64,000 nucleotides of DNA from Alphaproteobacteria bacterium (lineage in GTDB: Bacteria > Pseudomonadota > Alphaproteobacteria > Micavibrionales > Micavibrionaceae), in the NCBI GenBank assembly GCA_030427385.1, contig JAUHWR010000001.1, positions 1,364,001 to 1,428,000 on the forward strand, in the 5' to 3' direction. Position 1 is the stretch's first letter. Each line of letters opens with the position of its first letter. A model generated the notes under the pieces. It did not search any database. It saw nothing but the letters and a program-made list of their open reading frames with translations, and was not told the origin of the DNA. The translations under genes and the position numbers were made by a program. Shown piece after piece: positions 1 to 64,000 of this stretch.

Positions 1-154
1 GCTTTGAAATGCCATAAAGCGTATCGCCCTCAGAGACTGTGTGTACGCCGGAGCTGCCCGCACCCGCACTTGCGCCATAAGTTGAGAGCGGCGCAGGTGA
101 TTGGGAGCACCCCGCACAAAGCAATAATAATAGAACAATCAAAAAACGCGCCAT
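1..154 (-). CDS. LysM-containing lipoprotein, NlpD-like (partial, continues beyond window start)
   Basis: Manual translation of the minus strand: MARFLIVLLLLLCAGCSQSPAPLSTYGASAGAGSSGVHTVSEGDTLYGISK; lipobox (LCAGC) followed by the start of a LysM motif; next to pcm as in many proteobacteria. Confidence 0.75.
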   Translation of the reverse strand, partial: MARFLIVLLLLLCAGCSQSPAPLSTYGASAGAGSSGVHTVSEGDTLYGISK

Positions 155-250
155 GAAAATTTTCAGATCCTGAAATTACAATGAATAATTAAGCCCCAAT
201 AACAGACCATAAGAATAGCCTACACAATATATATCAAACTGACAAAAAAT

Positions 251-922
251 CTATTCTTGTGAGCGCGCAATATCGGGCAGGAGCGGCACAAAACGCACCG
301 GACAAATATCAGAAATAGAGTACGTATCATCAGAAAGTTTATGGTATTTTTTTAAGACCTGATCATCCGTATTATCCCCCACCGGACAGACCATGATACC
401 GCCAACATCCAACTGATCCAATAATTCTTGTGGTGGCTTCCCGCGCGCGGCGGCGGTCACGATGATACGTTGGAAGGGAGCCTGCGAAATGCCATTAATT
501 ATGGGCCACCCCTTCATGCCATCAGCGCAAATGGCTGTAATATTGCGTAATTTTAAATCCTCAAAGATTGCCTGTGCATTTTGCAATAAAGGCTTATGAC
601 GCTCAATCGTATAAAGACGGCGACAAAGTTTAGATAAAATGGCGGCCTGATAGCCTGAACCGGTCCCTATTTCAAGCACTTTATCACGGTCACTGATCTG
701 CATTGCTTCGGTCATGGTTGCCACAACAAATGGCTGTGAGATTGTCTGACCACGCCCAATAGGAAGAGCGATATCCTCATAAGCCTGATCCAACATTTCT
801 TGCGGCACAAAAACATCCCTTGGAATGCGCTCCATTGCTTTTAAGACATTCATATCCGATACACCTTTGCGGCGTAAATCCATGATTAAGCGGATAATTT
901 TACTATTCTGGATTGTTTCCAT
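251..922 (-). CDS. pcm: Protein-L-isoaspartate O-methyltransferase
   Basis: Motifs PIGRGQTISQPFVVATMTEA and VLEIGTGSGYQAAIL typical of PCMT. Confidence 0.93.
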   Translation of the reverse strand: METIQNSKIIRLIMDLRRKGVSDMNVLKAMERIPRDVFVPQEMLDQAYEDIALPIGRGQTISQPFVVATMTEAMQISDRDKVLEIGTGSGYQAAILSKLCRRLYTIERHKPLLQNAQAIFEDLKLRNITAICADGMKGWPIINGISQAPFQRIIVTAAARGKPPQELLDQLDVGGIMVCPVGDNTDDQVLKKYHKLSDDTYSISDICPVRFVPLLPDIARSQE

Positions 923-957
923 GCGTTACGACTAGCTTACTTTTTTAATATAATGCG

Positions 958-1728
958 TCATAAGTCGCGTAAAGAAAAGGAATGTTGCATGTCCTTTTTA
1001 AAATTTTCGCGGCGATCAAAGACGAAATGATCAATATTTACGCTTCGATTATTTATATTGATAACATTAAAGCCATTTTCTTCGCCGCGTAAACGAGAAG
1101 AAAGTGCCGTAGACGCGCTTATATAAATAGTTTTATCAATTTGCGTCACACTGGCATTATGCACATGCCCTGTTAAAACAAGATCAACCCCGATCTGGTC
1201 AATGGTTTTAATGAATTTCTCTGCGCCATATACTTTGACGGGAATACTTGCCACATCGCTTGTATGTACAGGGTGATGTAAAACACATATTTTTACATGA
1301 TCCCCCGCACATAGATTGCGCGACATTTTTTGTATTTGTTTTTCTGAAACTGCTCCATTTGCCCAATTCCAATGTGGTAAAATCGGGCGGGCACTATTAA
1401 TCCCCTGAATAGCAATATTATCCAGTTGTAAAAACGGATCCAAATCTTTTGCGATAAACCGCTTATAACCCTTGAATGGATCTGTAAATCTTTCAAAAAG
1501 ATTATATCGGGAAATATCATGATTGCCTGGAACACAAAAGACAGGGACGTGCAATCGTGCCATAAAGCTTTGCGCACTTATATATTCCTCTTCAGAAGCG
1601 ATCTGCGTAAAATCGCCGCTTATGATGACCAGATTAGGCGATAATTTATCAATGATGGATGATAAACTGTTAACCAATGCATCTGTTTCTGTACCAAAGT
1701 GAAGGTCTGATAGGTGTAATATCTTCAT
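958..1728 (-). CDS. Metallophosphoesterase
   Basis: MKILHLSDLHFG...ISGDFTQ...PGNHD...LTGHVH metallophosphatase motifs. Confidence 0.9.
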   Translation of the reverse strand: MKILHLSDLHFGTETDALVNSLSSIIDKLSPNLVIISGDFTQIASEEEYISAQSFMARLHVPVFCVPGNHDISRYNLFERFTDPFKGYKRFIAKDLDPFLQLDNIAIQGINSARPILPHWNWANGAVSEKQIQKMSRNLCAGDHVKICVLHHPVHTSDVASIPVKVYGAEKFIKTIDQIGVDLVLTGHVHNASVTQIDKTIYISASTALSSRLRGEENGFNVININNRSVNIDHFVFDRRENFKKDMQHSFSLRDL

Positions 1729-1746
1729 AATATAAAGTTATTATGT

Positions 1747-2655
1747 TTAGGCGTTACAGGGAACCAGTAATGGTAAACTTTTTGGCTCAATTTCAAATAT
1801 GACAGGCAGCTCCAATTTGTGATACTCGCCGTCTAACAATATATCCATGTGAGATTTGTTTGTATTTATCTCAATCTTTTTTGTCGCAAGCATGTTCAAA
1901 CCCTGCTGTTTATCCCATACTCCCGCTAACAAGGATGCCAATAATCTTAAACCTTCTACGTATCCTTGCGGATTAATCATGTAAATGCCCATTTGGCCAT
2001 CTTCTAATGATTTTGTCTGCAGGGGCGAGCCTATATGGACATGTTCGTCATAAAGATTATTTGATATGACACCGGCGCTTATCTCAACGAAACCTTCCGT
2101 GCCGTCATGACGAATACTGTAAATCTCCTTTTCATCATCATCGCTGATCTTATCAATAATGCGCCCGGCAAAAGACGCCCATTTAGATAGCGTTTCCGCC
2201 TCTCTGATAGCTTCACGTTCTTCAGCAAGTGCAATTGGCAACCCAAACATAGCGCCGCAAAGGAAGAAATCATCATTCACTTTTACAATATCTATCGTTT
2301 TAACCTTGCTTTTTTTATAATCCGATGCCGCCTGAGCCGGGTCTAAATTCATTCCGAGATTTCTAGCGACACTATTCATTGTCCCAAGCGGTAAAATGCC
2401 AAAAGGCTTTTGGTGTTTTTTAAATATTTTTGCTGCCGTTAAAATCGTACCATCGCCGCCGCCAATAATAATATTTGTATCAAAATCACTCTTAGCATAA
2501 CGCTGAAGCTCATCCAGAAACGCATCAGGCTCTAAAAAAATGAGGCTATCAAGTTTATTTATGAGAGCCTGCTTTAAATCAGCCTCTAACTTTTCACGGC
2601 CATATTTAATTACGCCGCCGGAAAGCTCATTTATCAAAACTGTAAAATTTGTCAT
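1747..2655 (-). CDS. Diacylglycerol/lipid kinase family protein
   Basis: GGDGTILTAAKI...PFGILPLGTMNSVARNLG DAGK catalytic motifs. Confidence 0.9.
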   Translation of the reverse strand: MTNFTVLINELSGGVIKYGREKLEADLKQALINKLDSLIFLEPDAFLDELQRYAKSDFDTNIIIGGGDGTILTAAKIFKKHQKPFGILPLGTMNSVARNLGMNLDPAQAASDYKKSKVKTIDIVKVNDDFFLCGAMFGLPIALAEEREAIREAETLSKWASFAGRIIDKISDDDEKEIYSIRHDGTEGFVEISAGVISNNLYDEHVHIGSPLQTKSLEDGQMGIYMINPQGYVEGLRLLASLLAGVWDKQQGLNMLATKKIEINTNKSHMDILLDGEYHKLELPVIFEIEPKSLPLLVPCNA

Positions 2656-2693
2656 GCATTACAAATGTTCGAAGTAAATAGTTAGTTCACTAT

Positions 2694-3974
2694 CTAGCAG
2701 GATAGTATTTTTTCCAACCCGCCCATATACGACTTCAAGACCTCAGGAACAAAAACCCCACCATCAGCCGGATCATAATAATTTTCCATGACCGCCACCA
2801 GAGCGCGACCAATCGCAAGCCCTGAACCATTTAAAGTGTGAACAAATTTTGTATCCTTCTCCCCTTTGGCGCGGCAACGTGCATTCATGCGGCGGGCTTG
2901 AAAATCCCAGCAATTTGAACAACTTGAAATTTCACGATAAGTTTCCTGTGACGGCACCCATACCTCAAGGTCGTAGGTTTTTGACGCACCGAAACCTGTA
3001 TCACCGGCGCATAGGACGATTGTCCTAAATGGTAATTCCAGTTTTTTCAGTAGATTTTCAGCGCATCCTGTCATGCGCTCATGCTCTTCGATTGATTTAT
3101 CCGGCGTTGTAACGCTGACCATTTCAACCTTATAGAATTGATGCTGGCGAATCATGCCGCGTGTATCCTTACCTGCGCTCCCGGCCTCTTTGCGAAAACA
3201 TGGTGTAAAGGCCGTATAACGACGCGGCAGGTCTTCTTCGTCGATTATTTCTTCTGCAACAATATTGGTTAAGGATACTTCTGAAGTTGGGATCAGCCAA
3301 TGATCCGTATCTGAAGATTTAAATAAGTCATCCGCAAATTTAGGAAGTTGATTAGTACCATATAACGCATCTGATTTTACCAATAACGGAGGAGAAACCT
3401 CAGTCAGGCCATGCTCGCTTGTATGGGTATCAAGGAAGAACTGCGCCAAAGCGCGTTCCATACGTGCCAAACCTGCATTTAAAATTACAAAACGGGAGCC
3501 GGACATTTTCGCGGCATTGGCAAAATCCATCATGCCTAATGCCTCACCGATATCGACATGATCTTTTGGAATAGAGTTCAAAGATTTTGGCGTACCGTAT
3601 TTACGAATCTCCACATTATGGTCTTCATCCGGCCCGTCCGGCACGTCTTCTGCCAGAATATTTGGTATTCCTGATAACTTTGTTTTAACTGCCTCATCCG
3701 CAATTTTTTGTTGTTCCTCTAACTTTGCAATTTTATCTTTCAGGCTGGAAACCTCTGCCATGATCGCATCGGCATCACCGCCGGCTGATTTGATTTTGCC
3801 AATCTCTTTAGACTTTTCATTCCGCGCCGCTAATAATTCTTGTAATTCAGTTTGTAAGCCGCGGTTAGCCTCATCAAGCGCTAGTATTTCTGACGATTGC
3901 GCCGACAATCCGCGCCGCGCCCAATTTTTATCAAATTGTTCGGGGTTTTTACGAATGGCGCGCAGATCAAACAT
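2694..3974 (-). CDS. serS: Seryl-tRNA synthetase
   Basis: [16 protein letters not shown]-terminus; class II motifs [25 protein letters not shown]. Confidence 0.96.
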
Positions 3975-4253
3975 GTCATAACTTTCTTTTTATTTTGTAA
4001 TTTTCATGTATAAACCAAACAAAAATAAAGGTCTACAGAGAGAGTTTGTCTAATGAGCTTATTACCAATAATATTAGTGACGGCGGATCAAACTGATATA
4101 ACGAAAAGATAATACCGAGTTCCTTGTGATCGATGCTCTGGTATATGCATATAAGAAGCTCACGCCGCGTGCTCTAAAGAGCACTCAAACCTTAATATGT
4201 CATATTGAAAATTATCTCTGTGCAGGTATGTTAAATGTGTTAAGAGAAATAGA

Positions 4254-5171
4254 ATGTCCAAAATAAAGGGACAATGCGACTATCCTATGTTTAGAGATCA
4301 CAATATAAATATTCACAAACAAGACAATGTCTTTACACTATTTTCTCCGCAAAATGCTTTGCCGCTGCTAATTGACAGCCCCCATAGCGGGCGTCGATAT
4401 CCTGCTGATTTCAATTATGCCTGCGATCAAGGTATCTTACAACAAACCGAAGATAACCATTTAGATATATTGCTTGAAAACGCAGTAAATTACGGCGCAA
4501 CCTTTCTTCAATGTGAATTTCCACGTTGTTACATTGATGTCAACCGTGCAGAGGACGATATAGACGCTGCTTTGATGGCACAGTCAGATGAGAAATATGA
4601 TCTTAACCCGACATCGCGCTCCAATGCAGGTTACGGTTTGGTTCGTCGATTGGTGCGCCCTGGGCTCCCCCTTTATAATCGCTTATTGTCTTATGATGAA
4701 ATACAACATCGATTGCAGCATTATTATTTAAGCTATCACAATATCTTGCAGCAAAAACTTGATGAATTACATTATAATTTTGGACAGGTATGGTACCTCA
4801 ATATGCACTCTATGCCTGCAAGCTCGGCGCATAGTGAAGATGGGCATCCGGTTGATTTTGTTCTGGGTGATCGTCATGGCACAACCTGTCGGCGTGATTT
4901 CTTAATTGAAATAAAAAACTTTTTAGAACAAGCCGGCTATCGTGTTTCAATTAATGATCCCTATAAGGGCGTCGAGCTTATCCGCCGTCACGGACGCCCA
5001 GAAAGCGCAAAACATGCCTTACAATTTGAGATCAATAAAAACCTTTATTGGAATGAAATCACACAAGAATTCCTGCCTTCTTTCAGTCGCCTGCAAAATT
5101 TGTTAAATAATATGATCGAACATATTTCTACTTATATTGAAAAAGAACTTGTGCTTAAGGCGGCAGACTGA
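4254..5171 (+). CDS. N-formylglutamate amidohydrolase family protein
   Basis: LLIDSPHSGRRYP...CYIDVNRAEDDID...LNMHSMPA family motifs. Confidence 0.85.
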   Translation: MSKIKGQCDYPMFRDHNINIHKQDNVFTLFSPQNALPLLIDSPHSGRRYPADFNYACDQGILQQTEDNHLDILLENAVNYGATFLQCEFPRCYIDVNRAEDDIDAALMAQSDEKYDLNPTSRSNAGYGLVRRLVRPGLPLYNRLLSYDEIQHRLQHYYLSYHNILQQKLDELHYNFGQVWYLNMHSMPASSAHSEDGHPVDFVLGDRHGTTCRRDFLIEIKNFLEQAGYRVSINDPYKGVELIRRHGRPESAKHALQFEINKNLYWNEITQEFLPSFSRLQNLLNNMIEHISTYIEKELVLKAAD

Positions 5172-5189
5172 GTATAGACTATAGGTCAG

Positions 5190-6122
5190 ATGATTATAGA
5201 AGAACATCCCGCCTATTATTACATACGTCCCGACGTTATTTCTGCGCCGATCCTGTTCGAAAGCCCGCACGATTTTCCAAAATTACCAACTGCCTTCCAG
5301 CAGGCTTGTGATGATGTTCACCTTGGACGCCAAGTCGACTACCATATCGGTGATTTATTTTCTTTTGTCCTAAAAATGGGCATGCCGCTTCTACGCTCTC
5401 GCATTCATAGAGGCGCAATGATTGACTTTAATCGCGGCCTTGGCTCTGTTCACCCGAATTTTATACGCGGCGAGTTGACGAAACTAAACCCGAATCCTGA
5501 TAGCAAGTACGCCCAAATGGGCTTAGGGCTGGTGCGAACACACGCCTATTTTGGCAATGAAAACATTCGTATAAGACCAGACAATCCAACAGAAAAAGAG
5601 ATTTTAAATAAAATTTCTACTTATTGGCAGCCTTATCATCAGAAAATTCATGATGAAAGCACTGCGCTTCTTAATCATTTCGGGCGGCGCTTTCATATCT
5701 CCTGCCATTCTTTTCCGATGGAGTTTATGCAGGAAAAAGAAGATCTTTTGCACGCCGATGTTATTATCGGAACGCGCAAAGGTAAAACGGCCAGCCCGGA
5801 ATTTACCGCCTATGTAGCACAAGCTTTTCGTGATGAAGGTATGAGCGTTATTGTTGATGAAGTTTTAAGCGGCGCGGAATGCGTACGCCAACATGGGCAT
5901 CCTGAATTCGGGCTGGAAAGCCTGCAACTTGAAATGACCCGTGAAAATATGATGTGCAATTATACATTTGAAAAAAATGAGTCCTATAACAAAACACAGA
6001 TTGCCCTGATGCACGTTGTTGAAAAAATCAAGAGCTATGCACTGTCTCAAACACATCTGTCCACGTTGTCATCAGCGCACGATCCAAATCTGACATCGCA
6101 ATATCTCGTCCCAGCTCTTTAA
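5190..6122 (+). CDS. N-formylglutamate amidohydrolase family protein (second tandem paralog)
   Basis: [13 protein letters not shown]...[10 protein letters not shown]...[10 protein letters not shown]; 3' end overlaps lipB on the opposite strand. Confidence 0.8.
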
Positions 6123-6669
6123 CTATTGATGTTACCCCGTAATCGGAAATACCGCAGGGTACGATCCCCTCGAAATGTGACAAATCCGGATCTAGATTAA
6201 TTGAAATCCCATGATACGTGGCCCAATGACGAATACGCACCCCAATGGCAGCTATTTTACGCTCTTCTCCATCCGCGCCCTTTACCCAAATACCTATGCG
6301 TCCCGCTCGGCGCTCTCCGCGAATTGAAAACTTCGACAAGGTTTGAATAATCCATTCCTCTAATTGCCAAACATATTTTTTAATATCAGGTTCCTTCTGC
6401 CTTTGCTTTAGATCTAGCATGATATAGGCGACGCGCTGCCCCGGGCCGTGATACGTATATTCCCCGCCGCGCCCAGTCTCGAACACCGGAAACTGAGGGT
6501 TACGCAAATCCTTTACTTTCGCACTGGTTCCGGCCGTATATAACGGGGGATGCACGACAAACCATACACATTCTTGCGCCTCGTCATTACGAATCGCCGC
6601 AACGCGCTTTTCCATGAAAGACACGGCGTCTTCATAATCTACCAACCCATGTGTTTCTTTAAATTCCAT
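6028..6669 (-). CDS. lipB: Octanoyltransferase (lipoyl(octanoyl) transferase)
   Basis: [84 protein letters not shown]; start moved to MEFKETHG from the longer ORF. Confidence 0.94.
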
Positions 6670-6732
6670 ATACTTTCCAAATCGCCTTTCAAAAATTTGC
6701 CATTTATAGTACAAAATTGCTATCATTTAATT

Positions 6733-7134
6733 ATGGGATATGGAAATAGAAGTGGTGGGGATGATATCGAGATTTTGGGGAAAATTTCTAAAATCATGCC
6801 CTCTCCCAGCGGCGGAAAAAGATTAGAAGTTGAAGCGACATTCAAACCTAAAATAGAAGTAGAGCAAACTCACTTGCCTGCATTCTTGCAACGTTCCTCT
6901 TCTCACAAAAACTCTGATCAACCTCAAAAAATTAATATTGACATGAATAGCGCAGAAGCAGGCAAGTTAAAAGAAAATGACGAAATCCGTGCTCGCATTC
7001 AAGAAAAATATAAAAGCAACCGCTTTGGCGGCGGACGAAGTGGATTTAGCAATATTTACACGCATATTGAAACCTTGCAAAGCTCCCCCGGCTCCACAAA
7101 AGGCGGTGGGCCATGGAATCGATTTAAATCTTAA
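6733..7134 (+). CDS. Hypothetical protein
   Basis: ORF from ATG 6733 (MGYGNRSGGDDIEILGK); the upstream part of the listed ORF (6550-6732) is antisense to lipB. Confidence 0.55.
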   Translation: MGYGNRSGGDDIEILGKISKIMPSPSGGKRLEVEATFKPKIEVEQTHLPAFLQRSSSHKNSDQPQKINIDMNSAEAGKLKENDEIRARIQEKYKSNRFGGGRSGFSNIYTHIETLQSSPGSTKGGGPWNRFKS

Positions 7135-7197
7135 CACCTCATTTCCACACTTGAATTATTTCATACGGTCTGTTATTGAGATACCATCCTCAAATAT

Positions 7198-7285
7198 GCG
7201 ACCGTGGCGGAATTGGTAGACGCGCAGCGTTGAGGTCGCTGTGGGAGATAATCCCGTGAAGGTTCAAGTCCTTTCGGTCGCACCA
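7198..7285 (+). tRNA. tRNA-Leu (anticodon GAG), CCA encoded
   Basis: Acceptor stem GCGACCG/CGGTCGC, anticodon arm CAGCG-TTGAGGT-CGCTG, long variable arm, GGTTCAAGTCC T-arm, 3' ACCA. Confidence 0.96.
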
Positions 7286-7343
7286 ATTAATTTAGGAAAT
7301 ATACATTTAGACCTTATATGTTAAGACATAAACGAAGATCATC

Positions 7344-8063
7344 ATGCGTAAAATCAAAAATGTTCTAAAATTTAAACTTTTACCTAAAAGAACCTATCTC
7401 GCCATAAGCGCTAATAAAAAATACAAGCGCGCCGTTAAAAAAGGTGAAATCGAATTACATTTACTGCCATTTTTAGTTAATCCAAATAAAATATCTATAG
7501 ATATTGGTGCAAATACAGGATTATACACGCATTTTCTTTCTAAAATTAGTCGTGAAGTCTATGCTTTTGAACCACATAAAATATTGGCCGGTTTTTTAGA
7601 AAAAGCCGCAGCTTCAAATGTGCGGGTAATTAATTGCGGTGTGTCAGATAGTTGCGGCATAAAAACTTTTTATACGCCTTTAATTAACGGCGAAAAATCG
7701 CTAAACATTGCCAGCATTGAAAAGGAAAATGTTGCAGAATTTGAGTATGTTGAAGATACATTAGAAACCAAAACCATAGACCATTTTAATCTTAAAGATG
7801 TAGGTTTTGTAAAAATTGATGTTGAAGGTCATGAGATGGAAGTTCTGAACGGCGCCGAAAAAACAATTAAAGCATGCCACCCAATCATGTTAATTGAAAT
7901 CCTTGATGCACCTCAATCACTGGATATACACCCTGTTATCCAATTAATGCAGACTTACAAATATCAAGTATTTGACTTACAAGACAATATTTTACGGATC
8001 ATCAATTTAAAGCAACCTTATACGGGCACTAATCGGAATTTTCTATTTCTCCCTCAATCGTAA
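7344..8063 (+). CDS. FkbM family methyltransferase
   Basis: ISIDIGANTGLYTHFLSK...VYAFEPH...VGFVKIDVEGHEMEVLNGAE. Confidence 0.9.
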   Translation: MRKIKNVLKFKLLPKRTYLAISANKKYKRAVKKGEIELHLLPFLVNPNKISIDIGANTGLYTHFLSKISREVYAFEPHKILAGFLEKAAASNVRVINCGVSDSCGIKTFYTPLINGEKSLNIASIEKENVAEFEYVEDTLETKTIDHFNLKDVGFVKIDVEGHEMEVLNGAEKTIKACHPIMLIEILDAPQSLDIHPVIQLMQTYKYQVFDLQDNILRIINLKQPYTGTNRNFLFLPQS

Positions 8064-8172
8064 CCATAACATCGTATATATACCGCATCGCAATACATCA
8101 TAGGGTTGTGAATTGCTGCGCCCTCTGTTACATCAGATTAAGACCTTATTCTAACAACTTTCATTGAGACAC

Positions 8173-10455
8173 ATGGCTAGCGAAACCCTAGAGCAGACCG
8201 CTCTGAATTATCATAAATTCCCAACGCCCGGGAAGATTTCTGTCAAAGTAACAACGCCAATGGCAACGCAACGAGATTTAGCGCTTGCTTACTCCCCCGG
8301 AGTGGCGGCTCCTTGTTTGGAAATTGAAAAAGACCCTTCAAAAGCGCTCGATTATACATCTCGCGGAAATATGGTTGCGGTAATCTCTAACGGGACGGCC
8401 GTATTGGGGCTTGGAAATATTGGCGCTTTAGCTTCAAAGCCAGTAATGGAGGGAAAATCAGCCCTGTTCAAAAAATTTGCGGATGTCGATTCGTTTGATT
8501 TGGAAGTTGCCGAGGAAGATCCGGATGCATTTATTGAATGTGTCGCCCGTCTTGAGCCATCATTCGGCGGGATTAATCTGGAAGATATTAAAGCGCCGGA
8601 ATGCTTCTATATTGAGGAAAAGCTGCGCGAGCGCATGAATATTCCGGTATTCCATGATGATCAACATGGCACAGCGATTATTGTTACCGCGGCGCTAAAA
8701 AACTGGCTGCATTGGTCGGGGCGCGATATTAAAAAGGTAAAACTGGTCGCCAATGGCGCCGGCGCATCCGCAATTGCTTGCCTGAATTTGATCACACATG
8801 CCGGCGTCCCCAGAGAAAACATTATCGTTTGCGATCGTAAAGGCGTGATTTATAAAGGCCGTAATGAAGGTATGGATCCCTATAAAGAAGCATTTGCCAA
8901 TGATACGGATCGCCGCGACCTGACAGAGGCGCTGAAAGGGGCAGATATTTTTCTTGGCCTATCCGGCCCGAATATGCTGGATGAAGATATGGTTGCAAGC
9001 ATGGGCGATGCCCCGCTGATTATGGCTCTTGCGAACCCAACGCCGGAAATCTTGCCTGAACTGGCTAAAAAAGCAAAGCCCAATTGTGTGGTTTGCACCG
9101 GACGTTCCGATTACCCCAATCAAGTTAATAATGTTTTATGCTTTCCATTTATTTTCCGTGGTGCGTTGGATGTCGGCGCGACAAAGATTAATGAAGAAAT
9201 GAAACTGGCATGCGTTGAGGCCATTGCCGAATTGGCACGCCGTGAAGCCAGCCCCGAAGTTGCCTCTGTATATGCAGGCGAAGAACTTGAATTTGGACCG
9301 GATTATCTGATCCCGAAACCATTTGATCCACGATTGATCATAAAAGTGCCTATTGCCGTGGCAAAGGCCGCCATGGATAGCGGCGTTGCATCCCGCCCCA
9401 TTAAAGATTTCCATGCATATGAGCAACGCCTAACACAATACTTCTATAAAACCAACCAAGTCATGCAACCCATTTTTGAGCGCGCCCGTAGCGCCCAGAA
9501 GCGCATTGTTTACGCCGAAGGTGAGGAAGAAAAAGTCCTTCGCGCCATTCAAGTTGTTGTTGATGAAAAACTCGCGATTCCGCTCGTCATCGGTCGCCGT
9601 AAAGTCGTTGAAACGCGCATCAAAAAATTCCGCCTACGTTTAAAAATTGACGAAGATTTTGAACTGGTTGATCCTGAAAATGATAAACGCTACCGCGATT
9701 ATTGGGAAACATATCACCAAATTATGGAACGACGCGGTATCACTCCGGCGGTGGCGCGGACGATTATTCGCTCCAACACCACTATCATCGCTGCATTATT
9801 ACTTCATAAGGGCGAAGTTGATGGCTTGATCTGCGGCACTGTGGGGCAATATAAATATCATCTTAAAAACGTAATTGATATTATTGGCTTAAAAGAAGGC
9901 GTTGAAACCGCTGCTGCTCTGGGTATCCTCAGCACGGAAAAAGGCACCTTTTTTATTACGGACACACAAGTCACGCCAGAACCGACTATGGATCAAATCT
10001 GCCATACGACCTTAATGGCGGCGGAAGAAGTCAAACGATTTGGTATTATACCCAAAGTCGCCATGGTCTCTCACTCCAATTTCGGCGTCCATGAAGGTAG
10101 CGCCTGCAAAATGCGCCGTGCGGTGGAATGCCTGCATCAACTCTCACCGGATTTAGAAATTGATGGCGAGATGCATGCTGATTGCGCTCTGGATGAAAAT
10201 ATCCGTAAAGAAATCATGCCAAATACAACACTTCATGGACAAGCAAACTTATTGGTCATGCCCAATATCGAGGCGGCGAATATTTCCTTCAATATGTTGA
10301 AAGTTATGGCAGAAGGAATCAGCATTGGCCCCATTCTATTGGGGGTTTCTCGCCCTGCACATATTCTGACTTATGCGGCGACAGTACGTAGTATTGTAAA
10401 CATGACCGCGTTGACCTCTGTTAGCGCACAAGTATATGAGGCCGATTCAAAATAA
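8173..10455 (+). CDS. maeB: NADP-dependent malic enzyme, malic + phosphotransacetylase-like domains
   Basis: DLALAYSPGVAAPCLEI, VFHDDQHGTAII, C-terminal PTA-like half (RIVYAEGEEEKVLRA, DADCALD-type region). Confidence 0.95.
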   Translation: MASETLEQTALNYHKFPTPGKISVKVTTPMATQRDLALAYSPGVAAPCLEIEKDPSKALDYTSRGNMVAVISNGTAVLGLGNIGALASKPVMEGKSALFKKFADVDSFDLEVAEEDPDAFIECVARLEPSFGGINLEDIKAPECFYIEEKLRERMNIPVFHDDQHGTAIIVTAALKNWLHWSGRDIKKVKLVANGAGASAIACLNLITHAGVPRENIIVCDRKGVIYKGRNEGMDPYKEAFANDTDRRDLTEALKGADIFLGLSGPNMLDEDMVASMGDAPLIMALANPTPEILPELAKKAKPNCVVCTGRSDYPNQVNNVLCFPFIFRGALDVGATKINEEMKLACVEAIAELARREASPEVASVYAGEELEFGPDYLIPKPFDPRLIIKVPIAVAKAAMDSGVASRPIKDFHAYEQRLTQYFYKTNQVMQPIFERARSAQKRIVYAEGEEEKVLRAIQVVVDEKLAIPLVIGRRKVVETRIKKFRLRLKIDEDFELVDPENDKRYRDYWETYHQIMERRGITPAVARTIIRSNTTIIAALLLHKGEVDGLICGTVGQYKYHLKNVIDIIGLKEGVETAAALGILSTEKGTFFITDTQVTPEPTMDQICHTTLMAAEEVKRFGIIPKVAMVSHSNFGVHEGSACKMRRAVECLHQLSPDLEIDGEMHADCALDENIRKEIMPNTTLHGQANLLVMPNIEAANISFNMLKVMAEGISIGPILLGVSRPAHILTYAATVRSIVNMTALTSVSAQVYEADSK

Positions 10456-10525
10456 TCTCTTTTTAGGGGTTCACATATCTACTTGAGATCCTTATGTTCT
10501 TTTTGAACATAGGAGATAAATACAT

Positions 10526-11587
10526 ATGAAATTCAATCAGCTTGGACAAACCAATTTAAAAGTCAGCGAGATTTGTCTTGGTACAATGACATGGGGTAAA
10601 CAAAATACGGAAAGCGAAGGCCATGAGCAAATGGACTATGCCGTATCCCAAGGTATTAATTTCTTTGACACCGCAGAATTATATGCTGTCCCCCCCGAGG
10701 AAAAAACTCAAGGTCTGACCGAAACATATATTGGTAATTGGTTCAAAGAGCGCGGTAATCGCAGCGATATTATTTTGGCATCCAAAGCCACAGGCAAAAT
10801 GGGAGGTAGCGGTCTACCCTGGATCAGAAACGGTGAAGGCTTGAACAAAGCCAATCTGGAAGATGCATTGGAAGGCTCCCTAAAACGCTTACAGACCGAT
10901 TATATTGATCTGTATCAACTTCATGCTCCAAATCGTTCCTATCCGCACCACGGCAAACATTGGGGCGGGATGATCGACTTTACCACTGATACGAATACCC
11001 AAAAAGAAGTGGATGAATTTTGTGATATTCTGGAGACATTAACAGGATTCGTGAAAGACGGAAAAATCCGTCATATAGGCCTTTCAAATGATACAGCTTG
11101 GGGCATGATGAAATATCTTAGCCTATCCGATACCAAGAATTTTGTGCGCCTGACCTCAATCCAGAATGAATATAGCCTGATGTACCGCGTGGATGAGGTT
11201 TATATCGGGGAAGTTTGCGTACGTGAAGATATTGCTTATCTGCCTTATTCTCCCCTTGCCGGCGGCTCAATCAGCGGCAAATACCTAGACGGCGCCCGCC
11301 CCGCAGGCAGCCGTTGGTCACTTGACAACCGCCCAAATCAACGCGATACAGAAACCGCGCAAAAGGCCATTCGTTCCTATATTAAAGTTGCCGAAAAACA
11401 TGGGTTGGATGTATGCCAAATGGCACTACAATTTGTAACCCAGCGTCCGTTTGTCACATCAAATATCATTGGCTCAACCTCTATGGAACAATTGAAGCGC
11501 GATATCGGGTCAAAAGATGTCGTCTTAAATGATGAGATTATGGCGGACATTGACGCGGTTTATAAGCAATATCCGATGCCTTATTAA
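10526..11587 (+). CDS. Aldo/keto reductase, Tas-like
   Basis: MKFNQLGQTNLKVSEICLGTMTWGKQNTE...FFDTAELY...YIDLYQLHAPNR...PYSPLAGGSISGKY. Confidence 0.9.
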   Translation: MKFNQLGQTNLKVSEICLGTMTWGKQNTESEGHEQMDYAVSQGINFFDTAELYAVPPEEKTQGLTETYIGNWFKERGNRSDIILASKATGKMGGSGLPWIRNGEGLNKANLEDALEGSLKRLQTDYIDLYQLHAPNRSYPHHGKHWGGMIDFTTDTNTQKEVDEFCDILETLTGFVKDGKIRHIGLSNDTAWGMMKYLSLSDTKNFVRLTSIQNEYSLMYRVDEVYIGEVCVREDIAYLPYSPLAGGSISGKYLDGARPAGSRWSLDNRPNQRDTETAQKAIRSYIKVAEKHGLDVCQMALQFVTQRPFVTSNIIGSTSMEQLKRDIGSKDVVLNDEIMADIDAVYKQYPMPY

Positions 11588-11656
11588 TAATCTTGCGCTC
11601 ATTATGTCTTATCGCTAATATCCATTCCTATATAAAATAATATTATAGGAACTAAA

Positions 11657-13039
11657 ATGGAATTTATTATATTTTGCGCTGTGAGCACAGCCATATTTGT
11701 TGGCATCGCATTATTTGCCGCGTTAATTTTTCGCCGCGTAGTTGAAACTAATGAAGTCCATATTGTTCAAGCTGCAAGATATACTAAATCTTACGGTAAA
11801 GATACGCCAAACGGAAATACTTATTACGAATGGCCGCACTGGTTTCCGGTAGTTGGTGTTACTAAAATTATAATGCCGGTTTCTGTATTTGATTTGCGCC
11901 TTCAATCTTACGAAGCATATGATGTTGGCCGCGTTCCATTTGTGGTCGATATTGTGGCCTTCTTTAGAATTAATGATAGTAATTTAGCCGCGCAGCGCGT
12001 TGAAAGCTTTCAGGAATTACATGAGCAACTAACCGCAATTGTACAGGGCGCAGTTAGAACAATTCTCGCTTCCCATGACATTGATAAAATCATGTTGGAA
12101 CGTAGTATATACGGCGAGCAATTCACCATTGCCGTTCAAGATCAACTCGCAAGCTGGGGCGTGGTGCCCGTTAAGAGCATCGAATTGATGGATATACGCG
12201 ATGCACCGGATAACCGGGTGGTGCATAATATTATGGAGAAAAAGAAATCTCTGATTGAGATGGAATCTCGCACCGAAGTGGCGCAAAATATGAAAAAAGC
12301 GCAAATTGCTGAGATCGAAGCACAACGTGAGACAGATATTCAAGCTCAACAAGCTCAACAAGCCGTTGGCGAGCGCACCGCACAAAAAATAAAAGCGGTC
12401 GGTATCGCAGACGAACAAGCTTTACAGGAAATTAAAGAACAACAGCGCGTCACAAAAGAAAAAGAAATGGCTGTTATTCAAGTACAGCAAGTGCGCCAGG
12501 CTGATATTACACGTGAGGCAAATGTTGTTAAAGCGGATGAAGATCGCCAAACAACTGTTATTATTGCCGAAGGTAAATTAGAGCAAACTAAGAAAGAATC
12601 CGAGGGAATTCAAATCGAAGGCGCCGCGCGCGCGGAGGCTGAAAAGCTTATGCAACTTGCTCCCGTTCAGGCACAAATTGCTCTGGCAAAAGAAATCGGA
12701 CAAAACGAAGGATACCAGAATTATCTGGTCGCTATCGAGGCTGTTGCCGCTAATCAGATTGTTGGTATTGAACAAGCAAAAGCATTGACCGCTGCCGATG
12801 TTAAAGTCATTGCCAATACTGGCGGGCCTGTTGATGGTATGACCAATGTTATGGAGCTATTTTCTGCCCGTGGCGGCACACATTTTAGCGCCATGTTAGA
12901 AGGAATGGCTCAGTCTGAAGAAGGACAAAAGCTCCTAGAAAAATTTGGCCTCCATAAGAAGAAAGCGATTAATAATTTACCGGAAAAGAAAGTGGAACCT
13001 TCCGTAGATTATGGACAGGTTCAAAAGCCAAAGACGTAA
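11657..13039 (+). CDS. SPFH/band 7 domain protein, flotillin-like
   Basis: N-terminal TM, SPFH region, long Ala/Glu/Gln-rich coiled coil (AQIEAQRETDIQAQQAQQAVGERTAQ). Confidence 0.85.
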   Translation: MEFIIFCAVSTAIFVGIALFAALIFRRVVETNEVHIVQAARYTKSYGKDTPNGNTYYEWPHWFPVVGVTKIIMPVSVFDLRLQSYEAYDVGRVPFVVDIVAFFRINDSNLAAQRVESFQELHEQLTAIVQGAVRTILASHDIDKIMLERSIYGEQFTIAVQDQLASWGVVPVKSIELMDIRDAPDNRVVHNIMEKKKSLIEMESRTEVAQNMKKAQIAEIEAQRETDIQAQQAQQAVGERTAQKIKAVGIADEQALQEIKEQQRVTKEKEMAVIQVQQVRQADITREANVVKADEDRQTTVIIAEGKLEQTKKESEGIQIEGAARAEAEKLMQLAPVQAQIALAKEIGQNEGYQNYLVAIEAVAANQIVGIEQAKALTAADVKVIANTGGPVDGMTNVMELFSARGGTHFSAMLEGMAQSEEGQKLLEKFGLHKKKAINNLPEKKVEPSVDYGQVQKPKT

Positions 13040-13070
13040 AAGCTGTCTCTTTAAGTCAACGTTAAAATAG

Positions 13071-13108
13071 AGTTTGGGCGTGTCGAAATATTCTCATACG
13101 CCCAAACT
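13071..13108. terminator. Hairpin between convergent SPFH gene and ilvB
   Basis: Inverted repeat AGTTTGGGCGT ... ACGCCCAAACT; no strong U-tract. Confidence 0.5.
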
Positions 13109-13122
13109 ATAACGGATAGAAT

Positions 13123-14928
13123 CTAAACTAGCTTCTTATCAAACTGCTCTGCATCTGCCGCCAGAATCATCTCATTATGCGCTTTGCCTGACGGAATCAT
13201 CGGGAAGCAGTTTTCTTTTGGGTCAACGCGGACGTCAACGACGACTAGGCCGTCATGTGCCAACATTTCCTGTATCACGCCGTCAAGTTCGGATGGGTTC
13301 GAGGCGCGAAGGCCTTTCCCGCCATAAGCTTCCGCCAATTTCACAAAATCAGGAAGGCTTTCGGAATAGCTCTCGGAGTAACGCTCCCCATGCAGCAATT
13401 CCTGCCATTGGCGTACCATGCCCATCCATTCATTATTCAAGATGAACACTTTTATAGGCAGGCGGTATTGAACGGCGGTCGTCAATTCTTGGATATTCAT
13501 CAGGATAGACGCCTCCCCCGCAATATCAATCACCAAACCATCAGGATGCGCGATTTGCGTTCCAACCGCCGCAGGAAGACCGTACCCCATGGTGCCAAGA
13601 CCGCCAGAAGTCATCCATCTATTCGGTTCATTAAATGGTAAATATTGTGCCGCCCACATTTGGTGTTGCCCAACTTCGGTCGTAATATATGCATCACGCT
13701 TATCTTTATCGATAAAATGCTGCAAGCGTTCGAGCGCATATTGCGGCTTAATGATCTGATCCGAGTGCTTATAGGCAAGACATTTCTTCTCCCGCCAACC
13801 TTCAATTTCACTCCACCAATTTGATAGTGATTTCTGATCCGCTTTGAAACCACCTTTTTTCCATGCGGAAATCATTGCCTTAATAACTTCGGCGGCATCA
13901 CCAATAATAGGAAGCTCAACCTGCACGACTTTATTAATCGAGCTTGGATCAATATCCACATGGATTTTTTTAGAATTAGGCGAGAATTTTGATAATAGCC
14001 CCGTCACACGGTCATCAAAACGCGCCCCAATATTGATCATAACATCACAGCCATGCATTGCCATATTCGCCTCAACTGTGCCATGCATCCCCAGCATCCC
14101 CAGCCATTTTTCATCTGAAGCGGGAAACGCACCAAGCCCCATTAAAGTTGATGTAATGGGAAAACCCGTTAGTCTGACTAATTCTCTAAGCGCTTTGGAG
14201 GCTTCCGGCCCGGCATTAATAACGCCGCCGCCCGTGTAAAAAATCGGTTTTTTTGCCGACGCCATCAATTCCACGGCTGCGCTAATTGCCGCATCTTCAG
14301 GAGTTGTTTTAGGATTATAACGCCCCTCTAGCAAACATTCTTCGGCGCTTTTATATATACCTACGGCGAATTGAACATCTTTTGGTAAGTCAATCACAAC
14401 GGGGCCAGGGCGGCCGGAACGCGCCACGTGGAATGCCTCATGGATAACTTCTGCTAATTTATTTACATCTTTCACCAGATAATTGTGCTTTGTACATGCC
14501 CGTGTAATGCCGGTTGTGTCTGCCTCTTGAAAGGCGTCCGTGCCGATAAGGAATGTCGGAACCTGTCCGGTAATACAAACCATTGGAATGGAATCCAGCA
14601 TGGCATCCGTTAAGGCCGTAACTGCATTGGTTGCCCCCGGTCCGGATGTCACCAGACACACACCAACCTTACCCGGTGTTGAACGCGCATATCCTTCGGC
14701 GGCATGACCTGCCCCTTGCTCATGACGCACTAAAACATGCTTAATGTGATTTTGCTGAAAAATAGAATCGTAAATTGGTAGAACCGCGCCGCCAGGATAA
14801 CCAAAAATCGTGTCCACCCCTTGCTCTTTTAAAGCGCGAAGAACCATGTCCGCTCCGGTCATTTGGTCTTGTTTGGTATTCGAAATGGGCATTTTTTTCA
14901 TCATCTGTTTTATATCTGCGCCGGCCAT
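13123..14928 (-). CDS. ilvB: Acetolactate synthase large subunit
   Basis: [49 protein letters not shown], ThDP-binding region, [23 protein letters not shown]. Confidence 0.96.
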   Translation of the reverse strand: [601 protein letters not shown]

Positions 14929-14972
14929 TTTTATCTCCTATTTAATATGTGTCATAGCATGTTTTTTATAAT

Positions 14973-15002
14973 AAAAAAGCCCCGTATCTATAGATAAGGG
15001 GC
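14973..15002 (-). terminator. Rho-independent terminator of the ilvB leader (attenuator)
   Basis: Minus strand GCCCCTTATC-TATA-GATACGGGGC followed by TTTTTTATT; about 45 nt upstream of the ilvB start. Confidence 0.85.
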
Positions 15003-15029
15003 GCTTTGGTTTGTTAGTGTTTTTTCACA

Positions 15030-15098
15030 TCAAGTCCGAAGCGCTCCTCTTCCGAGAAGCACGATCACTAGGACGTTGACGAGAGTGTTCAAATTCAT
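15030..15098 (-). CDS. Branched-chain amino acid leader peptide (attenuation), 22 aa MNLNTLVNVLVIVLLGRGALRT
   Basis: Manual translation of the minus strand; 11 of 22 residues are Leu/Val/Ile; followed by overlapping pause, antiterminator and terminator hairpins upstream of ilvB. Not in the ORF track because of its size. Confidence 0.85.
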   Translation of the reverse strand: MNLNTLVNVLVIVLLGRGALRT

Positions 15099-15138
15099 AT
15101 CTAAGTATTGCCGAAAAAATTACCGCATTGCAAGAAAT

Positions 15139-16599
15139 TTATTTCCCGATATCAACCCAACCATTGCCATCGCAAAATTCATAGCGGTCAGCGTTATAAT
15201 TTAACGCCCCCTCAGGAGAACATGCCCCACTTCCACTTGCGGGATCACCCATATTAAATAATGTTGTACCATTACAATAAACCATCGCATCAGTTGAAAA
15301 GTCGTAGTAATATTCGCCAGGATTACTGCAAGCGGTTCCAGTATCGCTTTGCAAGCGGTAAATTGATATGGAATCATGAGCATAAGCTGATACATAAATT
15401 AGGCCGTCTTGTATAACTACACCATTTAGTTCATCTAAAAATGTTGAATTGCTTACGGTATAAACCCGTGTGGGTAGGGCTGGATCACTTATATCTATAA
15501 TAGACAGACTATCACTGGTATTGGCAGTAACATAAGCATAGTTCCCTTCCAAAGCAATTTCCCATGGAACATTCATATTGGCAGCATCAGAAATGGCGCC
15601 AACAATAGTTGGCGTAGCTGGGTTGCTGATATCCACAACGGCAACGCCATCTGCCCCTTGTGCCACAACATAAGCATAATTACCGCGTACCTCGACGTCA
15701 AGCGCACCATTCAGGTCTGTACCATCATCTACTACACCCACGACAGATGGGGATGTCGGATCACTTATATCAATCACGCTTAAAGTATCTGAATTAAATG
15801 CAACCACATAGGCGTAGTTTCCTTGGATATCAATGCCTTCAGCTAGTCTCATACCGTTTAAGGCGTTGGAGTCAGTAAGAGTGGTTTCCAGTGTAGGAGA
15901 CGCTTTATCACTAATGTCTACAACAGCAATTCCATGATTGTTGCGTGAAGTTATGAAGGCATAGTTTCCTGAAATTGCAATATCCCGCGCATCATCTAAA
16001 TTCGTTGAATCTACAAGAACGCCACCAGCGCCGCCACTAGGGGCGGACATATTTGTCGGATCACTTATATCAACGATGACCAAGCTATCATTAGTCGATG
16101 AGACCAGATATGCATAATTTCCTTCTAAAATAACCTTGAACGGCCCCGTTAAATTTGACGAATCTTGATATTGGTCAACAAAAGTGGGGCTGGATGGGTT
16201 GGATACATCGGTGCTAATTAGGCTTTTTACTAAACCACCAGCAAGTGAGAATACATAATCACCAGATACGGCCAAAGCACGCGGGTTTTTATAATATGAT
16301 CCTGTGCTCAGTGTTGCAAGTTTTGTAAGGGTGTGATCACTGGCATCAATCATGTTTATCCATTGTGTATCATCACAATATTGTAAAATATTAGAGCCGG
16401 TCCGGTATTCTATGTCGCCTTCTTGACCGGGATTACCATCTTCATCATTAAAACATGCGGCGTAAACGGGGGTAAAAGACAAGATAAAAAGCGCGCAAAA
16501 CGCCCCCAAAAAGAATTGTTTTTTTTCTTTAAATTTACGTGTTTTTTTTACGCTACAACTCAATACTTTTTCTCTGGTCATGTGATATAACTCGTCCAT
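15139..16599 (-). CDS. LVIVD-repeat (beta-propeller-like) secreted protein
   Basis: Repeated xLxGNYAYVVxxxxDSLxVVDISDPxxPxxVG units; N- and C-terminal Cys/Trp modules (DGNPGQEGDIEYRTGSNILQYCDDTQWINM; CSPEGALNYNADRYEFCDGNGWVDIGK). Confidence 0.85.
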   Translation of the reverse strand: MDELYHMTREKVLSCSVKKTRKFKEKKQFFLGAFCALFILSFTPVYAACFNDEDGNPGQEGDIEYRTGSNILQYCDDTQWINMIDASDHTLTKLATLSTGSYYKNPRALAVSGDYVFSLAGGLVKSLISTDVSNPSSPTFVDQYQDSSNLTGPFKVILEGNYAYLVSSTNDSLVIVDISDPTNMSAPSGGAGGVLVDSTNLDDARDIAISGNYAFITSRNNHGIAVVDISDKASPTLETTLTDSNALNGMRLAEGIDIQGNYAYVVAFNSDTLSVIDISDPTSPSVVGVVDDGTDLNGALDVEVRGNYAYVVAQGADGVAVVDISNPATPTIVGAISDAANMNVPWEIALEGNYAYVTANTSDSLSIIDISDPALPTRVYTVSNSTFLDELNGVVIQDGLIYVSAYAHDSISIYRLQSDTGTACSNPGEYYYDFSTDAMVYCNGTTLFNMGDPASGSGACSPEGALNYNADRYEFCDGNGWVDIGK

Positions 16600-16601
16600 T
16601 T

Positions 16602-18239
16602 TTATTTCCCAATTCCCACCCAATCAGAACCATCACAATAAGTCATTATGTCTGTATTACTATCATATACCATTTCCCCCGCTGTGCCGGCTGGGCTCGC
16701 GCATCCGCCGCCTGCTCCCGTACCTTCCCCCATACTGACCCATGAGTTACCGTTGCAATAAGTCATAACATCGGTATTACTGTCATAAACAATGTCTCCA
16801 GCATCACCAAGCGGGCTACTACAGCCACGATAATTAAATAAATTTGTAATTTCTTCGGGCGTTAAGGCGCGGTTGTAAATACGTACATCATCAATGACGC
16901 CATCTGTAAAATGTGAAACGTTTAAACCGCCTATTGTGAATGTCCTTCCTGAGAAATCATGTGTTGTTTGAACTTTTGAAGAATCAAGAACACCGTTGAT
17001 ATATAGACTTGCTGTTGTTCCATCATGAGTGGCAGCCAAGTGAGTCCACACGCCTGTAGCCCCTATAGTGGTTCCAATACTATCCGAACTTCCTCCGCCC
17101 AGTAAAGCCCAATGAAAATTCCAAGCGCCCGTTGTTCTATTACGCAACGTGAAAGTTGATGTCGTTACATCCGTAAAACGTTGTTCAACATTATTTCTAT
17201 CGAGCTTGACCCAAAGCGACATACTATAAGCTGTACTTAATGTAGGAAGTGCTCCAACTGAAATGTAATCATCCCCATCAAAATCAAGTGCAGAACCAAC
17301 GACTCCGGTTGTGGTGTCTGTGCCAGATAAACCTCCATTCATTGTGCCGTTACTTCCCTTCAAGGCACTATCCGCTGCAACTGTTCCAGAAACTTCATCC
17401 ATCTTCCAATGCCCGACTAAACCATTACGAATATCGCGTGTCCCTATTGCATATAGCGCGGAAATTTCGAGATCTGATAACACCCGATGATAAATGCGTA
17501 AATCATCGAGATTTCCTACAAAATGATTATTAACAACATCCCCGCCTATCAATAACCCTTGATCGTTTTCTATTAAATCTGAATATGTGTCAGAACTATC
17601 AAAAACGCCGTCAACATATAGGCGCGCTGTGGAACCATCCATTGTGACGAGAGCATGATGCCATTGATCATCATTATAGGAGTCAGCCGTAATTATAATA
17701 GCGCCATCAGTGCCAGCATGATTGAATCTAAGTTTTTCTCCTGCGGAGTGAAGGGAAAAGTGCCAACCGAAGCCACCACCGCCCCCGGCATAATGATCGA
17801 AAAACCGTGGAAAGCTATTGGGCTGCACAGGATCGGCTTTAAACCAGACGGAAATTGTTGCTTGTCTATTCGCCAAATCCCAATCATCGCTATCGACTGC
17901 GTCAAGGTATTCACCTGAGAAATATAACGAATCCCCGATCACGCCAGTTTGTTCGTAAAGGGGGGCGGACCCCGGTATTGCGGTATGACCGTTACCGGAA
18001 CTATCTATTACATTGCCGCTGGTATCATCCATTTTCCAATGTCCGATTAAACCTGTATTTAATGATATACCGTTCATCGCGATCCAGTTTGAACCATCGC
18101 AATAGACCATCGCCGCGGAATTTGTATCAAACGTCATATCCCCTGCCGCCCCTACTGGATTGGTACAGGCATAGACTGAAAAAGGGAGAAAACATCCCAG
18201 TATAATAACGCAAATATAATAACGCATAATAACTTTCAC
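16602..18239 (-). CDS. Secreted protein with two LamG/concanavalin-like domains and three Cys/Trp modules
   Basis: Two NGLVGHWKMDE/TGLIGHWKMDD...GxxxDDLRIYHRxLSxxEIxxLY LamG-like units; signal peptide; C..P.G.AGDxxYDSNTDxMTYCxGxxWVxMG repeats. Confidence 0.87.
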   Translation of the reverse strand: MKVIMRYYICVIILGCFLPFSVYACTNPVGAAGDMTFDTNSAAMVYCDGSNWIAMNGISLNTGLIGHWKMDDTSGNVIDSSGNGHTAIPGSAPLYEQTGVIGDSLYFSGEYLDAVDSDDWDLANRQATISVWFKADPVQPNSFPRFFDHYAGGGGGFGWHFSLHSAGEKLRFNHAGTDGAIIITADSYNDDQWHHALVTMDGSTARLYVDGVFDSSDTYSDLIENDQGLLIGGDVVNNHFVGNLDDLRIYHRVLSDLEISALYAIGTRDIRNGLVGHWKMDEVSGTVAADSALKGSNGTMNGGLSGTDTTTGVVGSALDFDGDDYISVGALPTLSTAYSMSLWVKLDRNNVEQRFTDVTTSTFTLRNRTTGAWNFHWALLGGGSSDSIGTTIGATGVWTHLAATHDGTTASLYINGVLDSSKVQTTHDFSGRTFTIGGLNVSHFTDGVIDDVRIYNRALTPEEITNLFNYRGCSSPLGDAGDIVYDSNTDVMTYCNGNSWVSMGEGTGAGGGCASPAGTAGEMVYDSNTDIMTYCDGSDWVGIGK

Positions 18240-18255
18240 GCTGTTTTCTGCCTCC

Positions 18256-21200
18256 CTATTTCAGATTTTTTGATGTGCGTCTAAGAACAATTACGGCTGT
18301 AAACGTTCCGCATATCAGCATCAAAATAAGCATACCAATATTAGCGAATGACGCGTTTTGAATATTGTAACTGGTATGTAATTTCAACCCGGCGACATCC
18401 TGCTTCATAGTATTAATAGCCGCAAGAACTTCACTATTCTGATCCTGTAAAGCCGCAAGCTCTTCTTTCAGATTATCGTTTTCTGATTTAAGCGCTTTGG
18501 AAACCTCGATCATTGGAGCAATTAAGCCGATATAATTCACAGATTTTGTGCCCATTTCATCATCGGCAGTATGAACCAACTCTGGGAACAAAGTTTCCAG
18601 CTCCTGTGCCATTACACCAAACTCTGTGCGGCCTTTTTCATCGTCTTTCATTTTGAATGAATATGTGTCGATTTGTGCCAAACGGTTAATCATGTCTTGT
18701 GTGTTAAGCGAGACAATATCCGTTTTTAAACGACGATCCGATGTATCGGTCATCGTGCCGGAATATTGGATATCACCATTCACATCAAGCGTTGCGCCTG
18801 GCGTATCTGTACCCAAACCAATCTCACCGGATGCATCCATATAAAAACTTTCATCCGGGGCATTGGGTTCAATTTGGAACGGTATTGTATTATTGGTTGA
18901 ATCCTTAAGCCGGAAATTTGCTGAGCCGACTTTACCAAACGCCCAATTATTGCTATTACCGCTAAATATTATGTGTGAATAATTAGAAGTTGGCGCGGCC
19001 AGATATAAGGTGGCTCCGCCGGCGGCAGACCGTATGGTCATATTTGCATCATCGCCCGCATCATCCGGCGAGTCAAAAATAGTAAAATCAAACGTGAGTG
19101 AATCAGCTGACGTCGTGTTTACACCCATGCGACCGTCTGGTTGAATGATCATTCGGGATGTTGTCGTTCCCGCGCTGTCATCATAGTAATTCAGGCGGAA
19201 GTCTTCATCAGTCGCTTGTGTTTCATAATAATCAGACTGATCCGCGAAATCATCATTACTTAATCGCATAGCCCCTGCTGAGCCACTTAACGTAACGTTT
19301 GAATTGTTGGCAGCACTACGCACTGAAACAAGACCTGATCCTGTGCTATGTTGGCGAAGTCCGATGACTTCGGTTCCCGCAGAGTTATTGAATTGCATAA
19401 ACTCACTGCCAGCGGTTGTATTTTGCATGGTGGCAAGGAAAACATCATTGGCAGAAGCTCCGGAAATATCCAGCAATGTCGAAGCCGTCGTTTTACCAAT
19501 CGCAACATTTCCAGCCGCATCAATGACAAACGGAGAGCCATCACCTGCTTCATCTTCCACCAGAAGTGTGTTGCCTGTGCCTGTATTCACAATAGAGAGA
19601 ACTTCTGTGCCATCGGCTGTAATTGAGGTGCTGGCATCCAACTCCATGGTGTCATCGAATTTATCGAAATCCAGCGAGTCATCTGCAACTGTTGCTGCGC
19701 CCGCACTAGCCAAAGCTTCCCAGCTATCGGCACTGGCGGCGTTGTCTTTACAGAATTCAATGGTGTCCGTTGTCGCGTTATAACGGATTGCACCCGGGAA
19801 ATCGGTTTCGCCTGTGGAACAATCTTCACCACCATCACGCAAAATCATTGATCCATTGATATGCAATATTGCTTTCGGTTCATTGACATCAATCCCCACA
19901 TTTCCAGACCCAGAATCCATACTTAATGTCCGTATCCATGTAGTTCCATCCCAATAATTGAAGAAGAGGTCGTTTTGTAGAGATGGAGTTGCCGCATATG
20001 TATCACCACGCGCACCAATCATCCAACCTGTTGATCCGGCGGCATCCAACGCTGTGATGCCGTCACCAGAGGTTAGTAAATGTACGCCGGCTGAGCTGGT
20101 TTCATCACTTTCCACAGTCAGATATGCGTTACCATTGTCTCTATAAATCGAAAGCTTACCTGTCGGATCGGGCGTTCCAATGCCGACCGCACCCGTATCA
20201 TCGATCACAAACGGCGTGTCATCCGTGGCTTTATCGCCCACAAAGAAGCTATTGCCTGTGCCTGTATTCACAATTGAGAGAACCTCTGTGCCATCTGCGG
20301 TGATTGACGTGCTGGCATCCAAGGCCATCGCGTCTTTAAATTCGGTGAAATCTAAAGAATCAGCCGTAATGCCATTACTGCTTAAAACCGTTGTCACGGC
20401 TTGCCCATCAATTTTTATGCGGTCGGCGGCATTAATTATTCCATTCACCGTTAATGTGTCGGAGGTATCATTAAAGGTGAAATCAGAACTGGCAGCCAAA
20501 CCGCCGCTACCGTCGTTAAACTGAATTTCATTGGCGCTACCGGCTGCTGATGCCCCGCCTAATGCGGCCCAAGTCGGTGATCCGGCTTCGCAGTCATTGG
20601 TAAATTCCATCTGGTTGGCGGTATCATTGTAACGGATACAGCCTTGGTTGGTATCAGAGCCGCCATCGACGTCATCAATCAAAAGCTTCCCGCCAACAAG
20701 GGCAAGGACGTTTTCTTGAGCCATGTTTGAGCTGGTTTGATCGCCAAAGAACAACGCTAAGGATTCATTGCCTGTTACACGAGGATAATTGGCTGTTGAA
20801 CCACCGGATTCACCTAAACCAAACGCGACAGAATAATTTCCTTTTCCGCTCGTAGCTCCACTCGTCTGCGCTGTATTATCACCGGCAATTACTTGATTGC
20901 CAAATGCAAGACTGGCAAAACCACTTGCATTTGCATATCGACCAGCCGCAATACTATTTGTTCCTATTGCGTTAGCTTCCCTCCCGAAAGCAGTACTATA
21001 TTGCGCGCTTGCTGTTGTGAATGATCCGAACGCCATACTATATTGACCACTTGCTGTCGAATAGTTCCCTAAAGCAGCACTATTTTCCCCTTCAGCCTGC
21101 GTATTTTCACCATAACCAAAGGAATTTTGTCCAATATTGCCATTATTCCATGCATCATTGAACGATGAAACTTCACCACCGCGAAATGCGCCCTTATTAG

Positions 21201-24200
21201 GAAAATAAAAGCTGTATGTACCATTATCATCCAAAACCCCTGGAAGGGTGGTCTCCGCCGTGTCAATCACGTGGAACCCATCGCGGGAGATATATGTCGT
21301 GTTATCCGTCCAAAGACCCGAACCGCCACTTGCCAAAGCTTCCCAGCTATCATCGCTGGTGTCGTTGTCCTTACAATATTCAATGGCATCGGTAGTGGCG
21401 TTATAACGAATTGCACCTTGGAAATCCGTTTCCCCACCGGAACATGTCTCCGCACCATCGCCAAGGATGACAGAGCCGCCCACGTGAAGCATGGTTTTAG
21501 GATCAGTATTACCAATACCCACAAAGCCATTCTCGTGGATGCGCATGCGCTCGGCCATTGTCGTACTTGATCGAGTTTCAAAACGAAGGCTGGCATGTGC
21601 TGTTGATCCTACCGCACGATACGCATCAATTTGGGCTAAACCCGCGCCAACACTATTAAACGCTATACCGATTCCGGTTTCTGCGGTTCCATCTGATTTT
21701 AACCGTAAGGCCGTTCCGTCCGCATCTGGCATTTCAATATCCAGCATAAATAATGGATCATCTCTTCCAATCCCGACATATCCGGTTAAAGAATCCAATG
21801 CCATTCTTACGTCCCAGGCTGTTCCATCCCAGTAATTAAAAAGAAGATCATTTTGTTGTGGAGCGTTGGTGTAAGCATTTCCTCTACCCACTACATGCCA
21901 TCCCAAAGTGGTTGCATCACCTAATTCGGAGGCTCCATCTCCATTTGTTAAAAGGTTGAGCGCTGTGAAACCGGTTGCTGCTGATTCAAGCTGTATATGA
22001 GCCGGTGCCCCCGGTTTGTATATGTGTAAACTTTTCTGCGGTGCTGCCGTACCAATCCCGACATTCCCATCGGCATCAATCACAAATGGCGTAGCATCGA
22101 CGCTGGCTTCATCCTCCACAACGAAACTATTTCCCGTGCCTGTATTTACAATGGACAGAACCTCTGTGCCATCGGCGGTGATGGATGTGCTGGCATCCAG
22201 CGCCATTGCGTCTTTGAATTTGTCGAAATCGAGGGAATCATCAGTTACTGCACCGCTCGCTCCAACCAAAGCTTCCCAGCTATCGGCGGCAACATCATTG
22301 TCCTTACAATATTCAATCACATCTGATGTGGCATTATAACGGATCGCCCCTTGGAAATCGGTTTCCCCGCCAGAACACGTTTCCGCGCCATCGCCAAGGA
22401 TGACAGAGCCAGCAACGTGGAGAAGCGATTTTGGATCATTCGTCCCAACCCCGACATTTCCTCTTCCTTGAACAACGAATGATGGTAGCCAAGTTGCACC
22501 ACTATCTTTACTACTGCTTATTCCAAAAACTGATGTAGAAACAAGGCTATCTCCAAATTGCATCGCATGACGAAGTATGCCTTCCTCAGTTGCGAGTGTG
22601 AAGCGCCGTTCTGTGTTTGAATCAGCGGTGTCCATACCTAAATCGTAAGGATCATCAGACGTAGCGACGGTGGTGTTTAATATCATCCGCATCGTCGCCG
22701 CGCTTCCTGCATCAAGTAAAAATCCAGGTGTGGGTGTCCCAATACCGACATTCCCATCAGCATCAATCACAAATGGCGTAGCATCGACGCTGGCTTCATC
22801 CTCCACAACGAAACTATTTCCCGTGCCTGTATTTACAATGGACAGAACCTCTGTGCCATCGGCGGTGATTGATGTGCTGGCATCCAGCGCCATCGCGTCT
22901 TTGAATTCGGTGAAATCGAGAGAATCGGCGGTGACTGCACCGCTCGCACCAACTAACGCTTCCCAGCTATCAGCGGCGACATCATTGTCCTTACAATATT
23001 CAATCACATCTGATGTGGCATTATAACGGATCGCCCCTTGGAAATCAGTCTCCCCGCCAGAACACGTCTCCGCGCCATCGCCAAGGATGACAGAGCCACC
23101 GACGTGGAGTAGGGACTTAGGGTCCGTGGTGCCGATGCCAATATTTCCGTTGCGATCAATTCTCATACGTTCTGTTGCAGGAGAAGGTCCTGTCGCAAAG
23201 CGTATACCCCCAACAGTTGCGTGCTGTGAAATAAGAACAAGCCCATTTTCAGCTTCAGTCATTAATGCTGCTTCTTTACTGCCGGCGTCACTGCTCATAG
23301 CAAAGTAAGATGTACCTTCATCAGTTGTCAAAAATAAGCCGGATGAAGCAGAAGAGCCAGCATCCATATTTATAATTCCAATTCCTGTCCCCGAATCTTG
23401 ATCCTTCTGAACGTGGAGTTTATGTAGAGGATTTGCTCCAACCCCGACATTACCATCCGCGGCAATCACAAACGGCGACCCGTCTCCAGCTTCATCCTCC
23501 ACAACAAAACTATTCCCCGTACCTGTATTTACAATGGACAGAACCTCTGTGCCATCGGCGGTGATTGATGTGCTGGCATCCAGCGCCATCGCGTCTTTGA
23601 ATTTGTCGAAATCGAGGGAATCGTCGGCGATAGAGCCCGCGCCGCCGCCCATGGCGGTCCATGCGGGTGATACGGCTTCGCAGTCATTGGCAAATTCCAT
23701 CTGGTTGGCGGTGTCGTTATAGCGGATACAGCCTTGGTTGGTGTCTGTGCCACCGTCAACATCATCAATCAGCAACTTCCCGCCGACAAGGGCGAGGACG
23801 TTTTCTTGTGTTACGGTTGAATCAGTTTGATCGCCGAAGAAAATGCCGAAGGATTCGTTTGCGATGACGTTTGGCCAATCTGCTGCAAACCCACTAGCTT
23901 CACCCAGACCAAAGCCAACCGAGAAATGACCGAGGTTAGCGGTTGCTTTATTCACAGAAGTACCTGGTGTTGCGCTATCTCCCACTTTAACAGTTGAACC
24001 AAAAGCGGAACTAGCATAGCCGGACGCACGTGAAGACCTATTTGTTGCAAAGCTAGCATGTCCATTTGCGGAGACATGATCGCCGAATGCATGGGCATAA
24101 TCCCCTCTTGAATAAGAATTAAAACCCGATGCAAAACTTCCCGTGGATATGGCATTTGCTCCAAACCCAAAAGTGGTAGACATGTTTCCACTTGATGTAT

Positions 24201-27200
24201 TATTCACACCCCAAGAAAAACTTTGATCACCGATATTAATATCTTCCCAACCATCAAGGTTGGAACTAATTCTTCCGCCGCGCATTACACCCTTATCAGG
24301 ATCATAGAAAGCATAAGTACCATTTCCGTCCAATCCTGCGGTTGTGCTGCCTGCGGCTAAGCCCGTATCGAGGATGTGGAATCCTTCGCGGGAAATATGT
24401 GTCGTGTTATCTGTCCAGAGGGCTGCAGCGCCGCCTAATGCCGACCATGTAGGTGTGCCGGATTCACAGTTATTGGAATATTCCATCTGGTTGGCGGTGT
24501 CGTTATAGCGGATACAGCCTTGGTTGGTGTCTGTGCCACCGTCAACATCATCAATCAGCAACTTCCCGCCGACAAGGGCAAGGACTTGTTCTTGTGTGAC
24601 TTCGGAGCTTGCCTGATCGCCGAAGAAAATGCCGAAAGATTTGTTGCCCCTGACTTGAGGTCTGTTACCGCCACCGCTGCTTGGTTTTCCAAGGCCAAAG
24701 GCGACAGAGTAATTACCTTTTCCTAAATTTGCATCACCGTCTGAGAAGCTTTGTTCAATGCCATCACCCGCAATTACCTCGTTACCAAAGGCCATGCTGT
24801 TGTAACCTGATGCAGTATTTTGTTGTCCTCCGCCGATAAAAGCGGCAGGGCCAGTTGCATAGTTTAAACGTCCTAAAGCTACCGACCACGGTTGCGTAGA
24901 GCTTATTTGTGTACCAAGGGCTATAGCATATTGATCGCTAGCTGTTGTGTTAGAACCTATAGCTATACTGCCAGTACCGCTGGCTTCTGAGTTAAATCCA
25001 TGAGCAAAGCTATAAACTGCAATATTTCCATTGTTCCAAGCATCATTTGAATAAAAAATTCCACCACTGCGGAAGGCGCCTTTATCAGGGAAAAAGAAGG
25101 CGCGGTTGCCATCATCATCCAAAGCTGCCGGAAGGGTGGTTTCCGCGGCGTCAATCACGTGGAATCCTTCGCGGGAAATATGAGTCGTGTTATCCGTCCA
25201 CAAACTTGCGGCGCTGGCGGCGACGTCTAGGGTGGTGCCAGTTAGGCTAAGGCTGGAGCCAATTGTTATTTCCTCGGCAATACCCGCGCCCGCTGTCGCA
25301 CGTCCCAGAAGGCGATTTGTGGCGCTGACATCCTGCATTTTGGCATAGGTGACCGCGTCATCGGCAAGCATGCCGGTTTCAACAGACGTATTTTGAATGG
25401 TCATTGAGCCGTTTGCCGCGATGCCGATATCATTGCTCGGCGCGACAGAGTGCCAATCTGTACCATCATTCACCAAGATATTTCCAACGCCATCTGCATC
25501 CGTCACATCAGACAGATCCCCAAGCGCGCTAACGCTGCTTCCTGTACTTGCCAATGCTTCCCAACTATCGGCGGCGACGTCATTATCTTTACAATACTCA
25601 ATCACATCCGTTGTCGCATTATAGCGGATCGCGCCTTGGAAATTCGTTTCACCTGTGTCGCAGGCTTCCCCGCCATCCCCTAATTTAATTGAGCCATTTA
25701 CATCAAGTTTTGTTCGCGGTAAATCGCGTCCCATACCAATATTGCCATTGGAGCGAATGGTCATTTCCGGCGTATCGCCATAGGCCGCTGCTTCGCCTGC
25801 GCCCGCCACATGGAATTGTAATTCCGTGGGCATAATATCATCACCGGGCGTACCATCCACTTTGCCTCGAATAAAGGCGCCAAGCGTATAATCGCCAGTG
25901 CCGTCTTCGCCGTTAAAATGCAAACCGCCAAGGGTATCTGTATCTTGTACAATGACCGATGCACCGCGTGAGCGTACAAGCTCAATCTGCGCCGCATTAC
26001 GTGCGCCGGTGCTGTCATCGCTGCCGATACGAACGGTTTGATCCTGGCCAAATATATCAAGAAGCACCCCGGGGGTTGCAATACCAATTCCCACATTTCC
26101 GTCCGCATCAATGACAAATGGCGATGTATCGCCCGGCGCATTTTCATCATTGACTAAAAAACTGTTTCCCGTGCCTTCATTTGTAATAGACAATGTATAA
26201 GCTTGGCCGCTGGGGGCGTTAATATCTGTGGATGCATCCAGATCCATTTGATCTTCAAAATCATCAAAATCAAGGCTGTCCGCCGCAATCCCTGCGCCAT
26301 TGGCGCTTAAAACCGTACCAGTTAAAACCAAACCAGTGCCCAAAGTAATTTCTTCGACTATTCCCGAACCAGCAGTGCCGCGCCCCAAAAGAATATCTGT
26401 GGAAACATCCTGCATTTTGGCATAGGTCACCGCATCATCGGCTAGCTTACCCGTGCCAACGGCAAGGTTGGCAATCATCGATGTTTCAACCGATAAATTC
26501 TGAATTGTCATTGAACCGTTTGCCGCGATGCCGATATCATTACTTGGTGGAACAGAATGCCAATCCGTACCATCATTTACCAAAATGTTTCCAACCGCAT
26601 CCGCATCCGTTACATCGTTTAAATCCCCTAAATTGTCAGTGCCAACACCGTCACCGCCACCGCCGCTACCGCAGGCCTCAACGAACATCACTGTTCCGTT
26701 TGTTTTCAAACAATTTGCGCCCGATCCTGCACCGGCCACGTCAAGATCATCATATTGAACCGCGTTATTTTGAATAACCGTTGCCCCCGCGCCATCAATA
26801 GCGATATCCCCGCTCATGGCGACAGAGCTGAAATTTGTGCCATCGGCGACCAGAACATTACCGCTTGTATTTGTGTTCATGACAATGTCGCCGCCGCCCA
26901 CGGTCAAATCACCATCCACAGTCAAATCTTTATCAAAATCAACATTTTCGTTCGCTGTCAAAAGGCCAGTAATGGTAACGGTATCCGTTGCCGCATCACC
27001 AAGAATTACATTGCCCTGAACGTCCAATGCTTTATCGAAATCAACGTCTTCATTTGCTGTCAAAAGACCGGTAATGGTAACCGTATCCGTTGCCGCATCG
27101 CCAAGAATTACATTACCCTGAACGTCCAATGCCTTATCAAAATCAACGTCTTCGTTTGCCGTTAAAAGCCCCGTAATGGTAACCGTATCCGTTGCCGCAT

Positions 27201-28455
27201 CACCAAGAATTACATTACCCTGAACGTCCAATGCCTTATCGAAATCAACATCTTCGTTTGCCGTTAAAAGACCGGTAATAGTAACCGTATCCGTTGCCGC
27301 ATCACCCAATGTAACATTACCATCAACACCAAGCGTACCCGTTGTCGTAATATCTAACGATCCTGCGTCAAGGGTTGTTGCGCTTAGAGACATTTCCTGC
27401 GTGCCATTGACATCAAACGTAATAATCGGCACACCGTCATTCACTTCAACTTCTGTATCGCCATCACTAATCTTCTTAACGCCGCTGGCTCCCGCCGCGA
27501 CGCTTGCCCATACCCATACACTGCCGCCGCTATCATAACAAATCTCAACAGTGGGGGGAGATGTTCCCGTATTACGACGCAAAATACCTTCATTTGCTGC
27601 GTTACATGATGATGCCCCATCGGTGACAGATTCATCAGGAAGGCGCAGCGACCCAGCTAAGTTTTGCAAATCAAATATGCTGGCGCTGCTTGCACCCGAA
27701 AATGTCGCACCGCCTGTAACATTCAAATCTTTAGTAATCTCTGCAACATCCGGATTTCCTGATTGAATTTTCCAAAGCCCGCCTGCAAAGGCTTGTGCTT
27801 CGCCATATGTGAAATCCATAATAATATCATCCGAACCACCTGCTTTTACGGCAAGTTTTCCACCAGCCGCAGCGGCAAAAGTTCGACAATTTGTTGAAAA
27901 CGTTCTATCAGCCCCAGCCGAGACAATCGTAATAATCGGATAAGTATCTAAATCAGTACCACTTCCGGCAATCAAATCAGGCGCACCCGCGGCACAGCCT
28001 CCACCCGTATCAACAGATCCCGCATTCCATGCACAATATCCATATTCCGTACCCCAAGGGTCGGTTTTACTGGCCCCAATTGTATTGGGCAATGCCCCGC
28101 CATTTATAAGTGTTCCACCAGGCGCAGGTGCGCCAAAAGCCGCGGGAAAAATCGGTTCAATATATCCATCACTATCACAATCACCGGAGGATGCCTGCTC
28201 GGCGGATTGAACAATTGCCATACGCCCCGCCAATTGCATCTGGCTCTCTGCTTGGGTTTTCTTATTAACTTCAACCATGGTAGTTAATGGCCCGCGCATA
28301 ATGCTCATCGATGCGGCGCCAATAACGCCGACAACGGCCACCGCCCCGAACAATGCGAAGAATACATTCCCGCGTTCTCTATTGATTATATTCGCCTTCG
28401 GCTCCACTTTTCCCATTTCAAAACCCCAATGTTTATAGTCACCTGTAGAATTCAA
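18256..28455 (-). CDS. Giant repetitive surface/fibre protein with pilin/TadG-like N-terminal TM, YadA-head-like modules, S74 intramolecular chaperone and C-terminal TM (start may be 28416)
   Basis: N-term RERGNVFFALFGAVAVVGVIGAASM; SGxxSxAxGxxxxASGxxSxAFG head motifs; C-term SDRRLKTDIVSLNTQDMINRLAQIDTYSFKMKDDEKGRTEFGVMAQELETLFPELV; final hydrophobic helix NIGMLILMLICGTFTAVIVLRR. Confidence 0.88.
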   Translation of the reverse strand: MNSTGDYKHWGFEMGKVEPKANIINRERGNVFFALFGAVAVVGVIGAASMSIMRGPLTTMVEVNKKTQAESQMQLAGRMAIVQSAEQASSGDCDSDGYIEPIFPAAFGAPAPGGTLINGGALPNTIGASKTDPWGTEYGYCAWNAGSVDTGGGCAAGAPDLIAGSGTDLDTYPIITIVSAGADRTFSTNCRTFAAAAGGKLAVKAGGSDDIIMDFTYGEAQAFAGGLWKIQSGNPDVAEITKDLNVTGGATFSGASSASIFDLQNLAGSLRLPDESVTDGASSCNAANEGILRRNTGTSPPTVEICYDSGGSVWVWASVAAGASGVKKISDGDTEVEVNDGVPIITFDVNGTQEMSLSATTLDAGSLDITTTGTLGVDGNVTLGDAATDTVTITGLLTANEDVDFDKALDVQGNVILGDAATDTVTITGLLTANEDVDFDKALDVQGNVILGDAATDTVTITGLLTANEDVDFDKALDVQGNVILGDAATDTVTITGLLTANENVDFDKDLTVDGDLTVGGGDIVMNTNTSGNVLVADGTNFSSVAMSGDIAIDGAGATVIQNNAVQYDDLDVAGAGSGANCLKTNGTVMFVEACGSGGGGDGVGTDNLGDLNDVTDADAVGNILVNDGTDWHSVPPSNDIGIAANGSMTIQNLSVETSMIANLAVGTGKLADDAVTYAKMQDVSTDILLGRGTAGSGIVEEITLGTGLVLTGTVLSANGAGIAADSLDFDDFEDQMDLDASTDINAPSGQAYTLSITNEGTGNSFLVNDENAPGDTSPFVIDADGNVGIGIATPGVLLDIFGQDQTVRIGSDDSTGARNAAQIELVRSRGASVIVQDTDTLGGLHFNGEDGTGDYTLGAFIRGKVDGTPGDDIMPTELQFHVAGAGEAAAYGDTPEMTIRSNGNIGMGRDLPRTKLDVNGSIKLGDGGEACDTGETNFQGAIRYNATTDVIEYCKDNDVAADSWEALASTGSSVSALGDLSDVTDADGVGNILVNDGTDWHSVAPSNDIGIAANGSMTIQNTSVETGMLADDAVTYAKMQDVSATNRLLGRATAGAGIAEEITIGSSLSLTGTTLDVAASAASLWTDNTTHISREGFHVIDAAETTLPAALDDDGNRAFFFPDKGAFRSGGIFYSNDAWNNGNIAVYSFAHGFNSEASGTGSIAIGSNTTASDQYAIALGTQISSTQPWSVALGRLNYATGPAAFIGGGQQNTASGYNSMAFGNEVIAGDGIEQSFSDGDANLGKGNYSVAFGLGKPSSGGGNRPQVRGNKSFGIFFGDQASSEVTQEQVLALVGGKLLIDDVDGGTDTNQGCIRYNDTANQMEYSNNCESGTPTWSALGGAAALWTDNTTHISREGFHILDTGLAAGSTTAGLDGNGTYAFYDPDKGVMRGGRISSNLDGWEDINIGDQSFSWGVNNTSSGNMSTTFGFGANAISTGSFASGFNSYSRGDYAHAFGDHVSANGHASFATNRSSRASGYASSAFGSTVKVGDSATPGTSVNKATANLGHFSVGFGLGEASGFAADWPNVIANESFGIFFGDQTDSTVTQENVLALVGGKLLIDDVDGGTDTNQGCIRYNDTANQMEFANDCEAVSPAWTAMGGGAGSIADDSLDFDKFKDAMALDASTSITADGTEVLSIVNTGTGNSFVVEDEAGDGSPFVIAADGNVGVGANPLHKLHVQKDQDSGTGIGIINMDAGSSASSGLFLTTDEGTSYFAMSSDAGSKEAALMTEAENGLVLISQHATVGGIRFATGPSPATERMRIDRNGNIGIGTTDPKSLLHVGGSVILGDGAETCSGGETDFQGAIRYNATSDVIEYCKDNDVAADSWEALVGASGAVTADSLDFTEFKDAMALDASTSITADGTEVLSIVNTGTGNSFVVEDEASVDATPFVIDADGNVGIGTPTPGFLLDAGSAATMRMILNTTVATSDDPYDLGMDTADSNTERRFTLATEEGILRHAMQFGDSLVSTSVFGISSSKDSGATWLPSFVVQGRGNVGVGTNDPKSLLHVAGSVILGDGAETCSGGETDFQGAIRYNATSDVIEYCKDNDVAADSWEALVGASGAVTDDSLDFDKFKDAMALDASTSITADGTEVLSIVNTGTGNSFVVEDEASVDATPFVIDADGNVGIGTAAPQKSLHIYKPGAPAHIQLESAATGFTALNLLTNGDGASELGDATTLGWHVVGRGNAYTNAPQQNDLLFNYWDGTAWDVRMALDSLTGYVGIGRDDPLFMLDIEMPDADGTALRLKSDGTAETGIGIAFNSVGAGLAQIDAYRAVGSTAHASLRFETRSSTTMAERMRIHENGFVGIGNTDPKTMLHVGGSVILGDGAETCSGGETDFQGAIRYNATTDAIEYCKDNDTSDDSWEALASGGSGLWTDNTTYISRDGFHVIDTAETTLPGVLDDNGTYSFYFPNKGAFRGGEVSSFNDAWNNGNIGQNSFGYGENTQAEGENSAALGNYSTASGQYSMAFGSFTTASAQYSTAFGREANAIGTNSIAAGRYANASGFASLAFGNQVIAGDNTAQTSGATSGKGNYSVAFGLGESGGSTANYPRVTGNESLALFFGDQTSSNMAQENVLALVGGKLLIDDVDGGSDTNQGCIRYNDTANQMEFTNDCEAGSPTWAALGGASAAGSANEIQFNDGSGGLAASSDFTFNDTSDTLTVNGIINAADRIKIDGQAVTTVLSSNGITADSLDFTEFKDAMALDASTSITADGTEVLSIVNTGTGNSFFVGDKATDDTPFVIDDTGAVGIGTPDPTGKLSIYRDNGNAYLTVESDETSSAGVHLLTSGDGITALDAAGSTGWMIGARGDTYAATPSLQNDLFFNYWDGTTWIRTLSMDSGSGNVGIDVNEPKAILHINGSMILRDGGEDCSTGETDFPGAIRYNATTDTIEFCKDNAASADSWEALASAGAATVADDSLDFDKFDDTMELDASTSITADGTEVLSIVNTGTGNTLLVEDEAGDGSPFVIDAAGNVAIGKTTASTLLDISGASANDVFLATMQNTTAGSEFMQFNNSAGTEVIGLRQHSTGSGLVSVRSAANNSNVTLSGSAGAMRLSNDDFADQSDYYETQATDEDFRLNYYDDSAGTTTSRMIIQPDGRMGVNTTSADSLTFDFTIFDSPDDAGDDANMTIRSAAGGATLYLAAPTSNYSHIIFSGNSNNWAFGKVGSANFRLKDSTNNTIPFQIEPNAPDESFYMDASGEIGLGTDTPGATLDVNGDIQYSGTMTDTSDRRLKTDIVSLNTQDMINRLAQIDTYSFKMKDDEKGRTEFGVMAQELETLFPELVHTADDEMGTKSVNYIGLIAPMIEVSKALKSENDNLKEELAALQDQNSEVLAAINTMKQDVAGLKLHTSYNIQNASFANIGMLILMLICGTFTAVIVLRRTSKNLK
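20560..21320 (-). repeat. YadA-head cassette, copy 1 inside the giant gene
   Basis: WTDNTTYISRDGFHVIDTAETTLPG...ASGQYSMAFGS...VLALVGGKLLIDDVDGGSDTNQGCIRYNDTANQMEFTNDCEAGSPTWAALGG. Confidence 0.75.
23640..24425 (-). repeat. YadA-head cassette, copy 2 inside the giant gene
   Basis: WTDNTTHISREGFHILDTGLAAG...VLALVGGKLLIDDVDGGTDTNQGCIRYNDTANQMEFANDCEAVSPAWTAMGG. Confidence 0.75.
24426..25207 (-). repeat. YadA-head cassette, copy 3 inside the giant gene
   Basis: WTDNTTHISREGFHVIDAAETTLPAALDDDG...VLALVGGKLLIDDVDGGTDTNQGCIRYNDTANQMEYSNNCESGTPTWSALGG. Confidence 0.75.
26920..27330 (-). repeat. 102-bp coding tandem repeat (34 aa: ALDVQGNVILGDAATDTVTITGLLTANEDVDFDK), about 4 copies
   Basis: aagaattacatt landmark recurs at 27001, 27103 and 27205 (spacing 102 bp), with a diverged unit at about 27307. 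Confidence 0.92.
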
Positions 28456-28636
28456 GACCAGATCGAATCAGCCCCTAGATATTAAAATATTATTTCAATA
28501 CAACATCTTATACAAGGGCACTTGTTTCTCTCATAATCTGAATACACATCTCCACCCTAATAGTTTAATGAAAAAGTATTACGGGAAGGTTACTAAAAAA
28601 AATTTTTATAAAAATGAGAAATGTATTTTATCTAAT

Positions 28637-29998
28637 TTAGGAAATATGAAGGCCACATTTCTTTAGAGCCTGGCTTTGCGTTGCAGTCATGGTCTCAACA
28701 GAATAGCTTTCAATCATCTCGTTAAATACGCGATACCAATTAATTTCAGCCTTAAGATGTATAAACACCGAACCAAGCCCCAACGCAGCACGATCCATAA
28801 ATACAAACTCGCGAGGGACTTTTATGCCTCCATTTGCGCGGCTTAACTCTTTCAGCTTCAAATGAACCTTCCCCGCGGTTTCACGACCATAAACCGCACC
28901 CTCAGCATGCCCGATAGGACGAACGCGATCATCCATAATAGGGCCATATAGAAAAGCCGCCCATATATTAAGGGTATCGATCTGCTCATTCGTCAGCCCT
29001 TTAAACCCCCATGTTTCATAGGCATGAACCGCTTTTTCACGATCTTCTTCCATTAATGCATGGTACAGATCGATAACGCCGCCGACAAAGTGCGGCGGAA
29101 ATACACGCACGCATCCAAAATCCAGTAAATTAATTGAATGATCATCACGTACCGTATAGTTACCTAAGTGAGGGTCACCATGGATAACACCATAATAATA
29201 CAAGGGAACATACCATGCGCGAAACATATTCATGGCAATGTCATTACGAACCTCTTGGGGCGCGTCTTTATAAGTAAGAATTTTTTTGCCTTCCAACCAA
29301 GTTGTTGTTAGCAATCTGGACGTTGAGAGTTCCGGAACAACATTAGAGACGTGAACATTATGCTCTTCTTTAAGCATATAGTTATATAAAGATTGGTGCT
29401 TTGCTTCTCTCTCATAATCCAATTCTTCATATAAACGGGCGGCGAGTTCCTCATAGATATGACCTGTTTCAATTGACTGGTCATAGTGTTTATATATTGA
29501 AAAGATCATTTTTAATTGTGACAAGTCCGATTGAATCGCCGATTGCATATCCGGATATTGTAATTTACACGCGACATCGCGCCCATCATGTAGCATTGCC
29601 TTATGCACCTGCCCCAAACTAGCAGCAGCACTAGCCTCCTGATCGAAAGCCTTGAACTTATCCTGCCAATCTGCCCCTAATTCTGCCTTCATACGGCGCT
29701 TAACGAATAGCCAGCCCATTGATGGCGCATCCGATTGAAGCTGTTGCAATTCACGAGCATATTCTGGCGGAAGCGCTTCTGGAATGGTTGATAAAATCTG
29801 GCCTATCTTCATCATAGGGCCCTTAAGACTGCCGAGAGCTTCCATCATTTTGCGCGCATGATCTTCGCGCTCTATCTTAATTCCCAAATATTTTTCGCCT
29901 AATAATTTGGCGCCAAGCCCCGCCATTTTACCGGAAACGCGACTATAACGTGTGGCACGAGAAACCCATGTATTTTTATCGGGAGACGTATCATTCAT
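28637..29998 (-). CDS. AarF/ABC1/UbiB kinase family protein
   Basis: ALGSLKGPMMKIGQILSTIPEALPPEYARELQQLQ, ASLGQVHKA, GVIHGDPHLGNY, LLDFGCVR. Confidence 0.93.
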   Translation of the reverse strand: MNDTSPDKNTWVSRATRYSRVSGKMAGLGAKLLGEKYLGIKIEREDHARKMMEALGSLKGPMMKIGQILSTIPEALPPEYARELQQLQSDAPSMGWLFVKRRMKAELGADWQDKFKAFDQEASAAASLGQVHKAMLHDGRDVACKLQYPDMQSAIQSDLSQLKMIFSIYKHYDQSIETGHIYEELAARLYEELDYEREAKHQSLYNYMLKEEHNVHVSNVVPELSTSRLLTTTWLEGKKILTYKDAPQEVRNDIAMNMFRAWYVPLYYYGVIHGDPHLGNYTVRDDHSINLLDFGCVRVFPPHFVGGVIDLYHALMEEDREKAVHAYETWGFKGLTNEQIDTLNIWAAFLYGPIMDDRVRPIGHAEGAVYGRETAGKVHLKLKELSRANGGIKVPREFVFMDRAALGLGSVFIHLKAEINWYRVFNEMIESYSVETMTATQSQALKKCGLHIS

Positions 29999-30211
29999 AA
30001 TAAATAAATGACAGGCTTTATAATAAAGTCCATCCTTAATATAAGAAAAATTTCAGTGTCTTATGGTTATTTTAGTAAAGTAACGCTAATGTAACAAAGA
30101 TAAATATATTTTTTGATTCGTAACTGGGGAGAGAATTCTGGACAAACATACAGGGAATATGTTGAAATTTAAGCATAAATATAAATTTATTGTGGGGCTA
30201 AGCTAAAATTT

Positions 30212-30910
30212 ATGAAATTTGATACCGTCATCGTAGTATTGGTATCCTTTACGATAGCCTTTTTATTTTTCGTTGCTAAGGATTATCAAAAAGAAGGAAG
30301 CTTTGCAGAAAGCATCCAAATTGCATTTGGGCTTAAAGCGGCCGATACGGCGCCTAGTCCGGAAACAACGCTTATTGCCCCTTTTGCTGATCCAAATGTT
30401 AAGCCTCTACCTAAAACTGAACATGGATACGCTCATTTACCGGTAAATAAGATCCAGATGACTTTGCCGCATCGCTCCATCCGCCACGTCAGCGACTGGC
30501 TGACGCAACATGCCGGAAATGCACTTATTTTAGATAAAGATAAAATATCCAAATTAATGACAGAAATTAAACCCTCTTTCACAGAAGAGGCATTTGAAAA
30601 ATATAAAGCATTTGGCAAAACCACAAATATTTTCTCGGCCGTTTTCCACGAAGAAAACACAACACTTGAGACGTATTTGAAAGAAGATCCTCTATCCTTC
30701 TCAAGAGGCCCTGTCGATGGGGTTTATCAATGGAAATTTGAGATGCACATGGTTTTAAACCTTGTCAAAGGCACCTTAACTCAATATAAAAATACAAAAT
30801 CAAGCCAGCAGCATAAAGATGTTTTCTTTTGTATTACGGTTGCCCGCGATAATAGCGCAAATGAGGATGGCCTGTTAATAAGTGACTGGAAAACAGGACG
30901 CTGCAAATAA
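30212..30910 (+). CDS. Hypothetical membrane-anchored protein
   Basis: N-terminal TM (VIVVLVSFTIAFLFFVAKDY), no family recognised. Confidence 0.6.
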   Translation: MKFDTVIVVLVSFTIAFLFFVAKDYQKEGSFAESIQIAFGLKAADTAPSPETTLIAPFADPNVKPLPKTEHGYAHLPVNKIQMTLPHRSIRHVSDWLTQHAGNALILDKDKISKLMTEIKPSFTEEAFEKYKAFGKTTNIFSAVFHEENTTLETYLKEDPLSFSRGPVDGVYQWKFEMHMVLNLVKGTLTQYKNTKSSQQHKDVFFCITVARDNSANEDGLLISDWKTGRCK

Positions 30911-30920
30911 GGAAAAAAAT

Positions 30921-31217
30921 ATGAGTGATACAAATGTAGCGGACTTTCCGCAAAATAATGAACAAGCAACCACTGATGTGGGCGGCGTTGCGGGAGATCG
31001 TTTAAAATCTTTTATTGAGCGCGTGGAGCGTCTTGAAGAAGAGAAGACAGCCTTAATGGAAGACATTAAGGAAGTTTACGGCGAAGCAAAATCAGTGGGT
31101 TTTGACATAAAAATCATCCGTAAAATAATCAGACTTCGTAAAATGGACGGCGAGAAACGCCGTGAAGAAGACGAATTACTTGAGCTTTATAAAGCCGCAA
31201 TTGGAATGCATTCCTAA
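30921..31217 (+). CDS. GapR / DUF2312 family DNA-binding protein
   Basis: GDRLKSFIERVERLEEEKTALMEDIKEVYGEAKSVGFDIKIIRKIIRLRKMD matches the DUF2312/GapR core; start set at ATG 30921. Confidence 0.92.
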   Translation: MSDTNVADFPQNNEQATTDVGGVAGDRLKSFIERVERLEEEKTALMEDIKEVYGEAKSVGFDIKIIRKIIRLRKMDGEKRREEDELLELYKAAIGMHS

Positions 31218-31310
31218 GCTTTTCAGGTTATTTCAAATTCAATCTGAAATTAACTATATCCTAATATTGAAACGATATTCTAGCTATGCATTAACATGTA
31301 GGGGTTAGAT

Positions 31311-31817
31311 ATGTCAGGGCGGACGATTAATGAAATCCTCGCTAAAATTGATCAGCGGTTAGACGAAGTTCGTCTAAGTGATTATTCTGAGCCTCTCCAA
31401 TCTTTAGATCCACTATCAGAAGTCGGTTTATATATTTCCAGCGACCGATTGCTCGCCGATTTGTATCGGCAATATTTAGAAGCGCAGCGTCACTACATCA
31501 CCTCTATTCAAACACACGGTACAAATGCGCCAATGACCGAAATTGCATCCGACATGTCCGATAGCGCATATTGCGCAGTCGAAACGCGCCTGATTGAATT
31601 AAGGGAAGAAAAAGAGATTTCAGAGCGCGTACTTCGCATGCAACTAAGGCAACGTAATGCTTACCATGCTAAGACAAAGCAAAATATAAAACATGACGGG
31701 GACAATCAAAATATAGCATTTTGGACATTATTGGCGTTCTCAGTTTTACAACAAAAAGAAAATATTCCTACCTGCGGGCGTCCGGCAACTTTTGATTTTA
31801 CACATGCCGCCGCGTAA
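31311..31817 (+). CDS. Hypothetical protein
   Basis: Complete ORF with ATG; no family recognised. Confidence 0.55.
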   Translation: MSGRTINEILAKIDQRLDEVRLSDYSEPLQSLDPLSEVGLYISSDRLLADLYRQYLEAQRHYITSIQTHGTNAPMTEIASDMSDSAYCAVETRLIELREEKEISERVLRMQLRQRNAYHAKTKQNIKHDGDNQNIAFWTLLAFSVLQQKENIPTCGRPATFDFTHAAA

Positions 31818-31894
31818 TACTTATTTTGAAAGACGGAAAACGCCTCTTTTTCAAAAACTTAAATCATGTTAAATTAATAAAAATGTGGGGTTCC

Positions 31895-32464
31895 ATGAAA
31901 TATTTTCCTTTATTCGCATTCTGCTTATTCGCTTCTTCGGCGTTTGCTGATGATCAATCGCATGTAAAGCCAACTGGCGATTTAATGCCGGCAAAAACTA
32001 AAGACATTAAAATGTCTGAAACTGCGCCGGCGATACATATCAGTATGGATAAGTCCGAGCTTATACGTCTTGATCAAAATGCCGCCAGCGTTATTGTTGG
32101 AAATCCAAACCATGCCGCAGTCTTGATGGACAGCCCAAATTTGTTGGTCGTTGTGCCGCGCGCACCCGGCGCTACATATTTCAGCGTTTTAAATCAAAAT
32201 GGTGATGTTATATTACAACGACATATTATTGTGGGCGCGCCGAAAGAAAATTATATCCGCGTCCGATCTGCATATTGCGGAGAGAATAACGATTGTGTCA
32301 AAAATGAAAGCTATTATTGTGAAACGGATGGTATGTGTCATGAAATCAATAGCGAAAGCGATGACAAACAATCTGGAGCCGGACAAGGCCGAGATAATAA
32401 TGCGGGTAATGGTAATGACGCCCCCCCGCAAGAAAACGATCTAATAAATGGCGAACAGCCTTAA
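31895..32464 (+). CDS. Stand-alone secretin N-terminal (pilus assembly N-domain) protein with Cys-containing tail
   Basis: Signal peptide MKYFPLFAFCLFASSAFA; LIRLDQNAASVIVGNPNHAAVLMDSPNLLVVVPRAPGATYFSVLNQNGDVILQRHIIV resembles the CpaC N-terminal domain. Confidence 0.75.
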   Translation: MKYFPLFAFCLFASSAFADDQSHVKPTGDLMPAKTKDIKMSETAPAIHISMDKSELIRLDQNAASVIVGNPNHAAVLMDSPNLLVVVPRAPGATYFSVLNQNGDVILQRHIIVGAPKENYIRVRSAYCGENNDCVKNESYYCETDGMCHEINSESDDKQSGAGQGRDNNAGNGNDAPPQENDLINGEQP

Positions 32465-32495
32465 TCTTAACAAATAATCTTATTAAAGGTGTCAT

Positions 32496-33203
32496 ATGCA
32501 CAAAACTTTTAAATCATGTCTTCTTCTTACATCTGGCGTTGCGTTAATTGGCTTAAGCGCCTGCCAGTCCGCACCTAAAGCGGGCATGTCCGATGCCGGG
32601 GCGGTTGATAAGGCATTAATGCGCGCCGCGGATCAAGTCACTGCCGGCGGTATGACAGGGGAAGGGCTGAGCCTTTTGGAAACTGTTTATAAAAGAAATC
32701 CACAAGACCCGATGGCGGCTATGAAATATGCAGGTGCATTAAAAAGCATGAACGAGTTGACCAAAGCCGGAATTATTTTGGAGCCGTTTACAAAGGATGT
32801 TAATGCGCCCGCTGCAGTAAAACTTGAATATGCAAGTATACAATTAGAGGCCGGACGGTATGAAATAGCCGAAAATATTGCACGCACTGTCGTTAAACAA
32901 AACCCCACCTCTGGTTATGGATATCACCTACTTGGAACAGCTTTAGACGCGCAAGGAATGTACCCACAGTCAGAGACGGCCTTTCGTGAAGCTTTAAAAA
33001 ACTGGGAAGGCGATCCTGTTCCTGTAATGAATAATCTGGCTCTAAGTTTGATGTTGCAAGAAAAGCTTGAAGAGGCACGCGACACTCTTATGCAAGCCAA
33101 AGAAGCCGACCCCTCTCGCATGGAAATTGAACGTAATTTGCGTATCGTCAATACACTTATGGATACAGTCGCTTACAAGCCTAGCAAGGGTAGAGCAGAA
33201 TAA
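32496..33203 (+). CDS. TadD-like TPR lipoprotein
   Basis: Lipobox LSACQS; TPR segments (QNPTSGYGYHLLGTALDAQGMYPQSETAFREAL); next to tadC. Confidence 0.8.
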   Translation: MHKTFKSCLLLTSGVALIGLSACQSAPKAGMSDAGAVDKALMRAADQVTAGGMTGEGLSLLETVYKRNPQDPMAAMKYAGALKSMNELTKAGIILEPFTKDVNAPAAVKLEYASIQLEAGRYEIAENIARTVVKQNPTSGYGYHLLGTALDAQGMYPQSETAFREALKNWEGDPVPVMNNLALSLMLQEKLEEARDTLMQAKEADPSRMEIERNLRIVNTLMDTVAYKPSKGRAE

Positions 33204-33209
33204 TCGCTA

Positions 33210-34178
33210 TTACATATTTGAAATCTGTATGCCGACCGGCCCCAAAATGATCACGAATAATGATGGTAGAAAGAATATAATCATTGGCACCGTCAATTTA
33301 GGTGGCAATGACATCGCCTTTTCCTCCGCACGTTGCATCCGAATATCACGCATTTCATCTGCCAAAACACGTAGCGCCTGAGATACCGATGTTCCGTATT
33401 GTTCTGCCTGTATAAGCGAGGTCGTAAAAGATTTTGCCGCCGCGCTCCCTACTCTTCTGGCGAAATCACCTAAGGCTGCACGGCGGTCATTCAGCATGCT
33501 CATTTCCGCGCATAATATGCCAAGCTCTTCGGCGAGTGTTGGTGATTGTTCCACGATTTCATTAGAGATTCGATCAATTGTCTGCTCTAAACCGATCCCG
33601 CCTTGAACGCAGATCAACATCATATCAAGCGCATCAGGGAATGATAATTCCATATCTTGCTGACGTTTTTGAATCATGTTTTTGATTAAAATATTCGGTA
33701 AGAAAAAGCCAAATGCAAAACCACCAAAATAAACGCCAAGCTGCAATAATTGCGAGAATTCACGCTCTTCCGGCGCGGCATTAAAAATAATGAAGGCAAA
33801 TAATAAAAAGAAAATCGGTAGACCAATTCGTGCAATCATGAAATTTATAGGCGCTTTTGGATTGCGATATCCGGCCTGTAGCATTTTATCACGTAACTTC
33901 TCACCCTGCGTCCCTAACATTTCCTGCATTTTATAAAGCATCGCCATATTTTCACGGGCGCTTGCCTCATGATCTTTAGTTATAATATTACGATCACGTC
34001 CGGCTTTGGCATCTTCATAAAGGGCACGACGGCGTTTTTGAACAATGTCCGTATATCGCTTCTTTTTCTCTTCTTTATTAAGAAACATCGAGGCAAATGC
34101 CATAAAAGACACCGCCGCAATTATCGCACTTATAAAAATAACGAGCGTCTCATCACTTATTCCAAAAAGCTCTAACAT
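33210..34178 (-). CDS. tadC: Type II/Tad secretion F family protein
   Basis: T2SSF pattern (DALDMMLICVQGGIGLEQTI, LADEMRDIRMQRAEEKAMSLPPKLTVPMIIFFLPSLFVIILGP). Confidence 0.9.
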   Translation of the reverse strand: MLELFGISDETLVIFISAIIAAVSFMAFASMFLNKEEKKKRYTDIVQKRRRALYEDAKAGRDRNIITKDHEASARENMAMLYKMQEMLGTQGEKLRDKMLQAGYRNPKAPINFMIARIGLPIFFLLFAFIIFNAAPEEREFSQLLQLGVYFGGFAFGFFLPNILIKNMIQKRQQDMELSFPDALDMMLICVQGGIGLEQTIDRISNEIVEQSPTLAEELGILCAEMSMLNDRRAALGDFARRVGSAAAKSFTTSLIQAEQYGTSVSQALRVLADEMRDIRMQRAEEKAMSLPPKLTVPMIIFFLPSLFVIILGPVGIQISNM

Positions 34179-34187
34179 TAAAAATTC

Positions 34188-35165
34188 CTATACTTTAAAA
34201 TTAATCATTATTTTCATGGATAAAATGCCAAGGCTCATCCAAATAATGGCCCCCGCCAACATTACCTTGCCGGTCGGATTTTCCACTAAGACCATTACAT
34301 GTTCAGGCTTTAACAAATACATGCCCCCGCCTACGACGATTGGCAAAGCGCCGATAATACCGGCGGAAGCCTTGGCTTCCGATGATAATGATTTTACTTT
34401 CCGCGCCAGCTTATATCGCGCGCGGATAGTATCCGCCAGATTTGAAAGAATTTCAGAGAGGCTTGAGCCGGTTTGCGCTTGAATGGCAAGGCCGGTTGCA
34501 AACATCTTTACCTCAGGTAGCGGCATACGATCGGCGGCGTCCATGGCGGCCTCATGTAGCGGCACGCCGATGCGCTGCGCTTCATAAATCTGTGTCATCT
34601 CTTCGCCAATTGGTCCGCTATATTCACGCGCCACCATGGAAATTGCTTCCGCGACAGGCATACCGCTCTTAAGCAGACGCACCATCGCCTCCAAAGCATC
34701 GGCAAATTCTTCGATAAATTTCTTACGCCGGCGCGCGCCCATGCGCCCGATCACAAAACGCGGCAATCCGAAAAATCCGATCATACAAATCAAAAACATC
34801 AAAACCATAGATACCTTCATAAAGAAGGCAATCATTGTGCAAATAATTCCTGAAATGATCGAATACATAAAAAATTTAGGAATGCTTATGTCATGGCCGG
34901 TTTGTTGCAGTTTATTTCTTAACGTATTTTTTTTCTTTTTTCTGCTACCACTTTCATCATCTTGATGTTTTAGTTTTTTAGCAATCTCGGCACGGCGGCG
35001 ATCTGCATTATCTACGTTACTGGTTTTTTGAGATTTTTTTTGCCCTGTAATAATTTCACGCGCACGCTCACTTTCAGGGTTATTTTTTTTCAAAAATAAA
35101 TAAGCTGTGACGACAAAAGCAATCACAATAAATACAGCAATGAATATAATAACAATCGGTGACAT
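34188..35165 (-). CDS. tadB: Type II/Tad secretion F family protein
   Basis: FADALEAMVRLLKSGMPVAEAISMVAREYSGPIGEEM; RARYKLARKVKSLSSEAKASAGIIGALP. Confidence 0.9.
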   Translation of the reverse strand: MSPIVIIFIAVFIVIAFVVTAYLFLKKNNPESERAREIITGQKKSQKTSNVDNADRRRAEIAKKLKHQDDESGSRKKKKNTLRNKLQQTGHDISIPKFFMYSIISGIICTMIAFFMKVSMVLMFLICMIGFFGLPRFVIGRMGARRRKKFIEEFADALEAMVRLLKSGMPVAEAISMVAREYSGPIGEEMTQIYEAQRIGVPLHEAAMDAADRMPLPEVKMFATGLAIQAQTGSSLSEILSNLADTIRARYKLARKVKSLSSEAKASAGIIGALPIVVGGGMYLLKPEHVMVLVENPTGKVMLAGAIIWMSLGILSMKIMINFKV

Positions 35166-35325
35166 GTGCCTGATTTTCTAGAAATTTTTAACTTCTATAA
35201 TTTTAAGGTAAGAACATGAAAATGAGCTTAAGTTATTATGGCAATTTATGTATTTATGCTGCCCTGCCCCTTGACGATCCATGGCTTTAGACCCAAACTC
35301 TTTAGATAAACAAGGAGATTTCCCC

Positions 35326-36540
35326 ATGACAAAAATCAAAGTCGCAACGCCACTAGTTGAAATTGACGGGGACGAAATGACCCGCATTATTTGGGAGATG
35401 ATCCGCGAGCGCTTGATTAAACCTTATCTGGATATTGATCTGGAATATTACGATCTCTCCATTCAAAAACGCGATGAAACCAATGACCAGATCACGATTG
35501 ACGCCGCCAATGCGATTAAAAAGCATGGCGTGGGCGTAAAATGCGCGACGATTACCCCCGATGAAGATCGCGTGAAGGAATTTGATCTCAAGAAAATGTG
35601 GAAATCTCCGAATGGGACAATACGTAACATTTTAAACGGCACAGTGTTCCGCGAGCCGATCACCATGGAAAATGTGCCGCGCTATGTGCCCGGATGGAAA
35701 AAACCGATGGTTGTGGGGCGTCACGCCTTTGGTGATCAATACAAAGCCACCGATTTCAAGGTTACAGAACCTGGTAAGCTAACGATGACATTCGTACCCG
35801 AAGGCGGCGGCGAAACACAAGAATTCGAGATTTTTGACTTCCCCTCCTCCGGCGTGGCAATGGGGATGTATAATCTGGACGAATCGATTGAAGGGTTTGC
35901 GCGCGCTTGCTTTAATTATGGTCTGCAACGCAATTACCCTGTTTATCTCTCTACCAAAAATACCATCCTGAAAGCCTATGACGGGCAATTTAAAGATATT
36001 TTCCAACGCATTTATGAGGCGGAATTTAAATCAGAATTTGAAAAACAAAAGCTATGGTACGAACATCGCCTGATTGATGACATGGTCGCCTTTGCCGTGA
36101 AATCCGAAGGCGGGTTTGTCTGGGCCTGTAAAAATTACGACGGCGATGTCCAATCCGATATCGTCGCGCAGGGCTACGGATCACTTGGTTTAATGACTTC
36201 CGTCCTGCTGACCCCCGATGGCAAATGCGTCGAAGCCGAAGCCGCGCACGGCACCGTCACACGTCATTACCGCCAACATCAAAAAGGCGAAAAAACCTCT
36301 ACCAACCCCATCGCCTCCATCTTCGCATGGACAAGAGGCCTGAAATACCGCGCCAAATTCGATGGCAATGACGCGCTAGATGCTTTTGCCGAAACCCTAG
36401 AACAAGTCTGCATCAACACCGTCGAAAGCGGCAAAATGACGAAGGATTTAGCGCTATTGATCGGGAACGATCAGGCTTACCTTACAACTGAGGAGTTTAT
36501 GGATGCGGTTGTGAAGGGATTAGAGGGAAAGATGGGGTGA
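35326..36540 (+). CDS. icd: NADP-dependent isocitrate dehydrogenase
   Basis: [31 protein letters not shown]... [19 protein letters not shown]...; RBS AAGGAG before ATG 35326. Confidence 0.95.
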
Positions 36541-36543
36541 AAA

Positions 36544-36726
36544 ATGGAAGATTTAGTAAACTTTGTTCTTCTTAACAAAGAATGGATTTTTAGTGGTATT
36601 GGCGTATTTATTATCTCATTAATTTTTTTACAAAAAAAATCTAGCCGCATTAAGATTAATCAAAAACAAATATCAGGTGATAATTCATCATCTACTCAAA
36701 TTGGTAATATTAGAGATAATGAGTAA
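36544..36726 (+). CDS. Small single-TM protein with SGDNS motif tail
   Basis: MEDLVNFVLLNKEWIFSGIGVFIISLIFLQKKSSRIKINQKQISGDNSSSTQIGNIRDNE; overlaps the next gene by 8 bp (ATGAGTAA). Confidence 0.75.
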   Translation: MEDLVNFVLLNKEWIFSGIGVFIISLIFLQKKSSRIKINQKQISGDNSSSTQIGNIRDNE

Positions 36727-37735
36727 GCAAATTCAAAAAAGCGGCGACAATAGCACTCAAGTCCAAGCAGAGAACTATTATGCTGGAGCTACTCCTGCAG
36801 AAGTTATTCAAATTTTTAATACCTTATGGGAGAATAATTTTCCAAAGCTACAAAAACAAGCAATGGATATTGCCGACCAAAGAGCTTCAGAACTTAAAAA
36901 TGAAATAATCCAAGAATTATCAACAAAAGCACCAGAAATAATTGAAAATTTATCTACTCCCAGAAAACAAAACGACTTATTTGAGGCCCAAAAAGGCTAT
37001 GCTCTCTCAGGTAGCGAGGCTCTCAGGAAAACCCTTACCTCTCTAGTTTGTGCATCACTTGAGGAAAAAGATGAGAGCAGCTCAAACTCTATAATTTTGT
37101 CTGAGGCTATAAAAGTAGCTAAGAATTTATCTTCTAACCACCTGAAGATATTAGGTTGTATATATCTTTTAAAACAATTGAGATTTGCACCTAGAAATGT
37201 GCAGCATTTATTAGATCTTTTTCAACAACATCTCCTCGCGATAGATATCAATGAGATAAATTTTAACGTAAGCGAGTTTCTTAATTTAGAATTTCATAGA
37301 TGCGTCATTATAGCACCATTACAAAAAAAAGTTTTTGTGCCATTAATGAGAGAAACGTATCCGGGTATTTTTTCAAAAGGATTTACTATTGAGCATATTG
37401 AAAACATTCTAGGATCAATGTCCTTTTTACCAAAAAATTTAATTGTAGAAAACTTACATGATCCTAAGCTTCTGCAAATAGGCATCGCTAATGAAGAAGA
37501 CCTTAAAACTTTTAAATTAGAACAGCGACTGCATGACAAGGTTGTTAAAACATTAAGAGACAATCGAATGGGAGATGACGAAATCACTCACTTAATAAAA
37601 AATAAATCAGAGAACTTTGATTTATTTATAAAAAACTGGGATGCTAGTGCTATCTCTGCTTGTCGTTTAAGTCCAGTCGGAAAAACATTAGGACATACAT
37701 TTCTGCAAACAAGAATAGACTTGCCAAACTTATGA
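36719..37735 (+). CDS. Protein with N-terminal SGDNSTQVQ motif (resembles LPO_1073/Vpar_1526-type accessory proteins)
   Basis: MSKQIQKSGDNSTQVQAENYYAGATPAEVIQIFNTLWENNFPKLQKQAMDIADQRA; start set at ATG 36719 rather than 36677. Confidence 0.7.
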   Translation: MSKQIQKSGDNSTQVQAENYYAGATPAEVIQIFNTLWENNFPKLQKQAMDIADQRASELKNEIIQELSTKAPEIIENLSTPRKQNDLFEAQKGYALSGSEALRKTLTSLVCASLEEKDESSSNSIILSEAIKVAKNLSSNHLKILGCIYLLKQLRFAPRNVQHLLDLFQQHLLAIDINEINFNVSEFLNLEFHRCVIIAPLQKKVFVPLMRETYPGIFSKGFTIEHIENILGSMSFLPKNLIVENLHDPKLLQIGIANEEDLKTFKLEQRLHDKVVKTLRDNRMGDDEITHLIKNKSENFDLFIKNWDASAISACRLSPVGKTLGHTFLQTRIDLPNL

Positions 37736-37737
37736 AT

Positions 37738-39339
37738 TTACCCATACGCCTCTTCCATCGCGTCTAGCACCATATCGGCGACGCCGAACTGTCTGGCGTT
37801 ATCAAAGAATTTGGGGCGGAGGCCGGTGGATTTTTGGCTAGTGATTAATTTGCCGTTTTCGTCTTCGCCTTCGATGTCCAACTTAAAGAGATCCTGCATG
37901 GTAACTACATCGCCCTCCATGCCTGTAATTTCGGTGACATGGGTGGTTTTACGCGATCCATCGCGCAGACGTTGCACCTGAATAATGACTTGAATCGCGC
38001 CCGCGATTTGTTCGCGCACCGCCTTTTGCGGCAGGTTCAGGCCGCCCATCGCGATCATATTTTCCATACGGGATAATGCTTCGCGCGGATTATTGGCGTG
38101 GACGGTTCCCATCGAACCATCATGACCTGTATTCATGGCTTGGAGCAAATCAAAGGCTTCAGGCCCCCGCACCTCCCCCACGATAATACGTTCCGGGCGC
38201 ATACGCAGACAGTTTTTCACCAGATCACGCATGGTCACTTCCCCGACGCCCTCCAAATTCGGCGGGCGGGTTTCCAATCGCACGACGTGCGGCTGTTGCA
38301 GCTGTAGCTCGGCGGCATCTTCGCAGGTAACAATCCGCTCGTCACTTTCGATATAGCGCGTTAGACAGTTCAGCATGGTTGTTTTACCGGAGCCTGTACC
38401 GCCGGAAACCAAAACATTCACGCGGCAACGCCCAATCGCCATAATTAACTTTGCGCATGACGGTGTCATTGAGCCAAAATCAACCAGCTTATCTAATGTC
38501 AGCTTATCCTTACTGAATTTACGAATGGTCATGGCCGCGCCGTCAATCGCCAGCGGCGGAATAATCACATTCACACGCGACCCATCGGGCAGACGCGCAT
38601 CACATATCGGCGAGCTTTCATCAACCCGGCGGCCAATCGCGCCCACGATACGTTGGCATATCGTTAGGAGATGTTGATCATCGCGGAATTTCACATCGGT
38701 TTTATCGATCTTACCATTACGCTCCGCATAAACCGTATGCGGGCCATTGATCATAATATCGGCAATGCCGTCTTCTTCGAGTAATGTTTCGAGCGGCCCA
38801 AACCCCAACATATCATCGGCGCATTCCTTTGAAATACGTTGCAACTCCGCGGGAGTTAGGTCTAGATTCCTAAATCTGGCAATTTCCGCCACAGCAGATA
38901 AAACTTCCTCACGAGCGGCTTTAGAATCCATCCGCGCCAAGGCTTTCAAGTCAATACCATCGCGCAAATCCGACCAGATACGATTACGAGATCGTTCCAG
39001 TCGCAAGTCCGTCATGGAATCAGAGGCGCTTTTTTCTTCCTCTACCTCCTCATGCAAATCCATGTCATCATCGCTAAAACTTTTGGTAGGAACCTTTTTT
39101 TTATCCACTTGAGGCGGAGGAGCCGGCGGCGTTACATTCTCAGGGTCACTGCTAACTGCTTCTTTAATATCCGCCGCACTATCAACTTTTAAATCTGGCT
39201 TCTTATCTATCGGCGCATCATCATGCTTATCTGGCGCACTGCTGATTTCTTGTAATTTATTTTTAGCTTGCAAGTCTGTTTTTTTCTGGGCAGGTGCCTT
39301 TGACTTCGCATCGGTCGGTGTCTGTTTTTTTCCGAACAT
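37738..39339 (-). CDS. cpaF: Tad pilus secretion ATPase
   Basis: [20 protein letters not shown] Walker [76 protein letters not shown]. Confidence 0.96.
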
Positions 39340-39347
39340 ATAGCCTC

Positions 39348-40598
39348 CTACTTACCTGTTATTTTCTTGAGCAATCCGCCTATGCCACCATCGGATGTTT
39401 TACTCTCATCTTTGTTAGCGGTAGAGGAAAGCCCTGTAACTATAGACCTTAAGGATTTAATCAAATTTTCGATTATAATACGACCATCACTCTCGGTTGT
39501 TAATTTGCCACCTTCACTGGCAAGCTTGCCAAACATATCCGGCATAAAATCAATCGCGCTGTCTATCTTACAATCCAGCATGCTTTCAATGTCCTTAACG
39601 GCAAGTTCTTTTTTACCCTGAATTCCTTTGAAATTTAAAATCAAGGATAACAGTTCCTTATTTTTGTTATCATCACCGATATCACGTATATCTTTGATTT
39701 CGCTGATTAAAGTACGAGCCGCCCGCAAAGAGAATACTCCAGGCGATGTAAAGAGCATGACTTTATGCGCCGCCATAATGGCTGCCTTTTTTAACTCCGC
39801 AGAAGCGCCGGAGGCATCAAAAATAACCAAGGGGTAAGATGCCATAACTATATTTAGCATTTTTTCAAAGCCATCCACATCAATAGCAGGCTCCAACATG
39901 ACATCGCCGCCGCTTGCCAGAACATTCAATTTTTCACTCACACTAAGAATCATGCGATCAATGCTGTCTAAATCTTCTTTTAAAGCTGCCTTAGATGCTT
40001 CTTTAAGCGTTGTTGATGGTTCTAAGCCCAAGCAAATTGTGTTCGAAGACCAACCGCCGGCGGCGTCAATTAATAATACCTTTTGACCATGTAATTCAGA
40101 TAATCCGTGAACAAGCCCTTGTGTAAGCGCTGAAACGCCGACGCCCCCCTTACAGCCCATCGTCACAATTAAGCGACTGCCTGAAACACCCAGTTTTTTG
40201 ATCAACGTTTTGGCAATCACATCTGCAAAAACATCAATTTCTAAAGGGCGCACGATATAGTCACTCACCCCCATAGAAATCAATTTTCGATAAAGCTGCA
40301 CATCATTATCAGGGCCGATGATAATCGCATCTGTACCTTCTGCACATTTCTCAGCCAACTCACCCAGCTTTTCAGTAAAGCTATCGTCAATGACATCGGT
40401 TTGAATAATTAATAAATCGGGAGAAACATTTGAAGTATAATATAAAATTGCATCATCAACGCCACCATTCACAGCTTCAACGCTCACACGGGCATAACGC
40501 CAGTCTTTCGATAAGCTGCTGGCAACTTTACGACTATTATCTTCTGTTGAAAAAACAGCGAGTGATGATGACGGTAATAAAACCGAAGAATCAGACAT
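39348..40598 (-). CDS. cpaE: Pilus assembly protein CpaE/TadZ (receiver-like + MinD-like)
   Basis: LIVTMGCKGGVGVSALTQGLVHGLSE deviant Walker A; location next to cpaF. Confidence 0.92.
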   Translation of the reverse strand: MSDSSVLLPSSSLAVFSTEDNSRKVASSLSKDWRYARVSVEAVNGGVDDAILYYTSNVSPDLLIIQTDVIDDSFTEKLGELAEKCAEGTDAIIIGPDNDVQLYRKLISMGVSDYIVRPLEIDVFADVIAKTLIKKLGVSGSRLIVTMGCKGGVGVSALTQGLVHGLSELHGQKVLLIDAAGGWSSNTICLGLEPSTTLKEASKAALKEDLDSIDRMILSVSEKLNVLASGGDVMLEPAIDVDGFEKMLNIVMASYPLVIFDASGASAELKKAAIMAAHKVMLFTSPGVFSLRAARTLISEIKDIRDIGDDNKNKELLSLILNFKGIQGKKELAVKDIESMLDCKIDSAIDFMPDMFGKLASEGGKLTTESDGRIIIENLIKSLRSIVTGLSSTANKDESKTSDGGIGGLLKKITGK

Positions 40599-40793
40599 TT
40601 TTTAATTTATCCCCGAATGAGACTAGAATTTATTTTGTGCGCCTTTATGGCTCTTATTAATTTATCATGACTGAAAGTGTTTAAATAAGTGTTATTTTCT
40701 AGAGGAATCCACGCCTTTTTCTTAATATAAAGATATGCGAGACGCTAAATGCCATGGAATTGGCGATGATAACTTAACTATAAATATTACCCC

Positions 40794-41450
40794 TTACTCT
40801 TCAGTCGCTCTTTGCCCTTCTAATTTTTCGTTTGGTATGCCGGTTCTGTACTGATCTATAATATTCGAAGCTCGGCGTCCGTCTGATACCCCATCAAAAC
40901 CGTCCGTCCCAAGTAAGTCTTTTGGACGCGCAATTTGTTTGGCGATAGTTGTTTCAACCGAGCAACCAAATTGATAATCCTTAACAGCCTTCCAATCCGT
41001 GCGTGTGTTATCAAGCCCTGGCATCATTCCATCACAGCCCGTCGGGGCATGCGCCGAAAAACGATCATATGTGACAAGCGTTTTAGAATGATCACCAACA
41101 TCATTCACCGGCATAATCTCAGTCGAAATATCTTTAACGCCGGCCTCACGCAATGATTTTGCAATTTTCACCGCATGGTTGGTCGCATTCATTGCCGTAT
41201 TTTGTGAAGATGCCGGATCATATTGAACCATTAAAGATATAGGGCCGTTATTACCGTTTCTTTGATAATCTGCTGCAATGCGGTTAATAATTTGCGGCGT
41301 CAAATCATGAGATGTAAATTGCTCGCCATATTGTTCCTGATGAACCTCCATGCGCTTTAAGGCTAAATTTCCTTCATGATCTTGTGAACAACCGCTCAGC
41401 GCCCCTAAGGTCAGAAGGCAAGATCCAATTAAAAGCCATTGATTTTTCAT
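40794..41450 (-). CDS. cpaD: Pilus assembly lipoprotein CpaD
   Basis: Lipobox LGALSGCSQ; FGCSVETTIAKQIARPKDLLG and DGRRASNIIDQYRTG typical of CpaD. Confidence 0.92.
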   Translation of the reverse strand: MKNQWLLIGSCLLTLGALSGCSQDHEGNLALKRMEVHQEQYGEQFTSHDLTPQIINRIAADYQRNGNNGPISLMVQYDPASSQNTAMNATNHAVKIAKSLREAGVKDISTEIMPVNDVGDHSKTLVTYDRFSAHAPTGCDGMMPGLDNTRTDWKAVKDYQFGCSVETTIAKQIARPKDLLGTDGFDGVSDGRRASNIIDQYRTGIPNEKLEGQRATEE

Positions 41451-41466
41451 CTTAAAATTCCTTCTA

Positions 41467-42963
41467 TTAATCAATCAGATATCCGATATTTTCTGTATCA
41501 TTCGACAAAGCTCTACGTCCGTTATCACCATAGACATTGCGTACATTGGCGGCAAAAGACCGTGCCAGATTTTGATGTTTTTCCTTCATATTAACCGCCA
41601 CGGCTTGCTCTTTATCCGCATAAGGCTCAACCATATAAGCTGTCACCATCACAACCAATTCAGTTTCAGAGCGTTGGAAACTGTCTGATTTAATCAAATC
41701 ACCAATAACCGGCGTATTCAAAACACCCGGTAAACCACTCAAACCTTTTACATTTTCAGATTGTAGCAAACCACCAATCATTAAGGTTCCGCCGCTTGGC
41801 AATTCCACCGTTGTTTCTGCACGGCGAATATCCAAACCAGGTACGTTAATTTCAGCCAAAGTGACAGAACTATCAAAATCAAGCGCTGAGACTTCGGTAT
41901 TTAATTGTAAACTAATACGGTCATCTGACATAACTTTTGGACGGAAGTTTAAAGATACACCGAAGGGACGAAATTCAATAATTACGTTACCATTTCGGTC
42001 ACGTCCAACCGGAACTGGATATTCGCCGCCCGCCAAAAACCCTGCCTCTTCACCTGAAAGTGCGGTTAAATTTGGCTCAGCCAAAATGTTGGCCATATTA
42101 TCTTGCTCCAACATATTCAAAAATACGTTAAAAAATCCAATACCGCTAATCCCGCTATCCCCAGTTAAACTAAATGCAGCAAAAGGATCTTCCGCAAGGC
42201 CTGTTTGGCCTCCCAGAATGCGAGAAGAGAAAGAATCGGTGCCTCCGGCAAGATCACTCGCTGGATCGCGCCCAAAGACGCTTGTCGCCAATTCATTAGG
42301 GTTATTAATAGATGTCTCTATACCTAGCTCTTTAATAATGGAGCGTGAAACCTCCGCGATTTTAACGCGCAGCATAACTTGTTGCGTTCCGCCAACAGTC
42401 ATTAAATTAGATACTAATTCGTCAGTCGATTTACCGTCTTTATCTTGCAGATCACTAACGTAATGCCCAACCAAGTTTGCGATTTGCGATGCCTTATCCG
42501 GTGATGACGCATGACCAGTTAAAATAATCTGATCATGAATGGCATCAACTTCTACTTTTTCATCGGGGAACAGACGCGTTACCATATTTTGGATCGCCAA
42601 CGTATCATAGCTAACATGAACCTCATGCTGTCCGATCACATTGCCGGATGCATCAATGATAATGATATTTGTATCGCCCGCACTAATTCCCGCAATATAG
42701 AGATGACCGGATTGAAGCGGTGTCACCTCTGCAACAGACGTATTGGCGATCATAACATCCGAGACACCCGCAGGAAGAGGAAAGACAACGCCCTTACCAA
42801 TGGTAACGTCAATTAAATCCTGCGTGTTTTGTAATTCAGGAAGCTCGCGCAAATCAACCTTAGAAGCATAGGCTACATTAAAGGCCGTCATCATCAGCAC
42901 AAGAAAACATGCCACCTGCGCAGATAAACGCAACATATCAAATTTATTCTTTAAGTATTTCAT
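41467..42963 (-). CDS. cpaC: Secretin CpaC/RcpA
   Basis: VMLRVKIAEVSRSIIKELGIE, ILAEPNLTALSGEEAGFLAGGEYPVPV, VELPSGGTLMIGGLLQ. Confidence 0.95.
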   Translation of the reverse strand: MKYLKNKFDMLRLSAQVACFLVLMMTAFNVAYASKVDLRELPELQNTQDLIDVTIGKGVVFPLPAGVSDVMIANTSVAEVTPLQSGHLYIAGISAGDTNIIIIDASGNVIGQHEVHVSYDTLAIQNMVTRLFPDEKVEVDAIHDQIILTGHASSPDKASQIANLVGHYVSDLQDKDGKSTDELVSNLMTVGGTQQVMLRVKIAEVSRSIIKELGIETSINNPNELATSVFGRDPASDLAGGTDSFSSRILGGQTGLAEDPFAAFSLTGDSGISGIGFFNVFLNMLEQDNMANILAEPNLTALSGEEAGFLAGGEYPVPVGRDRNGNVIIEFRPFGVSLNFRPKVMSDDRISLQLNTEVSALDFDSSVTLAEINVPGLDIRRAETTVELPSGGTLMIGGLLQSENVKGLSGLPGVLNTPVIGDLIKSDSFQRSETELVVMVTAYMVEPYADKEQAVAVNMKEKHQNLARSFAANVRNVYGDNGRRALSNDTENIGYLID

Positions 42964-42983
42964 TTTATTGCCTTTTATAACTT

Positions 42984-43874
42984 CTATCTATTTGATGTGG
43001 TGCTTACATTTGCGCCATTGTAAATCCTTACCGATCCACTTGGCACACTCGTCGCATCACCGCCGCCGCTTCTGATTTTTTTATATTCTTCCAATAATTG
43101 ATTATTAATATTCGTCATACGCACATCAGTTGCTACGCGCGCGCCGTCACTCATAATTTTATCATCTCCGATACCACGCAGCGCCAACGTTAAGGGCCCC
43201 ATTTCACTCGCAAGCGCAAGGCTCTCGGCGCCAGTATCAGTGACTTCCAATGTAACGGTTTTACCAACTTTAATTTTTTGATCTTCCGCTTTTGATGTCT
43301 GATCAATCGCTAAAATCCTTACATTTTGCAAGATCGTTTCGGTTGCGCGCTCATCAACATTGCGCTCAATAATCATCTTTGCCACCGGATCATCATTATC
43401 ATCCATACGCACACGATATGTTAGAATAACATCAACAAAATCTCCTGGCGTAATAAACCCGCCAACCATACTTTCCGCTTTGACACTAATCGCCACAGCC
43501 CTATAACCGGGCTTAAGGATAGCAGCGACAAAATTACCTTTATCTTCTTGAACAATTGCCGACTTCACTAATGGCTCATCCTCGGCAATGCTTCTGGATA
43601 ATTTGCCTTCCAATGCATCTTTAGCCTCTTGATCATCTGATTTTCTGCGGATTGCCGCGCCAAAAACCGAACCTTCCGGCCAATTAACCCATTTCATATT
43701 ATCATTTGATAATTCTTCACCAATTTTTAAATTACGCGCCGCAACCAGAATTTCTACTTTGCCCTCCTCAACCACTTTTACGGGGCCGGAACTCATTCCG
43801 AACTTCACAAGCATCGCAACCAGAATGGCAACCATTAAGCCGCCGCCCATTACTATTAATATATTTTTATTCAT
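42984..43874 (-). CDS. cpaB: Flp pilus assembly protein CpaB/RcpC
   Basis: EILVAARNLKIGEELSNDNMKWVNWPEGSV SAF domain; GYRAVAISVKAESMVGGFITPGDFVDVILTYR. Confidence 0.94.
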   Translation of the reverse strand: MNKNILIVMGGGLMVAILVAMLVKFGMSSGPVKVVEEGKVEILVAARNLKIGEELSNDNMKWVNWPEGSVFGAAIRRKSDDQEAKDALEGKLSRSIAEDEPLVKSAIVQEDKGNFVAAILKPGYRAVAISVKAESMVGGFITPGDFVDVILTYRVRMDDNDDPVAKMIIERNVDERATETILQNVRILAIDQTSKAEDQKIKVGKTVTLEVTDTGAESLALASEMGPLTLALRGIGDDKIMSDGARVATDVRMTNINNQLLEEYKKIRSGGGDATSVPSGSVRIYNGANVSTTSNR

Positions 43875-43996
43875 ACTGGCTCCTCCGTATAGAGAGGTTC
43901 AAAAGGGTTTGTGGCGATTCATTCACGTGAATAATTTAAAAGAATGCTTTAAAAAGAAAGTCCTAGATATAGGAATACAGTTATAAAATTAACAAA

Positions 43997-44554
43997 TTAT
44001 AAACATGAAGTCTCTAAAAAACATTTCAACATCGACGGGCTAAAATAGCCATGCGACAAAAATGCAACAATCGCGCCGCCTGTAATGGCGATCCCATAAG
44101 GAACAACGCTCTCTCCTTTCTGTAGTTTTGCAATCCAGCTTTCTTCAAGCGGATTTTTAAATGGTTTGGTTCTTTTGATAATTAGTGCAAGTAACGACAA
44201 AGATGCGCCAATGATCGACATTGAAAAAAGAAACGGTATTAATAAATTTGGCGAAAACCAAATGGCATAAGCTGTTAGAAGCTTTGAATCTCCGGCGCCA
44301 AATCGTATCCCGATATATAATAAAAATGTCATGATAAAAATAATGGCCGCTGACAAAAGATGCATGGGAAGTGATGAAAATATCCCCTCATGACCGCTCA
44401 TAACTGTACCGCTAAACGACACGGCAAATGCTGCCAGAATAATGGCCGGATATATATTTGGAATTTTCATCCCGCGCCAATCTGCAATAGCAGATAAAAT
44501 GCCGCATGAAACCGCTACCAGTAATCCGGTAAGATAAAGAATTAAACCGATCAT
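43997..44554 (-). CDS. cpaA: Prepilin peptidase CpaA/TadV
   Basis: SAIADWRGMKIPN and GIRFGAGDSKLLTAYAIW aspartyl-protease motifs. Confidence 0.92.
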   Translation of the reverse strand: MIGLILYLTGLLVAVSCGILSAIADWRGMKIPNIYPAIILAAFAVSFSGTVMSGHEGIFSSLPMHLLSAAIIFIMTFLLYIGIRFGAGDSKLLTAYAIWFSPNLLIPFLFSMSIIGASLSLLALIIKRTKPFKNPLEESWIAKLQKGESVVPYGIAITGGAIVAFLSHGYFSPSMLKCFLETSCL

Positions 44555-44577
44555 TTCCCCGCTCTCGGTAAGTGTTA

Positions 44578-44754
44578 TTAAGGATTTACACTTGCTAATT
44601 CCGTGCCAATACTATCAAAGAGAGTAGCAACCTCAGGCCCCGCAATTAATAAACCCGCAACAATCAAGATACTCATAAGTCCCGCGATCAAGCCATATTC
44701 AATAGCCGTCGCACCATCATCAGATCGTATATACTTTTTTATATTTATTTTCAT
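44578..44754 (-). CDS. Flp family pilin (second copy)
   Basis: MKINIKKYIRSDDGATAIEYGLIAGLMSILIVAG; RBS AAAGGA 8 nt before ATG 44754. Confidence 0.93.
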   Translation of the reverse strand: MKINIKKYIRSDDGATAIEYGLIAGLMSILIVAGLLIAGPEVATLFDSIGTELASVNP

Positions 44755-44777
44755 AACCACAATCCTTTGAAGCAAAT

Positions 44778-44815
44778 AAAAAGCCCACTTGAGTAAATGA
44801 CGAAGCGGGCTTTTT
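44778..44815 (-). terminator. Intercistronic hairpin/terminator between the two flp genes
   Basis: AAAAAGCCCACTT ... AAGCGGGCTTTTT inverted repeat with one mismatch and T-tracts on both strands. Confidence 0.8.
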
Positions 44816-44838
44816 ACTTAAATTAATCTAGACTTTGA

Positions 44839-45030
44839 TTATCCTGCATTAGCATCAGATAATGATGTACCAATATTATCAAAGATAATTTCAAGCTGTG
44901 GTCCCGCAACAACCAGGCCAGCAACAATCAAAAGGGATAAAAGACCGGCAATCAGACCGTATTCGATCGCTGTTGCGCCTTTTTCATCTTTAAGGTATGC
45001 GTGCTTCATAGCTAATAATCTGTTAAACAT
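44839..45030 (-). CDS. Flp family pilin (first copy)
   Basis: MFNRLLAMKHAYLKDEKGATAIEYGLIAGLLSLLIVAG; RBS GGAG. Confidence 0.93.
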   Translation of the reverse strand: MFNRLLAMKHAYLKDEKGATAIEYGLIAGLLSLLIVAGLVVAGPQLEIIFDNIGTSLSDANAG

Positions 45031-45113
45031 AATATAATCTCCTAAAGTTTAAGTTTTCAAATTTATCAAGTCCGAGATTTCCTAACCTCTTTAAACAGAT
45101 TATCAAACCCTAC

Positions 45114-45128
45114 TTAATGAGACCTTAA
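45114..45128. promoter_or_regulatory. Candidate CtrA box TTAA-N7-TTAA upstream of the first flp pilin gene
   Basis: ttaatgagaccttaa, 84 bp upstream of the flp ATG. Confidence 0.6.
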
Positions 45129-45202
45129 TGATAGATCAAATTTGAAACGATTATGCTTTTGAGAGAAAACATAACATTAATAACAGCTTATTATGCCATA
45201 GG

Positions 45203-46495
45203 TTAACCGTAAAACGGATCCTTAAGAAGAATGGTATCTTCACGCTCTGGCGAAGTTGACAAAATAAAGACCGGCGCGCCAATCAGCTCTTCAATAACCG
45301 TAATATACTTAACTGCCTGTGCCGGAAGGTCACTAAAGGAACGCGCACCATACGTGCTTTCACTCCATCCTTCTAATGTCATGTAAACCGGCTCAACCAT
45401 TTCCTGCTCTTTTTGTCCAGCGGGGAAATAATCCAACTTTACGCCGTTAAGCATGTAACCTGTGCAAATTTTAAGCTCTTTGAAGCCATCCAGAACATCC
45501 AGCTTGGTTAAGGCAATGCCGTCAATTCCCGCAACCGTTACAGCCTGACGCACCATCGTTGCATCAAACCAGCCACAACGGCGCTTACGTCCCGTGGTTG
45601 TTCCGAATTCATGTCCGCGCTCGCCCATGCGTTCACCTTCCGCATTTTCTTGTTCCGTCGGAAAAGGACCTGTGCCAACGCGAGTTGTATATGCCTTTGT
45701 AATACCTAAAACGGTTCCAATGGCCTTTGGCCCAACGCCGGCGCCGCTTGCGGCTTGAGCTGCAACGATGTTTGATGATGTAACGAACGGATATGTCCCA
45801 TGGTCCACATCCAGCATAACACCTTGCGCGCCTTCAAATAGGATTTTTTTCCCTTGCTTACGTGCCTCTTCCAGAATTTTCCAGACTTGCGTAGAATAAC
45901 CCAGCACCTCATCGGCTATGTTCATTAACTGATCATAGATATCCTGCGGATCAATAGTTTCCGCGCCAAGCCCCTTTAACAGAGCATTATGGTGCACCAT
46001 CAATTTATTCAATTTTTCCTTTAATAGTACGGGGTCACGCAGATCACATAATCTGATCCCGCGCCGCGCGACTTTATCCTCATAGGTCGGGCCGATACCA
46101 CGCTTTGTGGTGCCAAGCTTTTCTTTACCGCGCGCGGCTTCTAATGCTTCATCCATTGCCGCATGAACCGGCATAATCAAATTACAATTATCTGCGATTT
46201 TTAACGTTTCGGGCGAAATATCAACCCCCTGCCCGCGCACTTCTTCGATTTCACTCAGCAGCGCCCATGGATCAACCACAACACCATTGCCGATCACAGA
46301 TATTTTTCCCTTACGCACAATACCGGATGGTAGCAGGTGCAGCTTATAAACTTTCTCATCAATCACAAGCGTATGTCCGGCATTATGCCCCCCTTGAAAG
46401 CGCACCACGACATCCGCTCGGCTGGACAACCAATCAACAATCTTGCCTTTTCCTTCATCTCCCCATTGGGATCCAATTACGGTAACGTTAGTCAT
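45203..46495 (-). CDS. purA: Adenylosuccinate synthetase
   Basis: [42 protein letters not shown]. Confidence 0.97.
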
Positions 46496-46513
46496 GTTTC
46501 TTCCTTATTCTTT

Positions 46514-47458
46514 CTAAATGTTTCTCAGTGCATTCATGTAAATCGAAAACCCAATCGCGCTGGCGGTGCCTTGGTCTGTGTCGAAATCATATCGTCCGCC
46601 GCGGCCAATCACTTCCCGAACGCCGCTTATATATAAAGAAAAAGACACGCCGCGATGATAATTAAAAAAGCTATGCTGGGTTGGGTCAATGGTGAGGCTA
46701 ACAGATATCTTTGATTTTTTAAGTTCATCCTGCACGCCTTTTACGACACTCTGCAATCGATCTAGTTCAATTTGTGCTTCGGCGGGAACAGAGAGCCCTT
46801 GTAGAATTTCTATATCATGATCTGTATCGCCGCTCATGGATAATAGCGCCAAAAGCAGATCACTATAATCACCCCCAAGGGCTTTAATCTGTTCTTTGTT
46901 TTTATTTTCTAGCGCTTTTAATAACGCCCCATCCATTTTATCCATAAAAATGCTCCGCAATAAGGCAGGCAGCGTAATATCTAGAGTAATATCCTTAAAG
47001 CCGATTTCGGTTAAGGCATTTAAAGACAACATGATCGTTTCAATATCGGCCGCAATGGAATCATCCCCGATCAACTCACAACCAACCTGAGTGAATTGCC
47101 GTGTGGGGTCAAGCTGGCTGCCTTTAACATGAAGGACATCACCGGCATATGAGAAACGCAGTGGATAATCATCTCGCTCATACCTCGTCGCCGCTATCCG
47201 CGCGATTTGCGGGGTAATATCGGCACGCAGCCCCATCATTTTTTGCGATTTCGGATCCATCACACGAAACATATGCGGCGCAATTGCCTCCCCTAACCCT
47301 TGAAGCAACGTATCCTCAAACTCAATTAAAGGCGGCTTCACGCGGGAATATCCGAATGACTTAAAGTAAAGCATTAAGTTATGGATGTTATCCGCTTCCT
47401 TTTCTGCAACATCCGGCAGCAAATCTAATAACCCATTTGGTAAAAGCTTTGATGTCAT
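46514..47458 (-). CDS. hisZ: ATP phosphoribosyltransferase regulatory subunit
   Basis: HisRS-like: FKSFGYSRVKPPLIEFEDTLL, FRVMDPKSQKMMGLRADITPQIARIAATR; adjacent to purA. Confidence 0.88.
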   Translation of the reverse strand: MTSKLLPNGLLDLLPDVAEKEADNIHNLMLYFKSFGYSRVKPPLIEFEDTLLQGLGEAIAPHMFRVMDPKSQKMMGLRADITPQIARIAATRYERDDYPLRFSYAGDVLHVKGSQLDPTRQFTQVGCELIGDDSIAADIETIMLSLNALTEIGFKDITLDITLPALLRSIFMDKMDGALLKALENKNKEQIKALGGDYSDLLLALLSMSGDTDHDIEILQGLSVPAEAQIELDRLQSVVKGVQDELKKSKISVSLTIDPTQHSFFNYHRGVSFSLYISGVREVIGRGGRYDFDTDQGTASAIGFSIYMNALRNI

Positions 47459-47462
47459 TTTA

Positions 47463-48839
47463 TCACGCTCCCTTTCCCACGGCGATCATTACATCGCAAA
47501 TTTTATCAACGGCCTTTTCAATGATTTCATGACTTTCCCCCTCCGCCATAACGCGGATGACCGGCTCCGTGCCAGATGGGCGCACCAAAATACGCCCGTT
47601 ATGTGCAAGCTCCGCTTTAATTTTATCAATCACAGCTTTCACATCGGCATGATCCATCGGGTTTGCCCCTTCATAATGCACATTCTTCAAAAGCTGAGGT
47701 AACGGTTGGAATACATTTAATAATACTGATGATTTCCCTGCGCTCTTTTTCAACAAATCTAAAATTTGCAATGCCGTTAGCAAGCCATCCCCCGTCGTAC
47801 CATAATCAGACAGAATCATATGCCCGGATTGCTCCCCGCCCAGATTAAATCCATGTTTACGCATTTCTTCGACGACATAACGATCACCCACAGGCGTACG
47901 GATAAAATTGATGTCCTTGGCGGCGCAGTATTTCTCTAACCCTAAATTGGACATGACCGTGGCAACTAAGGTGTTATCTTTTAAAGTTCCTTGCGCTTGC
48001 ATATGGGTTGCCATAACGGCAAGAATTTGATCACCGTCTATACGCGCGCCTTTTTCATTTACCAAGATCAGGCGGTCTGCATCACCATCCAGCGCGATAC
48101 CGATATCTGCGCCCTCCTCCACAACTCTTTTTTGCAATGCTTCGGTGGCCGTCGCCCCCAGATTATCATTAATATTCTTTCCGTTTGGTGAAATACCAAT
48201 GCTGATAACCTCGGCTTCCAGTTCCCACAAAATTTGCGGGGCAATTTTATAGGCAGCGCCATTTGCCGCATCAACCACAACTTTAAGCCCGCGAAAGTTC
48301 GTGCCTTTAGGCAGGCTGGATTTTAAAAACTCCATGTAACGCCCAAGAACACCAAAGGGCGCATCATCAATCCGCGCCGCCTTACCAAGGTCTTCCGGCG
48401 CAGCCAGCTTCGCTTCAAAGTTATTCGCATCAATTAATGCTTCAATTTTTTGCTCAATATCATCCGGCAATTTGTAACCATCACCCGCAAAAATCTTAAT
48501 CCCGTTATCGCTATACTTATTATGCGATGCGGAGATCATAATGCCCGCATCCGCACGCAAAGATCTTGTCAACATCGCCACCGCAGGTGTCGGAATGGGG
48601 CCCGTCAATAACACGTCCATACCCATCGATAAAAAACCAGCGGTTAATGCTTGCTCCAACATATAACATGACAGGCGCGTATCTTTACCGATCAAAATAC
48701 GTGGCTTGTGATTGCCGGCACTTTCCCCGCGTAAAACGCTTGCCGTTGCCATAGCAACATGTAGCGCCATTTCTGCGGTCACCGGAAATTTATTGGCCTG
48801 TCCGCGTATGCCATCCGTCCCGAAATATTTTCGTGTCAT
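47463..48839 (-). CDS. glmM: Phosphoglucosamine mutase
   Basis: RKYFGTDGIRGQAN, MISASHNKYSDNGIKIF, DGDADRL, RPSGTEPVIRVM. Confidence 0.96.
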   Translation of the reverse strand: MTRKYFGTDGIRGQANKFPVTAEMALHVAMATASVLRGESAGNHKPRILIGKDTRLSCYMLEQALTAGFLSMGMDVLLTGPIPTPAVAMLTRSLRADAGIMISASHNKYSDNGIKIFAGDGYKLPDDIEQKIEALIDANNFEAKLAAPEDLGKAARIDDAPFGVLGRYMEFLKSSLPKGTNFRGLKVVVDAANGAAYKIAPQILWELEAEVISIGISPNGKNINDNLGATATEALQKRVVEEGADIGIALDGDADRLILVNEKGARIDGDQILAVMATHMQAQGTLKDNTLVATVMSNLGLEKYCAAKDINFIRTPVGDRYVVEEMRKHGFNLGGEQSGHMILSDYGTTGDGLLTALQILDLLKKSAGKSSVLLNVFQPLPQLLKNVHYEGANPMDHADVKAVIDKIKAELAHNGRILVRPSGTEPVIRVMAEGESHEIIEKAVDKICDVMIAVGKGA

Positions 48840-49104
48840 ATCTATTCTTTAAGCACGAGGACGCGCAATCCGCAAGGAACAAAACTTCAATTCGTATTGA
48901 TAATGTGGGATATACTGCCGACAAGATTCTATATTTCTGATATACTTAATTCAGTAACGTGATTCTGTCGGTTCTCGGCATAAGGATGTCTTTTGGATAT
49001 AAAAAGTACACTTACTTTGCACCAGCCCCGCGGCGATATAGATTTTTATCGCGTTATCATCTCTCTTCCCGAACTTTTCACATTTAACCATAAAGGAGTT
49101 GCTT

Positions 49105-49836
49105 ATGAGCAAGAAAGTCCGTCGTTCAACTGTGTCTAAATTTCAAACATTTCAGGGAGGAGCCGATCAATGGCATCCGCTTGATCAAGATATCGATAGT
49201 CGGCGTGACAAGAAATATGTGAAAAATATCAAACCGCGCTCTGCGGGACAAGAAATCCTGATGAAGGCGATTTCAGATTATAATCTCACTCTTGCAATTG
49301 GCCCTGCGGGAACTGGAAAAACCTACCTTGCAATCTCAGCCGCCGTCGAAGCCTTGGAACGCGGGGACGTCGAACGAATTGTTCTTTCCCGCCCGGCAAT
49401 GGAAGCGGGAGAATCACTTGGTTATTTACCAGGGGATATGCAGGAAAAAATGGCACCCTACCTGCGCCCGCTTTATGATGCTCTTGGTGATCGCATGGGC
49501 GGTAAAAAAGTCAGGCAATATATGAGCGATGGCACGATTGAAATTGCACCAGTCGGGTTTATGCGCGGACGAACGCTAAATAATGCCTTTGTGGTGATAG
49601 ACGAGGCACAAAATTGCACTTATGGGCAATTAAAAATGTTGTTATCGCGTCTTGGATGGCATTCAACGATGGTCGTCACAGGCGACCCCGATCAGTCAGA
49701 TTTGCTTACTGGCATGTCCGGTTTATCAGATGTTGCCAAACGCTTTGAAGCCATTCAAAACATCGCTGTTGTCTATCTAAAACAAGAGGATATCGTACGC
49801 CACCCATTGGTTGCGGAAATGTTGGACGTATTATAA
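49105..49836 (+). CDS. PhoH family ATPase
   Basis: AIGPAGTGKTYLAI, APVGFMRGRTLNNAFVVIDEAQNCTYGQLKMLLSRLG, VVTGDPDQ. Confidence 0.93.
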   Translation: MSKKVRRSTVSKFQTFQGGADQWHPLDQDIDSRRDKKYVKNIKPRSAGQEILMKAISDYNLTLAIGPAGTGKTYLAISAAVEALERGDVERIVLSRPAMEAGESLGYLPGDMQEKMAPYLRPLYDALGDRMGGKKVRQYMSDGTIEIAPVGFMRGRTLNNAFVVIDEAQNCTYGQLKMLLSRLGWHSTMVVTGDPDQSDLLTGMSGLSDVAKRFEAIQNIAVVYLKQEDIVRHPLVAEMLDVL

Positions 49837-49920
49837 ACCTAAATTTTTTTTAATCTGCCCTGAAACTAATTGCGTGCTCCATACGTATATATAGTAGCAA
49901 TTAACTTCAAGGGGCAGATT

Positions 49921-50811
49921 ATGGTTCATATTGACGATCCACAGACACAAAAAGCAAATCTTGGCTATATTCGTACCGCCATGAAAGCGCCGATTTTGGA
50001 ACGCGACTATGAGAAGGATCTGGCGATGCGCTGGAAACATGACAATGATGAGCGTGCCTTGCATGAGCTTATTGCCTCTTACACACGTCTTGTTGTATCC
50101 GTCGCCGCAAAATTTAAGAATTATGGCTTGCCTATGGGCGACCTTATACAAGAAGGCAATGTAGGTCTAATGCAAGCGGCTGCGCGATTTGAGCCGGAAC
50201 GCGACCTACGTTTCTCAACATATGCGTCTTGGTGGATCCGCTCGGCAATTCAGGATTACGTATTGCGTAACTGGTCGATTGTACGAACTGGCACAACCTC
50301 CGCGCAAAAAACCTTGTTTTTTAATTATCGCCGTCTTCGCGCGATGATCGAAGGCCGCGATGAAATCGAGGGACTTAACGACAACCATAGAGAAGAAATA
50401 GCAGAAAAACTTAATGTCCGTGTGAAAGACGTTGAAAGTATGGAACAACGCCTTTCTGGCGGTGATAGTTCTCTAAACGCCCGCATAAGTGGTGATAGTG
50501 AGGATGAATGGCAAAATATGCTTGCCGATGATGATCGCCTTAATCCGGAAGAAGTTGTGATTGGAATGAAGGATTCGGAAGCGCGCTCAAAGTGGCTTAA
50601 TCAGGCACTAGGCGAATTGACAGATCGAGAGCAACGTATTATTCGAGAGCGCCATCTAACTTATGATGGTGTTACATTGGAAAAACTTGGTGAAGCTCTT
50701 GGCGTCAGTAAAGAACGCGTGCGCCAACTGGAACAGCGCGCAATGGGTAAATTGAAAACTTATTTTTCAAAAAACCTGAATGATCGTGAGGATATGATTT
50801 CAAGCAGTTAA
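49921..50811 (+). CDS. rpoH: RNA polymerase heat-shock sigma factor (sigma-32)
   Basis: YGLPMGDLIQEGNVGLMQAAARFEPERDLRFSTYASWWIRSAIQDYVLRNWSIVRTGTTSAQKTLFFNYRRLR; ATG 49921. Confidence 0.95.
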   Translation: MVHIDDPQTQKANLGYIRTAMKAPILERDYEKDLAMRWKHDNDERALHELIASYTRLVVSVAAKFKNYGLPMGDLIQEGNVGLMQAAARFEPERDLRFSTYASWWIRSAIQDYVLRNWSIVRTGTTSAQKTLFFNYRRLRAMIEGRDEIEGLNDNHREEIAEKLNVRVKDVESMEQRLSGGDSSLNARISGDSEDEWQNMLADDDRLNPEEVVIGMKDSEARSKWLNQALGELTDREQRIIRERHLTYDGVTLEKLGEALGVSKERVRQLEQRAMGKLKTYFSKNLNDREDMISSS

Positions 50812-50889
50812 GTAAACGTTACCCATATTTATTATTTCCGGCATATCTGAGATAACCTCCCTTTATTTTGATATGTCGGCTTTAACTAA

Positions 50890-50925
50890 AACCGGATCGC
50901 CCCTTCCCCCGCGATCCGGTTTTTT
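50890..50925 (+). terminator. Rho-independent terminator downstream of rpoH
   Basis: ACCGGATCGC-CCCTTCCCCC-GCGATCCGGT followed by TTTTT. Confidence 0.9.
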
Positions 50926-50964
50926 ATGACTTGCATCCCCATCATATTTGCCCATAATCAGGGC

Positions 50965-51336
50965 GTGGAACGAAAATATCTCACGATTTATATTTGCCTC
51001 CTTGCATTCTGGATGCAGGCATTTATTCCTATGGGCTATATGCCGTCTTTGGATGGGCAGGGCAAAATATCCATTACCCTATGTACCATTGATGGTTTCA
51101 CGGATATCTCGATTAATTCCGATGAGACACCACTCCATTCAGGTGAACAAAATCAAGCGGCATCCCAATGCCCCTATTCGTTAATTGGCTCCCCCGTTCT
51201 TATTTCTCCTGAAGGCGCGATTTTAAAAAGCGAGCTTTCTCATAACGTCATTTTTGATACTGACTTATTCGTATCATTAGGAGCGCGACCGCTTTCTCCC
51301 TACCAATCGCGCGCGCCGCCTGTAGTGACCCTCTAA
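50965..51336 (+). CDS. DUF2946-like small membrane/periplasmic protein (start uncertain; GTG 50965 favoured)
   Basis: LLAFWMQAFIPMGYMPSLDGQGKISITLCT pattern; the listed ATG 50926 abuts the rpoH terminator U-tract. Confidence 0.6.
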   Translation: MERKYLTIYICLLAFWMQAFIPMGYMPSLDGQGKISITLCTIDGFTDISINSDETPLHSGEQNQAASQCPYSLIGSPVLISPEGAILKSELSHNVIFDTDLFVSLGARPLSPYQSRAPPVVTL

Positions 51337-51383
51337 AAAAACACAAATACAAATTTCAATTTATTTTTTAAAGGATACATTAC

Positions 51384-52499
51384 ATGATATCACGTCATAC
51401 TTTATTATATGCGGGTCTTATAGCCTGCGTCACCGTCACTAGCCCAGTTTTAGCTTGTGATATTTGTTCAAAAGACGATGCACCGCATCTTCATATTTCG
51501 TCGCGTGCGGATGATCATGCCCCCATCGGGGTTATGGGCGATCACATGCATAAACAAGGCGAGTGGATGCTGTCTTATCGCTTTATGCATATGGACATGG
51601 ACGGCAATCGCAATGGAACCGATAATTTGACGCCCGCGCAAATTGCCACGACCATCCCTAATCGTTTTTCCGCCATAGCGGGGCAGCCACCGACATTGCG
51701 CGTTGTGCCTACTGAAATGAGCATGCAAATGCACATGTTTGGGGCGATGTATGCACCAACAGATTGGCTAACATTAATGGGAATGGCGTCCTATCTGGAT
51801 AAAGAAATGGATCACATAACATATCAAGGCATGGCGGGAACCACCGAACTAGGGCGCTTTACGACAAATTCAAAGGGGTGGGGTGACACCAAGGTCGGCG
51901 GATTATTCAGATTGTTCGAAGATGATACCCACCACCTGCATTTCAATGCAGGGATCAGCTTGCCAACCGGATCGATTGATGAAACCGACCGCGTTCTTGC
52001 CCCGAATGGTATGACACCAACCATGCGCCTGCCATATGGTATGCAACTGGGAAGCGGCACCTTTGATGCCCTGCCCGGTATAACTTATACAGGTAAGCAA
52101 AATAACTGGACGTGGGGTGCACAATATAGCGCGCAGATCCCTCTGGAAAGTGAAAATGACGAAGGATATCGCTTAGGTGATAAACATTCTGTTTCTGCAT
52201 GGGGCGGATATGGCTGGGCAGATTGGATCAGCACATCGGTACGCTTTACAGGCACAACACAGGACAGCATCCATGGCATTGATCCCAATATTGTCGCACC
52301 GGTGCAAACCGCAAATCCCGATAATTATGGCGGCGAAACTATTGATCTTGGTCTTGGCGTAAATCTTTTGGGAACCAGCGGCATAATTGAAGGACAGCGC
52401 TTTGCCATCGAGGCGAGTATGCCGCTCTATCGCAATTTGAATGGTCCGCAGATGGAAAAAGATTTTCAAATTACCGCCGGATGGCAATATAGTTTTTAA
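51384..52499 (+). CDS. Outer-membrane beta-barrel transporter-like protein, His/Met-rich N-terminus (possible copper link)
   Basis: Signal peptide ending LACDIC; DDHAPIGVMGDHMHKQGEWMLSYRFMHMDMDGNRNG; C-terminal aromatic GWQYSF. Confidence 0.75.
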   Translation: MISRHTLLYAGLIACVTVTSPVLACDICSKDDAPHLHISSRADDHAPIGVMGDHMHKQGEWMLSYRFMHMDMDGNRNGTDNLTPAQIATTIPNRFSAIAGQPPTLRVVPTEMSMQMHMFGAMYAPTDWLTLMGMASYLDKEMDHITYQGMAGTTELGRFTTNSKGWGDTKVGGLFRLFEDDTHHLHFNAGISLPTGSIDETDRVLAPNGMTPTMRLPYGMQLGSGTFDALPGITYTGKQNNWTWGAQYSAQIPLESENDEGYRLGDKHSVSAWGGYGWADWISTSVRFTGTTQDSIHGIDPNIVAPVQTANPDNYGGETIDLGLGVNLLGTSGIIEGQRFAIEASMPLYRNLNGPQMEKDFQITAGWQYSF

Positions 52500-52507
52500 A
52501 TATTATT

Positions 52508-52537
52508 TAAAAGGGGCCTATAAGGCCCCTTTTTTTA
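52508..52537. terminator. Bidirectional terminator hairpin
   Basis: AAAAGGGGCC-TATA-AGGCCCCTTTTTTT between convergent genes; overlaps the 3' end of the HxlR-like gene. Confidence 0.85.
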
Positions 52538-52871
52538 CCTGAATATGCTCAGCGCCCCAATCACGCATAGACAGCATGACAGGCTCTAATGTGCGTCCAT
52601 ATTCTGTTAGAGAATATTCAACACGCGGCGGTACTTCTGCATAAACTTTTCTCGAAACGACTTTATCCCCCTCTAGCTCCCGAAGTTGTTGCGTAAGCAT
52701 GCGTTGTGTAACGCCGTCAATTTCTTTTCTTAATTCGCCAAAGCGCAGAAAATCATTTTGCAACAATTTAAAAATAATGATGGGCTTCCATCGACCGCCA
52801 ATAACAGAAAGAGTCGCTCCTACGGAACATCCATAAGGGCCATCACAATTTTCATTATCTTCTATACCCAT
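52518..52871 (-). CDS. HxlR family transcriptional regulator
   Basis: CPYGCSVGATL-like region then GGRWKPIIIFKLLQNDFLRFGELRKEIDGVTQRMLTQQLRELEGDKVVSRKVYAEVPPRVEYSLTEYGRTLEPV. Confidence 0.95.
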   Translation of the reverse strand: MGIEDNENCDGPYGCSVGATLSVIGGRWKPIIIFKLLQNDFLRFGELRKEIDGVTQRMLTQQLRELEGDKVVSRKVYAEVPPRVEYSLTEYGRTLEPVMLSMRDWGAEHIQVKKGAL

Positions 52872-52999
52872 TTATATTCCTCATTAGTTACTTATTTGCA
52901 CCTACTACACAATTATGTGCGTACTTGTATATATTACTATAACACATATATCATCTTTAAGTGACGTGGCAAATGCCATGCATAATGAAAGAAAGTACC

Positions 53000-53803
53000 A
53001 TGAATAAAACAATTTTAATAACAGGCTCTACAGACGGTATTGGTCTGGAAACGGCTAAATTACTAGCACATCAAGGCCATAATGTTCTGTTGCATGGCCG
53101 TAATCCAGACAAACTGAGAGAGTCAAAAAACATTGCTTTAGCGTTGAGCTCAGAAGAAAATGTGAACGGGTATATCGCTGATTTAGCAAATATGGATAAC
53201 GTTAGAACACTTGTCCAGAATATTACTGATAACCATTCTAAGCTGGATGTGCTGATTAATAATGCCGGCATTTATAAAACGTCTCACCCACTTACCGCCG
53301 ATGGTCAAGATATTCGCTTTGTTGTAAATACGATTGCGCCTTATTTACTTACAAAACTTTTATTACCTCTATTAGGGCAATCGGGGCGCATTATCAATTT
53401 ATCCTCGGCAGCCCAATCCCCTGTTGATCTTAATGCACTATCAGGGAAAGCCGGTGCCTTAGATGATATGAGCGCCTATGCGCAAAGCAAAATAGCAATT
53501 ACGATGTGGTCACGACATTTGGCGCATACACTCGGTGACAATGCCCCTCTAATTATACCCGTCAATCCTGGATCACTACTGGCGAGTAAAATGGTAAAAG
53601 AAGGGTTTGGCGTTGAGGGAAATGATTTATCAATCGGTGCCAAAATATTAGTGCGCCTATCCTTAGACGAAGAATTCGCAAATAAAACAGGGCAATATTT
53701 CGATAATGATAAAGGCCGATTCGGCAACCCTCATCCTGATGCTATGGATGATGAAAAATGCGCGCAAGTTACAAAAATGATTGAAACTATTATAAACTTA
53801 TAA
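53000..53803 (+). CDS. Short-chain dehydrogenase/reductase
   Basis: ILITGSTDGIGLETAKLLA, VLINNAGIY, YAQSKIAITMW. Confidence 0.93.
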   Translation: MNKTILITGSTDGIGLETAKLLAHQGHNVLLHGRNPDKLRESKNIALALSSEENVNGYIADLANMDNVRTLVQNITDNHSKLDVLINNAGIYKTSHPLTADGQDIRFVVNTIAPYLLTKLLLPLLGQSGRIINLSSAAQSPVDLNALSGKAGALDDMSAYAQSKIAITMWSRHLAHTLGDNAPLIIPVNPGSLLASKMVKEGFGVEGNDLSIGAKILVRLSLDEEFANKTGQYFDNDKGRFGNPHPDAMDDEKCAQVTKMIETIINL

Positions 53804-53815
53804 GGAAAGAAAACT

Positions 53816-54481
53816 ATGGAACACGATATTGTATATTACGCTAAAAAACGTCACACAGCGAAAGCTTACAATCCCGATAAGAAAATATCAGATGAAAATG
53901 TAGAGAAAATCAAAGAGCTTTTACGTTATAGCGCATCAAGCACAAACGCGCAGCCGTGGCATTTTATTTTAGTTTCCTCCCCCAAGGGCAAAGAGCGCAT
54001 AGCAAAAGCAAATGAAAGCATGTTCCCATTTAACAATCCTTCTATCCGCGCGGCCTCCCACGTTGTTATTTTCTGCAGCCGATTAACTATCGAGGAAGAC
54101 CATCTATCTAAAGTTTTAGAACAGGAAGAAGCTGATGGACGTTTTGCAGCAGACCCTGCCTTTAAAGAACAAATGGATGGTGGGCGTAAGATGTTTATTA
54201 ATCTGCATAAACATGATTATAAAGATGTCCAGCATTGGATGGATAAGCAGGTATATCTAAACATTGGCGCGTTTTTGCTCGGCGTTTCAACGCTTGGTAT
54301 TGATGCCACGCCAATGGAAGGGATTGATATAAAATCAATAGATGAAGAGTTTGGCTTGCGCGAAAAAGGATATACAAGCCTTGTTATTGTTACGTTGGGC
54401 TACCATGACCAAGAAAAAGACTATAATGCCTCTCTACCTAAATCACGTCTTCCTTATGACTATATTCTAACGGAAATATAA
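53816..54481 (+). CDS. Nitroreductase family protein (NfsB-like)
   Basis: YAKKRHTAKAYNPDKKISDENVEKIKELLRYSASSTNAQPWHFILVSS. Confidence 0.93.
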   Translation: MEHDIVYYAKKRHTAKAYNPDKKISDENVEKIKELLRYSASSTNAQPWHFILVSSPKGKERIAKANESMFPFNNPSIRAASHVVIFCSRLTIEEDHLSKVLEQEEADGRFAADPAFKEQMDGGRKMFINLHKHDYKDVQHWMDKQVYLNIGAFLLGVSTLGIDATPMEGIDIKSIDEEFGLREKGYTSLVIVTLGYHDQEKDYNASLPKSRLPYDYILTEI

Positions 54482-54582
54482 TCATCATTTAAATGACGGC
54501 ACAAAATAGAAAACTAAAAAATACTATGTAACCTTAATGTCACCATAAGGTTATTTAGAGAGTTTGATTTTTTCAAGATATA

Positions 54583-54658
54583 TGGTGGGCGATGACGGAC
54601 TCGAACCGCCGACATCCTGCGTGTAAAGCAGGCGCTCTACCAACTGAGCTAATCGCCC
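54583..54658 (-). tRNA. tRNA-Val (anticodon TAC), CCA encoded
   Basis: Minus strand GGGCGATTAGCTCAGTTGGTAGAGCGCCTGCTTTACACGCAGGATGTCGGCGGTTCGAGTCCGTCATCGCCCACCA. Confidence 0.97.
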
Positions 54659-54726
54659 TTCTTCTCAATAAAGAAGTAAGAAAAAGAAATTAGAATTTCA
54701 GGACTATAATTGCAAGCCTTTTCTTT

Positions 54727-55503
54727 CTATTTAAAAATTTCGTCTAAAAATTCCAGTGTATATGCCCATGAACGCTGATCTGCTTTGGCATTATATGCGG
54801 CCCCGTTGGACGGATCATCTCCGGCATGCTTTTCAGTGAAAGCGTGAACTGCATCCGCATAGCTTACAAATTGCCAGTCTGCTTTCGCTGCCCGCATCTC
54901 TTGTTTAAATGCCGCCACTTCTTCAGGTTTTACATGTGGATCAGCATCGCCGTGATGCACCAAAATTGCAGACGAAACACTTGCCCCCTCCGTGACCGGC
55001 TCTTGTGAAGATAAACCACCATGAAAGCTGACGACACCGTCAATATCTGCGCCCGAACGTGCAACTTCCAAAGCCATTGTTCCGCCAAAGCAATATCCAA
55101 TTATCGCCAAATTATTTTCAGAAACCTGCGGGAGTGTTTTCACAAAATCAATGGCGCTTTTCATGCGACGCCTTGCAAGCTCCGGATTAGATTTATACTT
55201 GGAGGATTCTTTCTTAGCCTCATCCATATTTGCCGGACGGATGCCTTGTCCATAAACATCCACAGCAAAAGCATTATAGCAATCTTCTGCCAACATGTCG
55301 GCGCGCCCTCTTTCATATTCCCCTAGTCCCATCCATTGATGAGTAACCAAAACAGTTCCTTTTGAAGTATCACAAGAGGATGGGCTGTAATATCCTTCCA
55401 ATGTCAAATCACCATCCATGTATGTTTTTACATCACCCGCCTGTGCCTGAAATGTAGAGAGTAATAAAATACCCATCATTGAAAAAAGGAGCTGTTTACG
55501 CAT
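54727..55503 (-). CDS. Dienelactone hydrolase family protein (secreted)
   Basis: IIGYCFGGTMALEVARSG nucleophile region; VHHGDADPHV; DAVHAF; signal peptide. Confidence 0.92.
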   Translation of the reverse strand: MRKQLLFSMMGILLLSTFQAQAGDVKTYMDGDLTLEGYYSPSSCDTSKGTVLVTHQWMGLGEYERGRADMLAEDCYNAFAVDVYGQGIRPANMDEAKKESSKYKSNPELARRRMKSAIDFVKTLPQVSENNLAIIGYCFGGTMALEVARSGADIDGVVSFHGGLSSQEPVTEGASVSSAILVHHGDADPHVKPEEVAAFKQEMRAAKADWQFVSYADAVHAFTEKHAGDDPSNGAAYNAKADQRSWAYTLEFLDEIFK

Positions 55504-55562
55504 ATGAAATTATCCTGACTTGTTCTTTCATCTTTATATAAACCGATCCCGATAAACATCAA

Positions 55563-55598
55563 TAAAAAATGCCCCTGAAGAAATCTTACAGGGGCATT
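55563..55598 (-). terminator. Rho-independent terminator downstream of the HU gene
   Basis: Minus strand AATGCCCCTG ... CAGGGGCATTTTTTATT. Confidence 0.85.
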
Positions 55599-55645
55599 CA
55601 AAACTCATAAAAAAAGAAGTCGTTTTGCAACTGACCTCTTATTTA

Positions 55646-55933
55646 TTATTTCTTTTTCTTACCGTTAACAGCTTCTTTAAGCTCTTTACCTGGCTTGAAT
55701 TTAGGCTGCTTAGAAGCAGGAATCTGAATTTTCTCACCTGTACGTGGGTTACGGCCTTCTGTCGCTGCACGATCTGCAACTGAGAAAGTACCAAAACCGA
55801 TCAAACGAACGTCATCGCCTTTTTTCAGTGAGTTGCGGATCGCTTCTAGAGTAGCGTCAAGTGCAACACCTGCTTTTTGCTTTGAAATTTCTGCTTGGTC
55901 AGCAATTTGTGAAATAAGATCTTGTTTGTTCAT
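55646..55933 (-). CDS. hup: HU family DNA-binding protein
   Basis: MNKQDLISQIADQAEISKQKAGVALDATLEAI...VRLIGFGTFSVADRAATEGRNPRTGEKIQIPASKQPKFKPGKELKEAVN. Confidence 0.96.
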   Translation of the reverse strand: MNKQDLISQIADQAEISKQKAGVALDATLEAIRNSLKKGDDVRLIGFGTFSVADRAATEGRNPRTGEKIQIPASKQPKFKPGKELKEAVNGKKKK

Positions 55934-56050
55934 AATAGTCCCCAATTTAGGTTAAAGGTTAAAACAAGTGTCAAAACAGAAAAGTCTGATATAAGCCAGA
56001 CTCTCCGTGCGTTTCAACACTTATAGTTATACTGCCTTTTCAAGGGGTGC

Positions 56051-58471
56051 TCAATGACGAATTACATCTTTTTCGCTATTTTCTGCGGTTTTAGAGGAAA
56101 TTTCACTAAATTCTTCATCTTTTGAGGAAGAATCAGCCGAAATAACCTGCGGAATATCAGTTAAAGCATGTGCCAAAACCTCTTCGATTCGACTCACAGG
56201 GATAATTTTAAGACCTTTTTTCACGTTTGCAGGTATATCCGCCAAGTCTTTTTCATTTTCATCAGGGATCAAAACTGTTTTGATGCCCGAACGTAGCGCA
56301 GCCAGAAGCTTCTCTTTCAATCCACCGATTGCTGTCACATAACCGCGCAAATTAACTTCACCGGTCATAGCAATATCACGATGTATAGGAATATCGGTTA
56401 AGGCCGATACAATCGATGTCACCATTGCCGCCCCCGCGGACGGGCCATCTTTCGGAGTCGCCCCCGCCGGAACGTGAACGTGAATAGATTGTTCTTTTAA
56501 TTTCTCGTAATCAATCCCCAAAGACGCCGCGCGTGATTTGACCAACATTTCTGCAACGGTGATAGATTCCTTCATCACATCGCGTAGATTGCCTGTCATG
56601 GATACTTTGCCATCTTTACCAGGTATCTTAACGGATTCAATCGAGAGAATGTCACCACCGGATTCGGTATAAGCCAGCCCCGTAACAACGCCAATACGAT
56701 TTTCATCATCCAACTCGCCATAACGATACTTACGCACACCGGCATATTTTTCAGTAGATTTCGGAGAAAGTTTGACCTTTTCCTTAGTCTTCATCAAAAT
56801 TTCTTTTAGGGCTTTACGGCATAGATTGGCAATTTCGCGTTCCAAATTCCGCACGCCCGCTTCTCGTGTATAATAACGAATAAGATGGCGAATGGAAAAA
56901 TCACTAATCTGGAATTCTTTGGATGTTAACCCCGCCATAGTACGCTGTTTTTTTAGAAGATGACGCTTCACAATTTGTAGTTTTTCATCTTCGGTATAAC
57001 CAGAGATACGAATAATCTCCATCCGATCCAATAATGGTTGTGGCATGTTCAAACTATTCGCTGTGCAAATAAACATCACATCAGACAGATCATAATCCAA
57101 CTCCATGTAATGATCGTTAAATTTATCATTCTGCTCCGGATCAAGAACCTCCAGTAGGGCCGCACTCGGATCGCCGCGATAATCTTGTCCCAACTTATCA
57201 ATTTCATCCAGTAGGAATAACGGGTTTGAAGACCCTGCCTTTTTCATACCTTGAATAATTTTTCCGGGCATCGCCCCAATATAAGTCCGTCTATGCCCCC
57301 GAATTTCGCTTTCATCACGAACGCCGCCAAGAGAAATACGTCCAAAATTACGCCCCGTAGCTTTTGCAATAGATTGCCCCAACGATGTTTTACCAACACC
57401 GGGCGGGCCAACTAAACATAAAATGGGGCCTTTTACTTTATTTGTACGCTGCTGAACGGCTAAATATTCCAAAATCCGTTCTTTGACTTTTTCCAAGCCA
57501 TAATGATCTGTATTCAGAACTTTTTCAGCTGCCTTAATATCTTTCTTGACGCGTGTGCGCTCTTTCCATGGCACGGACAAAACCCAATCCAAATAATTTC
57601 TGACCACCGTTGCCTCTGCGGACATCGGACTCATATTACGTAGTTTTTTAAGCTCTGCCTCTGCCTTTGCTTTGGCTTCTTCACTCAGCTTAGTCTTTTC
57701 GATCTTTTCTTGTAATTCGGCAAGTTCATCGAAACTGTTATCGCCTTCGTTTAATTCTTTTTGAATCGCTTTCATTTGCTCATTCAAATAGTAATCGCGC
57801 TGGGTCTTCTCCATTTGCTTTTTAACGCGCCCGCGCACTTTTTGCTCGATATTCAAAGAGCCAATCTCTTTTTCCATCGCTTCGAAAATTTTCTCCAAGC
57901 GTTCTTCGGTATTAGAAACCTCCAGCAACTTTTGCTTTTCATCCAAACTAATCGCCAAATGAGAAGCAATAGTATCCGCCATCTTTGACGGCTCGCCGAT
58001 TTGATTAACCGAAACGATTACCTCTGGTGGTATTTTCTTATTTAATTTCACATATTGTTCGAATTGCCCCATAACGGTGCGAGAGAGAACCTCCAAATTC
58101 TCATCCTCAACAGCTTCATCAACGATGTCTTCAATCTGCGCCTCGGTAAAATCAGCACCTTCTTGAAACTTGACGACTTTTTGCCGTGCACCACCTTCGA
58201 CCAGAACCTTAACCGTTCCATCCGGAAGCTTTAACATCTGCAGAATCGTACCCATTACGCCGACGGAATGTAAATCATCCACGCTCGGTTCATTTTCAGA
58301 TGTTGTTTTCTGCGTCACCAAAAGGATTTGCTTGTCATCATTCATGACGTATTCCAACGCCTTCACTGATTTTTTACGCCCAACAAATAATGGAACGATC
58401 ATCGCTGGGAAAACGACGATATCTCTTAGAGGTAATACGGGGAGAACTTTTTCTTCTTTGCTATCAAACAT
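56051..58471 (-). CDS. lon: ATP-dependent protease Lon
   Basis: VLPLRDIVVFPAMIVPLFVGR, LVGPPGVGKTSLGQSIAKATGR, GDPSAALLEVLDPEQN, PKDGPSAGAAMVTSI. Confidence 0.98.
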   Translation of the reverse strand: MFDSKEEKVLPVLPLRDIVVFPAMIVPLFVGRKKSVKALEYVMNDDKQILLVTQKTTSENEPSVDDLHSVGVMGTILQMLKLPDGTVKVLVEGGARQKVVKFQEGADFTEAQIEDIVDEAVEDENLEVLSRTVMGQFEQYVKLNKKIPPEVIVSVNQIGEPSKMADTIASHLAISLDEKQKLLEVSNTEERLEKIFEAMEKEIGSLNIEQKVRGRVKKQMEKTQRDYYLNEQMKAIQKELNEGDNSFDELAELQEKIEKTKLSEEAKAKAEAELKKLRNMSPMSAEATVVRNYLDWVLSVPWKERTRVKKDIKAAEKVLNTDHYGLEKVKERILEYLAVQQRTNKVKGPILCLVGPPGVGKTSLGQSIAKATGRNFGRISLGGVRDESEIRGHRRTYIGAMPGKIIQGMKKAGSSNPLFLLDEIDKLGQDYRGDPSAALLEVLDPEQNDKFNDHYMELDYDLSDVMFICTANSLNMPQPLLDRMEIIRISGYTEDEKLQIVKRHLLKKQRTMAGLTSKEFQISDFSIRHLIRYYTREAGVRNLEREIANLCRKALKEILMKTKEKVKLSPKSTEKYAGVRKYRYGELDDENRIGVVTGLAYTESGGDILSIESVKIPGKDGKVSMTGNLRDVMKESITVAEMLVKSRAASLGIDYEKLKEQSIHVHVPAGATPKDGPSAGAAMVTSIVSALTDIPIHRDIAMTGEVNLRGYVTAIGGLKEKLLAALRSGIKTVLIPDENEKDLADIPANVKKGLKIIPVSRIEEVLAHALTDIPQVISADSSSKDEEFSEISSKTAENSEKDVIRH

Positions 58472-58596
58472 TTTGTGTCCGCTTTTTGTGCTTAGTGGTT
58501 AATTCCATCATATAATATAGGTTCTAACAAGTGATTAAAGAAGGGTTGAAAATATAATCCTCTTATTAAGACTCCTATAACGTCCAAAATCAAAAC

Positions 58597-58612
58597 TGGC
58601 ACGGCCTTCGCA
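58597..58612 (+). promoter_or_regulatory. Candidate sigma-54 (-24/-12) promoter upstream of flgI
   Basis: TGGCACGGCCTTCGCA: GG-N10-GC spacing, one mismatch in TTGCA; 31 nt before the flgI ATG. Confidence 0.6.
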
Positions 58613-58642
58613 TAGCTTCCCATAGAATAATGGAGCAATGCT

Positions 58643-59803
58643 ATGAAAAACAACGATAACGCCCCTAATAATAAGTCTTACTTACGTGACTTTCCGTGGA
58701 AATTCACGGCTTTGGTGTTGATCGGCATATTTTTCATGTTAAACGCCGCACAGGCAAAAACTTCCCGCATAAAAGACATTGTCGATATCGAAGGCGTGCG
58801 TGACAACATGCTGATTGGATATGGATTGGTCGTCGGATTAAATGGTACGGGTGATACCCTGAATAATTCACCTTTTACCGAACAATCCCTGACCGCCATG
58901 TTGGAGCGCCTTGGGGTAAATGTTCGCGGACAAAATTTAAATACCGGCAATGTCGCCGCCGTCATGGTAACGGCCACCCTACCCCCATTTCGTAATCAAG
59001 GATCAACAATTGATGTCAGCATTTCATCATTAGGTGATGCGGAAAGTTTACTGGGAGGGACATTGCTTGTTACGCCTCTTATGGCGGCGGACGGCGAAGT
59101 TTACGCGGTTGCACAAGGCCCCGTAACAGTTGCGGGATTCGCCATTGAAGGCGAAGCCGCATCAGTTGTACAAAACATTCCTACTTCCGGACGTGTACCG
59201 GGCGGCGCGATTGTTGAAAAAGAGATTGGATTTAAGTTAGAAGATTTAGGTGATGTACGACTATCTCTGAAAAATCCTGATTTTACAACCGCTCGCCGTA
59301 TAGCTCGTGCCGTAAATGGTTTTATGTCCCTGAATGTCGCAACAGCTGAAAATGATGCCAGCGTTGTTTTGAAAAAACCAAAAGGCTATGGCGGAAGTAT
59401 TGTTGATCTGATTACAGATATCGAGCAGCTTCCTATTCAACCGGACATGCCAGCGCGCGTTGTAATTGATGAGAGAAGCGGCACGATCGTCATCGGGGCA
59501 GATGTTAAAATCAGCCCGATTGCTATCGCGCAAGGCAACCTGACAATTAAAATAGTTGAAACACCACAAGTCTCTCAGCCGAATCCTTTTGCCCAGCAAG
59601 GCCAAACCGTGGTCGTGCCACGTAGTGATGTGGAAGTAAATACCGGGGATGATGCAAAACTTGCCTTACTGGAAACCGGTGTCACCTTACAGGACTTGGT
59701 AACCGGCTTAAATAAACTGGGTATTGGCCCGCGCGATATGATTACGATCTTACAGGCGATCAAGGCAGCGGGCGCCCTTCAGGCAGAAATAGAGGTGCTA
59801 TAA
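58643..59803 (+). CDS. flgI: Flagellar P-ring protein FlgI
   Basis: SRIKDIVDIEGVRDNMLIGYGLVVGLNGTGDTLNNSPFTEQSLTAMLERLGVNV. Confidence 0.97.
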   Translation: MKNNDNAPNNKSYLRDFPWKFTALVLIGIFFMLNAAQAKTSRIKDIVDIEGVRDNMLIGYGLVVGLNGTGDTLNNSPFTEQSLTAMLERLGVNVRGQNLNTGNVAAVMVTATLPPFRNQGSTIDVSISSLGDAESLLGGTLLVTPLMAADGEVYAVAQGPVTVAGFAIEGEAASVVQNIPTSGRVPGGAIVEKEIGFKLEDLGDVRLSLKNPDFTTARRIARAVNGFMSLNVATAENDASVVLKKPKGYGGSIVDLITDIEQLPIQPDMPARVVIDERSGTIVIGADVKISPIAIAQGNLTIKIVETPQVSQPNPFAQQGQTVVVPRSDVEVNTGDDAKLALLETGVTLQDLVTGLNKLGIGPRDMITILQAIKAAGALQAEIEVL

Positions 59804-60198
59804 TGAATGATCACCTCACCCCCGGCACCACGCTTGCTCTTCTGGGCGCGAATAATGCACAAACCGTACGCTCGCTTGAGACTCTTAAAGCGCCCAAAGC
59901 GGATAAAGACCTGCAAAAACTGGAAGACGCATCGGAGGATTTCGAGGCCGTGTTCCTTGCCGAAATGATGAAGCCAATGTTTGAAACCGTTGAGGTAGAT
60001 TCAATGTTTGGCGGTGGCAAGGGCGAGGAAGTGTTCCGCAGTTTTCTGACTCAAGAATATGGCAAAATTTTAGCTGGCACAGGAAAGGTTGGCATCTCCC
60101 AAGAAGTTAAGCAAGCCTTGATTGACATACAGGAAGGCGCACGTGGCACAAATTTTGCAATGCATAACATAACACCTAAGAATGAGGCTACAGAATGA
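59803..60198 (+). CDS. Rod-binding protein (FlgJ N-terminal domain only)
   Basis: FEAVFLAEMMKPMFETVEVDSMFGGGKGEEVFRSFLTQEYGKILA. Confidence 0.9.
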   Translation: MNDHLTPGTTLALLGANNAQTVRSLETLKAPKADKDLQKLEDASEDFEAVFLAEMMKPMFETVEVDSMFGGGKGEEVFRSFLTQEYGKILAGTGKVGISQEVKQALIDIQEGARGTNFAMHNITPKNEATE

Positions 60199-60623
60199 CA
60201 AACAAGATAACTCCGTCAAAGCAAGACGTGAAAAATAATATGCTTCTGCCCGAAGATACAAAGAGCGCTGTTAATGTAATGACAGACCTGACCAGACAGA
60301 TGCTGGAATTCATGATGGAAGAAACCAAGCTCTTAAAAGCAAAAGAAGCTCACACCTTGGCAAAAATTCAAAAAGGTAAAGAATTACGTGCACAAGGTTA
60401 TGCCAATGCTGCACATGAATTTACACAGCGCGCGGCTGAATTTAAAAAACTGGATGAAAATCTGATCGGCACTTTGGAAGTTCTAACGGCCGAACTCGGG
60501 AAAGCAACGCGCACCAATCAAAAATTGATTGAAGCCATGTCACCCAAGAAGCCACTAAAAGAAAACATGACAAATAATCTATTCATGCTGCAGAGCGAAG
60601 GCATAGCCGGAGCAGCAGAATAA
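60195..60623 (+). CDS. Hypothetical flagellar-operon coiled-coil protein, FlgN-like
   Basis: Position in operon; predicted helical MTDLTRQMLEFMMEETKLLKAKEAHTLAKIQKGKELRAQGY. Confidence 0.55.
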   Translation: MTNKITPSKQDVKNNMLLPEDTKSAVNVMTDLTRQMLEFMMEETKLLKAKEAHTLAKIQKGKELRAQGYANAAHEFTQRAAEFKKLDENLIGTLEVLTAELGKATRTNQKLIEAMSPKKPLKENMTNNLFMLQSEGIAGAAE

Positions 60624-60642
60624 TTAACAGGGGAACACATAA

Positions 60643-61122
60643 ATGAAAAAGACAAATAAAACAGAATATAGCGTAAAAAATCGTAATAATGACGATGTAA
60701 AACCAATCATCGATCATTTTATCTCCACGGTTAGTCAGCTTGAGGCCATCTTAACTAAGGAGACAGATTGTTTGAAAGTTTCCAATCGGAATGCTTTCTT
60801 AAATCTTCAAGAAGAAAAGGTTTTAATCGCGCAGACCTATCAACAGGATATTTTTGCCGTCAAAAATATTGCCACTATTCTTAAAGATAAATATCCGAAC
60901 CTAATTCCCTACCTACAGGAAAAACAGGAAAAATTAGGCGGCATTATCCGCGAAAACGAAACTGCCTTAAAGCGTATGGAAAATAGTACAAAACGCTTAA
61001 GCGATAGAATTATGGACGTTGCGCGTCGCGCCGCAATTGAACAAAACAGCATTGTTTATGGATCCGGCGGGCAATTAAACGACAAAAACCGCGCCACAAT
61101 GGGCGTTAGCGAATCTGCATAG
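60643..61122 (+). CDS. Hypothetical flagellar-operon coiled-coil protein, FlgN-like
   Basis: FISTVSQLEAILTKETDCLKVSNRNAFLNLQEEKVLIAQTYQQDI, FlgN-like helical pattern. Confidence 0.55.
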   Translation: MKKTNKTEYSVKNRNNDDVKPIIDHFISTVSQLEAILTKETDCLKVSNRNAFLNLQEEKVLIAQTYQQDIFAVKNIATILKDKYPNLIPYLQEKQEKLGGIIRENETALKRMENSTKRLSDRIMDVARRAAIEQNSIVYGSGGQLNDKNRATMGVSESA

Positions 61123-61133
61123 AAAGAAAAAGT

Positions 61134-62606
61134 ATGGATTTAACATCTTTTACAACCATTGAAACAGCGAAATCATCGCCTGGAAATTCAAAGGCGACAA
61201 CAAAGACTGATGCGCTAAAATTGGCTGATTTTAATATGTTTTTTCAAACTTTCCTTCAAGACGGTACGATCCAACTTACGCAAAAAAGCCTTACACCTGA
61301 TCAACCAACGACATTGAGCAATGAACAATTGGCGCAAAGCATATCCTCATTGGAACAGTTTTTATCCGGAAGCATTGATGCTGAGATTTACAATATTGAA
61401 GATTACGCACAAGTTATAAACGGCGAAATCGTCGTATCAATTGATGAGCAAAAAGTAATTTTATCAGATGCAGCAAAGCTTGCCTTGCTTAATCTTTTAA
61501 TCGGAACACCTGTTCCAAACCCTAATCCCGATATAGCACCGGCAGAGCAATTATCCTCACCCTTTGCAAATACTGAGGCCACTTTAAATGCGGATGCTTT
61601 ATTTGATAAAATCTTAAAAAACTTAAAACAAGATCAAGGTATCACCATTTCACAGGAAAGCATTATTGCCGCGGGAATATCTCCGCAGCAATTTGACACC
61701 CTTTTAGAACAAAATCAGATATTACTTAAAACAGCGTCTTCCTCGTTAGAACTTAATGATGACCTGATTGCCTTGCTTGGTTTAACACAACCGGCACCGA
61801 TCCAAGGTCAATTGAGTCCGCAAAAAGGAACGGATCCGATTATATCAAAAGACCTATGGTTTAATAAAGATCTAGATGCGCCGACCCTAGGGAAAGAAAT
61901 CAAAATTGGTACAAGCTCAGGTGAGCAAATTCAAGCTGCTGAAATAGCTAAAAACGGCTCAAAAGCTGCGCAAATGATGACAAGCGTAGCCAATCAGAAT
62001 GATATCCCTCTATCCGCCAGCACCTTTAGCGCCAGTATTGGTCAGACAGATACGGCACAACAATGGTTTGACACTCAAACAGGGGAATGGACAAATATCC
62101 CTGCGCTTCCCTCTGCCTTAAGCGGAACAAATATCACCTCGGCCATTACACAATCAGCGCAGGCGCATAGCGGACACCCCGCCATGCAGACCATAGCAAT
62201 TTCCATTAAAAATAATGCTGCAAATAAAGATAGTCGTAATTGGAGCTTGCAGCTTGATCCCCCTGAATTAGGCAAAGTCCGCGTTGAACTTAGTTTCAAT
62301 AAAGATAAGCTAATGAAAGCGCATCTGGTGATGGAAAAACCGGAAACATATATGATGATGCAGCGCGATTCCCAGATGTTGGAACGTATGCTGCAAGATA
62401 GCGGCCTTGATATTGACCAAGGAAACTTAAGCTTTGATTTGGCAGAAAGCGGTGATGATTTTTTTGAAGAAAATAAACAGAATGATAATGGCAGCAACGG
62501 ATCATTACAAAATGCTGCTGATGATGAAATAGAAACAATTGAAACCACCATGACTTGGTTCGTTGACCCGAATAACGGCATTCAACGTTATAACTTGATG
62601 GCTTAG
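61134..62606 (+). CDS. fliK: Flagellar hook-length control protein FliK-like
   Basis: C-terminal NWSLQLDPPELGKVRVELSFNKDKLMKAHLVMEKPETYMMMQRDSQMLERMLQDSGLD. Confidence 0.88.
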   Translation: MDLTSFTTIETAKSSPGNSKATTKTDALKLADFNMFFQTFLQDGTIQLTQKSLTPDQPTTLSNEQLAQSISSLEQFLSGSIDAEIYNIEDYAQVINGEIVVSIDEQKVILSDAAKLALLNLLIGTPVPNPNPDIAPAEQLSSPFANTEATLNADALFDKILKNLKQDQGITISQESIIAAGISPQQFDTLLEQNQILLKTASSSLELNDDLIALLGLTQPAPIQGQLSPQKGTDPIISKDLWFNKDLDAPTLGKEIKIGTSSGEQIQAAEIAKNGSKAAQMMTSVANQNDIPLSASTFSASIGQTDTAQQWFDTQTGEWTNIPALPSALSGTNITSAITQSAQAHSGHPAMQTIAISIKNNAANKDSRNWSLQLDPPELGKVRVELSFNKDKLMKAHLVMEKPETYMMMQRDSQMLERMLQDSGLDIDQGNLSFDLAESGDDFFEENKQNDNGSNGSLQNAADDEIETIETTMTWFVDPNNGIQRYNLMA

Positions 62607-62618
62607 GAGAGCAAAAAA

Positions 62619-63332
62619 ATGAGTAGTGATATTACCGTTACACAGGCCGCCGCCAATGCGCAACAAACGCAATCACAGCGTGCGCAATTAACCGAGGATT
62701 TCGATGATTTCCTTAGCCTCTTAACGCTTCAACTGCAAAATCAAGATCCGTTATCACCAATGGATTCAACAGAGTTCACAAATCAGCTTGTGGCATTCGC
62801 CGGCGTTGAACAACAAATTAATTCTAATGAAAAGTTAGATTCTCTCGTTAGCTTCGGATTAGCAAATGTAAATACACAGATTTTAAGTTATGTCGGCTTA
62901 AAAGCAAATTATCAAAGTACAGAACTATATTATGATGGCGCGCGTCCGGTTGATATTTCTTATGTCGTTGACGGCACAGCGGTCGAAGCTGATATCCGCA
63001 TTATAAATGAAGATGGTGATGTCGTTAGAATTATAGAAGGCGAAGCCGGAGCAGGCAGAAAAGATTTCGTATGGGACGGATTAAAAGATAACGGGCAACC
63101 TGCAGACTCTGGAACATATCAGGTGCGAATTGACGCAACAGATCAAAATGGGAAACCTATCGATTCCCAAATTCTGGTCAGCGGTATTGTACGCGGCGTT
63201 GAATCACAAGATGGTGTCGCCCTCTTATTAATTGGGCAACGCGCTGTTCCGGTCAGTAATGTCATAAATGTATCACAACCAGAACCGATTGATGCCGCTA
63301 CAGAAACTCCTGAAGAAGAGGAGAGCGCATGA
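62619..63332 (+). CDS. flgD: Flagellar hook-capping protein FlgD
   Basis: DDFLSLLTLQLQNQDPLSPMDSTEFTNQLVAFAGVEQQINSNEKL; FVWDGLKDNGQPADSGTYQVRI. Confidence 0.95.
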   Translation: MSSDITVTQAAANAQQTQSQRAQLTEDFDDFLSLLTLQLQNQDPLSPMDSTEFTNQLVAFAGVEQQINSNEKLDSLVSFGLANVNTQILSYVGLKANYQSTELYYDGARPVDISYVVDGTAVEADIRIINEDGDVVRIIEGEAGAGRKDFVWDGLKDNGQPADSGTYQVRIDATDQNGKPIDSQILVSGIVRGVESQDGVALLLIGQRAVPVSNVINVSQPEPIDAATETPEEEESA

Positions 63333-64000
63333 GTTTATTCGAAGCCCTAGACACCAGCAGAGGGGGGATGACCGCACAGACGAAGTCTACGGCGATCACA
63401 TCAACCAATATTGCGAACCTTACGACCGTAGGTTATAAGCGATCTGAAGTCTCCTTTCATGATTTGGTGACAACGTCGCAATATAACCCAAGTTATGAGC
63501 CCGGCGGTGTGCGCGCCAACCGTATTTTACGCGCAGATCAACAAGGAACAGTCCAACAAACTGCCTCATCAACTGATGCATCTATTCTTGGGAACGGTTT
63601 TTTTGTGGTTGGTTTAGGATCTAATATTGAAGCAGACAGCGCCGTAGCGCCGACCAACATGTTTTTCACCAGAAACGGAACCTTTGGCGAAGCCGTCGTA
63701 AGAGATTTTTCCGCAGGAACGCAATCAACATATTTGGCAAATGCGGCCGGGCAATTCTTATATGGCTGGCAATTTGACCAAAACGGTGAACTACCAGTAG
63801 ATCGTGATTTCGGATCATTAACGGCTGTGAATGTTAGCCAATTTGATGAAATGGCTTTGCCGACAACTTTATTGAATATCTCAGTCAATCTGGATGCTAA
63901 TGCACAAGATATTGATCCACACGTCTCTAGTATCGCTAGCGGGCAACTTCCTGCAAATTCCGAAGATGTTAGCTTCAGTCGAAGCTTTACAGTTTATGAT
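63329..64000 (+). CDS. flgE: Flagellar hook protein FlgE (partial, runs off window end)
   Basis: Manual translation MSLFEALDTSRGGMTAQTKSTAITSTNIANLTTVGYKRSEVSFHDLVT...ILGNGFFVVG; overlaps the flgD stop by 4 bp (ATGA). Confidence 0.92.
   Translation, partial: MSLFEALDTSRGGMTAQTKSTAITSTNIANLTTVGYKRSEVSFHDLVTTSQYNPSYEPGGVRANRILRADQQGTVQQTASSTDASILGNGFFVVGLGSNIEADSAVAPTNMFFTRNGTFGEAVVRDFSAGTQSTYLANAAGQFLYGWQFDQNGELPVDRDFGSLTAVNVSQFDEMALPTTLLNISVNLDANAQDIDPHVSSIASGQLPANSEDVSFSRSFTVYD

Follow-up and report, generated by a model that had tools for sequence, protein, structure and literature searches.

A giant S74-ended fibre gene with a membrane helix at each end in a relative of Micavibrio, and its likeness to the mosaic adhesive trimers of Bdellovibrio

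Background

Among described systems, the closest to the gene presented here is the mosaic adhesive trimer (MAT) superfamily of Bdellovibrio bacteriovorus. MATs have a constant N-terminus and S74 or non-S74 ends, and both their S74 self-cleavage and their surface display were shown (Caulton et al. 2024, PMC10769870). They typically have ~1,000 aa and start with a signal peptide and a beta-rich domain of ~130 aa. A second system is MYRF in animals, together with MrfA in Dictyostelium. MYRF is a transcription factor released from the ER, and its S74 domain can free a membrane-tethered trimer (PMC3742443, PMC3828593). Self-cleavage was shown to depend on the serine and the lysine, or on the serine, in EndoNF, MYRF, MrfA, and Bd3182, a MAT of Bdellovibrio (PMC10769870, PMC3742443, PMC3828593). 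Peptidase_S74 also occurs in the fibres and spikes of phage tails (endosialidase, T5, long tail fibre distal subunit), and YadA-head repeats build trimeric autotransporter adhesins such as YadA and BpaC. For Micavibrio, we found no paper on an S74 or MAT system in the literature library that was searched.

Here, we describe a giant fibre gene from a relative of the predatory Micavibrio, with a genome of 2.19 Mb whose close named relatives are Micavibrio. The gene lies in a 64-kb window, by which we mean the whole stretch of DNA that was analysed. The interest of the case is in the membrane-tethered S74 domain together with the predator context. We read the product as a MAT-like surface fibre of a Micavibrio-type bacterium that would be freed by S74 self-cleavage, and we give this reading a probability of about 0.62.

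Results

The open reading frame of the fibre gene is on the minus strand, at 18256-28455, and has 3399 aa if counted from a TTG. We preferred the ATG at 28416 (codon 14) because GGGG sits 7 nt upstream of it; with the stop at 18256, the protein has 3386 aa. The features of the gene are:

18256..28416, minus strand: giant fibre gene, counted from the ATG (3386 aa and stop codon)
27739..28416, minus strand: N-terminal domain (aa 14-239) with basic leader, Gly-Asn, membrane helix, long helix, DxDxDG loop, DPWGxxYGYC, IISAGPDRxF, and an invariant cysteine pair
28297..28368, minus strand: N-terminal membrane helix (aa 30-53), from hydropathy; helix 6-62 of the structure model
26930..27306, minus strand: tandem repeat with a unit of 102 bp (34 aa), present in 3.7 copies
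19858..26094, minus strand: body region with ten VGIGxxxPxxxLxV caps, seven G[AC]IRYN..D.[IM]E[YF] modules, and five DGTEVLSIVNTGTGN repeats, from a motif scan; PHROGs tail fibre
24586..25038, minus strand: first YadA-head-like stretch (Pfam), limits approximate, containing aa 1158-1182
23836..24198, minus strand: second YadA-head-like stretch (Pfam; read off the translation), limits approximate
20746..21168, minus strand: third YadA-head-like stretch (Pfam; phmmer against the PDB), limits approximate; aa 2441-2548 match the BpaC head
18571..18741, minus strand: Peptidase_S74 / intramolecular chaperone domain (aa 3239-3295), with the predicted cut just before Ser3239 and the general base Lys3244 (SDRRLK)
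18397..18510, minus strand: coiled coil (aa 3316-3353), from a ZapB-like match and alignment
18274..18357, minus strand: C-terminal membrane helix (aa ~3367-3394), then basic tail RRTSKNLK, from hydropathy and homologue alignment

From N- to C-terminus, a basic leader of 16 residues is followed by a membrane helix within a conserved domain of ~217 aa, the tandem repeat, a body of about 3,000 residues of tail-fibre and YadA-head repeats, Peptidase_S74, the coiled coil, and a second membrane helix with its basic tail. Hydropathy of the whole chain gave exactly two membrane helices, at aa ~28-54 and ~3367-3394, and no membrane segment beyond these two terminal ones. Every part named by the original prediction (N-terminal hydrophobic segment, YadA-head stretches, S74, coiled coil, final membrane helix) is present. 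Its overall picture, a mosaic fibre with a functional-looking S74 and a membrane anchor at each end, agrees with Pfam, hydropathy, and the catalytic residues.

For the N-terminal domain (N-domain), the invariant or nearly invariant positions were the Gly-Asn before the helix, a Gly-Pro behind it, DxDxDG, DPWGxxYGYC, IISAGPDRxF, the cysteine pair, and an Asp-Asp. The DxDxDG loop is calcium-site-like. Within the Micavibrio-type order, 146 genomes were searched and 83 have the domain, with one to four copies per genome; identity among the longer matches in these relatives was roughly 32-79%. Scanning 85,488 species gave 120 stretches, and the 80 that were kept came mostly from Micavibrio-type or alphaproteobacterial MAGs. 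A few kept records were labelled Nitratireductor, Hyphomicrobium, Stappia, Stella, Methylobacterium, Mesorhizobium, or Rhodospirillales, and the domain appears sporadic in Alphaproteobacteria outside the Micavibrio-type order.

AlphaFold2 modelled the N-domain as one continuous helix of ~57 residues and a small beta head (pLDDT 88), and the head alone reached a pTM of 0.87. Pfam and NCBIfam held no convincing model match, Foldseek against the PDB returned no match and no pilin for either the full or the head-only model, and a profile search of the PDB gave chance hits only. We describe the N-domain as an unnamed family and putative presentation domain of pilin-like layout, not as a pilin, because the Glu at +5 was absent in 58 members and profile comparisons with TadG, GspG, and prepilins were weak. 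Since it is without detectable sequence or fold kin, its description as an anchor on the cell surface rests on analogy.

The TadE/G-type N-terminus and the Tad-associated adhesin of the original prediction did not hold. A wider form of the idea would make the N-domain a divergent pilin that a prepilin peptidase processes and that is assembled into a pilus of the Tad or type IV kind, with the fibre at the tip. Its appeal is in the likeness to type IV/Tad pilins and pseudopilins: a basic leader, a Gly at the possible -1 site before the membrane helix (58/58 members), and a long helix ahead of a small beta head that has a candidate disulphide. Moreover, the arrangement of D-G-Y-G..Y, S-x-G-x-N, and D-D parallels the canonical long prepilins of the same genome. 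That genome also encodes two prepilin peptidases, and one of its loci is type IV pilus-like. However, Glu at +5 was found in 0/58 members. The N_methyl profile (PF07963), which hit 20/20 true prepilins of the clade as a control, matched none of the 58 up to E=1, and neither did PF13400 or PF07811 up to the same value; T2SSG/GspG (PF08334) gave one weak match among them (E=0.23). With hhalign, the N-domain reached 0.1% against TadG and 48% probability against GspG over 13 columns only, with DPWGxxYxY in common. TadG, GspG, and canonical prepilin identities were rejected, the profile comparisons being unconvincing. What remains of the pilin idea is the layout alone, with the invariant Gly, almost always followed by Asn (55/58 at +1), before one long helix.

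At the level of synteny, the window contains one tad locus:

33210-45030: tad locus that includes two genes for Flp pilins, at 44578-44775 and 44839-45030, and has no TadG nearby

The claim that tadE/F/G are not recognisable was right for the window and wrong for the genome, which has a TadG-like PF13400 gene at C1:2101484. Among 89 N-domain loci, tad genes within 7 kb were found only in the window and in genome G001, that is, in the source genus alone. In two closed relatives (G023, G052) the tad ATPase is ~1.1 Mb away from the N-domain gene, and the N-domain is carried by 8 of the 15 genomes without a tad ATPase, including G038, G059, G076, and G085. The Tad-adhesin idea is thus unsupported, because linkage is limited to the source genus and the N-domain occurs without tad; we rejected it on synteny and co-occurrence. 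Dependence of the fibre on the type IV pilus-like system of the genome is unsupported too, as several N-domain genomes (the well-assembled G039, G091, and G103, and others) lack its ATPase. In family f3, this ATPase is missing from nearly all genomes searched, yet several members have the N-domain. Incompleteness of MAGs weakens single cases of ATPase absence, but not the pattern. All in all, we consider a pilus-mounted adhesin unlikely.

Two other loci of the genome concern pilus-type genes. At C1:11.6-28.7 kb (L169:5619-10428, L170:1013-10169) there is a type IV pilus/type II-like apparatus with PilB, PilC, PilM/N/O-like proteins, a secretin, PilT, PilU, and two prepilins. GspG was not found, and PF08334 had no match in the genome, in line with the report of M. 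aeruginosavorus without GspCGHK (PMC3189940). At C1:1.0148-1.0200 Mb (L171:5783-11051) there are three unusually long canonical prepilins of 472, 768, and 542 aa, with N_methyl and Glu at +5. Their C-terminal parts have fibre-like 'LDVxGxx' segments, the cluster adjoins a protein resembling an inverse autotransporter with a LamG part, and homologues were found in 42 of 59 relatives searched.

At the C-terminal end, Peptidase_S74 (PF13884) scored 56.5 bits against a Pfam cut-off of 22, which bears out the predicted S74 similarity. The Ser-Lys dyad is intact (SDRRLK, fitting SDxxxK), and the Ser, Asp, Arg, Leu, and Lys of SDxRLK were identical in 18/18 aligned homologues with a membrane tail. 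The C-terminal profile of the family matched phage fibre tips (1.2e-13) and the crystal structure of the MYRF ICA domain (7dc3, E=1e-9). A membrane helix and basic tail followed S74 in 29 of the 30 best order-wide hits, a set that is biased because the query included the helix; among closed N-domain S74 proteins, the less biased figure was 18/24. None of the 84 viral S74 proteins compared had a membrane helix behind S74, and such an anchor is the unusual feature of the fibre protein. Since six N-domain S74 members end without the helix, tethering is not essential to the family.

This same helix and tail could be a sorting signal of the PEP-CTERM, GlyGly-CTERM, or LPXTG type. A transpeptidase or rhomboid-type protease would then cut it and fix the protein on the surface, and cleavage by S74 would be secondary. 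The shape of the tail fits, with a conserved HTGYGIxKAS, a helix, and then RRRK, and 3/18 C-termini weakly matched LPXTG_anchor (best E 0.07). However, no curated sorting-signal model came near its cut-off, and the HTGYGIxKAS stretch is absent from several members. Besides, S74 would remove the tail anyway, and no catalytic residue varies among the 18 tailed members that were aligned. We regard a sorting signal as improbable, even more so than a pilus mount.

The body of the protein combines modules of phage fibres and of adhesins. PHROGs tail-fibre families matched at 2.7e-38 and 4.8e-25, and Pfam gave DUF5907 in two stretches (44.4 bits) and YadA_head in four (43.9 bits). Against the PDB, phmmer matched the YadA-type head of BpaC (9e-10), the MAT Bd2133 (8ond, E=1.4e-6), the MYRF ICA domain (1e-5), and the 'cell wall surface anchor family protein' 8oml (3.8e-4). 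The matches to S74, YadA_head, and tail-fibre families are far above chance, and the YadA-head-like stretches of the original prediction are among them. The ten copies of the cap motif compare with 0.01 expected in shuffled sequence. A cysteine pair flanks most of the seven IRYN modules, and the cysteine pairs of N-domain and body would fit an exported protein. Unlike YadA-type adhesins, the protein has no C-terminal YadA_anchor barrel (Pfam) and ends with S74 and a membrane helix instead. Least probable of all is a protein that both ends anchor in the inner membrane and that remains periplasmic, with a structural or envelope role and no adhesive one. It would suit the one membrane helix per end and the absence of any match to a YadA-type outer-membrane anchor. 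Against it, the body has modules known from tail fibres and YadA heads, N-domain relatives bear modules of kinds typical for binding to surfaces (LamG, RCC1-like, lectin-like, beta-propeller), and the extreme diversity of bodies fits recognition.

Regarding the family plan, 65 closed N-domain ORFs were available: 18 end with S74 and a membrane helix, six with S74 alone, and 41 with other ends. As read from the sequences, the latter include RCC1-like and lectin-like 'YCFEQ' ends; some ORFs are frameshifted assemblies. Many giant versions with S74 and a membrane helix occupy the same chromosomal site, where an ABC1 kinase gene is upstream of them and a divergent DotI/IcmL-like gene is close by. 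ABC1 is directly upstream of 11/24 S74-ended N-domain genes vs. 3/35 of the others. LamG genes often come after the giant fibre genes at this site, and LamG-type genes were found at 19 of 116 homologous loci, some loci being counted twice. In the window, the two genes downstream of the fibre gene are:

16602..18239, minus strand: exported LamG-domain protein with a cysteine-paired 'GDIxYDSNTDxMxYC' module common to the fibre body
15139..16623, minus strand: protein of the LVIVD beta-propeller type whose ends carry this cysteine module

Because LamG-type genes trail the fibre gene in many relatives and the cysteine module is common, we suggest that the LamG protein, the LVIVD-propeller protein, and the fibre may be a co-exported set.

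The fibre gene is flanked by housekeeping genes, and we found no N-domain relative in 2.9 million viral contigs; prophage origin was rejected on these grounds. Both results are in agreement with the predicted bacterial chromosome without phage genes nearby. The protein shares S74, fibre repeats, and PHROGs families with phage tail fibres and spikes, and differs from them in its chromosomal gene, its N-domain, and the helix behind S74.

The window has a DotI/IcmL-like gene (a T4BSS inner-membrane component) at 30212-30910. Its place next to ABC1 and the giant fibre gene is conserved in many relatives, and it was the one Dot/Icm gene recognised in the 64-kb window.

Discussion

From the parts, their conservation, the catalytic residues, and the synteny of the gene, we infer a route in four steps for the MAT-like fibre. 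The N-terminal helix would serve as a signal-anchor that leaves the basic leader in the cytoplasm, and Sec would export the remainder of the chain. The C-terminal helix and basic tail would stop in the inner membrane, and three chains would be tethered at both ends during folding of the body. S74 and the coiled coil would then trimerise the chain, a correct trimer would align Ser3239 and Lys3244, and the chain would cut itself before Ser3239 and leave the S74, coiled coil, and membrane helix behind. For this step, the domain and its catalytic residues were observed in the protein, and the reaction is that of the S74 family. Finally, the freed fibre, held by the constant N-domain, would project from the cell and be displayed as an adhesin for other cells or surfaces, with body and tip differing between strains. 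It counts against this reading that an N-terminal helix in the inner membrane does not by itself place the body beyond the outer membrane.

The fibre resembles Bdellovibrio MATs in its constant N-domain, long trimeric-type fibre, and exchangeable tips. Both systems have S74-ended (SDxxxK) and non-S74-ended members, several copies per genome occur in some relatives, and one body stretch is homologous to Bd2133, as given above. The differences are also clear. The constant domain here differs from the MAT domain in layout, with 217 aa and an uncleaved-looking membrane helix. A coiled coil and membrane helix come behind S74, whereas no C-terminal anchor is reported for MATs, the word 'transmembrane' being absent from the main text of PMC10769870. 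Our protein has about three times the length of a typical MAT, and its host is an alphaproteobacterium. By analogy, the giant fibre looks like a counterpart, in the Micavibrio lineage, of the fibres with which Bdellovibrio recognises prey. This suggests S74-assembled mosaic fibres on two unrelated predator lineages, Bdellovibrio and Micavibrio.

The N-domain fibres are a concrete candidate family across the order, with strongly varying bodies. The N-domain merits a family entry of its own, which would flag such fibres in many uncultured genomes.

With MYRF and MrfA (PMC3742443, PMC3828593), the protein shares the order of body, S74/ICA with its Ser-Lys dyad, coiled coil, and membrane helix. 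They differ in that MYRF is a transcription factor leaving the ER, whereas here we have an exported fibre with a second, N-terminal anchor. A bolder proposal, to which we would give slightly less than even odds, is a bacterial counterpart of MYRF: the S74 chaperone would be tethered to the inner membrane through its own C-terminal helix, the trimer would be checked there, and self-cleavage would be the switch that releases a giant fibre able to bind prey or surfaces. The opposite end of this fibre would be held by the presentation domain, which is previously undescribed and occurs across Micavibrio-type bacteria. The gene also provides a bacterial example of S74 in a membrane-tethered layout, until now a matter of MYRF and MrfA, and it bears on the origin of the eukaryotic switch.

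Apart from the fibre family itself, we observed an S74-like protein adjoining an N-domain S74 gene in a relative (L088:13106-14656, the same as L040:7421-8971). It has a signal-peptide-like start of its own and a C-terminal membrane helix. Since it carries SLKEYK instead of SDxxxK, it is probably not self-cleaving.
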